From the NCBI GenBank assembly GCA_011033025.1, contig WFMF01000074.1:248001-312000 (forward strand): a DNA stretch of 64,000 nt. Reading direction: 5' to 3'. Source of the stretch: Beroe forskalii (lineage: Eukaryota > Ctenophora > Nuda > Beroida > Beroidae). The position numbers were made by a program, and so were the translations under genes. The notes under the pieces are model-generated. The model searched no databases, was not told where the DNA came from, and worked only from the letters and a program-made list of their open reading frames with translations. Below are positions 1-64,000 of the stretch, in pieces (positions within the stretch are counted from its first letter, which is position 1; each line of letters begins with the position of its first letter).

Positions 1-299
1 TCTGTCTCTCCACTCTGATCCAGGAACTCGAACACATCAGAGAAGTCAGTTGCTGGAGTGAAGTAGACACACCCATCTTCTCCTCCTCTAACATCCGTTC
101 TAAACATGGGTTGATTGTAGATCAGCGTCCGGTATGCGGACTCCAGTAGTGCCGGGTCAAGGTCATCGGACTTGACACAAACACAGTCCACCACGTTCTT
201 CCACGATTCCTGGGTGATGTCCCCGAGCATGATACTCTCGTAAGACCCTACTTGACGGGTTAGCCAGAGACTTGGGTCACTGGGTCCATCGAGAGACAT
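1..299 (-). CDS. Condensation/acyltransferase-like protein, N-terminal part
   Basis: The open frame runs from an ATG (complement of 297-299) off the left edge, giving 99 residues without a stop. The pattern is an aromatic/Arg start (SLWLTRQVGSYES), a hydrophobic strand (VVDCVCVKSDDLD), then LLESAYRTLIYNQPMFRTDV. This resembles the opening of condensation-domain and CoA-dependent acyltransferases, where a 'x-LxxALxxLxxRHPxLRT' segment precedes the catalytic HHxxxDG; that motif would lie outside the window. The codon pattern looks coding and the frame stays open to the edge. The gene is divergent from MED30 with about 350 bases between their starts. The family assignment is my inference from this pattern; that the frame is coding is more certain. 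Confidence 0.6.
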   Translation of the reverse strand, partial: MSLDGPSDPSLWLTRQVGSYESIMLGDITQESWKNVVDCVCVKSDDLDPALLESAYRTLIYNQPMFRTDVRGGEDGCVYFTPATDFSDVFEFLDQSGET

Positions 300-655
300 C
301 TTCTGAAACGGGAATCAATGATGGTAATTGGACTTTTGTTGGGTATCGGAATTTTGATTCATTTCAAGATTTCAAATAGAATTAATTATTTATTGACAGA
401 CTTGAAACATAATAAATACTAAATAATTCAAGAGAGGAGTGAAATTGCACATATAATGCACATATTTAAGTTATAATGCACATATGCTAGGACATGAAAG
501 AATTCGACTATGTCCATTGTCCTCAAAAATAAATCTCAGATTTCTTCTACTTCAAGTGAACTGTTTCCCTGAAGCAACAGTTTTCGTGACAAGTTTCAAG
601 TATATAACTTTTCTTGAGAATAAATAACACACTCCACACATTGTTACAGCCTAGG
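300..655. promoter_or_regulatory. Divergent intergenic/promoter region
   Basis: This AT-rich stretch lies between the starts of two divergent genes, so it probably holds both promoters. A short direct repeat (ataatgcacatat) occurs around 452-485. An in-frame upstream ATG at 614 precedes the likely MED30 start. A pyrimidine-rich run followed by ttgttacag ends at 649, and could be the acceptor of a 5' untranslated or short first exon. No clear TATA box is visible. Confidence 0.35.
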
Positions 656-1270
656 ATGATGATGATGGAATGTGATGACCCCCTGACTCAGCTCCCCACC
701 TCCTCCTCCACCCACCCTCCCATCGTACCCCAGAATACCCAGGAGCTCCTCTCCGATCTCATCCACCAGTCCATGCTGGTGTTCAACAGTCTCCGGGAGT
801 TCCGGCTGACGGAGTCCGATGAGAACCGGCACAAGATCCGGCTGGAGCGGATAACGAGCAACAGTCTGGCGGTGGTCCGGACATTCCGGCAGCTGCGGGA
901 GAACTGTGCGGTGTTAGATCGACATACGGCACACCTGTCTGTGGAGCAGAGGGAGGTGGCAGCCAGGGAGAGGATTATGAGGACATTGGAGGAGGGGGAG
1001 GACGAGGGGGAGAAGAGTGGGGAGGCGAAGGGCGAGGGGGAGGGAGGGGGTTGTGTTAAGGTGGAGGGAGGGGGTAGTATTAAAGTGGAGGGAGGGGGTA
1101 GTATCAAGGTGGAGGGAGGTAAGGGAGCGGCTAGTGAGGTAGAGCGGTTAGAGAAGGAGAAGCGTTTGTTAGAGGAGGAGTTAGCGTTTTATAACGGACA
1201 GTTGAAGGAAATAGTAGACGATACGAGGCAGCTCATTAATGATGTGAACTCCTTGCAGTTCTACAGCTGA
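656..1270 (+). CDS. MED30: Mediator complex subunit 30 (MED30)
   Basis: MED30 is a metazoan Mediator head subunit linking transcription factors to RNA polymerase II in the nucleus. The N-terminal part (QNTQELLSDLIHQSMLVFN) matches the conserved MED30 helix (in human it reads like 'GQETVQDIVYRTMEIFQLLR'), followed by RLxxITSNSLAVVRTFRQLRENCA. The C-terminal coiled coil (about residues 160-204) ends in QLKEIVDDTRQLINDVNSL, matching the human 'QLKQIMDQLRNLIWDINAML' tail. Between them is an extra acidic/Gly-rich linker with three 8-residue repeats. I chose the ATG cluster at 656. The frame is open from an ATG at 614, but a likely splice acceptor (ttacag) ends at 649, which would make 614 intronic. 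The length of about 204 residues is near the family's usual 180. It is a single coding exon. Confidence 0.85.
   Translation: MMMMECDDPLTQLPTSSSTHPPIVPQNTQELLSDLIHQSMLVFNSLREFRLTESDENRHKIRLERITSNSLAVVRTFRQLRENCAVLDRHTAHLSVEQREVAARERIMRTLEEGEDEGEKSGEAKGEGEGGGCVKVEGGGSIKVEGGGSIKVEGGKGAASEVERLEKEKRLLEEELAFYNGQLKEIVDDTRQLINDVNSLQFYS
1058..1120 (+). repeat. Coding 24-bp minisatellite in MED30
   Basis: A 24-base unit encoding KVEGGGSI is repeated about 2.6 times in frame. It follows a purine-rich stretch of Gly/Glu codons. It lies in the variable linker between the two conserved MED30 helical regions, so expansion is probably tolerated. Confidence 0.8.
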
Positions 1271-1292
1271 TGTTACGTCAAAATTGACATAT

Positions 1293-2641
1293 AAATGCAG
1301 TTATACTATGTCCCGTTTAAGTTCGTAAATTTCAAGTAAACATTTTCATTCTTAGAAATTGACTTATGAACAAATGACTCACGTCAATTCAGAGCAAAAT
1401 GATGAACATTTATGGTAAATCAACTTCTATAACTGTTGTTATTGACACAAATTTTCCATTACCTCTCAACTTAAGCCGTCAAAAGAGCAAAATTACCCCT
1501 TAGCAGTTTCTTGAATCCCCTCATTTTAGCTCGTTCCAGGAAAGTCCTGGAGGTGAACAGCTATTGATTTCTATTGAAGATGTTTCTTTTGAGTGTCAGC
1601 CATAGCCAGAAATCAACGGGAGTCAAATCTTGGGAGTAGGGAGGCCATGACACGAAGATGTGTTTCCTTACTGCTCTCCTTGACGAATGCATGTCAATAA
1701 TGGGTCGATTTTTGAGAGCCATTTGAGGTGTTCTACTAACTTGCATGAACCATGACGACTTCAGCATGTGTTTCTGCATCAGCTGACGCAAAAACCACGA
1801 CAGATAATCATAGTGAATATGCCCGTTAACCTTGTTGTGGGAGCCATTTTCGTGGATTGATTAAGGAGAATGAAGATTTTGGGGCTAAAAGGGCCTCAAA
1901 CCATGACTTAAATTGGTGTAAGTTGACTTCCAAGAGGCAGAACAGTGTCCCTGTTAAACGTCCGAAAATATTGATGCCAATTCTGGGATATCCTATGACT
2001 GTAGACCCATGATTCGTCCGGAAACAAACTAAGGGTAATATGCGCTTTTCTCTAAGCACGCCCCTACAGGCTGTGAACTAGGCCTTCCTATGCTCCTCTA
2101 TCAATCAGATTTGAACTTTTGCCTCATGGGCTTCCATCAGAATTCTCTGACGAACAATCGTGGAAATTTTCAGCTTCAATAAATGATGTTTGGTTGATGT
2201 TTTTTGAAATTATGGGAGCTGGGTTATTTGAAATGAGGTTTGCACACTTTCCACCTCAGCTTCTTTGATCGATGATTCCCGTCGTTTCAGCCGTCATGAG
2301 CAGTTCCATGGTCACAGAATATTTCGTTGATACACTGGAGAGTACCAAGGATAGGTAAAATTTTGGTGTGGTATCCAGGTTGCTTCCTGGACGACCATTG
2401 AATCTTTCAAAGTGATGACCTCAAATGTACGTTTCAATAACATGAATCTTTCACACTTCCAGTCAACGTGAAGAAATATGGACTCAAACTACTGAAAACC
2501 AAATCAGACTAAGATATGCCTAAATGTTCATCTATTTACTCCAATCTACAGGCCCAATTAGGGTTTTATCTCTATTGCAGCAGATGCAGAGTGTATTTAA
2601 AATTTACGAACTTAAACGGGACACACTATATATCTGCATTT
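1293..2641 (-). mobile_element. Degenerate mariner/Tc1-like transposon
   Basis: Two inverted ends of about 45 bp bound a 1.35-kb segment, the usual size of mariner elements. The left end (1293-1337) and the reverse complement of the right end (about 2596-2641) share aaatgcag and then tgtcccgtttaagttcgtaa with only a few changes. The minus strand between them holds broken transposase. A target TA duplication cannot be placed with certainty because the ends are AT-rich. The left end starts about 22 bases after the MED30 stop codon, so the element probably sits in or next to the MED30 3' untranslated region. Confidence 0.75.
1561..2480 (-). pseudogene. Mariner-like transposase remnant
   Basis: On the minus strand the C-terminal piece reads SWPPYSQDLTPVDFWLWLTLK, matching the DDE-domain signature 'PPYSPDLxPxDFxLW' of mariner transposases. 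Further upstream, in another frame, around 1960-2030, is a stretch with DESWVYSHRISQNWHQYF, resembling the second catalytic region of the same family. The fragments lie in different frames and are broken by stops, so no functional protein is encoded. The boundaries are approximate. Confidence 0.7.
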
Positions 2642-4194
2642 CAGAAATTAATTCATGGATTCTTAATAAAAACAGCGTGGCAAATTGCAGCTTCGTTCTC
2701 CCTTTAGTCCAATGTCGTCTTTCCACTCTTCCAGTTCAGGCTTCAGCAATTCACGTTCGAAATGTGATCATGGCATATCCAAAGCCATTGCCTCTGCAAG
2801 GGATATTGATAAATGTGTTATCCATGAGTTACTATCTCTATAGCATAGCTGTAATTTGGGAACTTGTTCGAATTGCCTGTTCGAAGCAGTGCCCTTTGGA
2901 ATCATCTGAACTGAGGTGTTTTTATTCATGGTATATTTCTTGATTTCAGATTTCACTTTTCAGGTACTGTAAATTAGTGAATTAACTCGTATTTAAACTC
3001 GTCAGAGTTTTTTTTTGAACAGTATATATTTTATCGAAAATCTAACGGAATTTGAAAGCAAAGAGCAAACGTATTAAATATTAAAATTGTATGGCTTATA
3101 TTTTGATATATCATGTGTGCTTTTTCAATATTTTTCAACATTTCATATTTTACACATTTTTACAGTATACACAGTAATGCGTGTTCATTTCGAGCTCTAC
3201 TAATAGTCCAAGCCATTGACCAACGTCTCGTGTGTTATGATGATATTAAAATGTGTACCATCGATGTGTGCGTGTGCAGCGCACAAAAGACATGCTATTC
3301 GACGTTATCAGTTCACCATTCCAAACCATGATAATGACGTCACTTTCGTACGCCTGATTTTAGTGTACACAACTCTGAGAAATCCGTACGGCTCCTCACT
3401 CTCCTCACATTATGCGGACTAGCTGAACTTCCTGCGCTGGTCATAGGACATGCACCCAGATGTATTATCCTATATACGGTAATGCTGGGACATTTCCCCA
3501 ACCTCCGGGTATATTGGCAATAAAGCAGAGTAGTTATCTGTCAACATTTACAATGCTATATGCGGAATATGTAGTCGTATTTTATATAGTGAACCAAAGC
3601 ATTATTATTAAGATATACGTAGTCAGAGTCTCAGACTCTAGAGATGCGTATTTATAACATATCAATTCTCTCGATTCTCTTACTTGGAAGCCCCTATGTA
3701 CCTAATATTTTAACGTAGTGTAATTATTACACTCTCTCCGTACACGCGTTTTGTACCTTATTATGTACATTGCGAACTCCACCGCTCAATTAAATATATC
3801 CTGCCTAATACATGCACACGTCATACACATATCCCTGGTGTGTTCTAAGTGTGTTTGTGTGTGCTAAGTGTGAGAGATAAAGCAGCACTGTGTTAGTTGT
3901 GATGACTATCCTATTATTTTATTAAGTGGTGGGCTCAGTTTTATATATATTATAGCTGTTTAAGTGTACTGTATAACACTGAAATGAGATCATGGGAATT
4001 AAGGTTTTTCAAGTATTGTCATAGTTTTAAAGTTTTAAATATATTATTGAGATATATTCGAATTCAAGTTCGACAATTTCGCTTCGATATACTTCGATAT
4101 TAAATTCAATACCTTTGAGTTATATGGTTATATACTAGATTTAGTTGAAACGATTACTATTTATGTATCTGATTACCCCTAACACAGTAACACT
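2642..4194. other. Noncoding intergenic stretch
   Basis: No coding exon was recognised here. It is AT-rich with short open frames that match nothing I know. GT-rich runs occur near 3835-3880. Part of it could be 5' flanking DNA of the next locus. Confidence 0.5.
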
Positions 4195-4364
4195 CTTGCA
4201 TATTTTGGCTAGGTACAGTATGACCATTTGTGTCTCTGATTCCCCCTAACTCCCCTACACTTGGTTAGGTACACTATGACCGGTATCACCTGCCCCCCCC
4301 CCTCTTACACCCCTGCAATTGACTAGGTACAGTATGACCATATGTGTCTCTGATTTCCCTCTAA
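4195..4364 (+). repeat. Minisatellite, left part (about 56-bp unit)
   Basis: About three degenerate copies of a unit containing ggtacagtatgacc, a short variable segment and a C-rich run (cccctacacttgg). It is the same family as the array at 5524-6025; the two parts are separated by the MULE element. Confidence 0.8.
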
Positions 4365-4373
4365 CGCCCCTTC

Positions 4374-5514
4374 GGTAAAGGGACACTTGACCCCCCGACA
4401 TTACATCCCCCCGACACATCCCCCGACACCATCCCCGACACTTCACCCCTACTACAGTACAGTAAATCTAGGACGGGGGTCAAACGTCGCAGTTCGACGA
4501 TTGCTGCGACATTTGACCCCCCGACATTACATCCCCGATGATCAAACGCACCCCTTTAACGAAGGTGTTAAGACATCACATCCTCTATAGGCACAGTAAA
4601 CTCCCAAGTGCTTGGGAACGGGGGTTCAGGTGTCGCACCATCGACTAAGAGTGGATTTACTGTTCCTTGCGTTTATGCGCCCCTTTATCGTATCTGCACC
4701 TTTTCAGGCAGTTGTACCATGGTTGTTCGAGGCCTTCCTGTCCTATGACACCCCTTTTTCAGGATGTTCTGGAAGTGTTTCCTGGAGTTGGAGCGGAAGG
4801 TTGCTTCTTCCATTGGACGTCCAGGTTAAGGAGCATGGCCTGATGAGGAAGTACCAGCAGGACGACGACTTCAAGCTCAGAGTGAAGAAGCTGGCGGCAC
4901 TGGCTTTCCTCCCTGTTGCGGATGTTGTGGCATCGTTCGAGTCCCTCTCCACCACCTTCGTGGCAGATGAGCTCCCACTTCTGGCCTACCTCGATCGGAC
5001 TTCCAGCTGGAGGACGACGACTCCCCCACCTTCCCTCTCCACATGTGGAACGTCCGTGACAGAGCTTCGGCTGGATCTGCCCGCACCACCAACGCCCTGG
5101 AGTCCTTTCACCACTCCTTCAACTCCCTGCTGTCCGGCCACCACCCATCCATCTGGACCCTCCTCAAGACACTTCAGACGCAGCAGAACCTCTCCAGAGC
5201 CAAGATGTTCCGGGTAACCAGAGGAGACGTGTTCAAGTCATCTGCCCTGGAGAGAAGGAGGAACGACAGGATCCAGAATCTCCTACGGAACTTATACTCC
5301 AGGCCTTCTGCTGACACCTTCCTGACTGGAATTGCTTTCAACTACATGTCTTAGAGTGTTTTTATCCGATATTTTGTGTGAAAATTTTGTGTGATATACA
5401 TTTATTCTATACATTATAACATTATTGCAATATCCAAATCCTGTCTATCCAATTTTTAGTAACTTCAAGTGTCTGTGGGGATGTAATGGTCACGGGGTTC
5501 AAATGTCGCACTTT
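4374..5514 (+). mobile_element. MULE (Mutator-like) DNA transposon inserted in a minisatellite
   Basis: The element is flanked by the identical 9-base sequence CGCCCCTTC at 4365-4373 and 5515-5523, the target duplication size typical of Mutator elements. Its left end (aaagggacacttgacc..., then cattacatcccc) aligns with the reverse complement of its right end (aaagtgcgacatttgaac..., then cattacatcccc) over about 45 bp with small gaps. A second pair of end-like sequences lies back to back around 4473-4540, and another copy near 4618, suggesting nested or rearranged ends. The interior encodes a broken MULE transposase. CGCCCCTTC also occurs as a natural variant in the flanking array (near 5810), so the array was the target. 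Confidence 0.75.
4760..5354 (+). pseudogene. MULE transposase C-terminal region, frameshifted
   Basis: The first frame carries KEHGLMRKYQQDDDF...VKKLAALAFLPVADVVASFE, the second MWNVRDRASAGSARTTNALESF followed by HHPSIWTLLKTLQ. Together these match the C-terminal region of MULE transposases common in invertebrates ('...LAALAFLPxxDVxxAFE...LWNVHDR...RTNNxxEGWH...HHPxIWxF'). The two parts are in different frames, joined by a frameshift between about 4995 and 5040. The stop at 5352-5354 fits the family's usual end. The catalytic N-terminal half is absent, so the element is non-autonomous. Confidence 0.75.
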
Positions 5515-5523
5515 CGCCCCTTC

Positions 5524-6025
5524 ATGGCGACCGGTATCACCTGCCCCCCCCAACTCCCCCTACACTTGGCTAGGTACAGTATGACCGGTATTACCTGCTC
5601 CCCCCCTAACTCCCCTACACTTGGCTAGGTACAGTATGACCGGTATCACCTGCCCCCCCCCTCTAACACCCCTACACTTGGCTAGGTACAGTATGACCGG
5701 TATCACCTGCCCCCCCTAACGTACAGTATGACCGGTATCACCTGCCCCCCTCTAACACCCCTACACTTGGTTAGGTACAGTATGACCGGTATCACCTGCT
5801 CCCCCTCTAACGCCCCTTCACTTGGTTAGGTACAGTATGACCGGTATCACCTGCCCCCCTCTAACACCCCTACACTTGGCTAGGTACAGTATGACCGGTA
5901 TCACCTGCCCCCCTCTAACACCCCTACACTTGGCTAGGTACAGTATGACCGGTATCACCTGCCCCCCCCTCTAACACCCCTACACTTGGTTAGGTACAGT
6001 ATGACCGGTATCACCTGCCCTCCAC
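5524..6025 (+). repeat. Minisatellite, right part (about 56-bp unit)
   Basis: Around nine tandem copies of a unit reading roughly ggtacagtatgaccggtatc, acctgccccccctctaac, acccctacacttggctag. Copies differ mainly in C-run length. This is the larger part of the array split by the MULE element. Confidence 0.9.
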
Positions 6026-6521
6026 CCACCTCGTCAGAGCAACCGAGTTCAGAAGATGTGAGGCACTACGTCAGCCACAAAAGGTAACATTAGACTCTGA
6101 CTACTTGTTCCAGGGTGTCAAGTGCTTGACGCCTGGTCAAGTTCGTCAAGCAATTTTGCCAGAACCAGGGTGAGTCATCAGTTGACACCAGAACGCCTGG
6201 TGTCAAGCACTTGACACCAGAACGCCTGGTGTCAAGCACTTGACACCAGAACACCTGAAACTAACCTTCTACAACAGAACGTAATATGCTACCTCTTGAC
6301 AGTTGATACCAGAACATCAGATATTCCATCTTGACACCAGTGCGCCAGCCACTAACCTTACACACTATAACGACTGACAGTCTGACACAGCAGTACTAGG
6401 GAACTGACACCATTGTGTCCACACTATCCCTGACACCAGTACGTCATATAATCAGTTGCCTGACTACATTAGATATCTTCACATTGACCCTGGCTGTTTT
6501 CTAAGATCATGAAACCTCCAG
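6026..6521. repeat. AUP1 5' flank with a 29-bp palindromic tandem repeat
   Basis: At about 6115-6262 a unit containing gacaccagaacgcctggtgt and caagcactt repeats two to three times; the halves gacacca and tggtgtc are inverted, so each copy can fold. Degenerate gacaccag motifs continue to about 6440. The first coding exon of AUP1 should lie in or before this region. I could not identify it: the frame of exon 6522 meets a stop at 6502 before any ATG. Confidence 0.6.
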
Positions 6522-9500
6522 GTTCCCGGAAGAGTGGAGTTTCCTCAGAACACTGCTTTTCATCGTGACAGTGCCCCTCTGTCTAGTTCTGGGGATTATT
6601 CGACTCTTCATTGGGCTACAGGCTCTCGTTATCCTCTGCCTCCTGCCAAAACGACTCCAGTTCAGAAGGTAGTTATGAAGAGTTGTATCTAGATATTGGT
6701 ATATATGGCTACATGTAACGTCAGCCTTTTTTAGCAAAGTGAAATGCCATTACAAAAGTACATAAGTAGTTACTCTTCCAAATAGACAGTTGTTCATTAG
6801 GGCCTTAATTTTAACGCTAGTTTATATGATTTATATTTTCTGTGGTATATTTTTTAACAATGACAGAAAATATATTTCATGTGTTTGTTTTGAAATAAAG
6901 AGATACCAATTAACGATATATAACCTATTTTCTTATGGCATGTTTCAAATAAGGCATATCGTATTACTGCTCTTCGTACCGCTACGCCTCGCCGAAAACT
7001 GAAAAGTCACGAAAATTTTAAAGCGATTTAAACTGATACAGCTTTATTTTTATACGGACAACAAAGTGAAACGCGTGGTTTAAGACCCATCTTTAAATAT
7101 TTATTATAAATTTTTGGCCGAATTTAAAGCCCCTCTTCCCCTTCCATTTAATTATAATATTTGCAGTTATTGCGATAACGTTTATTTGAATTGTGAATGA
7201 TCCCTATAGGCTATAATAAGCCAATACTCTAACACCCGTCCTACCCAGGTATTTCTTGAGACTAGTGCTCATGTTGATTGGCGTGTTTGTTAACGTGCAG
7301 AAACCACCTAACAAAGACTCAAAACCTTCGGTAAGTATCCAAATGTATACTGGTATACATATTCGTTGTATTTTAGAAATGTGTTTGATGTGATAAGGAA
7401 ATGAGGGATAAGGAAATGAGGGAGTGTGTGTCACTGTGTCACACTGATCATCTCATAACGTTACCCAGCATGTCTTACTCTTACAATCGAATTGTCGATT
7501 TTATTTGGTAATGTTCAATGCCGACCTTTACACGAATATAAAATATGCATTTAAATATAGTAGAATTTTTGCTTCATTTATAACAGGTTATAATTTCAGG
7601 TAATCATCTGCAATCATGTGTCAGTCTTGGACAGGTTGATCATCGAATGCTCAATGGCTTGTGTCACGGTATGTTACCTTTTCATTGGTACGTTCTAGGG
7701 GAAGATTTGAACTGGTTATTTAATAAGACCTTCAGCCGTACTCTTAGCGTTTTTTTCGAGGGCAACAGATTGTTCGTCAGGTAGGTTGTGTATTACACAG
7801 TCGAGCTGGTTTTATGGGCGTGTCCGTTCCCCATCAAGATTTGACGGCAGAGGATTCGTCCAATCGCCGTTTGAAAGCCTAAATCAGTTAGTTCCACGGT
7901 GTTTCATGAAATGTCTCCAACACTGGTACATTGCCAGAAGTAGAGTACTTTGCGTACCGCGCGATGCAAATAAGTTAAACAAAGGCTCCAAAACTTTTTC
8001 CACGCGCGTTTATTTTACGACGCGCGTGGATTTCACCCCAATCCATTACTGATGCACGCAATAACTGGCGTCTACGTACCATAAGTAAACATCATGGCAC
8101 AACTGTCAACAAAACAGTCATCCAAACCAGAAAAATTTCAAACACCGAGTTAAAAAGTATATTAGAGTTACATTGGGCATAGTAGGGCCAATGAGTATAG
8201 AAGGTAAATATTATGACATACATATGTTCTAGGTATAAGTTCATTTAGATACATGGTAATTGGTACACGGTACATCATACAGCATTTTCGACTCTCCGTA
8301 ACTATCGCACATACCTATCATACGTCGCACTGCGTGTCGCACATTCCGCTGTTGTGTACCTATACACTGGCAAACTGCAATTCTATGAGCCAGTGTTATG
8401 GCTTTTAGCTTCATTGAATGTCGGTCATTTCTGAAGACCGAAATCAAACATATTTCCACAAGCTCAACAAAAATAATATTTTGCTGCCATGACAAACAAC
8501 CCGTGACTGTGGTGTAACTGTTTCGCATAATTGTGAAATTCTAGCATTTTTCAAAATAACACTGTCAACACACTCTGTATCAGTTCGTATACCGCATAAA
8601 TTGACTTCGTTGTCATGTTGTTTTTCACGAATCTTCGAATATTCCACCATTTCATGTAAGAAAATGCAGGAATTGACCATTTAAGCACTAACCATCCCCT
8701 CCTCCCCAGCTCAGTGTACGTGATATCCCGCTCCTGGTACGTCTGGTGGTAGGTTCACTGGACCTCACTCCGCGCCACGAAGCACCCCCTCCCACCACTG
8801 TGGCCAAGTCCCACTTGGAGTCCTCCGACATTCCTATCCTCACCCTTCCAGAACAAATCATGACGAACGGTAAAGGGGTCCTCAAGTTCGCGTCGTGGCC
8901 CTTCAGCATCAGCCCTAACATCCAAGTGGCGTGCATCGAGATGAAGAGGTTACATGTGTTCACTCCTCGGCTAACTCACCTCTTCTCTACTCCCATCGGG
9001 GATTTCTCCTGGGTGCTCTTCTGTCCTGTTAACTGGGCTAATGTGAGGTGGGATATTTTAACATGCCGATCATTTAGAATTCTAGTATCACGGCAAGCTA
9101 TTGACTTATTACAGAAGTTTCTCCTTTTAAACATGTGCTCTATGAAACCCTTCATTGATCTCTTCAACTGTATGTGTTGATCTTTAAGGTTTTTCTTGCA
9201 CACATTTAGGAAGAGTGTTTGATCTCTAACGTTTTGAGAAGGAACGCCCTTGAAACCCTCACATAGAATCTTATCTCCTTACTTAGTAAATAAGTAAGGA
9301 GATAAGAATCTCATCTTCTCACTCTATCAGGTACCTGAGCCTGGAAGAGGACTGGAAGGACCGTAATCCGGAGCAGAGAGCGCAGACTGCCCAGCAGATG
9401 ATCTGTTCCGAACTAGACGTTCCAGCCCTCAAACTAACCTGTCACGACGTGGGGGAGTACAAGAAGAGCGTGGTGAAGGTGGAACCTGTGGATATTGACA

Positions 9501-10114
9501 GTTTGGTGAGGCAGGTGATAGAGGTCCTGCCAAACATACCGGAGAGCGAAATCAGGGCAGATCTCAGTGAGTAACCTGTGGAGGGTTGTGGGGTTTTTGA
9601 AGTTTTATTATTGCTTTCAATTGCACTGAAATGCATTCAGAATGCTATTAAGTACGTTTCAGAAATCGTTTGAAATACTATTTGAGAATATTATTTTCAG
9701 TTCGTACGAAAGATACGACTAAGACGATTTACAACTTGGTGAACACGGTTCCCAAGGAGGTCACAAAGAAGCCCCCCAAAGCAGCCGCCCCACAGAAGGG
9801 AACTAACAGTAGTTTGTTCAAAGACCCCGTGGCCAGGGCAAATACTCTCGAACTGAAGAAAGCGGAACTTATAGCTGACGGCCGAAGGTTTTTGTCGAAG
9901 ATTGAAGCTCACAGAGATTTTGCAATTTGCGCGTATCTGTGTTTTGCGAATAAAACTCCATCATTCTTGCCACTGTTATTTCTACTTAAAGTTAAATAAG
10001 CATGTATGGTATACCTTATCCTCTGTACATGGTGCAATTCTCTGTATAATATTTGTTTAACTAAACATTTTCAGGAGATACATTGAAAAGCACGGTTTAG
10101 AAGTTGACTCATAG
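6522..10114 (+). CDS. AUP1: Ancient ubiquitous protein 1 (AUP1), first exon not found
   Basis: AUP1 is a lipid-droplet and ER hairpin membrane protein that recruits the E2 UBE2G2 for ER-associated degradation. Exons, all with GT-AG boundaries and consistent phase: 6522-6668, 7249-7330, 7600-7668, 8710-9047, 9331-9566, 9701-9887 and 10075-10114 (stop TAG). The first gives a hydrophobic membrane segment (TLLFIVTVPLCLVLGIIRLF). Next comes the acyltransferase-like domain with NHVSVLD (HX4D) and NGKGVLKFASWPFSI, matching human 'NGREGLLRFSSWPFSI'. A CUE domain follows (DSLVRQVIEVLPNIPESEIRADL...). The C-terminal helix (ELKKAELIADGRRRYIEKHG) corresponds to the G2BR-type E2-binding tail. The found part codes for 366 residues (human about 410). 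Exon 1, supplying two bases before the first G, is missing from my model. Confidence 0.88.
7999..8030. repeat. CG-rich hairpin in AUP1 intron 3
   Basis: Perfect 11-base arms tccacgcgcgt and acgcgcgtgga flank a 10-base loop. It lies in the 1-kb intron 7669-8709, where I see no other feature. Confidence 0.85.
9269..9307. repeat. 17-bp perfect hairpin before AUP1 exon 5
   Basis: The arms tcttatctccttactta (9269-9285) and its exact complement (9291-9307) flank a 5-base loop. The hairpin ends 23 bases before the acceptor AG at 9329-9330. It therefore overlaps the expected branch-point and polypyrimidine region. Confidence 0.85.
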
Positions 10115-11035
10115 TTCTGCGACACGTCGGTGTTTCTGCTGGGCCTATTTGTAAATATACCTTCCAGATTGTAGTTATAGATCGTATTACCTCAGCTCTT
10201 GTACAGATCTTCAATTTAACTGCCGAGAGACACTTGGTTGTTTGAGCTTCAGAACGAACGGGCTAGATGCATCATTATAACTGGTAAAGATTGAACGTTT
10301 AACTCGATAGATAGTTCCGGCTTTTCCTTGGAAGATGAATAGAAATGAAAGGATTCCCTATTTCACTTCATGGGAGTATCCTTTCTAATTTCCATTATCC
10401 AAACTAGCCTACCCCAATTCCTTCTCCCCTGCACCCTCAAATCCTCAGTTGTGACGAAAGTCGTCGCAATAACGAACGTTTCTTGAATATTGGGGTTAAT
10501 GCTTTCTTGTTTTAGAACTGGAATAATGGATTATGAACGTCTCTTTTTCTTCATTTCTCTACACGTAGACTAACACACCTTCTTCGGTTGCAATTCAACG
10601 TCCATATATTATCAGTTGTCTGTAGATTTTTGGTGGTATTTCGCGAATATTAGGACTGGAAAGAATGTTATTATTGAAAGCTTGTCGTATGATCGGATTA
10701 TACTTCGTTTGTTGTGTCCGAGCTTGGTGTTATTATGCTGTTGCTGAAAGTTTTTAGATTGGTTGTCGTGTTTCTTCCTGTATTTGACTTTTGATGTAAT
10801 TCAATATAATATAATGCTAAAAACATTTTATACAACTTGTGTCTCACTCCGTAGTTACTTGTGATAGTATTGTTGAAAATCATGATACTTAGACTTTCTA
10901 TATATTTGATATTTATGAAGAATCCCCTTTATATGTGACATTTATTTCCACTTTTATTTAACTTAGACTCGTTAAAGCAGTCAGCTATATAACATAAAGA
11001 TATTATGTTAATTAAATCCCAACTATTTCGCAGCC
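10115..11035. other. AUP1-FKBP intergenic region
   Basis: It contains the AUP1 3' flank and the FKBP 5' flank and is AT-rich. A pyrimidine-rich run ending in tttcgcag stops two bases before the FKBP ATG, so the FKBP start exon may begin at a splice acceptor with an untranslated exon upstream. No coding exon was recognised. Confidence 0.45.
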
Positions 11036-11507
11036 ATGGCAGCCATCCCCGTCTCAGCTGGAGTTACCAAGGAGGTTATAGTTGCCGGGCAACCCGGTGC
11101 CAAGGCCGTCACCAGGGGTGCCTCCGTGACGGTGCACTGCGTGGGAATGCTGACGGACGGCATGACCAAGTTCTGGAGCACAAGGGACCCCGGCCAGTCC
11201 GCCTTCACATTCAACGCTGGCGTAGGACAGGTTCGTGCGAGGGGGATGCTTTTATAGGGATTTTAGAGTTGGTCTTAAAATTCAAACAGAGCTTAGTACA
11301 CAATCCCATCTTCGCAGTAATTATTACCATCTTTGTTCCACAGGTGATAGCAGGGTGGGACGAGGGCTGCATGACGATGGTCCAGGGAGAAAGGTCCCGG
11401 ATATCCATGACCGGGGACAAGGTTACGGACCCCGAGGCTTCCCCGCCTGGAAAATACCCCCCAACGCGGGCCTCACATTCGAGTTGGAAATCGTCAGTAT
11501 AAACTAG
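11036..11507 (+). CDS. FKBP12-like peptidyl-prolyl isomerase, frameshifted
   Basis: This is a small single-domain FK506-binding prolyl isomerase (cytosolic fold catalyst). Exon 1 (11036-11230) encodes MAAIPVSAGVTKEV...VTVHCVGMLTDGMTKFWSTRDPGQSAFTFNAGVGQ. Exon 2 (11344-11507) encodes VIAGWDEGCMTMVQGERSRI..., then, one frame over, GYGPRGFPAWKIPPNAGLTF. The FKBP core motifs (GWDEG, YG.RG.P, IPPNA..FE) are all present. At about 11421 one base is missing: the frame after 'TGDK' breaks and the rest is read in the next frame. With that base the protein would be about 119 residues (FKBP12 is 108). The KFWST form and FPAW are like plant or fungal-type FKBP12 rather than vertebrate. An assembly indel is as likely as a real mutation. 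Confidence 0.85.
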
Positions 11508-12219
11508 TGACTCGTGATTAAGTGTAGATTATTATCATCTTTTTTATTCTAAACACGTATCGTATCGTATATATTTGTATCGAACTGTGGTGTTAAAGAG
11601 CTGGTCTTAATCTTATCGTGGTAGCCACCTCTCTCTTTTTATCAGTTGGATGATGAGATAACGGGGTATACTTCTATTAAAATGGGGTATCGCCAGGGTT
11701 GTGATGGTACAACTAGCTACGAAAGATTGTGTGATAATCTTCTAGATTATAGACCTAGTATAGGAGAATTGGTTTCTTACAACTGAAATCAGTGGCTACC
11801 ATGTCAATCACAGATTATTATTTATTTTTTGGTGTTTCTTTAATGTGCTGACATGAGATGCTTTAAGAAACTTCACCAGGGCTTATTCGAATAAATTTCA
11901 ATTTTTATTAATACCTTTTGAATAGCTATGCTTTGACTCTTGATAATTTATCTTATTAACTTCAAGAACTCCTCTTGCACTTTGATTACTTAGATAACAA
12001 ATCTCATATGAAGGTTATTCATAAGGTGATGGCAAAGTTATTTGAACACCTGCAATGCAATCTATTTTCTGGCTTTAGAAATTGATCTTATCTTGACTGT
12101 AAGATTAGAATAGAGTGAACTCTTTGGGTTAGATCTTTCATATTATGTGATCTTGTAAATTCATATTTCATCAAAATTTACAATAATTTCAATGACCTGA
12201 ACCCCATCTTCAAGTAGCC
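11508..12219. other. FKBP-GTSF1 intergenic region
   Basis: AT-rich DNA without recognised exons. It should contain the FKBP polyadenylation site and the promoter of the GTSF1-like gene. Confidence 0.45.
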
Positions 12220-13746
12220 ATGTCCCACGCAGTTGTGAGTGCTGACCGAGATGAGCTGATTCAGTGCCCCTATGACCCAGTACACATGATCAGTCAGATG
12301 AGGTTCCCCTACCACCTCATAAAGTGCAGGAAGAACCACTGTGGCAAGGAGTACCAGCAATGTCCGTACGATGCTAAGCATGTCATCCTCAAAGCTAAGT
12401 TCCAGGAGCACATGGCGGTGTGTGACAAGAAAGCGATCATTGAGCCTCAACTTGTCTTAGAGGACTGCCGCAACATTGACATCCCCGAGTCAAAGGCTCA
12501 CCAGATCCAAGAAACTCTGTCCAACGAGTGGGATTTAGATGTCCCTTCTGCAGTATCCACCAATGTGCAAATCACCCAGACCGTGCACAACACTTTCCAC
12601 AGTCTGGGAAACAAGCCTGGGAGACAGGAGGAGCAAAGTGTCAACTCTTTCAAAGCAACAGCAGCTACTCCACAACTTCCACTAACCAATGGGGTGTCAT
12701 CATTCTCTCCACTAACCAATGGAGTGTCTTCATTCTCTCCACTAACCAATGGAATGTCTTCATTTGGTCCAACCAACGGAGTGTCTTCATTTGGTCCAAC
12801 CAATGGAGTTGATTCCTTCTCTAATGGAGGCTCATCATATACCTCATTATCCAATGGAGGATCTTCATTTGATATGCATTCCTATGGGGCATCTTCAACG
12901 GTGTCTGCTCCTCAACCCTATCTGAACGGATACGATAGTGATAGTTTCTCAGGATCAAGTGGTGCCGCAGCACAATCCTGCCCTGAAAACGGGGCCAGTA
13001 GCCAGCCCAAAATGCCTCGTAAACCCAACAAGCCAAATCCAAAATCCTGCTCTGCTGAGGAGTGTGGAAAACCTGGAAATACTTATAATCTTCAAAAATC
13101 TTCCTTCGGCCGAGGCCGAGGCTCTTCCAAAAGCATTACCCAACAGTTATCCCTCAAAAGCAGTCAAATGGGACCGAGTAGCTATCAGATAGAATCTGGC
13201 TTCGCGGGACACTCTGAAATCCTCACTCCCCCATCTAACGGGGGCTCCTACTTCGAGCCTGCTCCAGTCGCCTCGTTTGGTCGAGGTCGAGGGGCTCCAA
13301 AGCTGGAGGATGAGCCCCTCATCCGGAGACCAGGCTTCACGGAGAAGCAGAGCCTGGAGAAGGAGAAGCAGAAGTTGTGCAAGAAGATCAGGGAATGCCA
13401 GGCTCTGGAGGAGCGACTTCGTGCTGGGGAGGTCCTAGAGGACAACCAGGTAGTTACAGACTTCCTCCTTTGTGATGATATTTCCTAATCAAGTTGTACC
13501 CGGTACCGTGTTTCTGTTGTAGCAATTTCATGGGTTATCAGTAGCTTATTGGGGTATTGACTATTGATTCATTAGGACTCATTGATACATGGGACTCGGA
13601 TGATGAAATGTCCCCTTGTAATAATCCCATGTGATAAGCTGGTAATAACCCTCTCACGATTTCAGGTTGCTAAAGTGTCCCAGCAAGCCACTTTCCTGAA
13701 CGAGCTGAACAAGATCAGCAAGCAGCTGGAGAAGTGCTGCTACTAG
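12220..13746 (+). CDS. GTSF1-like protein with two CHHC zinc fingers and long tail
   Basis: GTSF1/Asterix proteins assist Piwi in piRNA-guided transposon silencing; CHHC fingers bind RNA. Exon 1 is 12220-13449, exon 2 is 13666-13746; total 436 residues. Finger 1 has Cys16, His22, His32, Cys36 with [12 protein letters not shown], as in GTSF1. Finger 2 has Cys48, His54, His64, Cys68. The tail is unusually long (GTSF1 is about 167 residues). It holds a Ser/Gly/Asn-rich repeat of TNGVSSF units, two FGRGRG motifs, and a C-terminal coiled coil ([19 protein letters not shown]...[21 protein letters not shown]). The RG motifs could be methylated and bound by Tudor domains, as in other piRNA factors; this is inference. 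Another CHHC protein family is possible, but the spacing fits GTSF1 best. Confidence 0.82.
12682..12816 (+). repeat. Coding minisatellite in the GTSF1-like gene
   Basis: 30-base units ([10 protein letters not shown]) followed by 27-base units (TNGVSSFGP), about five copies in frame. The rows are well conserved at DNA level (ctaaccaatgg...tcttcattc), suggesting recent expansion. Confidence 0.85.
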
Positions 13747-15783
13747 ATCTGTCCCTGGTACCGTACATTGGATGATTTAGGCAGAGAGGAAGTGATCTGA
13801 CGGCCGTTTCTCATATTGTTTCAAAGTGTTTATTGTCTTATGGGCTATAGCTGCCGCGTGTTTAGATTCAAGGCTAAAATTGTTTAGGCTGAGTAGCTGC
13901 GACCTGCATTATTGCAATGGTCAGTAATGATTGCCCATCATGATTGCCAATCATTATTGCTGAGCTGCTCCTGCTTAGTGATAAGTGTGACGCAGCAAAG
14001 ATCATTGGATCTACCCATACTGTCAAAGCTTTGACTTCTGAAATTTCAATGTCTCACATCAGTGTGCACACATAATTATAAGTATGATCTGGGATGCCGA
14101 TGAAATAGTGTCACATACATTTGCCACGGAAATGTGAGAGACTCTTTCAGGCCTGGAGACACTTCATTGACTCCTGGCGTGATCAGCATAATGAAGTTCA
14201 TAGTCCATTCTTAATTGATTGATTGTGAAATAATTAGGTTAGCTTAGTGTCAAATGAATCCCATTACCCTAATGCCCAGTTCTACTACACCACAAGCTGA
14301 CCTTGCCCTGTAGATGCTTGGTATTTCTGTAATAAAAAGAATGTATTGGCTTATCGTAGAATTCCGAAATTGTCATGACGCATTGATCTATGAGGGCATG
14401 AATCTACGGTCAAATTTTGCACTGACTGGTCAATGTGATGGGACCGGGCGTCGTGAAAAGGGTGTGATTTAAGCAGTAGTTATTGCCATTGATTGGAGTA
14501 GTTATTACCTTTGGTTGGGGTAGTTATTTCCGTTGATTGGAATAGTTATTGGCCATTGATTCTTTGCTGGAGTTTTTTCATCAATTATCAATGATGTTCA
14601 TTTTTCAATCCTATCTTTTGCATAATATATCACTATTCACTGCGGATCTGTTCTAGTTTCCGGCCTGATTCTTGAATCCTAAAACTGAAGTGTGAATATA
14701 GAGAAGATCATTATCTCGTCTAAGACTTATATCCTTTTTTGTGTCCAATCAATTATTTTCTTTTACATTTTGAATTTAAAGATATAATAAAACCAAAGGC
14801 AGTAATTATCGAAATCATTTTATGCATACAGCAGTCATTCATTATCTTGATATTATCCAAAATATATTTCTGCAGTAACTGCTTATAATTATTTGGATGT
14901 AAATATACGCAATTCCGTTGAAGACCTTATTAATAGATTGTTGTTTTTAAATTATTATCTTCAATCTAAATGATTTACTGCAATATTATGGGATTAGAAT
15001 TTTAAACCATCGTGATACATTTATCAGATATCTAGACGTTTGAATCTTGACAATTCAGTTCATCTGGATGCCCATTATTGCTTGATACCAACTGAGCACA
15101 TGAAGAAAAAAACAGTACGTATAAATGTCGCGAGTTCTGAGACTGCCTTCTGAAATTATTCCACACGACCGCCATTTGTATTTTGTACGAGCTGATTTAA
15201 CCCACGTTAAAGGTGCCGCGCGACTCGAAGATTTCAGAATGATTCTCAATCGAAGTCACAACACCTGTGGGACACTATGTATGATGCTTAGGATGTTGTT
15301 TCTTATGTGAAGCATCTGTCTTGAGATTGGCTACAGTGTCCTTTGGTCATATCAGATTTGAGCCAAACTCAAATCTGCTTATTTCAATCAAAAGAGTCTT
15401 TCCCATGATATTGTTCGTTAGATTTTAATTTTATACATAAGCTCTACAATAAAATGATATATATTACTTTACGATTAATTTATTATAGAATTTATCATTT
15501 CCGACATCTTTGTTTCATTAATCCAATGATTTATTGTTGAGCAGTTTACTCATGTAGAATTAGATGACCTTGTCAATTCGACCAGTGCAGATTTCACTTG
15601 AACTTTTAAAAATTAAACAATTGGAAGTAGAATTAATGTATGTATTGAAATCCGCTGATATCGTAAAACTAAAAAAAACTTATTCATATTGTAATACCAA
15701 ACTCTCCTATGTCCATTGAATTTGATATCTTGTGGCATTTCACACTCACAGTATACTCCTTGAACCTTAACCTCCAATTAGGG
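13747..15783. other. GTSF1-LIPT1 intergenic region
   Basis: No coding exon was recognised. A short repeat (gttattgccattgattggagta and variants) occurs about three times at 14476-14560. The rest is AT-rich. In-frame codons upstream of the LIPT1 ATG extend to 15709, but ATG 15784 directly precedes the conserved part. Confidence 0.5.
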
Positions 15784-18700
15784 ATGTCGGCGTGTATTCG
15801 GGCGGGGAAGCGCTGCAAAGTGATCCTGTCCCAAGTGACGGACGTGTACCGTAACCTGGCCCTGGAGAACTGGATCCTCCACAACTGGAACTTTGCCAAG
15901 TTCCACTGCCTCCTGGTCTACCAGAACGCTCCCTGTGTCGTCATTGGGCGCTTTCAGAACACCTGGAAGGAAGTTAACGTGCCCCTCGCTACTCAGGCAG
16001 GTTTTTTAGTGTTTCGATAGATAGAATTATAATTCGCAGCTTGCCCAGTTACCCATTGGCCAACTCGACATTGTCCAATATGCACGCAATCTGATAGTCA
16101 GATTGTCAATAGGATTATTCCGGGATTCTGTGGGTAAGCAAATGCCAATTCCAAATTGGAATTAGCTGTCGCTTGTTTTCAAACTTGGCTTAGATGGTCT
16201 GCCTAGCATAAATCAGAAAAACTTCGATTACTTCATGGACAAATACAATTAATAAGGAGTAAATTAGTTTCATCGGAAATACAGTTCCACCCACTTATTG
16301 GAATATTGGATATTGTTTTCTCCCCCGCAGTTTTAGACGTTATCTTCTTCTATCGTGGACTTTGTTTTCTTCTTTCTTGTGGACTTTTTCTCCCCCCTTG
16401 CTGTAGAAGTGGTCGAGTCTCCCCTCGCACCAGATATTATAGCCTCCCCTTCTTTTCCCCCTTCCCCTCCTTCTCCTTTTCCACCTCCTTCCCCTCCCTC
16501 TCCTTCTCCTCCTACTCCTTCTTCTCCTCCTCCTTCTCCTTCCCCTTCTCCTCCTTCTCCTTCCCCTTCTCTACCTCCTCCTCCTTCTCTTCCTTCCCCT
16601 CCTCCACCTTCTTCCCCTCCTCCCCCTTCCCCTCCTTCTTCTTCTTCTCCTGCTTCCCCTCCTCCACCTCCTTCCCCTTCTCCTCCTCCTTCTCCTTCCC
16701 CTTCTCCTCCTTCTCCTTCCCCTTCTCTACCTCCTCCTCCTTCCCCTTCTCCCCCTCCTCCACCTCCTTCCCCTCCTCCCCCTTCCCCTCCTTCTTCTTC
16801 TTCTCCTGCTTCCCCTCCTCCACCTCCTTCCCCTTCTCCTCCTCATTTTCCTCCTCCTCCTTCTCCTTCTCCACCTCCTTCCCCTTCCCCTTCTTCTCCT
16901 GCTTCCCATCCTCCCCCTTCCCCTCCTTCTTCTTCTTCTCCTGCTTCCCCTCCTCCACCTCCTTCCCCTTCTCCTCCTCCTTCTCCTCCTTCTCCTTCCC
17001 TCCTCACTCTCCTTCCCCTTCTCCCCTCCTCCACCTCCTTCCCCTCCTCCCCCTTCCCCTCCTTCTTCTTCTTCTCCTGCTTCCCCTCCTCCACCTCCTT
17101 CCCCTTCTCCTCCTCCTTCTCCTCCTCCTCCTTCTCCTTCTCCACCTCCTTCCCCTTCTCCTCCTTCTCCTTCCCCTTCTCTACATCCTCCTCCTTCTCC
17201 CCCTCCTCCACCTCCTTCCCCTCCTCCCCCTTCCACTCCTTCTTCTTCTTCTCCTGCTTCCCCTCCTCCACCTCCTTCCCCTTCTCCTCCTCCTTCTCCT
17301 CCTCCTCCTTCCCCTTCTCCACCTTCCCCTTCACCTCCTTCTCCTCCTTCTCTTCCTCCCCCTCCTTCTCCTCCTCCTCCTTCCCCTCCTCCTCCTCCTC
17401 CTCCTCCTGCTCCTCCACCTCCTCCTCCTCCTCCACCTCCTCCTCCTGCTCCTTCCCCTCCTCCTCCTTCCCCTCCTTCTTCTTCTCCTTCTCCTCCTTC
17501 CCCTTCCCCTTCTCCTCCACCTCCTTCCCCTTCCCCTTCTCCTCCACCTTCTTCCCCTCCCCCTCCTTCCCCTTCCCCTCCTTCTCCTTCCCCTTCTCCT
17601 CCTCCCCGTATCAGACAGATTCCTCTCCCAATGAGTGCAGCTCTTTGCCTCAGGAACTCCCTGAAACTCTGCACCGTGAGAACGTAGATGAAGAACTTAG
17701 CCATGACGTTGATGTTGGTGATGGCACGGGCTGCTCTACGGAAGTGAGCGTAGAGCATTGGATCCTGGATAAACGGCTCAGATATGGAGAAGAGTCCTAC
17801 TGGTAGCGCAGACAGACAGTACACCACAGCTGTTGCAATGACTGTCATCACACCTTGCCATTTAATCCTGTCACCAGCAAATCTCACGGCGAGCCTTATA
17901 AGCAATGTAGTGGTTACTATGACAATGATGTTTGATACCACTGATACTAAGCCGCCTAAAACCGATCTTCAGATTTTCCAAGCTTTCGCTGAAAAGCCAT
18001 AGATGCAGGTGTACTGTATATAATCGAATTGCACGTCATCTTTGTCAATAACAAGTAAGAAAATAGGAATAGCTAGGGAGCAGATCCAGATTATTCTACA
18101 GACGATATGAGTTTTGGATTTAGTCCAGGGATTCAACGGGTACTTGCACATGAGGAATTTGACGCTGGTTAAGGCAGCATTAAAGTAGCAGCTAGCCGAG
18201 TAGGAGTAGAAGCGTGAATAACTCTGAAAAGTACAGAGAAAGGTCCCCAGATTGTTCCGTTTTGAGATCAGAGTAACAAGGAAAAGAAAAGTGTTAAATG
18301 AGTTGAGAAGGCCACACACTGCCATGTGCTGGATGATGGCGACAATGGGTATGGGAAGCTTGAAGGCATCGTATCCGAACGATGCCACCAGGATGATTGA
18401 ATCCCCCAGGAAGGAGCAAAGGATGGTAAAGACCGTGTAGGAGATCCAGCAGTAGCGGGCAGCCTGGTTGTTGATGCCATACTCAGTGTAGTTGTTGAAT
18501 GAGACGTTCATTAGATCTGTTAATGAGGTTTTCAGAATTATCCAGAGGTACTGCTAGGAGATACTAAAATGACAAACCAGAAGGTTGGGGTACAAGAGGC
18601 CCGTCAAGCCAATGAAAGGTGCTGCAAATAGTAAGACGAAAGAAAGATAATTCAGGAGTTCTGATTTACCGAAATCTGTCCTCCGAATCTAACGAAGCTG

Positions 18701-20750
18701 TGTCACGTGAGATCAGCCGCATCTACTCTCAATCTCCAATTTCTCAAGAGCTGATACTTGATAGATACTTCCTATTTTTTGTTACGTCTGCGGTCCCAAC
18801 AATTTCCCTGAGCAGCACTACCAGGAAAGTTAATACTGCGAAAAGAATCGGAAGAATATCACCGTGTATTTTCTCAGTAGCCTAATTTTAAAGATTTTAA
18901 TCTCTATAAGTCGAAAGAATGAGCATTTATCTATGAGGGGGGAGTTAAATTTTGGGTGAATTGGTCAACGAAGTGCTAAACATAAAGCAGGTTGGCATCA
19001 TTCTTATCTTCAAGGAGTTGACATAGGATCTTATTATCTTTAAGGAGTTGACATAGCTCTTATTATCTTTAAGGAGTTGACATAGCTCTTCCTATGATTC
19101 ACGAGTTGACATAGCTCATCCTATGATTCAGGAGTTGACATAGCTCGGAGAGTGAGTGGTGGCGGCACGGTCTATCATGACCTCGGCAATGTTAACTTCT
19201 CCTTCTTCTCTGACAAGAAGTCTCACTGTCCTCCTTCCAACCTCGCCTTCTTATCAGGTACCGAAAGATAACGTATACGTCAAATGTCAATGTGTGCTGC
19301 ATAGTGCATATCGCTGGGTTTACGGAGGGTTAGATAATCATAAAGACACGCAATTTTGACGCACTTTTGATTGAATTTCTAGTGAAAGTTGGCGCGCAGA
19401 AAGTAAATTTGCACAGCTTTATCGTTATACATTATGTAATAAAGTTTTTAAAGCCCTTAGTGGTGCCCCTCCGGGGTTTTCAATCGAGCCCTCCGTCAAT
19501 CGAGGGATCTGCAGTCTGCAAGTCTGTACACATATTTGTGGTATACAGGCAATACCCCCATACATCATCAAATCCAGTAATTTTACATTCATGGGAAGTT
19601 CTCGAACCGGTGCTTTTTACAAAATATTTGAAGTTTCTCTCGGTTCCTATAGAGCAGTTGAATGATACAGTGTGATGTTACAGGTGTTCTGAACAATGGG
19701 TACGGACTGAACGTTCATCACAACAAGAGGCACGACCTGTACATCAAAGACAGGAAGATATCCGGCAGTGCTAGCAGACTCATCAGGAATGGTTAGAGTT
19801 TCTTTTGATTGCAACATCAGTGGCTAGTTTTTGGTCAATGACCAGTTGCCCGATGCACCCTAGGTCCCTAGATGGACTCTTAACGCACCCTATTCGCACC
19901 CCAAATGACCCAGGCGTACCCCCTTAGCGCACCCTATATGCACTCTTAATCAGTGTGCACCCCAACGCACCTTTAGCGCCATTTTTTGCACCCCAAATAC
20001 ACCCTATTCGCACCCTATATTGAACTCGACAACTCGACTCGAGCCGTGCGCATAGAATATGTGAAAAATGACGTTAATCATTCCATTGTCGCAGGTGCGT
20101 TCCACCACTGCACATTACTTGTGAACTCCGATCTCACTGCGCTCAGAGGTCTTCTCAAGGGAGACACATCAATCGAGACATCTGCTACATCTTCCCTCCC
20201 CAGTCCTACCACTTCTCTTTGTGAGGAGCAGGCTCGAAACGTGACGTCAAACATAGAAACGTCGCGTGACTCCATGGAAACGTCACGTGACTCCCTGGCA
20301 ACGCCGCGTGACTCCATGGAAACGGCGCCTGACTCCATGGAAACGTCACGTGACTCAACCATAACCTCACTAAGAAGGAATATCGTACCGCGTGACATAA
20401 TTGACTATGTCGCAGAGAGCTACTTGTCGCTCTACGACGGGACCCAAATGGAACAAATCGGAGAATGGAGCGGAGATCAGGAATGCGGGAACTCTGTTGT
20501 CATGATAAACAGCGTTCCCGACACCGTGACGAACTCTGAACATGAAACGTATGACTGGATCTTCGGGAAGTCCCCTAAGTTCACGCGGAGTTTCATTACT
20601 CAGAGTGGTGAAGATATCACTGTAACGGTGGAGAAAGGAATGGTATCGGAGGTTTACGGTCGTTATGATTGGAAACATTTGATTGGGGAAAGGTATGATG
20701 TTACGGGTTTATCGAGGAAATTTATTTCAGATCATAACAAACTATCATAA
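15784..20750 (+). CDS. LIPT1: Mitochondrial lipoyltransferase 1 (LIPT1)
   Basis: LIPT1 transfers lipoate to the E2 subunits of mitochondrial 2-oxoacid dehydrogenases. Exons: 15784-16000, 19144-19257, 19684-19791 and 20095-20750, all GT-AG and in phase; 364 residues (human 373). Exon 1 has DVYRNLALENWI and CVVIGRFQNTWKEVN. Exon 2 gives RRVSGGGTVYHDLGNVNFSF, the RRxSGGGxVxHDxGN signature of lipoate ligases. Exon 3 has the KISGSAS motif with the lipoyl-binding lysine near residue 135. Exon 4 starts GAFHHCTLLVN and has the C-terminal YDWIFGKSPKFT. Oddities: intron 1 (3.1 kb) contains an antisense receptor gene; repeats crowd the acceptor of exon 2; exon 4 holds a 21-bp coding repeat. After tttatttcag (ends 20730) the last seven codons are not conserved, so the true C-terminus could differ. 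Confidence 0.88.
16440..17607 (+). repeat. 1.17-kb polypyrimidine tract
   Basis: The plus strand is almost entirely C and T, with only scattered A or G (as in ccacct and cctgct), over nearly 1.2 kb. It is built of cct and ctt triplets with larger internal repeats of about 100-130 bp (for example blocks with cctccacctccttccccttc). It lies in LIPT1 intron 1 on the plus strand and, read from the minus strand, forms the Gly/Glu tail of the nested receptor frame. Long mirror-symmetric purine/pyrimidine tracts can form triplex (H-) DNA. Confidence 0.95.
16727..18511 (-). CDS. Rhodopsin-like 7TM receptor, one in-frame TGA, nested antisense in LIPT1
   Basis: Start ATG is the complement of 18509-18511. 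The short N-terminus has two N-glycosylation sites (NVS, NYT). TM1 is about 21-45 with GD in place of the usual GN, TM2 53-80, and TM3 89-120 with Cys93. The position of the DRY motif reads VKFLMCKYPL. TM4 is about 135-155, and a second-loop Cys at 169 could pair with Cys93. At codon 181 is TGA (17969-17971). The same frame continues without other stops into TM5 (VLGGLVSVVSNIIVIVTT), TM6 (VMTVIATAVVYCLSALPVG) and TM7 (INVMAKFFIYVLTV), then into a Gly/Glu low-complexity tail to 16727. It is a class-A-like orphan; no ligand can be named. Either a recent pseudogene, an assembly error, or an edited or spliced site. The natural C-terminus is uncertain because of the purine tract. Confidence 0.7.
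19018..19143 (+). repeat. 29-bp repeat of the 3' splice site, LIPT1 intron 1
   Basis: Five copies of gagttgacatag spaced 29-30 bases apart. The last one ends at 19143 and is the acceptor of LIPT1 exon 2. Four upstream copies also end in TAG, three of them followed by CTC like the true exon start. Confidence 0.85.
19311..19506. mobile_element. MITE-like inverted repeat, copy A
   Basis: The left part (tatcgctgggtttacggagg) and right part (gagccctccgtcaatcgagg) are imperfect inverted repeats. An internal gttggcgcgc is shared with the shorter copy at 27653-27745, which has the same end sequence with better symmetry. It lies in LIPT1 intron 2. Target duplication not identified. Confidence 0.55.
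19850..20030 (+). repeat. Degenerate GCACCC repeat in LIPT1 intron 3
   Basis: About ten loosely spaced copies of gcaccctat/gcaccccaa occur in the 180 bases before exon 4. It is another C-rich tandem repeat just upstream of an acceptor, but here the unit does not include the splice site. Confidence 0.7.
20256..20360 (+). repeat. Coding 21-bp minisatellite in LIPT1
   Basis: Five in-frame copies of a 21-base unit encode ETSRDSM with variants (ATPRDSM, ETAPDSM). It sits in a loop region of the lipoyltransferase that has no such insert in the human enzyme. Several copies contain the palindrome CACGTG. Confidence 0.9.
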
Positions 20751-20935
20751 CATCAACTTTATAGTTTACAACAAGACCAAGACGATTAAGGTCATCGACT
20801 TTGGGTGTGCTGGACGGATGAGCTCCCGGCCTTACCGGAAATTGCAGGGCACGGAGCAGTACTACACTCCGGAGTGGTTTGAGAGGAGGGAGTTCTACTT
20901 AACTAAATTTGCTCCAGTTTTTAGACAGATGTTGA
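20731..20935 (+). pseudogene. Protein kinase fragment (PIM-like DFG segment)
   Basis: After a good acceptor (tttatttcag, ends 20730) one frame reads HNINFIVYNKTKTIKVIDFG, then CAGRMSSRPYRKLQGTEQYY and TPEWFERREFY. This matches kinase subdomains VII-VIII with the DFG motif and a Pro-Glu-Trp activation segment, as in PIM kinases ('DGTRVYSPPEWI'). A possible donor (agt|gtaaga) follows at 20935. The catalytic HRD segment and the rest of the kinase are absent on both sides, and the exon overlaps the LIPT1 stop region. It is probably an orphan exon or kinase relic; an exon of an unseen spliced gene is the alternative. Confidence 0.5.
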
Positions 20936-21199
20936 GTGTAAGATTTTCATGAATTTGTTGAATGTGTTTTTAGGTTTTTATTTTCTGTTATTTACTTTCA
21001 GGTTTGTACGGGCCCACAATTTCTTTCCGCTGTGTTTCACTTGCTCCTTGTCTTGATAAGAATCGCATGAGATAACTTAATCAGCATTTAAATAATTATG
21101 TATTTTAAAGCATTTTTGAAACACTTCAGTTTCTTCCTAAAGAATTATAATTATTTCATTTTCTACACCCCCAGTAATTCTTGCACCCTTCCTAATAGT

Positions 21200-24100
21200 A
21201 TGGGCAGAAAACGTAAGAAGACGAACATTCCGGACCCGGGCGAGCTGAAGACGGTCTCCAAGACCTTTGCCCGGGGAACGCCTCAGGACCTCAAGTCCAT
21301 CCAAGACAAGAAACTGAAGAGGGAGATGATGGTTCAGGAGAAGAAGAATGCCCAGGCTATCAAGTCAGCGGCTCTCAAGCAACTACTCATGCCTGAGGTG
21401 AGTTGTTCAGGGAGGTTTTTACAAAGGTTTGCAAATTCATGGATTATGATCTGATATCATCCTGTCGTCTTCATGATGTCATGACATGATATAACCTAAT
21501 TTCTGGGAATTTCTATTATCGTCTCGTTCGTACATTCCACCTGATACGTCTATTATTTGAATTATTCTCCAGTATTCTCCCCTCCAACGTATCTCAGGAG
21601 CGAGGGTGTCTGGAGGCTGAGGAGGGGGAGAGAACCCTCAAGTTCAAGCAGAGTGACATAGTGAAGCATGTGGATGTGGCGAGTGCTAGGAAACACTTCT
21701 CTCTGGCTCTGCCTCACCATGGTCCTTACAAGTGTGCCTACTCCAGGAACGGCAGGAAATAAACATCATTTATTAAGTTTTCTTTTTCCTGAAATTCAAC
21801 ACTTGACGAACAAATGAGGTGATCATTGTAAAATTTCCCCAGAACAATGATCTGAAATTTACTTCATGATTTTCACATTCGAAATTTTACAATTAGTCGA
21901 TTGATTATTTCTCAGAAAATTGCTGATTGGTGGACAGAAAGGTCACGTGGCTACGTTCGACTGGCAGAATGGTCAGCTAGGGTGTGAGTTCCACGTCAAG
22001 GAAAGCATCAGGGATGCAGTGTGGTTACATAACCGAGATTACATTGCTGTAGCTCAGAAAAAGGTGCTTAGTAAATTAGTAGTAGTTATACAGTACTGAA
22101 TAAAATCTAATCTTATGGTTTGTCTTGAAAGTTCCCCTCTCCTATTTAATCTGCAAAACACAGTACAAAGTTGAATTGATTCGACTTACTCATGTCTCTT
22201 CATTGAATTTTGAATTCTGGGCATATGATTCCATTAACGAAAGGTTCATTCCCCACTCTTGATCTTCTACACCCCTCAGTACGCTCCATTCCCCACCCCT
22301 TGATCTACTACACCCCTCAGTACGCTCCATTCCCCACCCCTTGATCTACTACACCCCTCAGTACGCTCCATTCCCCACCTCTTGATCTAATGCACCCCCA
22401 CCCCCCTCAGTACGCTCCATTCCCCACCCCTTGATCTACTACACCCCTCAGTACGCTCCATTCCCCACCTCTTGATCTAATGCACCCCCCCCCCCTCAGT
22501 ACGCTCCATTCTCCATCCCTTGATCTACTACCCCCTCAGTACGCTCCATTCTCCATCCCTTGATCTACTACCCCCCACACCCCCTCAGTACACTCCATTC
22601 TCCACCCCCTGACCTAATACCCCGCACACCACTCAGTACGCTCTATTCTCACCCCCTCAGTACGCGTATATCTACGACAGTACGGGTACGGAGCTCCACC
22701 GCCTGCAGAACCACCTGCACCCCGTACACCTGGACTACCTGCCGTACCACTGGTTGCTGGTCTCTACCGGGGCTACCGGCTTCCTCAAGTACACGGATGT
22801 CTCCGTGGGCAAGCTGGTGGTGGAACTGAAGACGAGGCTGGGGCAACCCCACTCCATGACCCATAACCCCTGGAACTCTGTCGTCCACTTGGGTAGGTTG
22901 GGGGTTAGAATGAATTGCTACATGGGTTCGGTAGATCAGTCTTTGTTACACGTCAATCTGGTGTCACCTTGGTGATTAGTTTCATTGGAACCGCTCTTTC
23001 TTGCTGTGTATTTCAATAAACAGAGCTACTTTTAGTTCCCTCATTCTCCAACAGGTCACTCTAACGGCACTGTGACAATGTGGAGTCCCACCATGAAGGA
23101 TCCTCTTGTAAAGATGCTCTGTCATCACGGACCCGTGACAGCAGCCGCAGTGGACTCCACTGGCAGGTACTTCAGTTCTGTAGAGCTCCTATATCTGTGT
23201 GGGGTACTGGGGTATCTACTTCCTGATTTTAAAGTATATCGTATCTTTTGAATGTTTTAAACTTGCTCCCTAAGTAAGTAAGTACTACCGCGCTGCTCAT
23301 ATCTATGTTTTCAAACCCTCACGGTATCAGACCCCCAACCTTGATAACATCAAGGTTGAGCAAATATCAAGTTGATGATATTTGCTTCCCATACTTTGAG
23401 AAAATATCTCCCCTCTCCAGGCACATGGTGACGTGTGGGATGGACAAGCAGCTGAAGGTGTGGGATGTCAGGACCTACAAGGAGTCCCTCTCCTACTTCT
23501 CCCACCGACCTGGCTCACACCTCGCCATATCACAGACAGGGCTCCTCGCTGTCTCCATGGGGGGACAAGTCCAGGTTAGTGTGAGGGTGGGAAGAGGGGA
23601 TCAACATTTCAGGGACATTCTAACATTTAACAAGGAATAAATTGTGCTGAAAACAGGAGAATTTATTCGAAGTAAAATTCGGATGCCTTCCATCTGAAGA
23701 CCTAAAGTGTGAAGGATTTTCACTTTTTGTGAATCTGACCTTTTTGATGAAATATTGGAATACGAAATTTTGCTTTCAGGTTTGGAAGGATGCCTTCAAA
23801 ACGAAGCAGAAGGCTCCTTACATGACCCATTTGGTGGAAGGTGCGGTTATTGACGGTCTGGACTTCGCAAACTTCGAGGATGTTCTTGGACTGGGGCATT
23901 CCAAGGGCTTTACCAGCCTTCTTATTCCAGGTTTAGTGCAATGATTTGGTACTTTTTCCAATAAATATGAACAGTTTTTAATCATTTCAAGAAATCTCGA
24001 TGTCTCTAAAATTATCAAAAAAAATACATTTAGATCATCCTAATTATCAGGCGCTGGAGAGGCTAACTTCGATGCTCTAGAACTTAATCCATTCGAGAAC

Positions 24101-24633
24101 AAAAGACAGAAACAGGAAACTGAAGTGAAGATGCTTCTGAACAAGGTATACTTTACTTCATGTTTAATATGTCATCTTACGTAAATAAGTAAATTATCAC
24201 TATCTTCCTTTCTTAAACAAGGAAATGAAGCTGAGAGGTTCCGTTCAGTCCGAACAACTATTGTGTCAAATGTTGGTATTTGTACAAAGTGTGTTTCTCA
24301 ACACAACCCAGATTTCTTAAATCTAATCTTCGAGTTTAAGTTGATATCTCCGTGTTTCAGATCCCCGCTGAGCTGATATCGCTAGAAGCAGAGAGTATCC
24401 ACCAAATCAAGGAAGAAGTTGAGGAGAAGCAACTTGACGATAAGGAGCTCCTTCTCAAGTTCAAGATGAAGGGCAGGAACTCGGCTAAGAAGCGCTTCTT
24501 GAGGCGGGAGAAACATATTCACGATGAACGGAGGCAGAAGATCCGAGCTGCCATGGATTCTACCAGGACCGAGGAGGGGGAAACTGACCAGCCTAGGACT
24601 ATCTTAGACAGATTCAAATCCAAAGAAACCTGA
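21200..24633 (+). CDS. WDR46: WD repeat protein 46 (WDR46/BING4, yeast Utp7)
   Basis: WDR46 is a nucleolar scaffold of the small-subunit processome for 18S rRNA maturation. Nine exons: 21200-21397, 21598-21755, 21916-22063, 22661-22892, 23055-23166, 23421-23574, 23780-23930, 24051-24145 and 24361-24633; 506 residues. The N-terminus is basic (MGRKRKKTN). The WD repeats contain [46 protein letters not shown] and DKQLKVWD. The BING4 C-terminal domain has [20 protein letters not shown] and [20 protein letters not shown], close to human. The basic tail ends in TILDRFKSK. All boundaries fit GT-AG in phase except the end of exon 2, where protein continuity (YSRNGRK) requires AG|gaaata, a GA-AG intron. 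Intron 3 carries a tandem array of acceptor copies. Confidence 0.92.
22237..22660 (+). repeat. 41-bp repeat of the 3' splice site, WDR46 intron 3
   Basis: Units of about 41 bases (tacgctccattccccacccc, ttgatctactacacccctcag) are repeated in tandem, some longer through C-run expansion. Each ends in a pyrimidine tract plus CAG followed by TAC, identical to the true junction cccctcag|TACGCG at 22660/22661. CAG-TAC occurs near 22278, 22319, 22360, 22409, 22450, 22498, 22539, 22587 and 22635 before the real one. Confidence 0.95.
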
Positions 24634-25424
24634 GATTACCTTTTTATTTAGGATCAGTTAGGTTTATGTTTTCAACGGGGCTGTTTTTAACTTATTCCAC
24701 TGTTTTGAGAGATTTATTTGGCCTTTTTATCTAATGCAGCATGCACGGATGGTTTTTGAGCATGTTTTTATCAAAAAAATCCCCTAAAATTAATTCAGCC
24801 ACTTCTGTTCAGTTTGTTTTTAAATCTAACCATAATGCCCTGTAATTCTATTGAATAGTCATTTCAGACATTATTGAGTCTGAACATTCTTCGGCTTTGA
24901 ACAGTTGGTGGATGACAGTATGATATTTCTCATAGTAACTGAACTACTTGTAAATTCATGACTTGTGAATCTTTATGCATAATTCTAACGTTTCTCTGTA
25001 CATTACTTTCCAACCAATCGTTCGGAGATTGAATAGCTGATTGAATAGGACAGGTGTGTTATCAATAGCCTCAGAACTTGAAGCGTAAATTTTAACACTG
25101 TAATTTTCTACGGCGAACCGAATCATTGAACTATGAATTATACGTGTCAATTATGAAAGTATGAACTTATGAAGGAAAAATGTAAAATCACTGAATATGA
25201 ACGAGTCAAAGATCCAATTTCGTAATTTCGGATTGAACATTACAATATTTTCAGATTACCCTTATAGACAAAGCCCTCATTCAAATTTCTTGGATCAATA
25301 AAAAATCACAAATTCTGAGAAATGCGGCTGAATTTCAAATTTCCTCAAAATATAGCAAGCCCTCCAGTTTTTAAATCCCAGTGTACTAATGTATGAGCTG
25401 CATTTGGAAATATTCCAAAGCTCA
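24634..25424. other. WDR46-MACPF intergenic region (convergent)
   Basis: This AT-rich stretch separates the 3' ends of two convergent genes. No coding exon was recognised. It should hold both polyadenylation sites. Confidence 0.5.
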
Positions 25425-26816
25425 CTAGTTTCTGTGGAACTTGCTCAGTTTCCTGTGTGCCTCCCTCATTAACTGGACATTGTCTGAGTAGTCCTTGTCT
25501 GGCCAGACTGTCTCCCATTTGCCGCCCCAAGCCTTGTCGCAGGTGCAGAACAAGCCCATCTTAATCTGACAGGACTTGTTCACCCCAAGGAAGGCACTTC
25601 CTGGCAGATTCTCGCTCTTTATGTACCGCTCCATCTCGATGCTGTGTCGAGCATCCTGTCTATCTCGAGATGCCACACAACCCGGCCCGTAGCAGTAGCA
25701 AGGCCCCTCGTAGCCATGGTGACAGTCCATGTCTCCTCTGCAACCCATGGGTGCCAGCTGGCACTCATACCCTGGCACATTAGGGTCATCGTCCGCCAAA
25801 ACAAACCTCCTCAGTTCCACCTCATCTTCCACTTTGTAGGAACAGCCGCCAGCCAAGTAGCCCTTGTAGTAAGCCTCCAAACTAACAGCTTTCTGGTAAT
25901 GCTTGGTGCCCATATACCGCTTCTTCAACATGCTCCACACGCTGTGGAACTTCTGTGAGACCGGCTGGTTGGTCTCATTTGCCTCCCTCATGAACTGTTC
26001 CAACAGTTCGTTAGACATCTTCCACATGACTTTAGCCCTGGTCTCAGGGGTTCCGCCCCTGACAATCATCTGTTCGCTCGTGGACAGAGACTTCACCTTC
26101 TCGTAATCCTCATCCGTAAAACCCTCGCACACCCCAAGATCAATGTCATAGAGGGAAGCACATGTCTTGATGAGGAGGTCCATGGTTGATGCTTCCTCCG
26201 TGGACTTGCTGAAGGTGTACCGAGTCAGCTTAGACCCGTAGCTGATCCTGCTGACGATGTGTGAGCCGTAGTCCCTGAGCAGGGCGTCGTATTGGTACCA
26301 GTGGGAGGAGAGGTGAGGTTTGGAGATGGAAGCTGGGAGACCCTCAAACACCCTGGTGAACTCCTCTGTTAGCGGCAGAGTGTTCAGACACTCCGGTACA
26401 AAGTCCCAGAACCCCGTAATGGACACCACGTCCATACTGGCTCCCTTCACCTTCTGATTCTTGTAATCCATGAAATTACTTGCTGCGTCCAGGGAGGCAC
26501 CCAGCGTGAAACCTTCCGAAACCTCGCCAGAAAGTCCTGTCTGAGATCCCAACTTGCTGAAGAAAGTGTTGGCATCCTCGAAGTAGTCCTTCTCCTCCCT
26601 GTTGATGTTACTCGGCACGAACTTCAGACACTCCGGGTCTATCTTCTCGAATATCCTGACTCCGTTGCCGTTGTCCTCGACAATGGAGAGGGAAGGCACG
26701 AAGAAGGCCTGACCTAGCCCGCACGCTCCTTTACTGGAGACGGGGCAAGAGTCGGAGGAGTCACACGCCCCTGAGTGCAGCAGCGTGCCCACCAGTAGCA
26801 GATACAGGATCACCAT
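25425..26816 (-). CDS. Secreted MACPF (perforin-like) protein
   Basis: Single-exon frame of 463 residues. Residues 1-18 are a signal peptide (hydrophobic core ILYLLLVGTLL). The MACPF signature is RDYGSHIVSRISYG at about 181-194, preceded by conserved Tyr/Trp residues, with two flanking membrane-insertion helical regions expected around 80-135 and 215-290. An SxKFHSVWSMLKKRY segment, typical of the end of the domain, is at about 296-311. The C-terminal 130 residues are Cys-rich (CxLAPMGCRGDMDCHHGYEGPC), a compact disulfide module like that of invertebrate perivitellin-2-type MACPF proteins. Such proteins form pores in immunity, venom or egg defence; which applies here cannot be told. No breaks are seen. 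Lack of introns in this intron-rich neighbourhood is notable. Confidence 0.85.
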   Translation of the reverse strand: MVILYLLLVGTLLHSGACDSSDSCPVSSKGACGLGQAFFVPSLSIVEDNGNGVRIFEKIDPECLKFVPSNINREEKDYFEDANTFFSKLGSQTGLSGEVSEGFTLGASLDAASNFMDYKNQKVKGASMDVVSITGFWDFVPECLNTLPLTEEFTRVFEGLPASISKPHLSSHWYQYDALLRDYGSHIVSRISYGSKLTRYTFSKSTEEASTMDLLIKTCASLYDIDLGVCEGFTDEDYEKVKSLSTSEQMIVRGGTPETRAKVMWKMSNELLEQFMREANETNQPVSQKFHSVWSMLKKRYMGTKHYQKAVSLEAYYKGYLAGGCSYKVEDEVELRRFVLADDDPNVPGYECQLAPMGCRGDMDCHHGYEGPCYCYGPGCVASRDRQDARHSIEMERYIKSENLPGSAFLGVNKSCQIKMGLFCTCDKAWGGKWETVWPDKDYSDNVQLMREAHRKLSKFHRN

Positions 26817-27515
26817 GCTATAATAGTGGGGACTGGGGTAGTCGGGTTAATCATAACCAAAAACAAGGAACATCAGATTATGTGCCGTCTCAAACAGAAT
26901 GATTTGAAAGTTGAATCGCTGCGTTGAAAATTGAATTTTATTTGGTTCTATAGGATTGCATAAGCAGTATTGATCAGTCAGTCAGGTAAAAGCTTCCATA
27001 ATATATTTTGCATGAAAGCACAAACTGATAACTAAACTAAATCACAGTTTGCTTTCAAATCCAAAGGGAGGTGAAGAAACATTTGATACAATTACAAAAT
27101 ATCCCGTACGCTGAACAAAAAGTACTAACATTGCAAGAACTAGAATATGAGAAAGCCTTATCTATTTGTCACTCAAATTCATAATTTATATTGCTTGAAA
27201 ATGTGCGTAAAGTTAACTCTTCCTCCCTCACATGACTAGGTTGAGGTTGTCTAATCTCGTATTAAATTTCAATTTCTTGAGAAATGCGATAAAAAGCAAA
27301 TTAAACCACGAACATGCGAGGAAGAAACTGCGGCTTGTAGGAAAAGGTGTCGTTGCATCAAAACACGTGCGCCGTATTTCATGACTGAATGGTTTAAATT
27401 TAAAAGGCACAACCAGTGCCACTGCAAGGATTATGATACTTTTAATATGACTTTAAAAAATTAAAATGATATGATAGATATAGTGATGTTGAATTAATTT
27501 GTTACTTTCGTGCAG

Positions 27516-28300
27516 GATATGTCCATGACAATTCTGGGAGATGGTGAATGCTGAAAGCTGAAAGTGATGAACTTGGAGATCGGAGGAGCATATTCGACGC
27601 TAGCTGCCAATGGTAAGTCAACAATCAACATAGGTGTAATGTGTACATATCGCTCGATTAACGGATGGCTTGATAAATGTTGCTGGGCACAAATGGGTTA
27701 ATATCGAAAGTTGGCGCGCGTTCGTCAAGCCATCCGTCAATCGAGTGGCCTGCACACATGCGTTATCTAAATCATGATGTGTCTGGAATCGCGTGTTGCC
27801 TTAATTTGTGTTGAAATGCTGCGCGTTCCCTGACACAGTTGTTGTGTTTTAAATCAGTCATAATAATATTGCTTGGAGTCTTGTTTGGACTCAGGCCTCT
27901 CGTGCTGCCAGTAGTGGTTGGATTTCTGTTTTCTCTAATACAGTTGAAATTTATTTAATTAATTCCAATTTAGTCTGTACATTGTCTTTCAACATGTCGT
28001 CCATGCTTTTTTCGTAATTCAAATTACGAAAAATTAAAAATTCATGATTTTAGAATTTTGATATTTCATATCCGTATACCTATCATTCCATGATAACTTA
28101 TTTTCAGTTGAAACCTGGAGTCCGAAAAAGCAGCACTGATTCCAGAGAGGAGCACACCATGATCTGGTTTTGTTTTGAGCAGATCAGGGACGGTTTCAAA
28201 ATGAGTGGTTTAGGACAGAAGTGGATCAAAGAATCCATTCTCCTCCACTTGAATCCAACTTGGAATTCCTAACTCCAATTAACAGCTCCCTTTCCATCAG
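27516..28300 (+). other. Possible two-exon transcript of unknown nature
   Basis: Segment 27516-27612 is preceded by cgtgcag and followed by gtaagt; segment 28108-28300 is preceded by tattttcag and followed by gtatga. Joined, the reading frames do not continue: the ATG at 27548 meets a stop soon after the junction. The second segment has a 54-codon frame ending at 28272 that I do not recognise. It could be a noncoding RNA or chance. Confidence 0.22.
27653..27745. mobile_element. MITE-like 93-bp hairpin, copy B
   Basis: The end ctcgattaacggatggcttg (27653-27672) is repeated in inverted form at 27725-27745 with one mismatch over 21 bases. The internal gttggcgcgcg is shared with the longer copy in LIPT1 intron 2. 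No target duplication is clear. Confidence 0.7.
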
Positions 28301-30117
28301 GTATGAATATCGTATTCTTAATTATTTGATTTTATCATACACAGTTTAATTATAAATGCAGTATATTATCTTAATTGTTCGACGACGGCTTATATCTACG
28401 TAGATTATGAAAAAATGATATAATCACACTATAGAATAATTATAATTTTCGTTAGAGGCGCGCAAGAAACCACTTTGATCTGTCTTCAACTTTTGAAAAT
28501 TTGAACACCGATCAGTCGTGATCATTGGCATATAACTTCAACATAGGTAGGTTCAGTAGTTGTTGAAAGTTGTCCAGCCAAATTATTATTAATCTTCGCT
28601 GATACTTGCTTATTAGTCAAAGTTTGACAATGCCAGCATGGAGCTCGCTATATATTATGATGGACCGTATAATATTATGATAAACTTAAAGTCTGTTTTA
28701 ATGTGACCGTGTCAGAAAGTAACGTACTAATCGGATAATCCTATCAGTTCTCCATATTACTAAACACTCAGTATGATAATATATGCTGGTTAAACTGACA
28801 GCAGTCGGAGTCAGTAAGCAGTATATATAGTCACTCGGCTGATCACTGATGATGAATGATGTCTTTTCGAACTCTTCCCATCCCTAAAAATATAGGTGAT
28901 GGCTCTAACATATCCGCGTGTGTCTTGCCAGGTTAAGTTTGTCAGGGTTGTCTGTGCGATGCCAGGTTGTTTTATACTACCCGGGAACGTGCCGTGAAAC
29001 TTCGGTTAGCTGGCGACCCTCAGTAACTATACATACTCGCACTCGTACCGGCTTTAATTGCTGCCCTCCAATCCTCACACTATCTTTAGCCGTGATCTAA
29101 TGTGACCGCGACCTCCAGCACTCAACATCAATCCAGTTTATAGATATGACCGGGTCATAAAGTGAATAAAATATCATCGGTATTATAAGCTCAGTATAAT
29201 ATGCTGCACTCCCGCGAGAAACAGTTAATTTATTGTGCGAGGCGCGCTGTATTTAAGTGAAATTGTCTTTAAATGCGCCATTTGAGTGAGAGTGGTTTTA
29301 GATGCGCCATTTTCCATAATGGATCAATTTCAAATCATAATAATTCCATTCCATTGGTGTTTCCCTTGCATGCTTTCAATCTCATTTCCTTTTCTACTGC
29401 ACGTTTGGGAGCGGCATTGAAAACATTTCAACCAGCTTCACTACATTTTAATTATTCCTATACCAGTTGACGGATATCTTTTATTCAAATTATTGATGTA
29501 CGCATAATAATGTTCAATGTAATATTTTATGCATGTATTGTAATATATTATGTTTAGGCTTTTCCCTTTGCATGTATAAAATCATAATTACTAATATTCA
29601 ACCCCTGATATTTATCCATTTTATGGGCATTATATTATATGAGATGTCGTTGTCAAGAGCTCAGCTATTATATTCTGTAGCTCATAATATGTACCTACGA
29701 ATCGTAAACCAGCTGACTCTGTTTTATTTCTTACGGGACATATTTGCTTGTGTGGGACAATTATAATTCTTGGGATCGTAATTTTGGGGCTTCGAAAATG
29801 TAAGGATTTTTTTTCGTAAAATCTCTACATTTGGGACTTCGTAAATATTTCTTATGAGATAGTTCGTTGTTTTTTATCTCTCCACGCTCGTCTGAACTCA
29901 CATTACCTCATTAAATCCTCTCTGTTTTTCATGTTATTTAGACCGTGGAGTTGGTAATGGGTGCTAATTGCGAGCAATGCACTATCACTATGTTAGCAAT
30001 GCAGCGGCATGTTGTCATGCTCCTGTGGTATGTGACTCCGTTTTTATTCCGAAGCGTGTCAGTGATGTAGGAAGTGGGTGGGCCAGTAGGGCCATGGCCC
30101 TACTGCGTTTCAGGCTT

Positions 30118-30145
30118 GTAGGGCCAAAGTATACTTTGGCCCTAC
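30118..30145. repeat. 28-bp perfect palindrome
   Basis: The half-site gtagggccaaagta is followed immediately by its exact complement, with no loop. It lies near the left end of the 512-bp element and reuses its cagtagggcca end motif. Confidence 0.95.
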
Positions 30146-30461
30146 TGCTTTTCAAGGCCGGAAAACATAGATTTATTCAATAATCTTCGTTCTTTTCCAT
30201 GTTTCACACAGAATCAACAGGGCAGTTCCCATACTTTTATTTCACCTAATTTGATTTCACTAGAATGAAACTGTAAACTTAGTAAGCAATGCAGCAATCA
30301 AAGCCTATAGCTCTATAGTGTTTATTTAACTCATGGCATTGGGCTATCATAAGGCAATATCATGTAATATCTGATGAGTGATGGTCGGAAGGAGTCTCAA
30401 ATTTCTTGTTAAGATGATCGTGTGCAACGTTGATTTTAGTGCCTTGCCAAAATTTCTAAAA

Positions 30462-30520
30462 TGATCACATGACGTCAAGTCACGTGACATAAGGTCACGT
30501 GACATGACGTCACGTGATCA
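30462..30520. repeat. 59-bp imperfect palindrome of CACGTG and TGACGTCA sites
   Basis: The segment starts tgatcacatgacgtca and ends tgacgtcacgtgatca, with two tcacgtga sites symmetrically inside. It therefore packs E-box (CACGTG) and CRE-like (TGACGTCA) palindromes into one larger palindrome near the right end of the 512-bp element. Confidence 0.9.
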
Positions 30521-30571
30521 CTTTTGCATCAAAAGTGGCCCTACTGCCTCATGACATCTTCCTACATCGTT

Positions 30572-33500
30572 GAAGCGTGTGTGCCGTGCATTTCACTTAC
30601 TTCAGGTGCATTTCATTTACTTCAGGTGCATTTCACTTACTTCAGGTTCGTTAGACAGACAGTGCAGACAGCATTACGTGTAGCACCAGCTGTCCAGCTG
30701 TATCCGGGATATACGTAGCTTTTATTCTAAAAATATTCAGGAATTTTAAACCTTCACTGCGTCTTCACAGCTCATGATGGTCTGTTATATATTGGCAAAA
30801 CGTCGATTGCTTGTTTGTTAAAAAGTTGGCAATGTTCTGAAGTTTCGGATATTGCTGCCTTTTTTCGAATTTCCATTTCCGTCTTCATAATCCATCTTGA
30901 GGAAATACATAACTAATTTACACACAAATCACACAAATACATTGCATGTAAAACGTGTAGGGCATGGTAAATTCCGACATATCTCAACATGGAGTGTGGT
31001 CAGGCGGATCCCATCACCGCGCCCTGCTATTTTTACCACTTTGTGTTTACAGAACGGAATCCTGCATTCCTGCACCAGCAGAGCGTATCGGAATATACTG
31101 CGGTCGCTTTGGGATACCAGGTGGATAAAAGTGATGTCATTATCACGACTTAGAATGTACAGCTGATGACATGGATCCGCCTAATTTCCTCGTGCGGTTC
31201 GAAGTATATCGGGTTGTTATATTTTCCTGGCACCTCGCATAAAAATACACCTATATCTTGTATCGCAACTATTAAACTGTAATGCGATTATATTCACGTA
31301 TCAGTGATTTAGGAAAATGTTTTCATAATCAAGTTTACGATTTCCACTAATTATGAGCAATTTTGTTTATATTTTTCCTTTTTTTTTTTGTAAATTGGGT
31401 GCCTGTGCTTACTATCCGTGTTACTGCGTATTTTTATCTACTTACTGTAGTACAGAGTTGCTGTAATAGGATCAGTCATGTCTCTGTGTACCACAGTCTA
31501 GCACCTCCTGACACGGCCTGTGGTTTGTGCTAATTGGAAGGGTCCACGCCGTCCATGAGCCCTCCAACCTGTAGTAGATTGCATTTTAATTTCTAGCATT
31601 TTTCTAATTTTATTGCTATTATCGCAACGATAATTTCTATAGTGCCATCCGTTAGCATTTTGATTGTAATGCGATAATGTTCTTACGCGTGAGTGATCTA
31701 CAAGGATTCATTTAACCTCAAAATCTCAGAAAATAACGGTCAATTATTATAGATCAGTGAGCAGTGGTATTTTGTTTGCCATAATATCACCACGCTTTCC
31801 ATCTGCTATTATCGTGGACTTGTTTATCTTTTCGGAAACTCGTTTTCAAGTTACCCACATTCCTCCATCAGCATGTTGAAACAAATAAAGCTTTGTGCCA
31901 GTTTCAGTGAACCAAATTAAGCTGCATATCTCTCATGCATGATGCAAGTCATTTAACGTTCTCTTCACGGACAATGAATCTTTGATCTAAAGCTACACAC
32001 GATTCACACAGACACACTCACGGACAGACACACTTTGCAATCACACAGACACGCGTTCTGTCTGCAGGCTCTTCTGCACTGTCTACTGTCATGTTGTTTG
32101 CTGTCTACTGTCATGCTGTTTGCTGTAGCTAACCTTGTTTAGTCTGCACTTGGGTGGAGCTTTTTAACACTTCGCTATGCACCAAATGAAGTGATAAATT
32201 TAGATCAGATCAAATTTGAGATCAAATCAAAGTCCATTCACCATTGTTTTCTGTATGGCCATTGAACTTCATTAGCATCTTGCCATCTTGTCAATTCAAT
32301 AAAGCTAAAAGTTGAGTTTGAATTCATCTAATCCATGAAAAATGAAGCAAATTGACCACCGATGATTGTCATTCAATTCATCTGATTCGTAATTCTGCAA
32401 TTGAAAGCGTCCTCCCTGTCTGTTACGCCAAGGTAAGGGAGCCCTTTAGTCTTGTCGCTATTACAATTAATTACGGACTCACTTCTTAAGATGCATATTG
32501 GAACATGGACGGAACACAGGCGACGCCATGACACGTGCTAAAAACAAATGACCTTGCAAGCGATAAATTATATCCATGTTGATTTGAAGCATATCATGTT
32601 GATTTGGAGCTCAGTTCCAATGATTGGCGCCACTGAACCCAATGAAGGGGCCCCGGTTAAATAGATGTGAAATTTTAGTGCCGGCGAGGGTGGGGATATA
32701 AGAGAGTGAATTCCATTGGTCGTGATCGTCAGATAGACGGTTAGAATGGTGTTATTTTCCTGTTTTATGAAGGTGAACTGATGAGCTCCTACCGCCTAAT
32801 TCTTCCGCGCGTTCCTTAAAATGATATGCCGTTCTTGTGGTTCCTTTGAGTTTTGACGGTGCAGAGTTCAAGGCGTTTGGTGTTGTCTCTTTGGAATATT
32901 ATCTCTCTGATCATAATTTATTATCGAAATGACAATTTCTCGGTAATACTGATGTGCAAACTGCAAATTGAAGTTGGTCATTCTGGCGATTTTAACTGCC
33001 ACATCCATTAAAATGGGATTGGCGTTCCTTTTTCATCTTGTAAAAACATCCAGCCTATTTTCAACTCATCTCTGATATTCCAAATATTATTCATTTATGA
33101 AACCTGATATTCATAGCGCCTATCCAATTAAACTCTGATATTTTGCCCCGTTTTGCTGCTTTAAAGTCTGCCATTAATCGCCATTTCAAAATCCTGATAA
33201 CTTTTTAGGGTTACGCTGTGAGATCTGTACGCGTGAAGTATTAGGTAATTGTGTTTAATAAGTTTATTGAAATTTATTAAAAGCAACTGATATTTGCGAC
33301 ATTTTGGACCATTTCGTCTCCTCCTCCTCCACCGGCTTGTTCCGTATAATTTAGCCAGTAATCATGGCGGGGTTTTGCAGGATGCTGCACACAGTGTGCT
33401 TAATAATTAGATAATCTAATTGCTGAGAGAGAGAGGAGACACGCATCACTCCAGATTACAATACATTAGGGAGGTGTAATGTATCTGTTGTAATAATAAT

Positions 33501-36500
33501 AGCAATGTAGTACCTATATCCTAGGAGTATATGCGGAATATACATTCCACGCCTTACAAATTATTATCTTCTGCAATGCTGCTGCAGCTGTGTATATTAT
33601 GGTACGTGTCGGGGAATTAATGTTGTCATAATATGTTTCCGTAATGTTATAATGTTGTCAAGATGGTTGCGGAGTCCCTGAGGCCCGTGTATCATTATCG
33701 TCAGTTGACAGTTTCCAATCAGTGATACAATTAACTCCCAATATGCATATAATTATTCTTTCTATCGGTTTATAATCTTGTTATATCGTTAATTTAGTAA
33801 GTTGTCAGTTTGTTTGTTAGAACTTGACACCGGTATTGTTGCTGCTGCTGTCCACCAAGTCACCGCTATATCAGTATGTGCAAAACTTTCAGTTGCTTCT
33901 TCAAAGTCATCTAATCTGTTTTCCTCGATACAGATTGGCGGAAATTTCAATTATCTTCGGCTGATTTTTCATAATTTAGTTATTTGTAATTGTATCCAAT
34001 TCCCCCTTCCTCCTTCGTCATTCGTTGTAGTGTTGTCACCATTGTCCATGAATTTGCCAACCTGATTCTTCTGTACCAACGGAACAACGTACCAAGTCAT
34101 ACAATGCTTTCGGAAAAGTTAAGGTAACACTGTGTTTTGACCTGTAGCCTGCTTTAGTTAGGTTTCCTTGCCTGATTTCCCCTTTCCTGATCACGTGACA
34201 GCAGGCTTTCCCCTGCACTTCATTTCCCACAATCGTGATTGGCAGCTGACAATGTGACAGGAGGTGTTTAAACTGCATACATCTTATTGTTACGTAGCAG
34301 CCGTCATGCTTGCTCCGTTATTTGACGCTAATTTGACGCAGATTCTTGGCTGCCAGTGGGTCGTCTCCATTCTTTATCTCCTGGCTGGAGCACGTTTTGT
34401 TCAGTGTTTCTGAGAACTGCACTTATCTGCAAGAGGGCTTATCAAGTCGCACTAGTTAGTGTTGTATCTGGTGTCAGTTAGCGATACTCCCCCAGTCCCC
34501 CTGAACTCAGCTAATTCACGGCGACTGTAGGGGTCACTTTCTATACTGATATTCAGATAAATGTCGTCAGTCGTGCTGCTAAATCTGCCGTGCTACCCTG
34601 ACACTAAATCCGGGCTGGTCTCTGGTCTGACACTAAATCCGGGCTGACCTCTGGTCTGACACTAAATCCGGGCTGGCCTCTGGTCTGACTCAGATGATAT
34701 GATTATTTACAACTCTACTACTACTACTATAGCTGTAAATGTTGTAGCAGATCGTCCCGCTTCCCCGTAACTTCTCTGCCACATGGAGTGTGATTTGTGA
34801 AGCCCTATGCTGTATATACAAAATACAATTCATTATGTTAATATATGTACATGTTCCCTGCAACCTAGAGGTGTTGCTGTTGCAGGGGCTGGGGGAGCAA
34901 CAGGGCCTAATTTGTGATGAAGTTACCGCTTGCTCCTCCTTTTTCTCACCTCTCTTCTCTCCCACACACCCCATGTACAGAGTAGGTACAGACAGACACG
35001 TCCTTGCACACATTGTTATCGTGGCCGTGTGGTCTACTAATCACCGGCCTGATAATATAAGTAATAACGGCAGGGTGCATTCTGATCGATATGTCGCAGC
35101 CATCTGAATCTGATCTCGTCAGTCCTCCTTCCTAATCTCTGATAATGACGCCATTATCTGCCGACTATTTTCCGAGATGTTTTGCAGTGTTTCTTGCTTC
35201 GCCTTGATCCAGGAGTGTATCTTGGTTGGGTAATTCATCTGAGGGCTTGGTGTCACGTCTAACAAGGACTAACGACAAACTCCAAACTAACGACAAACGC
35301 CAAACTAACGACCGACAAAATCATTTCTCACGAGTAGGATTTGTCATGAATACAACAATTTGCAGATACTTTTATTGACTGTTTCTAATATTATGCTGTA
35401 AACATGTGTCTCCGAACATGTGTCATGAATGTCTCGTGTCTCGACTGACGCCAGAGATCCATATATTTTCATCATCGGCTTCATATCCTTTCATCGTGTT
35501 ATGATTTTATACTCGTCGTTGCTTCGTTTTCAATCAATCAGTTGATGAAGCTATCTGGTTTCAATAGCTATTGGTGAACGTTGATCCATCATATACCAGC
35601 ACCTAACATATCCAGGCATAATATTCGCATATTTCACATATCATTACGATTATTACATATGATGAGCGTGTCGGCATTGCATGGAACGTGCAATTCATCA
35701 CAAACATGGCACATTCTCTCAGTGACACACTTGACTCAGTGATATCTCCTCATGACATAGACAATGCCTCATTGATTTTATCTTTTTTCAATGAAAAGAT
35801 TTCTTTTTTTCTTGATGTGGAGGCCCGTATACAACAAAGATGTTTGCAACTTGCAACTTGATCATAGTTTGGATCACCAATTTTTAGAACACTACATAAT
35901 CCCAATTGACCGATCGCTCTCCCTCGCATGATAATTTGCCCCCATTGATCTGGAATATCATGTTACTCGCTCCAAGTAACGGAGATTGCCCCGAATTGTC
36001 CCGCTTTCACCCCACGCATTATACAGATCCATTGAAACTAACCGAATATAATTAGCATAATCAAGCTCATGCGGTGGAAATCTGTTTTAAATTATGACAA
36101 ATTATCATCTCTCCCGAAAGTCAGCAAGAATTTGCCAGAGAATTTGGTATTTCAGTCATTAAAATCGTCCGACTGGGCGATTCTTACCCCTTTTTGCCAC
36201 GTTTTCTGTCCTAAAGTTGCATCTCCAACGTTTGTGAGTTGTTTAGCTTTGATTTTGTGAATCATGATTCGGTCTATGTATGCTAAATGATATTGCTCTT
36301 GTATCATAACCAATTTGCCAATTTCCGTCCTCCCCTCATAATATTGTAGCGTAATGATAGGTAATTAATACTAATTATGATGGTTTAATTCGATTTGAAC
36401 TCTGCGTGTGTGACATTTCAAGTCTTACACCTTGGTCCCTGATCTCTCAGTTATTGTACCTTCTTCACTAGGCCTCTCACACAGGCCTCTCTCGAATAAC

Positions 36501-36606
36501 CGGCGTTTCAAAGTCACGTCATCTTCATGACCTATATTAGCTATTCATGAAATCGTACAAGCTATTTTACTACACTCACCAAAAATACAAAATAAACATG
36601 ACGTGA
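30572..36606. other. Gene-poor intergenic region
   Basis: Six kilobases without recognisable coding exons on either strand. It contains small tandem repeats at 30587-30646 (20-bp, three copies), 32080-32125 (23-bp, two copies) and 34598-34688, and (acaaac)-type repeats near 35270-35310. It could contain distal regulatory DNA of the astacin gene, but nothing in the sequence proves it. Confidence 0.5.
34598..34688 (+). repeat. 29-bp tandem repeat, three copies
   Basis: The unit ctgacactaaatccgggctg plus gtctctggt is repeated three times with few changes. Confidence 0.9.
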
Positions 36607-36613
36607 TGACGTA

Positions 36614-39600
36614 GGGGGGGAGGTAAGGCAAACTTTGGCAAACTATGGCAAACTTTGGCAAACACTCTTTATGGCAAACTCCAAAAAAAGTGGAAGCATT
36701 TGCCAAAGTTTGCCAAAGTTTGCCAAAAATAAAACTCCTTTTTGAGCACTTAGCAACACTTTAGGTACCCAAAATATGCTTTTCAAGGATGTGGAATCGA
36801 TTCCCAAGGTCTGTTTTACATTTTGACGTTATCCAGAAGCTCTAGCAGAGACTACATCCACATTGAAAAGAGTAGGAGGCTACAGTACAAAATATGATAT
36901 TTCATTACCTCTTACTTTAAGTTTTATGCATTTAAGTACTAAATAGTCCGATCAAACCATTGTATGAACTATGAAGCCCTAAAACCGAAACATCCACGCT
37001 ACATAAGTCTGTTCCAGCAGCCTAAAATCAATAACAAGGCCCCACCGTGACCACTGACCAGTTTCCATGGATTCCTGCAACATAACCCGACATAACGGTG
37101 TTGAGAATGCTAATTGCCTATATTGAAGGCTGAGTAGAGCCTATAGTGGAGCCTGAGTGGAGTCTAGTGAAGGCTGACTGGAGCCTAATGGAGGCTGTGT
37201 GGAGCCTAGTGGTCAACTAGGCTCCACTCAGCCTCCAGTAGGCTTCACTAAACCTCCACTAGGATCCACCTAGCCTCCATTAGGCTCCACTCAGTCTCCA
37301 CTAGGCTCCACTGAGCCTTCACTAGTACAGTGAAGGCTGGGTGGAGCCTAGTGGTCCACTAGGCTCTACTAGGCTCTACTCAGCCTCCACCAGGCTCCAC
37401 AAAGCCCCCATTAGGCTCCACTCAGTGGAGGCTGAGCGGAGCCTAGTGGAGGATGTGTGGAGCCTAGTGGGGGCTGATTGGTGTCTAGTGGAAGCTGAGT
37501 GGAGCCAAGTGGAGGCTGTGTGGAGCCTAGTGAAGCCTAGTGGAGCCTAGTGGAGGCTGAGTGGAGCCTATTAAAGGCTGTGTGGAGCCTAGTGAAGGCT
37601 GTGTGGGGCCCAGTGGAGACTGAGTGGAGCCTGGTGGATGCTGTGTGGAGCCTAGTGGAGGCTGAGCGGTGTCTAGTGGAAGCTGAGTGGAGCCTAGTGG
37701 AGGTTGAGTGGAGCCTAGTGGAGGCTGAGTGGAGCCTAGTGGAGGCTGTGTGGTGCCTAGTGGGGGCTGTGTGGAGCTCAGTGGCGGCTGTGAGGAGCCT
37801 AGTGGAGGCTGTGTGGAGCCTAGTTGAGGCTGTGTGGAGCCTAGAGGACTGAGGAGATTGTGTGGACGTTGTTTGGAGCCCAATGGAGGTTTAGTGGTGT
37901 CTAGTGGAAGCTGAGTGGAGCCTAGTGGAGGCTGAGTGGAGCCTAGTGGAGGCTTTGTGGAGACTAGTGGAGGCTGAGTGGAGCCAAGTGGAGCCTATTA
38001 AAGGCTGTGTGGAGCCTAGTGAAGGCTGATTATAGCCTAGTAAAGGCTGAGTGGAGCCTAGTGGAGGCTGAGTGGAGCCTAGTGGAGGCTGTGTGGTGCC
38101 TAGGAGAGGCTGAGTGGAGCCTAGTGGAGATTGGGTGGAGCCTAGTGGAGGCTGTATGGAGCCTACTTGAGGCTGTGTGGAGCCTAGTGGCTAGATTGGG
38201 TGGAGGCTGTTTGGAGCCTAGTGGAGGCTGTGTGGAGCCAAGTGGAGCCTAGTGAAGGCTGTAAGGAGCCTAGTGGAGGCTGACTGGAGCCTAGCGGGGT
38301 CTAAATGGATGCTGTGTAGAGCCTAGTGGAGGCTGAGTGGACCGTAGTGGTCCACTAGGCTCCACTCAGCCTCCACTTAGCCACAACTAGGCTCCACACA
38401 GCCTCCATTAGGTTCTACTCAGTCTTCACTAGGCTCCACAAGCCTCCATTAGGCTCCACTAGGCTCTAATAAGCCTTCTCTATTAGTGGAGGCTGTGTGG
38501 AGCCAAATGGGGCTGAGTGGTGTCTAGTTGTGGTTGAGTGGAAACTAGTGGAGGCTGAGTGCCGAGTGGAGACTAGAGGAGGCTGAGTGGAGCCTAGTGA
38601 AGGCTGAGTGGAGCCTAGTAGAGGCCTTGTGGAGCCTAGTGAAGGCTGTGTGTCAGAGTCTAGTGGAGGCTGGGTGGAGCCTAGTGGAGGCTGAGTGGAG
38701 CCTAGTGGAGTAGTGGAGGCTGTGTGGAGGCTGAGTGGAGCCCAGTGGAGGCTAGTGGAGGCTGAGTGATCCCTAGTGGAGGCTGGGTGAGCCTAGTGGA
38801 GGCTGAGTGGTGCCTAGTGAAGGCTCTAAGTGTAGTTAGAGCTGTCTGAAAGTTTGAATCTATAAATTGTTTTTCAAATTAGTGAACATTTTACCAGTTT
38901 CAGCAAGAAATTTTTTATGGAGGCTAATTGATTTAGGCTCCACTCAGCCTCCAAATAGCCTCCACTAGCCTCCATATTAAAGCTTAAGCCTCCACGAAAA
39001 TTTTATATTTCAGTTTCCGTGGAGGCTAATGGAGGCTAATTCCTGTGGAGGCTAGTGGAGGCTAGTGAGTAGTGGAGGCTAATTAGCTTCCACAGTGGAG
39101 GCTATTTTTCGAAAATTAGCTTATTGCAACCATGATCCTCCAAATTTTTTAAATTAGCCTCCACTCAGCCTCCATGGATGCTAATGAAGGCTAATTTGGT
39201 CATGTTCCTATGGTACCATTTCGCCAAAGACACATCTGATGAACTGGTTAAAGATAAGTAGATAGTAGATAGATGGATCCATGCCTGGGAATTATAAACA
39301 TCTCTTTTTTCGAACCAAAAATCTCCTTTTTCTCAAAATATTCTAACCCCCGTCCTTTAGGATACCTTTTTGTAAACAATACGGTGCTTGGAGAAGGAAG
39401 GTCCCAGTGGACATCAGTAAAGCCTCGAAGGGGAAGGTCTGAATGAAAATTAAGCATTTGAAATCGATTCAGCTCCTTCGAAAACCATTATGTACACGTC
39501 CTGCATGCACTGTGGACAAGAAATCAGAAATTGCCAAATTTTTTGGGTATTTTTGGCAAACTTTGGCAAATTTTGGCAAACTTTGGCAAACTATGGCAAA

Positions 39601-39685
39601 CTTTGGCAAACACTTTTTTTGGCAAACTCCAAAAAAAGTGGAAGCGTTTGCCAAAGTTTGCCAAAGTTTGCCTTACCCCCCCCCC
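36614..39685. mobile_element. 3.07-kb foldback-type transposon
   Basis: The 7-mer TGACGTA flanks it at 36607-36613 and 39686-39692. Both ends start with a G-run then ggtaaggcaaactttggcaa; the right end is the inverted copy. Each end is built of short direct repeats (ggcaaacttt) and is itself self-complementary around a ccaaaaaaagtggaagc core. Such composite ends resemble foldback elements (Drosophila FB, Galileo); Galileo and other P-superfamily elements make 7-bp duplications. The interior is a 21-bp minisatellite and unique AT-rich DNA, with no transposase, so the element is non-autonomous. Confidence 0.8.
37125..38830. repeat. 21-bp minisatellite inside the foldback element
   Basis: Dozens of copies of a 21-base unit (gtggaggctgagtggagcct) in both orientations: mostly plus, with inverted blocks around 37215-37320, 37360-37430 and 38350-38470. 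Because the unit is a multiple of three and lacks stops, long spurious frames appear. Scattered copies continue to about 39190. Confidence 0.92.
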
Positions 39686-39692
39686 TGACGTA

Positions 39693-40842
39693 ATAACCTT
39701 CACACACATTCTCTGTGTGTCCGGACCCGACGTGTCGGATTGTTGTGTGTTTTTACCAGTCTACTTCTACTGTCCCTGGCTCAGCCTGGAACTTCCCAGC
39801 AAAAACATGCACAAGTGCAGCAGCAGCGATACCGATATCCGTTTACTGATTTAATAACTCCTAAATGCTCCATATTAATTTTCTAAAATTCTTAAACCCC
39901 CTTCAAATTGTTCGATTCTTTTTTCCCATCATGCAGCTCTTGTGAAATGCAGAATTTTGCATCTTTCGCTTGGCTGCGCTTGTTTTTATTCTCTTCGAAC
40001 ATGAAGAATTGCATTCTTGCATTGTTATTCCTGGAATTATGCGCTGAATAATATTTGCAATTTCCTGGCACTACCTATCTATTATATACTTTCCTACCCC
40101 CAGGTGTTTCATATGATATCCAACCTCGGCTAATTAATAAATATATTTTTAACTTCTATTTAAAGAACTTGTTTAAAAGTTGTACGTTAAAGCTTCAGTA
40201 TAACGTCTAATATCATACATAATCTATTTATATAAGTCATTGTCAGGAGAGGTAGTCGGGCACTGTATGCATAATGCTTTTGTGGTCATTTGTGCTCCTA
40301 GATAGTGTCTAGTATAGAGGTCCAACTCTAAACGTTAATAGTATAACTTTATTTAATTTTATATCAATGATTGAATGTCAGTTTAAATATAACTGTGGCC
40401 TAACTGCTAATGTTCTTCGTTTACAACTACTAAATTAGACCCTCTCCGATAGTCATATCGTCATAACTCGTATCATCAATTAATGTCAAGATGGGGGAGT
40501 TGTAGTCTGGAGATACTCCTGCAGACACTCTGAGATTGTAATGCCTATTTCTGGAGGAATGGTATCATCTACTGATCACTCCTCACTCATCCCTGTGCGA
40601 GGAATAGGCAGCTGAGAGTGACGTCATTATCATAGTTTAGAATGGTGAATTGATGACACAATATCTCTCACTCCCTCCCTGTTTTACTCCCCAATCCCTC
40701 CTACACGTTATCAATCAGTGTGTTTGCCGGGTGTTCTGCATGACCCTCCCAAAGTAGAAACTCCAGCTTGCAGTAATCAGGGGTGTTAAGTAACGGGCGA
40801 TGGTGCTAATTATAATCCTATTAATGATACCAAAGTCGGTAT
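39693..40842. other. Noncoding stretch between two elements
   Basis: No coding exon or repeat family was recognised between the foldback element and the hAT relic. Confidence 0.5.
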
Positions 40843-40850
40843 ATTATGTC

Positions 40851-41785
40851 TAGGGTTTCCAACCGATAATATCGCCGATAGAATTATCGGCGATAATTGG
40901 ACCAAAATCAATTATCGGTTATCGGCGATAATTTGTGCCGATAAACCGATAAAATTTAATGTTTTTGAAACCATTATATTTGACTCAAATAAAGTAAAAA
41001 CCAGTCAATTTCACGGTTTTTACTTATTCAAAAGCAACGGGCCAGTTTGAATAACAATTCGTAGCATTTTTCACGGCAATGTGTCTCATGATTATTATTA
41101 TTATGTAAAAACAAAATATGCTCAGCCTAAGCTTAGTTTAATTTTTAAATTTTTTTCTGGACTCTTTCAAGCGTTTTCGACCTTCGACTCACGTTCTACT
41201 CCGAGTCTCCGTTGATTGATACTTCAATTTGTATTTAACATGTCAAGCCACAGCATATTAAGATATTAAGACAGTTCTTTACAAAAGAGGGGGAGGAAGT
41301 GGTCTGCAAGCAGTGTACGAAGTCTTAATCAGCTGGCACAACTCCGAATAGCAGTTATTCTAGTTTGTGGTATCACCACAAAGCAAAGCACAGTATTGAT
41401 CGTCCACAGGCCGAGATGGCAGAGTCTAAAGTAAAGCGGCCAAAAACTCAGCTAAGTTAATCGTATCATATGCTGAGAAAAATGCCAAGAAATGTATGCT
41501 GCCCTTGCAGCTGTTGACAAATTATCTTTCAACCAGATAGCAACGACCAGTTTCATTAAGGATGTTATTAGGGAAAAGAAGTTCCTAGCGCACAGCTCGC
41601 CGACCACCATACGCAGCAAAGTGGCTGAATTAATGTTTGCGAATTCATAAATTGAGGAAATTGAAATAAATTGATGTCTAAAACTGAAGTTAATTTATCG
41701 CCGTTAATTATCGGTATCGCCGATAATTCACAAAAAGTTATCGATTATCGCCGTTAAAAAATTGCTACCGATATTGGAAACCCTA
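40851..41785 (+). mobile_element. 935-bp hAT transposon relic
   Basis: A perfect 8-base target duplication (ATTATGTC at 40843-40850 and 41786-41793) bounds it, as expected for hAT elements. The ends are inverted: tagggtttccaa at the left and ttggaaacccta at the right. Subterminal regions carry many ttatcggcgataa palindromes, candidate transposase binding sites. The interior keeps pieces of the N-terminal part of a transposase. Confidence 0.92.
41238..41648 (+). pseudogene. hAT transposase N-terminal remnant (BED finger)
   Basis: Fragments in different frames read like a BED zinc finger (EEVVCKQC, then SSLWYHHKAKHSID) followed by LSFNQIATTSFIKDVI and REKKFLAHSSPTTIRSKVAE. The latter matches the region before the RNase-H-like domain of ZBED/hAT transposases. 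Stops interrupt it and the catalytic part is missing. Confidence 0.75.
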
Positions 41786-41793
41786 ATTATGTC

Positions 41794-43974
41794 ACTGTTC
41801 GGGGTATAAATTACGACATTGTTTCGTATTGTTTACTTCTCTTGTGTTGCGCGCAGGACTTCATTACAGTCCATTGGACCCTTGATATCGATCATTTCAA
41901 AGTTGTGCTCTTCTGAAACTGGCTTCTTTTCTATAATTCTATCCAGTCGTTCATCTTGCCTTGATGTTTTCTAACCCTTCAGTGATATCAAGAAATGGAA
42001 TACCACTACCCTGTATCATCTGATATGTTGGGTAGATGCATGGTGTGTCTTCTGACCACCCTTTCACCAAAAGTTGAAATCTATTTCCCATAGGGAGGAT
42101 TTTAGGCCGAGAGCGAGGATACATTTCTTTTTCCCAGCAAAAATTTTCGAAGAATTGGGAAAAGATCAAACAAAATTTGGTGATGAGTAGTGAAATTGTC
42201 ATATCTTTTTGAGTATACTACGTGACTTGAAACCAAATTAGGAAATCCTTCGCTTTTTCGGGATCATCTTCTCTTCTCCAGAAGCAGAAAAGTTCACCTA
42301 AAGAGCGAAAAGGAAATGTTTTTGATAATTCTGAAGATTATCATTGGTGATATTCAACTTATATGAACCTATGATCGTGGAAGTAGGGTATTCTCAGATC
42401 CAGGTCCTGTTCACTGGAACATGTTTCGTGACGTGTCATGCCTGCACGCCTCCAACATAATGAAATCTCTATTCGATTTGAGATATTCTTCCTGAATATT
42501 TTTACCTACATAATATCACAGTACAGAAGTGCTGCAATATGATCAACCATATGACATTGGTGAAATGATTAGTCCTTGACAGGGAGTGAATATATGCGTT
42601 GGAAGCTGGCATTCCATGGTCTTCAGTAACGATTTCGATAATCTTTAAATTTTGATTATGAATCAGATACAAATTGGGGGTCTCAGCTTAAACCAGATTC
42701 ATCTTATGGATTTTCTTCACTGTATTCGACCTAAGCACTTTTTTTCTACCGTGATGATTCATAGAAGCGATGACTTGGTGTTGACTCATGACGGGAGATC
42801 ACCTTACTGCTCATATCGAGTTCATGTGGTGGAAATGAACATGAAATAACATGGTGTGTTGTCATGTATAATTAATATATACCTTGCGTATTATAGCGTC
42901 AGATAGGAGCAGGGAAGTAATGATATAGCCAGGCTATAATGTGTATTGTGATTGCAAATCATACCTTGTATACCTTCTCCTGTATTCAATATATTGGCTG
43001 TGTGTATACACTGACGAGCTTTGCTTTAGAGGTTTGCTTTTCATCGGGTCGTCAACTTTGTTAAATTTCTTTCTTAGATGTTCTTATAATAAGCATTAGC
43101 AACTAGTTAGAAATGTTCCCAAATAGTCCCCACCTCCAAATCCTGTAAAGTTCTGACTGAACCGGCGCATGTTCTGAATCTACGCATATAGCTTCTGAGC
43201 TACCTCACACATGTCGTTGGAATGTTTCATGTCTATTATAACCAATGATAATATTTAACCGATTGCATATTCTCATTTAATATACTCGCATCCTCTTCAT
43301 GTCTTTGAGCTTCTGGTTTTATCGCTGCTATGCAGGTACTCTAGGTGGCCCGTCTCTCAAATGCCATATATCCTTTGTGAAGCGAAACTTTTACTCTTAA
43401 TTCTAATCGGGTTACGGCCCTATTGGTGCGGTAAAAAGCTTTAATTATCTTGTTGTTCCGCTATCCGTCGTAATCGCGTTACTTTTTCCCCATTTTACGG
43501 GAGTAATCGGATCTCTTTCGGCACTTTTACCGTTGTGATTTGACGTCCCCTTCGGGTAGAGGGTCGTTGTTTTGTTACAATCCTTCCGCGCAGACAGTTT
43601 GGCATTTGAGGAATTTGTAACATTTGAGGAATTTGTAACATCACTTGTATTTTGGTCGTTAATTGTTGTCGACAGGAAATGGTATGAAAAACTTGTCGAG
43701 GTAATACCTATTTTTCGATTATGTATTACGTAACTAATTCAAGCAAGTCCACCTATATAAGTACGAAATATGGAGCTTCGTATCATATTTTATTTTCGAT
43801 TTATTTCATACGATTTCTGCTGAAAAGTTTTCGTTTCAAAAGACTGTTCTAGTCACCATCTTCACTTTTTAACCCTTATAGCAGGATGAATACCATTAGA
43901 TGACAACGGAGATGTAAAGTGACGTGTTCTGCCCGTGGCCCATCAGACCAATACTAATTAATTATATTGCAATT
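41794..43974. other. Region upstream of the astacin gene
   Basis: No recognisable coding exon. The short open frames here have no features I can identify. The part near 43975 is expected to hold the promoter of the protease gene. A 19-bp direct repeat (catttgaggaatttgtaa) lies at about 43603-43640. Confidence 0.45.
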
Positions 43975-46900
43975 ATGTTTTTACTATTTATTTGTACAGT
44001 TGTTCTTTTCCATTTCACCCTTTGTATAACTACTTCTGGTCACCATGGGGAGACCAATGAAATACCTCGAGATGATAGACACATCCTCCAGTGTGATCAG
44101 AATGGTAAGCACATTTCTAACCTGCCGGGCAATAAGAGTTTAGATTTTGATGATAAAGTTTATTTAAATGGCTGATCTTGGCCTGGATGTTAAAAACAGT
44201 TCAGTTGGGAATTTCAAGGCTTCTGGCACTTTTTGTGCCATTTTTACAACTCGTTTTGTGATTTAGAGTGCTTAGAGCTCATATTTTGGGATGCGTCATA
44301 AAAGTTTATGAATTGTCATCAGCATGAATTGTCATCAGGTGGATGTTTTAGGATTTTAATCGATTAAATCGATTAAGAAATAGTTTTTTAAACTATATTA
44401 TTTAAAAATTCTAATATAATCGCTTGACAATATAATCGCGCGAGGTTTTATTAAAAACCTTTGCAAAACTCGAGTTTAAAAGGTTTGTAAAGAGTTTTTG
44501 CTAAGTTTAAAACTAGAATGGATTACCGTATTAATTCAAGACCATACCAAAAACACTGTAGACACTTGAGTCCGACAGACTGTTGTCTCAAAGTTGACAA
44601 GGTCCCCTAATCCATGTATACAATTACACGTTTAATTAGACAAGGAACCTAGATTATCTTGATCTACGAGTAGATAATCAAACCCTAATGCTTAATTGCT
44701 TAATTAGATTTATCAATTATTGGCAGGGTGGGGTCTTATCATTGAGAATTCAATCCCAGATATTTGGTCATGGTGTATATTAATTATCCAACTAATATTA
44801 TGCATTATGTCTTGTAGATTTGCAAACTGGAAACTCGGGTTTCAGTCTGTGTCTCTATGAAACATGTAGAACTTTTTACATCATACAGAACTCTAGCATT
44901 GTACCACGTGTGTTTCAGATTTTTCAGGCACGGCCTATTACGCCGCGCACGGGTACTTTTTGAGGCGCGTAAAAGCGCACAAATGTACTTTCTTAGTACA
45001 TGAGAAGCACATAATATGCACATCGCAAAAAACTTATCCTGCGCGGCGTAATACGCAGCACATGGAAAGGTCGAGACACCACGGTACATATGCAGAACTC
45101 CGGTACATCTGATATTGTTATCCATGCTGTCATTCATTGCAAAACGTTTTAATGCATAATGAATAACAATAAACATTCATTTTTTGTCCAAAGATTTCAA
45201 AAGAATGTCTTCAGGTGCAATGTGCATTATGTCAATTGTTTTCTTGCTGAAAATGTATTCTGAATGCCCTGTAAATTAAATTATTGATATGAAATCAATT
45301 TTCTCTGAGTGAATCTGTACCAATTTATGAGTAAGCCCTACTAATCAGGTTAAGCTTTGCGTCTTATCTATCTCCAATGTATGGATCGTACGACATTCAA
45401 ATAATAACTTCTCAAAATGTCTTCCATGAAAAAGCATACATATTTTCTAACTTTCAATTTTAAAGTCATCGCCGGTTTGGAAACAAAAAACTTTGATGCT
45501 CAAACGAATTCAATATAATTGAATTTTTGGGTAAACAATGTTATCGTAAAACAAATTAATAAACTTATTATCGCTTCAAATACGTCTTTGAAACAGTTTC
45601 ACTTCTCAAATGATGGTACTCATGTGTTTTCAGATGACATATTCAGACCTCGTCCACCTGGCTCTAGTAGGAGTAGGAGAGCTGTTTCCAGCGAAACTAG
45701 CCGACTGTGGCCGTACGGTATCATACCTTACGTTATCGAGCCCGGCATTCCAGGTTAGTTGGAAATCGAAACATCACGCCACTTTTTCGACTTAATTTGA
45801 TTCAGATTTGAAATTCTACTTAGGCTCAGCAATTAGCAGCCGCATAGTAGTATTCAGGGTCCATATAGTATTTGAGTAACCAAACCAATGAGATTTGTAC
45901 AAAATAAAGTGTGCAAGTATCTTCCATCTACCATCACTCTATTCCAGAGGACGTTGTGACGATGTTGAAGAGTGCCATGGACCACTGGAGCAGGGAAACT
46001 TGTATCCGATTTACTAGACGCTCCTACGAGGATGACTTCGTCTCTTTCTACAACGGCGTCAAGTAAGTTTTCAGTCTACAGTTTTGATTATTTTCCCAAT
46101 AATGATTATTTCTCCCAATCGTCTTTTTACTATTTCTGCTATTTCTCGAACAGTTCGAACAGATGAATAATATTAAATTGTGAATGAGATTGTGAGATGA
46201 TGACGTTTGAAGGCCTCTGTTTCTTGAGCTCTGCAGCTCTAGTAGACACCACCAAAAGACAAATTTCCTCAGAGACCCTCCAGCGGCAATGTCTGGTGTC
46301 TACCGGGGGATATCATATTATGAGCATATGCAAATACAATTACCTAATAGTCTCCCTGCAGATGATAATGCCAATTAGTACACAACCCACTGTTATCTGG
46401 CTGATTCCACACAGCGTTCAGTACCCTCCACCGGGACCCATGTGTGCCATTGGCAGCGGAATATTAAATATATTATATTGCCACTGTGACGTATTCGGAA
46501 ACAGCGCGCGCTCGAAACAATACACGATAAAACGTCATCAACTCACCCGTATAAATCGTGATTATTCAAGCTTTTCTTGCCGGCTTTATCTTGTGACGGA
46601 CCTTAAAGATGGGGGAGCTCACTAGCTGGTCTCATTAGATTTGCATATGCAAGTATCACTGTACCATGTAATATCTTAGGACGGTATTATGTTGGGAATG
46701 ACGGCCCCCGGTTAAATAATACCTGGCCACCCGGTGTTAATCTCTGAGAGAATATGTTAAGTGTTGTCAGCAACACAATGTATGTGTCTGGATGCTGCAG
46801 TGAGATTCTGCAGATTTAATTCTTGAAAATAATGGCCTGTAGTCGTTCAGAAGCTCTTATTCCATTACAAAGGTCTAAGAATGCTTGTATATTGAAACTA

Positions 46901-49900
46901 GAAATTTAAATCAAATTTCAACAGAACTGGGGGTCCTTTCCGAAACTTTACTTAAGTACGACTTAAGTTAAGTACCTACTTAAGTTACTTTTCATTTTGC
47001 ATTTCCGAAACAAAACTTAGGTGTTTCCGAAAAAATGCTTAAGTCATTTCCGAAACACAGCTTTAAACACAAATTTCGCTACTTAAGTCTGAAAATTCTT
47101 GCTTAAGTCGTTTCCGAAACCTACGTTGGTGTAGTGGATAAAGACGTCAATTTTTAATCGAATGGTGATGAGATCGATGCCAGTCACTGCCTATTCTGAA
47201 TTTTGGAATTCTTTTTGCGAAAGGAATGGAACGGTGTTGCTGATCAAACTGTGATTTTACCAGCGTTCCCCGTCATGGTTTCATAGCTCTATCGTGTGAA
47301 ATTTCATGTCCTCACTTAACACTATGCAACGTTTCATATCACGCATTTATTCAATTAGTGTTTCACGCAGAAAAAAAGGAAGTCTTGCGGAGGTTAGCTT
47401 GTGTGCAAAGCAAGTAATGTCATCAGTGAGTATGTTGCGCGCGTCGCGCGCAACACACCTTAGCTTAAAACACTAAGTGCGATATGGTATGGCCTGAAAT
47501 GAGTCGAGCTTGACACCAGTCGACCGTCGGGCTTGACACCAGTCAGTCTTGAGTGTCGCACTATGGCATGCGTGGCTCCTAACTCAAAAAAGAAACTCAA
47601 CTATTGTGAAAGCAATCAAAAAATCGTGAGCTATGGTGCCTGTGATATCTTCGAAAGCCGTGGAATTGCAAAAACTTTCAATTTCAAAAGTTGTGACATC
47701 TTAGTTCCCTAGCTTGTGTCAGAATCAACCATAAGATAAGTAATTTTTTCCTACTTAAGTAACCTCCGGACCATACTTGCAATTTAAGTAAAAAATCACC
47801 TACTTAAGTACGTACTTAAGTGAATTTTCTGACTTAAGTTTGGCTTAAATGAAAATACTTAAGTATGAAAATAAACTTAAGTTTCCTGACTTAAGTATGA
47901 TTTCGGAAATACTTTTTACTTAAGTTTTGACTTAAGTCCGTTTTTTGACTTAAGTTCGGTTTCGGAAAGGACCCCCTGGGCCCTGTATACTTTAACCAAG
48001 TCTGCTTTTCTCCAATAATGATTTAGATTTACCATTACTTCACTACTCCAGCTGTTGTTCGTGGGTTGGTAAAGTGGGTGGAAAGCAGCCGGTATCCATT
48101 GGCAACAGATGCAGCTCATTTGGGGTGCTAATCCATGAGCTGGGCCATGTTATTGGGTTCTGGCATGAGCATTCCAGACCCGACAGAGACAACTACATCA
48201 AGTGAGAATGTGATTTAAATGTAATTTTTCAGTGATAATTGGTAATGAATGATGATAACACGAATCCTTTGAATTTTATGCCCTAGGACTATTTTCACAT
48301 TTTCGTTGATTCTTTCTGATCATTTTAGATATTTAAGAACGCAGTCATCTATAGCATATGTCCTAATATTCCGAATGAAATTGAATGAGTAATTTTGAAT
48401 ACAATTAACGGCCATTTCACGATACCATTAACGATGCTATTTATAGTCCTTATCACACCGATTTTCACATTTTGTTCCACACGTGAATTTGTAATCTCTA
48501 ACGAGCTAAATTTGATAAATTTGCAGAGTAATTTCAGAAAATCTAGTTTTAGGAGCAGTTCGGAATTTTGAAAAGCTGCCAAATTCCAAAGTTAATTCCT
48601 TTGGAAAGCTCTATGATTACAAGTCCATCATGCACTACGGACCAAGGTTAGTTGCAGAAAAATACTTTTTATGTTATTCGATAATACTTGACCTGTGGTA
48701 CTCCAAGCATGATATTGAACTAATTTATATTTCTATGGTGTCAAAAGCCATAAAACTGATCTCCATGAAACTACAAACACCAATACTCGACACTCCCTCA
48801 TTCCCCAGGCACTTCTCTTCTAACTGGAAGAACACAATAGAGACCAGGTTACCCAATGCTCAAGACTTCATTGGTCAGCGGGACAGTCTCAGTATGGGGG
48901 ACATCGAGCAGGCTAGGATACTCTACGAGTGTCCTAAAGACGCCAGCGGTGAGTTAGATTGCTTCTCTGTAAACACTGTGCTTTCATCAGATTTGTTTTA
49001 TCCAAAATGGTAAATAACTGACGCTGGTCTGTCTCGCTTGACAGCCGTAAGGACTAAGATTTCAAGATCTCTGCTCACTTTAATCACTTATTTACTTTTT
49101 CCCGGGCTCACTTCGATCACTTGCTCACTTTGTTCCCTTGCTCACTTCAATAACTTGCTCACCTCATCACGTCTTGTTCACTTACCTTCTGACCGTTTAA
49201 CCAACGCCTCCTCCCAAGCCAGCGTGCTCCTCGATGGTGAAAGACGGCTTCGGAAGGCTCACTTCGCCTGGGTACCCTAACAACTACCTACCCAATATGG
49301 ACTGCATCACCATCATACGTATGTGATCTAAGTGAATGATACTTGATGATATTTCTATCTTATTCCCATTTTCCTTGTGTTGGTTTTATAACATTTCTGA
49401 TGAAAAACTGTCGAAGTTGATGCTGTTTTTGTTGGTTTTCTGATAAAAAAAACTGTGGAAGTTTATGGTTGATTGGTGATTACAAACTTTTGGATAAAAT
49501 TCTCACACTTAACCTTCTCGCAGAGCCGGATATGGTCGGCTACGTTTTAATAGTCCGTATCCTGGACCTTGACCTACCTTCCTCCTCTTCTTCTTCTTCT
49601 TCTTCATGTGATGGGGATCACATTGAGATACGGGATGGACCTTACCTCGACAGCCCTCTTCTTACCAGGTCAGTCTCTCAAATCTCTTTTTCCTGGATGT
49701 ATCAAATTTTCCAATGAAAATGATAGTGATTTGGAAGCGTCCTCTTGAGCCTGGAGTTACAATGTGTCCTTAACATGTCTCTAAAAGCCACTAAAACGTC
49801 TCTAAAATACCCCTCTTCTTACCAGGGTGTGTGGGAAGTCCCACTCGGATGCCATCGTATCGGGGAGTGGCACTCTCTTTATCCGCTTCAGATCGGACTT

Positions 49901-51759
49901 GCTAGGCTCAGGTCGTGGCTACCTCCTCGAGTTTGAGACCGAGGACCTGGACGAGTGTGTGCGGGATAACGGGGGCTGCTCCCACTTCTGCCACAACACC
50001 CCGGGGGGCTTCTTCTGCACCTGCCCCAAGGGCTGGGAGCTCTCCAAGAGGGGGACTTCTGTATTGGTGAGTGGGCGCAGCTTTTCCGGGTGCAAAGTAT
50101 TATTGTCGTTTTGTTGTTTCCTGTTCAAACTTCCTTGAAACATATTTTTGTGACACCAAATGGAATTTACTGACAATAATTGGTTATATATACAAATTCT
50201 TTGGTGCATTGACAAAAACAGGAATTATCGGCTCTTTTGTTCGTGACTATCGGGGGATTGAAGCGTGCAATGTACAACGGTATTAAGTGAAAGAATAAAG
50301 AGTTCCGAACGACGGACAAGGATCTTGCATTTTTTTGCAAATTATCAACGGCTCTTGGTTATATTATGAAAGGATCCTCACGTTTCAGTAACCCTAAATG
50401 TGAGGTACAGGTTCCATGATGCAGTCATTAGCAAATATGATCAGGCTGTCTTTGGGGAATATTCAAAGAATCTTTCTGTCACTAGTTGGCATTGAATATT
50501 CGATACATTAGAGCGATCTTCGCCTCCCTTCTGTGATCTTATTGCAATCGTTCCGTTACATCAAGAGTATTCGTCAGTGTGGCTATAAAATGAACCTTAC
50601 GATGTCAGAGCAGAGTTGCCCCACTGCTCACCAAAAACTGCCGCTAGCGCCTCTTCGTCAATCAAGTGGTAATTCCAAATTTTCACCGAACTGTCCGTCT
50701 TTTTGAGCAATTAAGCCAGGAATAATTTTCTCCAGTAATTGTTATAGTATCCGTTGTGAACTGTGAAGTGACCGGAACTTGAGTTTCATAATGATAAATG
50801 ATCGCCAGATCATGACCATTGGACGTGGGGCTCGGTACTTTTTAATCAAAATAATATCTAAATTTTACAAGAAAATATTTTTATTTACTGGACAAATTAT
50901 AAAGGGACGGAATTGAAATGACAATTAAAGTTTTAAACAATAAAAAAACATCCGGGATATCAGAAATATTTGGACTGTATCCCACAAAGGGTATGATAAA
51001 CAAACACAGGATAAAAGAACATAGGATAAATGAATCACAAATAAATACAGACCATGCGGCATGCGCCGATCCATTCACGACCCCGATGCCCTTTAAAATT
51101 TTATCACCCCCTATTATAATCAAAACCTAAATTCACTTAAAAGGGTCTCGGGTTAACGCTCACTCTCCCTCACATCCACTCATTCCTCCCAAAATTTACT
51201 CCTTTGAACGTTCACTCGCTCTCAGATCTACCCCTCAATCCCACCCCCTCGGACCTAATGGCTAATACGGGCCAGACCCACTGCCCTTGAACCCACTCAC
51301 CCCTCTCAGACACACTTTTTTCTCATTCACTCCCCTCACACTCCCTCGACCCTCCCTCTCAAACTCACTCCCCTCAAACTCCCTCCCTCTCAAACTCACT
51401 CCCCTCACACTCCCTCCCTCTCAAACTCACTCCCCTCACACTCCCTACCTCTCAAACTCACTCCCCTCACACTCCCTACCTCTCAAACTCACTCCCCTCA
51501 CACTCCCTCTCTCTCGAACTCACTCCCTAACCCCCACTTCTGCATTGACCCGCACACCTCTGGCAGCTGCAGTGGGTTTCTGGACAAGGAGAGCGGAGTG
51601 TTGGCCAGTATGGGCTACCCTGCTCCCTATATGGCCGGTCTCTCCTGCTACTGGGCCATCTACCCACCCCCCTCCACCAACTACATCCACCTCAAGTTCC
51701 ACGACTTCGACTTGGAGACTGCCGGAGGGGGACCTGACTGTCTCTACGACTTCCTAGAG
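43975..51759 (+). CDS. Astacin metalloprotease, tolloid-like (astacin-CUB-EGF-CUB), 3' end missing
   Basis: Secreted zinc protease of the BMP1/tolloid class. Exons: 43975-44104 (signal peptide, [11 protein letters not shown]), 45634-45753 (furin site RSRR, then [11 protein letters not shown]), 45948-46062, 48052-48201 ([13 protein letters not shown]...RPDRD, the zinc site), 48527-48646 (Met-turn SIMHYG), 48809-48948, 49223-49318, 49524-49668, 49826-50066 and about 51310 or 51530 to 51759. All but the last acceptor fit GT-AG in phase. CUB1 runs through exons 7-9 and includes a run of nine serines from a TCT microsatellite (about 49580-49607). A calcium-binding EGF follows ([16 protein letters not shown]), then CUB2, starting [18 protein letters not shown] and breaking off at YDFLE. 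Remaining exons were not found; the scaffold gap lies 2.1 kb downstream. Active-site residues are intact. Tolloid substrates in animals include procollagen and BMP antagonists; here that is inference. Confidence 0.88.
44936..45053. repeat. Small inverted repeat in astacin intron 1
   Basis: Perfect 14-base arms tattacgccgcgca (44936-44949) and its complement (45040-45053) surround a 90-base loop. It could be a small MITE; no target duplication was seen. Confidence 0.8.
47127..47180 (+). other. tRNA-like A-box/B-box segment (SINE-like)
   Basis: tggtgtagtgg (47127-47137) fits the RNA polymerase III A box and gatcgatgc (47172-47180) fits the B box, 35 bases apart as in tRNA-derived SINE heads. 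It lies inside the ACTTAAGT-rich element. No complete tRNA fold was verified. Confidence 0.45.
47432..47454. repeat. Alternating CG palindrome
   Basis: tgttgcgcgcg and cgcgcgcaaca flank a single T. Alternating CG could adopt Z-DNA or a tight hairpin. It sits in the middle of the 1.05-kb element. Confidence 0.9.
51340..51530 (+). repeat. 31-bp pyrimidine-rich minisatellite before CUB2
   Basis: About six copies of ccctacctctcaaactcact plus cccctcacact, immediately upstream of the CUB2 coding sequence. It contains no AG on the plus strand; the last AG before the exon core is at 51308-51309. Confidence 0.92.
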
Positions 51760-53344
51760 GTTAGTATCTCAATTCTCAACTAGGTGTTATTACTTATTAT
51801 TGTACTGGGGGAACTGAGGGTACCCTGTAAACTGAGCGTTGTCGGTGCTGGTCAGCTTATAGCTAAGGTGGAGCTAAGTTCATTGTCTGAGCCGAGCGGT
51901 TTAGTTCTTAGTTCGTAGTCTTCCTTTTTGTTAATGCCACCCTTCCATTGTGTTATGTGGAGCAATATTGTTGAAAGTTTTCTTTATCTTACTACTTATA
52001 ATTCTTCCTCATATATAAATAAATAAATAAATAAATGTATATCTGTCTGTCCGGTCTTCCTTATATATAGCCACAGACCTCTCTGACACCACTCAGTACC
52101 CAATCAAGCATACTGATGATCGGAATGCTCATACGAAAGTACCAGTGACGTTTGACACCACCAGGTATATAGGCATCACTTAGAGGAGTAGGCACACCCG
52201 ATTAAAATATATGACTGATAAGAACTCAGTACTACATTGTATTGTAAATTGCTTTTAACGGTTTAGTAGTTATAAATTATAGATTGAATACCAATATTAT
52301 ATTGCTATATTTACTGGAGACGGCACTCCATTGTTGGACTGAGAGTTTCTAATAATAGATCCATTTCCAATAAAACATCCACAAAGAAACTTGCGCCTTC
52401 GTAATGCCTGTTATCACCCTGCGCACGTGGGGTGGACACCTTTGCTAGTACTTTGTGCGCAGGTAGCGACGAGTCGCCAATTAGAACAACGTTCCTGTTC
52501 GAAAAACGACAAAAGAGTCAAAATTTCTCCTAAAACTTGCATGGAATCAATAGAGGAAAAGTCTCAGCTATCCAGAGATATAAGGATCATCTGGGGAACT
52601 CCAATCACAACCTTCGCAATGTCCCATGATGTACAAATGTTGAAAACGTCGTTTTCCAATTGCGTGAACATTGATTGATTGACGAGCTTGTGAGGCCTAA
52701 TTCAAAAAAGAAGATGGACTTTCAGTGTAGAATAGATTTATCTAGGCATTACAAAAACCCCATGTCGATAGCTCAAAAAATGTAGGAGCCTTAGGGATTG
52801 CCAGTCAATTGTTGGAAAAAGCACACAGTTGTGCTATTTCGTGGGTGGACAAGCGTGGTGGACAACGCGCGATTTAAAACGCCAGACTCTTGTTTGCCAA
52901 AATAGCGAGAGACCCTTGTCCACCCCACTGTCGTTAACAGTGATACCATTTCAGATTTCCTGCAACTGTGGTAACCGGCAGTGATTCGATAAGGAGCGAC
53001 AAACTTATTCTCGTTTCAATAGTAGTACTGGTGACATTGACAATGAGTATAAAATCGAAGTAGATGCTTTTTGTCAATTTCATGTTATCAATGACTACTA
53101 ACAAGTTATCATATAATATGCGCATATACAGCACACGTCATCACTGGATGATGATGCAGTGTACCTACTTAGATTTAGAAAGTTAGAATGTAATGTACAC
53201 CCTTTAGTACATTACACAGTGTGGCGGTACTTCAGTACAACATTCATGTTTTTCACAAAACTCAATAGCAGGGTGTTAATCTCGTGATTGTACACAACTA
53301 ATTATGCGATGTAATTATTAAAAGTAACATTTTCAGGCAGGGGT
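51760..53344. other. Region after the last firm astacin exon
   Basis: It should contain further CUB exons or intron, but none was recognised. An (ataa) microsatellite lies at about 52013-52036 and a MITE-like element at 52427-52928. Confidence 0.4.
52427..52928. mobile_element. MITE-like element with GTGGGGTGGACA ends
   Basis: gtggggtggaca at the left (52427) is matched by tgtccaccccac at the right (to 52928). A third, weaker copy (gtgggtggacaag) lies inside at 52841. There is no coding content and no clear target duplication. Confidence 0.5.
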
Positions 53345-53884
53345 TCCATGAGCCAATGGGACTTCAACAGCAACGCGGTGATGAAGGTACATTCAAGGCA
53401 TTTCACATGAATAAGATTACGTACAGAGCAGGCTATAGGTACAATACACTCTATATAAGGTGAGCAAATGTATATCTATATACAAGCATGCTGATCACAT
53501 GGTTTTGTCCTCATATCATAGGTATATACATTATACATCCATAGCAACCACACGAGTTCCCATAGCAACCGACCTAAAAATTGAAGATTTTTGGTATTTT
53601 TTACATTTAGATCTAGGCCACATTTTCTGTTTTGATTACTCATCATACAGGATAGATATTTCGATTTTGTGAAAAGTTTCAGTAGGTAATCATGACCATT
53701 CAACGCTGAATTTCGGTACCGATGAGCCAATGGGACTTCACCAGCAACGCGGTGATGAAGGTACATTCAAGGCATTTCACATGAATAAGATTACGTACAG
53801 AAGTACAGAGCAGGCTATACAATACACTCTATATTAAGGTGAGCAAATTTATATCTATATACAAGCATGCTGATCACATGGTTT
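53345..53884 (+). repeat. Direct duplication abutting the scaffold gap
   Basis: A segment of about 160 bp (gagccaatgggacttcaaca... to ctgatcacatggttt) at 53354-53512 recurs at 53725-53884, nearly identical, the second copy running straight into the Ns. Each contains a possible CUB-like exon (FNSNAVMKVHS after acceptor ggcag in copy 1). This could be a real tandem duplication or the same locus assembled twice at the contig end. Confidence 0.85.
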
Positions 53885-53984
53885 NNNNNNNNNNNNNNNN
53901 NNNNNNNNNNNNNNNNNNNNNNNNNNNNNNNNNNNNNNNNNNNNNNNNNNNNNNNNNNNNNNNNNNNNNNNNNNNNNNNNNNNN
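53885..53984. other. Assembly gap (100 N)
   Basis: Exactly 100 N, the usual placeholder for a gap of unknown size. The sequence resumes inside the 42-bp array. Confidence 0.99.
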
Positions 53985-54399
53985 TACTTCAGACACTCTC
54001 CTAGGAACTCTCAGCACACTGCTCTATACTTCAGACACTCTCCTAGGAACTCTCAGCACACTGCTCTGTACTTCAGACAATCTCCTAGGAACTCTCAGCA
54101 CACTGCTCTATACTTCAGACACTCTCCTAGGAACTCTCAGCACACTGCTCTATACTTCAGACACTCTCCTAGGAGTTCTCAGCCCACTGCTCTGTACTTC
54201 AGACAATCTCCTAGGAACTCTCAGCACACTGCTCTGTACTTCATACACTCTCCTAGGAACTCTCAGCACACTGCTCTGTACTTCAGACAATCTCCTAGGA
54301 ACTCTTAATACTCTGTTCTGTACTTCAGACACTCTCCTAGGAACTCTCAGCACACTGCTCTATACTTCAGACACTCTCCTAGGAACTCTCAGCACACTG
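53985..54399 (+). repeat. 42-bp satellite, block 1
   Basis: About ten copies of a 42-base unit (ctgtacttcagacactctcc, taggaactctcagcacactg, ct). The block starts at the gap, so its true length is unknown. Confidence 0.97.
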
Positions 54400-55460
54400 G
54401 AGCTCTTCCACGAACGAAGTTACGAAGATTTTTATGTAGTTTGCGGTTGAGTTACGGGCAAAGTTACGAAGGAAGTAGAATTTGGCTTCCACGAAACTCA
54501 CCATAAGTAGCGTTAATTTGTATCCCACAAATATTTACGGGGTTTTCTATTTTCTTCGCAAGTAGAGCCGTGATATGTTATGATTACCTTATATGGAAGG
54601 TAATTAGTGTATATAGCATTGGGAAATCTTCGTAATTCAGATTTTCTTCGTAACGCAAGATTATGGAAATAAAATTGTCACATAAGTTACGGGGATAGTT
54701 AGGGGGATTAAAAAGCATACTTACGAAGATTTTTTCTTCGTAAACCGGCAAATGTAGGGAGTCCCAAAAACAGAATTAACTATTCCTAGTGATTCGGAGG
54801 GTATGTCTGCATGATTGTTTTAAGTGATTATTTTGAATGAGTGTGTATATTATCGAACTATCTACATTTCTCATATTATCTGTATCACATTCTCCACTAC
54901 CAGTATTATTACTACTACCTATTTTAGAAAACATGTCACGAATCCCAAAATTGTAACATGTTTTATTTGTCTTGTTCCATTTTTAACCTCCAACATTTAG
55001 AATTAAAAACTACCCTTTTGTACGTCCACAATCCACATAGTTACACAGTGGTTGTTGTTAGGAAAATGTACATTTCATCCAAATTTGAGCTATGAGAGAA
55101 TGAGGCCGACGACCAAATTTTCCCATTTGATCATTGCATTAAATCAATGGATCACGGCAGTTAAAGGTGCATGAAAATAATTACACCGTCTATAAATGCA
55201 TGTAGGCACTTAGGTATAGTTTGATTTTACCATTTATAAATCACAGCACTTCTGTAGGTAGGTACTGTGGTTTGTAGATGAAAATAGGTACATCATATAT
55301 CAGCCAAAAGGCAAAACCATCCATCACCATCGAAAGTCGAAACAGTGCTAGCATGGATATTGGATAATGGATAGGCATTGGATAACTAATGAACACGATA
55401 TATCAAACATAATGTTAGAAACACAACGGAAACAAACACTAATATGATTACGATGACCCC
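54400..55460. other. AT-rich spacer between satellite blocks 1 and 2
   Basis: Unique AT-rich DNA with frequent gttacgaag and cttcgtaa motifs near 54410-54770, arranged partly as inverted repeats. No gene recognised. Confidence 0.6.
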
Positions 55461-56880
55461 TCCTAGGAACTCTCAGCACTCTGCTCTGTACTTCAGACAC
55501 TCTCCTAGGAACTCTCAGCACACTGCTCTGTACTTCAGACACTCTCCTAGGAACTCTCAGCACACTGCTCTGTACTTCAGACACTCTCCTAGGAACTCTC
55601 AGCACACTGCTCTGTACTTCAGACACTCTCCTAGGATCTCTCAACACTGCTCTGTACTTCAGACACTCTCCTAGGAACTCTCAGCCCACTGCTCTGTACT
55701 TCAGACACTCTCCTAGGAACTCTTAATACTCTGCTCTGTACTTCAGACACTCTCCTAGGAACTCTTAGCCCACTGCTCTGTACTTCAGACACTCTCCTAG
55801 GAACTTTCAGCCAACTGCTCTGTACTTCAGACACTCTCCTAGGAACTCTTAATACTCTGCTCTGTACTTCAGACACTCTCCTAGGAACTCTTAATACACT
55901 GCTCTATACTTCAGACACTCTCCTAGGAACTCTTAATACTCTGCTCTGTACTTCAGACACTCTCCTAGGAACTCTCAACACACTGTTCTGTACTACAGAC
56001 ACTCTCCTAGGAAGTCTCAGCACACTGCTCTGTACTTCAGACACTATCCTAGGAACTCTCAGCACACTGCTCTATACTTCAGACACTCTCTTAGGAACTC
56101 TCAGCACACTGCTCTATACTTCAGACACTCTCCTAGGAACTATCAATACTCTGCTCCGTGCTTCAGACGCTCTCCTAGGAACTCTCAGCACACTGCTCTA
56201 TACTTCAGACACTCTCCTAGGAACTCTCAGCACACTGCCCTGTACTTCAGACACTCTCCTAGGAACTCTCAACACTGCTCTGTACTTCAGACACTCTCCT
56301 AGGAACTCTCAGCACACTGCTCTATACTTCAGACACTCTCCTAGGAACTCTCAGCACACTGCCCTGTACTTCAGACACTCTCCTAGGAACTCTCAGCACA
56401 CTGCTCTGTACTTCAGACACTCTCCTAGGAACTCTCAGCACACTGCCCTGTACTTCAGACACTCTCCTAGGAACTCTCAGCACACTGCTCTATACTTCAG
56501 ACACTCTCCTAGGAACTCTCAGCACACTGCTCTGTACTTCAGTCACTCTCCTAGGAACTCTCAATACTCTGCTCTATACTTCAGACACTCTCCTAGGAAC
56601 TCTCAGCACACTGCTCTATACTTCAGACACTCTCCTAGGAACTCTCAGCACACTGCCCTGTACTTCAGACACTCTCCTAGGAACTCTCAGCACACTGCTC
56701 TGTACTTCAGACACTCTCCTAGGAACTCTCAGCACACTGCCCTGTACTTCAGACACTCTCCTAGGAACTCTCAGCACACTGCTCTATACTTCAGACACTC
56801 TCCTAGGAACTCTCAGCACACTGCCCTGTACTTCAGACACTCTCCTAGGAACTCTCAGCACACTGCTCTATACTTCAGAC
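55461..56880 (+). repeat. 42-bp satellite, block 2
   Basis: About 34 copies of the same 42-base unit. Higher-order pattern: variants with ctctatactt, ccctgtactt and cttaatactctg recur in similar order, suggesting amplification of multi-unit blocks. Confidence 0.97.
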
Positions 56881-59387
56881 TTGGGTTCTGGGTTCCGGTA
56901 CTTCCACTATAAATATTTCATGGTAGCAGGAAGTGGTTATTTATTTGTTCATCCTCAGTACTTCAGTATACTCCACAAAGTTTGCAGAAGCCACAATCGT
57001 GTGTTTGAAGACTCTACAAATCATTGAACTGAAGATCTTGTGTTCAAAGATACTACAAGCTGTAGTTCTGAAGAACTTGTGTTTGAACATTGTGCAGAAG
57101 ACTTTAAATGTTAGAAGAGACAACAATCTCTTGTTCTAAAATCCTTGTCTAAAGGTGCTATGATGTGTTGTGAACAACTGTAATCAGATGATAAGAGAGT
57201 AAGAGGATTCCTGCTGAATTCAAGACCATTCAAGAATCCAAGTTGTTCCAGTCCCACGGTGACAAGAAGAGATACCTCACCAGATGACAAGATTCCTGTT
57301 GATTCATCGAGACCTCTCTAAATGAGACCTCACAGAATAGGATCCTCTACTCAACTCCTGGAGACTGTGCTATCCCTTGAAGTTTTCTGTTTTGGACTAC
57401 TCAGTCGGAGGCATGTCTGGGTAGTATCCAACTTGTCAGAAGATAAACCTTGCTCTGGCTGCAGAATAGGAATTTTCCAGATTACATCACAGTATACCTG
57501 ACAACAGCTCCTAGCTTCCGGGTCATGGTGATCCAGATTGTGCAAGAGGGCAACTGCAGCAAGATTGTTACGATGGCAATCCTTTGTGTGTTTTTCTCAA
57601 GAGTTGAGAGTGTTACACCATCAGGGAACCTACAGCATCTCAAGATCTATTCTTCAAGCTCAAGAAACCTGATAAAAATCTGTAAGTGAATTTAGTAAGT
57701 GAATTTAGGGATTATTTTGGTGAACTTCCAATCTAAAATTGTAGAACTGATACATAAGTGTGAAATTTGCAGTAAATTAAATAGGTACTGTAGTGGAACT
57801 TATATTTTCAATTCGGCTTCAGCTAGCTTAGACAAATAGTTATTCGGACCTCAATCCATTTTGATCAATTCATTTTCATTTCAACCTTGATCATCTTTAT
57901 TCACAAACATCAATTTCATTCACAAATGATCCATATAACCCCCTGTATCCACCACACTTTTGAGAGTAAACTGTCAGACCTCAAAGAAGCAAGCAATATT
58001 ATTCTGTTATTAAGAGAGTGGAATGAATCAACAAGACGACCAGATGAGCAACTACCACTAAAATCATTGCTCTAATTTCAGGTTTGCACAAAATTCTGAT
58101 TGTAGACTAAAGAACATTTAGATCATTGGTCAATTTTAGAGACAAATTCAGTGTCCATGAACAATATTAACAATGTCAGTGAACAATATTTGTTACAGAA
58201 TTCAGGGCTAGTTGTAATGAACCAAATATAATAAAAATAAACCATTTTCGAATTATATGTGTCAGTGATTATTTTTACCAAATATGTCAAAATAAACCAT
58301 TTACAATCATATTAGAATATATGAAAAATTGAAATTAATCATAAGTATGTCAGTGTTCTTCTTCAGTCAGTGTTTAGTGTATAATTACAGTGTGTAATTA
58401 CAGTCTGTTATTGGATTATGAATGATTTTATGAGTATTTCAAATTACATTTTATTTTCATTATTATCAAACTAATATCAAATTGAATTAGTTATTTTATA
58501 GGAACCAAATTTTATCAAAATCATGAACACTCCTGACAATATGTGTGACAAATCTGTAGTATCATATTTATGATTCCCAGTTTTTTTAGCAGTGCCAATC
58601 TGTGTTTTGAGTTTCAATCAATACCAATTGTGACGTTTATTATAAATGTGAGTTTTGGCTGTCCTAGTGTTATATGGCTGTATGAATATGAAGTATCATA
58701 TAATATGAGGAGTGATTTGTTTCTTTAAGAAATAAGAGAATGTATCGAAGTATACCATGCAAGTATAAATTTGGGTATTTCATGAAAATTTCAGTACAAT
58801 ACAGAGATTTTAAAATATCATTAACAAATCCAGTATAATGTCAAATATAAATATTTATTTACATACTGTCATACTAGTCTGCAATATATACTTGAATATG
58901 ATTTGAGTCTGATTCAAGTAAGTCTACTGATGGGTAGTATAGAGAAAGACTGGAAAATGAAGCTATTGCCGTGATTTTCGAGTATTTAACTGGTATTTAA
59001 ATTTTCAATTATAATACTCCGTAGAATGTTATATGTTGAATATATGTCTAATGAAGTAATAAAACTGTCCATAAATCTCAACTTAAACTTGATTATATTA
59101 TACCTGCAATTATTCTACTTAAAATTGTACGCACAAATTTAGAATTATTGTGCAGCGTGCCGTTTTTATTTTCTTAACCTGTACCATTTTATACTGAACC
59201 AGTGTCAGAATGTGTGCATAAATGACAGTACAGTGAATTCTGGTATTTTACAATTTAATGGATTATAATTTATTCATCAATTCATTAATAAAGTGTGACA
59301 CAACCACATGATAAGTGTTCATTGAAATGTAATTTAAATTCATAATAATTGTTATTAGTTTTACTACGTTTAATAAATTCAACTTAT
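56881..59387. other. Insertion between satellite blocks 2 and 3
   Basis: AT-rich unique sequence splitting the array. Near the left end atggtagcaggaagtgg (about 56921) resembles the initiator-tRNA primer-binding site of LTR retrotransposons, but no LTR precedes it. An open frame at 57450-57689 is not recognised. No gene found. Confidence 0.45.
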
Positions 59388-59781
59388 TGTAACGAGGTTT
59401 TTAAGAGCAAAATCAATATGTCAGTTCGTTTTTTTCTCGTTTTGTCCTTTTTTGACGTAGTGAAGACCTTAAGTCTCCCTGACAATTTGGATCCTAGGTG
59501 GTTGTCAGGAGCAGGTTAGGTATATCCGTATTTCGCCACTAGTGATGTGGTGGTCCACTGCACAGGGGAGCTATTTAGCTACCTGTGTGTGGAAGTGGGC
59601 TCTAACACGGGGACTCGCTCGGAGACGCACCGTCGGGCTAACATCTGTGCTGCATGCAGCATGCGTTGTTCGAGAGGGAATCATTATTCATCACATTTTT
59701 CTTAGTTCTATTTATTTTTCAAGTTTTTTATGTTGCTCTTGATCAATTCATGATTTTTTAGACAATTTACACCTCGTTACA
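59388..59781. mobile_element. LTR-like element (possible solo LTR)
   Basis: The 394-bp segment begins tgtaacgaggt and ends with the exact complement acctcgttaca, the TG...CA form of LTR ends with an 11-12 base inverted repeat. There is no coding content. No target duplication matches in the flanks (aactta on the left, agagtt on the right), so a solo LTR is likely but not proven. Confidence 0.55.
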
Positions 59782-59881
59782 AGAGTTTGATTATTTTATA
59801 GAGTCAGGTACTATACAACTATACTGACTATATGATATTTATTTATTTGAGGATAATAAATCGGGGCGTATGAAATTCCAA

Positions 59882-61926
59882 ATTCTTAATACTCTGCTCT
59901 GTACTTCAGACACTCTCCTAGGAACTCTCAGCACACTGCTCTGTACTTCAGACACTCTCCTAGGAACTCTCAACACACTGCTCTGTACTTCAGACACTCT
60001 CCTAGGAACTCTTAATACTCTGCTCTGTACTTCAGACACTCTCCTAGGAACTCTTAATACACTGCTCTATACTTCAGACACTCTCCTAGGAACTCTTAAT
60101 ACTCTGCTCTGTACTTCAGACACTCTCCTAGGAACTCTCAACACACTGTTCTGTACTACAGACACTCTCCTAGGAACTCTCAGCACACTGCTCTGTACTT
60201 CAGACACTCTCCTAGGAACTCTCAGCACACTGCTCTATACTTCAGACACTCTCCTAGGAACTCTCAGCACACTGCTCTGTACTTCAGACACTCTCCTAGG
60301 AACTCTCAATACTCTGTTCCGTACTTCAGACACTCTCCTAGGAACTCTCAGCACACTGCTCTGTACTTCAGACACTCTCCTAGGAACTCTCAGCACACTG
60401 CTCTGTACTTCAGACACTCTCCTAGGAACTCTCAGCACACTGCTCTGTACTTCAGACACTCTCCTAGGAACTCTCCTTTTCTCTATACTTCAGACACTCT
60501 CCTAGGAACTCTCAGCACACTGCCCTGTACTTCAGACACTCTCCTAGGAACTCTCAGCACACTGCTCTGTACTTCAGACACTCTCTAGGAACTCAGCACA
60601 CACTGCCCTGTACTTCAGACACTCTCCTAGGAACTCTCAATACTCTGCTCTATACTTCAGACACTCTCCTAGGAACTCTCAGCACACTGCTCTGTACTTC
60701 AGACACTCTCCTAGGAACTCTCAATACTCTGCTCTATACTTCAGACACTCTCCTAGGAACTCTCAGCACACTGCCCTGTACTTCAGACACTCTCCTAGGA
60801 ACTCTCAGCACACTGCTCTGTACTTCAGACACTCTCCTAGGAACTCTCAGCACACTGCCCTGTACTTCAGACACTCTCCTAGGAACTCTCAATACTCTGC
60901 TCTATACTTCAGACACTCTCCTAGGAACTCTCAGCACACTGCTCTGTACTTCAGACACTCTCCTAGGAACTCTCAGCACACTGCTCTATACTTCAGACAC
61001 TCTCCTAGGAACTCTCAGCACACTGCTCTATACTTCAGACACTCTCCTAGGAACTCTCAGCACACTGCTCTGTACTTCAGACACTCTCCTAGGAACTCTC
61101 AACACTGCTCTGTACTTCAGACACTCTCCTAGGAACTCTCAATACTCTGTTCCGTACTTCAGACACTCTCCTAGGAACTCTCAGCACACTGCTCTGTACT
61201 TCAGACACTCTCCTAGGAACTCTCAGCACACTGCTCTGTACTTCAGACACTCTCCTAGGAACTCTCAATACTCTGCTCTGTACTTCAGACACTCTCCTAG
61301 GAACTCTCAGCACACTGCTCTGTACTTCAGACACTCTCCTAGGAACTCTCAACACACTGCTCTGTACTTCAGACACTCTCCTAGGAACTCTTAATACACT
61401 GCTCTGTAATTCAGACACTCTCCTAGGAACTCTCAGCACACTGCTCTGTACTTCAGACACTCTCCTAGGAACTCTCAGCACTGCTCTGTACTTCAGACAC
61501 TCTCTAGGAACTCTCAGCACACTGCTCTGTACTTCAGACACTCTCCTAGGAACTCTCAATACTCTGCTCTGTACTTCAGACACTCTCCTAGGAACTCTCA
61601 GCACACTGCTCTGTACTTCAGACCTCTCCTAGGAACTCTCAGCCACTGCTCTGTACTAGACACTCTCCCTAGGAACTCTTAATACACTGCTCTGTACTTC
61701 AGACACTCTCCTAGGAACTCTCAATACACTGCTCTATACTTCAGACACTCTCTAGGAACTCTCAATACTCTGCTCTGTACTTCAGACACTCTCCTAGAAC
61801 TCTCAACACACTGTTCTGTACTTCAGACACTCTCCTAGGAACTCTCAGCACTGCTCTGTACTTCAGACACTCTCCTAGGAACTCTCAGCACTATATCTCT
61901 GAGACACTCTCCTAGGAACTCTCAGC
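59882..61926 (+). repeat. 42-bp satellite, block 3
   Basis: About 48 copies of the 42-base unit. Units after about 61480 carry single-base deletions (ctctctagg, cttcagacctctcc), so the right edge is decaying or has sequencing indels. Confidence 0.97.
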
Positions 61927-62884
61927 AGTCCTTATCTATTTTATTCTTCCTCTCTGTCCAATGTGCCATTCAAAGTGCATTTTCATCCATTACAGAAAGA
62001 TGACGAAGATTGGATCGATACAACGATGAAATTCTTACTATAACGATGCCTGTATCGTTAATCAGAGACCCTCAGCTGGTAGGGGCTCTGTTGTGAGCTT
62101 CTGAAGAGCGATGGTTGTAAAGGTAATTTGACTTATGAAATCTTCTGTCACGCACATAATTTTTAACATTTATTGCAATTTAATCGGAATATGACTATTG
62201 ATTAGTACCATATTGGACTTCGTCTTTGAATCACTGTGCAAGTGATCACTTGAATTATTCGAAGTTGTTTCGTAATAAGTCTCGTTATATTGTTATCAGT
62301 TTCTTCTGGGAGCTTAGTGATCATCATATATTAAGAATGATAGAAATTATCAAATTATAATGCCTTCAGGAGCTGGCAGAAGCGACCAACCAGATATATC
62401 ACTCTGTTACGCACAGCACACGACGAAGAAATTTTGAAGTGGTCCTACTCAGTTCAGCAGCTACCATAGTGAGATTGAGAGACTACAATCATCGTGAACT
62501 TGAAAACGTTTGAATGGTACGAGAAAGTTAAAAATCAGAAGCTTTCGAAAATCCTCTGATTATTTTCGTCAGCTGAGTATGAATGTATGAAGGGTGCTAA
62601 TAACGACTGACGATGAATTGAATGAACGATTGGTTTAGAAATATATTGTTGCCTAATGCTACGAGAACAAAGTATTGAACTGTTGTGTGGCATCTTTAAT
62701 TACATCTTGACTGATACTCTAGTAGCAGAGAGGTGTTGAGTATGCACTATGTTGTCCACGGAATTTCTCGATGGAGGGTCTTTTGTTATTCAATTCTGAG
62801 CAAGAATCATCTAGGTACGCAATTTAAAAACGTATTATGAACCCTGTGGGGCCTATTTTCTAATTGCCCTCAGGCGCATAGGCT
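61927..62884. other. Unique region between satellites, possible terminal exons
   Basis: After cattacag a short frame reads KDDEDWIDTTMKFLL and stops at 62042. After tgccttcag a 47-codon frame runs 62370-62513 (ELAEATNQIYHSVTHSTRR...). Neither is recognised; either could be a last exon of a gene interrupted by the satellites, or chance. Confidence 0.25.
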
Positions 62885-64000
62885 GAAAATTCATATCTCG
62901 GTCAGGAAGGTCGTAGAGACTTCATCGTGGGCTTAAACGAATCGCAATTGCCATGTTTTTTATACAATTGTTCATGAAGATATGCCCTAAAATGCACAGG
63001 AAAAAAGTTTTGGGCCAAAAACTGTTTTTCGCCATAAGCAAACCATTCATCAGCAAAATTTTCATATTTTGGTCCACAAAAAGTCGTAGAGACTTCATCT
63101 TGGGCTCAAAAGAATCGCAATGGCCACATTTCCATACAACTTTTCATAAAGATATGTTCTAAAATGCTCATGAAAAAGTTTCCGGCCAAAAACTGATTTT
63201 TCCACCATCGCATGAGCTATTTATGATCAAGGGAAGCTTCATATCTCGGTCCAGGAAAGTCGTAGAGACTTCGTCTGGGGGTTCAAACGAATCAGAATGG
63301 CCACATTTTTTATGCATTTTTCCATGAACCTTTGTCCTAAAATGCACAGGAGGAAAAAAGTTTTGGGTCAAAAACTGTTTTTCACCATTATATATGAGTC
63401 ATTTATTACCAGTGGAAGTTTCATATCTCGGTACTGGAAAGCCTTGGGGACTTCATCTGGGGCTTGAGGGAATTGCAATATTCATTTTTATATGTATACG
63501 ACATATTGATTGAATGATTGATTGCTTTTATCAATGAATCCCTGTAGAGGCTATATTTGGCTTCAATGACTGTACAAAGTTCAGGCTATGGTATGATAAA
63601 TAACAAGAGCTCCAAATTTAAGGTCGTGTAGACCTTATCTTGAGCTCAAACGAATTGCAATGGTTATATTTTTTATATTTTTATACAGTTCTTCATGAGC
63701 ATTATATGCCTAAAAGGCTCAGGAAAAACGTTTTGCCTTTGGGCCAAAAACTGTTTTTCACCATACACGAGCTGTTAATGATCAGCAGTAGTTTCATATC
63801 TTAATCCAGGACAGTCGCATGGACTTCGTCTTGGGCTCAAACGATTCGTGATGAGGTAATGGCCTTGTTATACAATTGTCTATAACATATGCCCCAAAAA
63901 GAATGGTCGTAAAAACTTCATTTTGAACTCAAGTGACTTCCAATGGCCATTTTAATATCATGTATACTACTTGTTGATAAGCCTATGCCTCTAATCGCTC
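62885..64000 (+). repeat. Satellite of about 180 bp, running off the window
   Basis: The motif gtcgtagagacttc followed by a tgggctcaaacgaatcgcaa block recurs near 62909, 63084, 63258, 63443, 63624 and 63809, then 63906, a period of about 175-185 bp. Other shared parts are catatctcggt, cctaaaatgcacagga and ggccaaaaactgtttttc. Copies are 70-85 per cent alike by eye and the array continues past the end. Confidence 0.9.

What the first reader, a model, noticed from the sequence alone, without database searches (positions are those of the whole stretch)
22237..22661. Tandem array that multiplies the 3' splice site of WDR46 exon 4
Each unit of about 41 bp carries the complete acceptor (C/T tract, CAG) and the first exon bases TAC, so nine decoy CAG|TAC junctions precede the real one at 22660/22661. 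The array probably grew from the intron-exon boundary itself. Splicing must pick the last copy, or isoforms with extra repeat-encoded residues may exist.
Basis: seen in the sequence. Interest (0 to 1): 0.8.

Follow-up and report, generated by a model that had tools for sequence, protein, structure and literature searches.

The report
Repeat array multiplying a splice acceptor
In what appears to be a comb jelly, the end of one intron and the first letters of the next exon have been copied about ten times in a row, giving nine look-alike splice sites before the one that fits the protein; this kind of repeat is known from amphioxus and occurs in other genes here too.

Summary
Intron 3 of a WDR46/Utp7 gene ends in a minisatellite (22247-22665; basic unit 41 bp). 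Each unit carries a branch-like motif, a pyrimidine tract and CAG|TAC, so nine decoy junctions precede the one that fits the protein (22660/22661). The nearest protein is from a comb jelly (Bolinopsis, 80%); none of the 120 listed homologues has residues inserted at the junction. The array ends at exon nucleotide 5, so it grew from the boundary. Eight decoys would add seven residues and a stop; only the nearest (+24 nt, YALFSPPQ) stays open. The fitting acceptor is not the best-scoring copy, so which copy is spliced needs RNA. This is a known kind: "mirage" minisatellites of amphioxus. New here: a probable ctenophore, and recurrence. Four of 34 modelled acceptors (also in lipoyltransferase, RPB3 and a DnaJA-like gene) have upstream junction copies; 0 of 34 donors have downstream ones (p=0.057). 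The genes were not drawn at random, and tandem repeats are so common here that acceptor targeting is not proven. A genome-wide search could not be run (server busy).

The parts
21200..24633 (+). WDR46/Utp7 gene, 9 exons, 8 introns (200, 160, 597, 162, 254, 205, 120, 215 nt)
   Evidence: spliced translation without internal stop; PDB Utp7/WDR46 matches; Pfam BING4CT
21916..22063 (+). WDR46 exon 3, ends ...CAG AAA AAG|gtgctt; exon 4 then starts in phase 0
22064..22660 (+). WDR46 intron 3, 597 nt; 216 nt without the 381 nt between the first decoy junction and the fitting junction, like the other introns
22247..22665 (+). mirage-type minisatellite: basic unit = about 36 nt of intron end plus TACGC, the first 5 exon bases
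22280..22636 (+). units 1-8 with decoy exon starts 22280, 22321, 22362, 22411, 22452, 22500, 22540, 22589; each reads seven residues (YAPFPTP or a variant) and then a stop if used
22637..22660 (+). unit 9, truncated to 24 nt; ninth decoy exon start 22637; in frame, no stop, would insert YALFSPPQ; lacks the branch-like motif of the other units
22609..22618 (+). CTGAC and CTAAT branch-like motifs of unit 8 (branch A at 22612 and 22617): 24 and 19 nt before the ninth decoy's G, 48 and 43 nt before the fitting G
   Evidence: motif yUnAy is recalled; no branch point was tested
22661..22892 (+). WDR46 exon 4, begins TAC GCG TAT (Y A Y)
15784..20750 (+). lipoyltransferase 1-like gene, 4 exons modelled (15784-16000, 19132-19257, 19684-19791, 20095-20750)
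19004..19146 (+). second mirage: 29-bp units over the lipoyltransferase exon 2 acceptor (fitting exon start 19132); four upstream junction copies at 19015, 19045, 19074, 19103 reading CAAG, TAAG, TAAG and CAC; right edge = exon nucleotide 15

Best explanation
It is a 'mirage'-type minisatellite: a segment spanning the 3' end of WDR46 intron 3 and the first five bases of exon 4 was duplicated in tandem and then expanded (slippage or unequal exchange) to about ten copies. Each of the nine decoys carries a complete acceptor (branch-like motif, pyrimidine tract, CAG|TAC). The working mRNA is made by splicing exon 3 to the last junction, next to the real exon; the first eight decoys, when used, give a stop codon within eight codons and so lead to loss of the message rather than to new protein; the ninth could give an in-frame +8-residue form. 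Shown: sequence anatomy, borders, reading frames, homology of the junction, and three similar cases in other genes. Inferred: duplication mechanism, use of the last acceptor, loss of misspliced RNA, absence of a selected function.
For: Borders: the left edge lies in the intron and the right edge is exon nucleotide 5; units 1-9 begin TACGC except unit 8, TACAC. Without 381 nt the intron is 216 nt, against 120-254 nt for its seven sisters. Units 1, 2 and 4 are identical and units 2-3 and 4-5 form a 90/89-bp pair, as in minisatellite turnover. No residue is inserted at the protein junction in 120 of 120 listed homologues, Bolinopsis included. Similar arrays lie on acceptors of lipoyltransferase and RPB3, and a two-copy case in a DnaJA-like gene. 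In amphioxus, such mirages were reported not to interfere with regular splicing (passages of PMC3087553; of PMC3902484).
Against: No RNA was available. The fitting acceptor is not the best site: with a matrix from the 25 other acceptors modelled by then it scores 9.0, below three decoys (12.8, 11.6, 10.4), and it is the only one of ten copies without a yUnAy motif 10 or more nt upstream inside its AG-free zone (22 nt). Under the first-AG preference described in PMC7317903 (passages) the ninth decoy would be chosen. However, 8 of the other 25 modelled acceptors also have no such motif in their AG-free zones, so the motif test or the rule may be weak in this animal.
Confidence: 0.77

Rival explanations
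1. The ninth decoy (22636/22637) is the main or a regular acceptor, giving a WDR46 with YALFSPPQ inserted after QKK; the last 24-nt unit has become coding sequence.
For: It is 24 nt, in frame, without a stop, whereas units 1-8 carry TGA in that frame; it has two clean branch-like motifs, 24 and 19 nt upstream, and its AG is the first after them; unit 9 has lost the segment that holds both the stop and the branch motif.
Against: 0 of 120 listed homologues, Bolinopsis included, have any residue inserted at this point; a multiple of three without a stop in 24 nt is not rare by chance.
Confidence: 0.13
2. Poison-acceptor regulation: the decoys are kept because splicing to them lowers WDR46 output through nonsense-mediated decay, in a controlled way.
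For: 9 of 9 decoys keep CAG, and 8 of 9 would give an early stop.
Against: In RPB3 4 of 8 decoys have lost CAG (AAG, CCG, CAT, CAA) and in lipoyltransferase 4 of 4 lack it, so decoys are not generally kept; three WDR46 units are identical, which fits recent copying rather than selection.
Confidence: 0.06
3. Assembly artefact: read stutter or misassembly multiplied a single acceptor.
For: Such loci have been misassembled before: a passage of PMC3087553 says the draft version of one amphioxus mirage appears aberrantly assembled.
Against: Units differ by substitutions and by insertions of about 8 bp in a structured order; separate arrays sit on other acceptors.
Confidence: 0.04

Closest known systems
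'Mirage' minisatellites of amphioxus (Adh3; globins BflGb6 and BflGb9; PGBD5; TnC mentioned) - PMC3087553 and PMC3902484, passages read; the original Adh paper (Canestro 2002) is not held and was seen only as a citation
   Same: tandem repeats that span an intron-exon boundary; many copies contain splice signals; inner units homogenised and edge units divergent (reported for BflGb6, seen in WDR46)
   Different: here a probable ctenophore; basic unit 41 bp (Adh3 10-72 bp, BflGb6 150-160 bp in that paper); all nine decoy AGs intact in WDR46; only acceptors found among 34 introns, whereas BflGb9 duplicates the 3' boundary of an exon; no RNA and no haplotype data here
Minisatellite giving multiple splice donor sites in a human interferon-induced transcript (Turri 1995; seen only as a title in reference lists; not held)
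   Same: a minisatellite that multiplies one kind of splice site
   Different: donors there, acceptors here
NAGNAG tandem acceptors (PMC3250501, start of abstract in a search listing only)
   Same: adjacent alternative acceptor AGs, in-frame change possible
   Different: two AGs three bases apart there, ten AGs 24-49 bases apart in a repeat array here

Membership tests
mirage minisatellite | tandem repeat whose unit spans an intron-exon boundary of a real gene | tested here: met
   unit = intron end + TACGC; boundary fixed by homology
mirage minisatellite | repeat units carry splice signals that could act as cryptic sites | tested here: met
   nine CAG|TAC decoys, each with a yUnAy motif 16-25 nt upstream
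mirage minisatellite | concerted evolution inside, edge units excluded | tested here: met
   units 1, 2 and 4 identical; the partial unit before the first junction and unit 8 differ most in substitutions, unit 9 is truncated; no tree was made
mirage minisatellite | length instability between haplotypes or cells | not testable with these tools
   one place only in the genome search
mirage minisatellite | regular splicing not disturbed | not testable with these tools
   no RNA data; frame and homology fit use of the last copy
regulated poison acceptor | decoy-spliced RNA exists and is degraded | not testable with these tools
   early stops predicted for 8 of 9 decoys

The most novel reading that the evidence does not exclude
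In this ctenophore lineage the 3' ends of introns are recurrent breeding sites of minisatellites that copy the acceptor and exon start, and the spliceosome still chooses the exon-proximal copy among up to ten near-equal acceptors, against a first-AG rule. Where exactness matters, the decoy nearest the exon is lost (CAA in RPB3, CAC in lipoyltransferase), so each array is a natural record of which decoys are harmful.
Probability: 0.22. Interest if true: 0.72.

Novelty: new member of a known kind. Interest (0 to 1): 0.5.

Why it matters
It gives a ready-made experiment on how a 3' splice site is chosen: ten nearly identical acceptors in a row, with only position, branch-motif distance and exon context to tell them apart, in a gene of the ribosome-assembly machinery whose protein requires one of them. 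Recurrence in several genes of a probable ctenophore, far from amphioxus, suggests that boundary-spanning minisatellites arise wherever tandem repeats are frequent and are tolerated by splicing, and it bears on the proposal that such repeats seed new introns.

Tried and rejected
Rejected: that the exon starts elsewhere (no insertion in 120 of 120 listed proteins). Rejected: that all decoys would add residues (8 of 9 reach a stop). Rejected, within the limits of that search: that the unit is a dispersed repeat (one place in the genome). Not upheld: that acceptors are hit more often than other intron positions. In the five genes first modelled, 18% of intron positions and 3% of exon positions have an upstream copy of their own 16-mer; leaving out one low-complexity array in the lipoyltransferase intron it is 8.5% of intron positions, and 2.2% in the 22 introns without a mirage. 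With the 14% rate for all positions, the chance of 4 or more of 26 is 0.51. At 0, 10, 20, 40, 60 and 80 nt before the acceptor 4, 3, 4, 4, 2 and 5 of 26 introns have an upstream copy; at the same distances after the donor 0, 0, 1, 0, 0 and 0 of 26 have a downstream one. Array cover of the last 150 nt (or half) of 34 introns is 602 of 3888 nt, of the first 65 of 3888; introns with 15 nt or more at one end only are 5 against 1, p=0.11: suggestive only. Tandem Repeats Finder rows themselves cover the acceptor junction in 2 of 34 introns and the donor junction in 0 of 34.

Candidates from an acceptor-like array scan of 212 kb in L014, and the array at window 30586, showed no exon that I could recognise behind them; the other candidates (L002, L003, L005, L008, L016, window 37 kb and satellites) were not followed. 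The arrays at 51350-51527 and 49072-49170, upstream of exons of the astacin-type gene, hold no AG by eye and were not counted. The C-rich array at 5529-6020 carries TAG modules but I saw no exon beside it. Rfam: no match in the window. PMC7960049 uses 'Mirage' for a transposon group and is unrelated (passages). Paper searches answered: minisatellites, tandem or duplicated acceptors; ctenophore introns; AG exclusion zones; 'mirage' with 'minisatellite'; their listings showed no ctenophore case, in this library only.

Limits: WDR46, lipoyltransferase and RPB3 models were checked against solved structures. The astacin-type gene has one Pfam match on one reading frame. DnaJA, PDE1, FKBP, CUB and CUE labels are my own recognition of the translations, with splice phase and signals only. 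The DnaJA-like model has an unresolved exon 6/7 junction (3 stops), the PDE1-like model is partial, and the lipoyltransferase model began one base late; the four junctions with copies are not affected.

Full report
What is there. The window is C847:248001-312000 of an unnamed 216 Mb, 1134-contig genome. The gene at 21200-24633 encodes a 506-residue WDR46/Utp7 protein in nine exons, matching Utp7 and WDR46 chains at E 2e-143 to 2e-128 with a BING4CT domain. Its nearest listed relative is from the ctenophore Bolinopsis microptera, 80% identical over the full length; among the 120 listed, the others with 85% cover or more are 53% or less. So the animal is probably a ctenophore; the species was not identified.

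The array. Intron 3 (22064-22660) ends in a minisatellite at 22247-22665. The basic unit is about 36 nt of intron end plus TACGC, the first five bases of exon 4. Ten CAG|TA junctions lie in register; the only AGs of the array are these ten. Units 1, 2 and 4 are identical; units 2-3 and 4-5 repeat as a 90/89-bp pair; the partial unit before the first junction and unit 8 differ most in substitutions, and unit 9 is cut to 24 nt. The intron is 597 nt; less the 381 nt from first decoy to fitting junction it is 216 nt, against 120-254 nt for the other seven introns. The left edge in the intron, the right edge five bases into the exon, and the shared TACGC are what a tandem duplication across the boundary leaves.

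What the copies would do. Joined to exon 3, decoys 1-8 read YAPFPTP or a variant and then a stop. The ninth reads YALFSPPQ and continues in frame. Of 1375 matching proteins the best 120 were listed; in 120 of 120 nothing is inserted between QKK and the next residue. The protein therefore points to 22661 as the working exon start.

How the site may be chosen. A position matrix from the 25 other acceptors modelled by then scores the fitting site 9.0 and the decoys 6.7-12.8, three of them higher. Each decoy has a yUnAy motif 16-25 nt before its G inside its own AG-free zone; the fitting site has only CTCAC at 9 nt, and the nearest good motifs (unit 8, CTGAC and CTAAT) are 48 and 43 nt upstream with the ninth decoy in between. 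The passages I read say that the spliceosome strongly prefers the first AG after the branch (PMC7317903). So either the rule or the motif is loose here, or decoy nine is used to some degree. Of the other 25 modelled acceptors 8 also lack the motif in their AG-free zone, which favours the first. Proximity to the exon and the exon's own signals are my inferred reason for choosing the last copy; no RNA tested it.

Other cases. The modelled gene next upstream, a lipoyltransferase (E 4e-45 to solved lipoyltransferase 1), has a 29-bp array at 19004-19146 over its exon 2 acceptor (19132), reaching exon nucleotide 15; the four upstream copies read CAAG, TAAG, TAAG and CAC at the junction, the fitting one CAG, and 4 of 4 would give a stop. 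RPB3, about 5 kb before the window (L006), has eight upstream copies over its exon 3 acceptor (L006:1400); four keep CAG and four do not (AAG, CCG, CAT, CAA), and 8 of 8 would give a stop; the protein aligns without gaps to solved RPB3 over residues 1-274 (E 2e-123). A DnaJA-like gene on another contig (L009) has one upstream copy at 74 bp (5276 against 5350), which would shift the frame. In all, 4 of 34 modelled acceptors have a junction 16-mer copied 10-800 nt upstream at 3 mismatches or fewer; 0 of 34 donors have one downstream, and 0 of 34 acceptor junctions have a reverse-complement copy upstream (Fisher one-sided p 0.057 for acceptors against donors).

How far that count reaches. I modelled genes that I could recognise in the window, L006, L009 and L011; the other 12 stretches gave none that I modelled. 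WDR46 was the given finding, and the lipoyltransferase and RPB3 were looked at because of their arrays, so the genes were not drawn at random. Without these three genes the count is 1 of 19 acceptors. Tandem arrays of period 18 or more cover 14.4% of the 212 kb read (one 10 kb stretch, L008, is 87% array). In the five genes first modelled, 18% of intron positions or, without one low-complexity array, 8.5% have an upstream copy, against 3% of exon positions and 2.2% in introns without a mirage. Four of 34 is near the intron rate. So the arrays may simply fall on acceptors now and then in a repeat-rich genome; a bias to intron 3' ends is suggested (602 against 65 of 3888 nt) but not proven (p 0.11).

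Comparison. Repeats spanning intron-exon boundaries were named 'mirages' in amphioxus Adh3 and seen in globin and PGBD5 genes; the passages I read report different copy numbers on two haplotypes (6 and 3), homogenised inner units, and no interference with regular splicing, and propose them as a source of new introns (PMC3087553; PMC3902484). The WDR46 array meets the structural features; instability and RNA were not testable. A human minisatellite that multiplies donors is known to me here only from a title. In the open-access library, ten answered searches listed no ctenophore case. Verdict: a new member of a known kind, in a new phylum as far as this library shows, with an intact set of decoys.

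Noticed in passing
window 19004-19146; L006:1099-1412; L009:5276-5350: Three further acceptors (lipoyltransferase, RPB3, DnaJA-like) with tandem copies of the intron-exon junction upstream.
   Followed up: yes
window 49654-49825; L011 minus strand, intron at 928-517: Two introns whose last 15 and 17 nt exactly repeat the last 15 and 17 nt of the upstream exon (CCCTCTTCTTACCAG; CCACCGCTATGCTGCAG), a direct-repeat signature such as recent intron gain leaves; the other 32 of 34 modelled introns match by 0-6 nt. blastn of the two introns against the DNA held found only themselves.
   Followed up: partly
window 21756-21915; L009 near 3649: WDR46 intron 2 fits the protein only as a GA-AG intron (GGCAG|gaaata ... 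ctcag|AAAATTG); a DnaJA-like intron may also start with GA (CCAAGT|gagttc). Non-canonical donors or base errors.
   Followed up: partly
window 20252-20356: A 21-bp in-frame coding minisatellite (METSRDS-like, 5 copies) in the lipoyltransferase, between the two parts aligned to the solved enzyme.
   Followed up: partly
window 20767-20898: A kinase-like coding fragment (IKVIDFGCAGRM..., own recognition) between the lipoyltransferase stop and WDR46.
   Followed up: no
window 53985-54399, 55460-56880, 59894-61927; L002:85-2653; L008:332-8325: One 42-bp satellite unit recurs in long arrays in the window and on both sides of it on the contig; its frame is open over long stretches (RNSQHTALYFRHSP) but it looks like satellite DNA.
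   Followed up: no
window 16443-17600 and 17969-18511: A 1.2 kb CCT-rich array and a minus-strand 7TM receptor reading frame (Pfam 7tm_1) lie inside the 3131-nt intron 1 of the lipoyltransferase.
   Followed up: partly
window 25425-26816, minus strand: Intact single-exon 463-residue MACPF-domain reading frame.
   Followed up: no
window 51350-51527 and 49072-49170: Pyrimidine-rich tandem arrays upstream of exons of the astacin-type gene that hold no AG by eye.
   Followed up: partly
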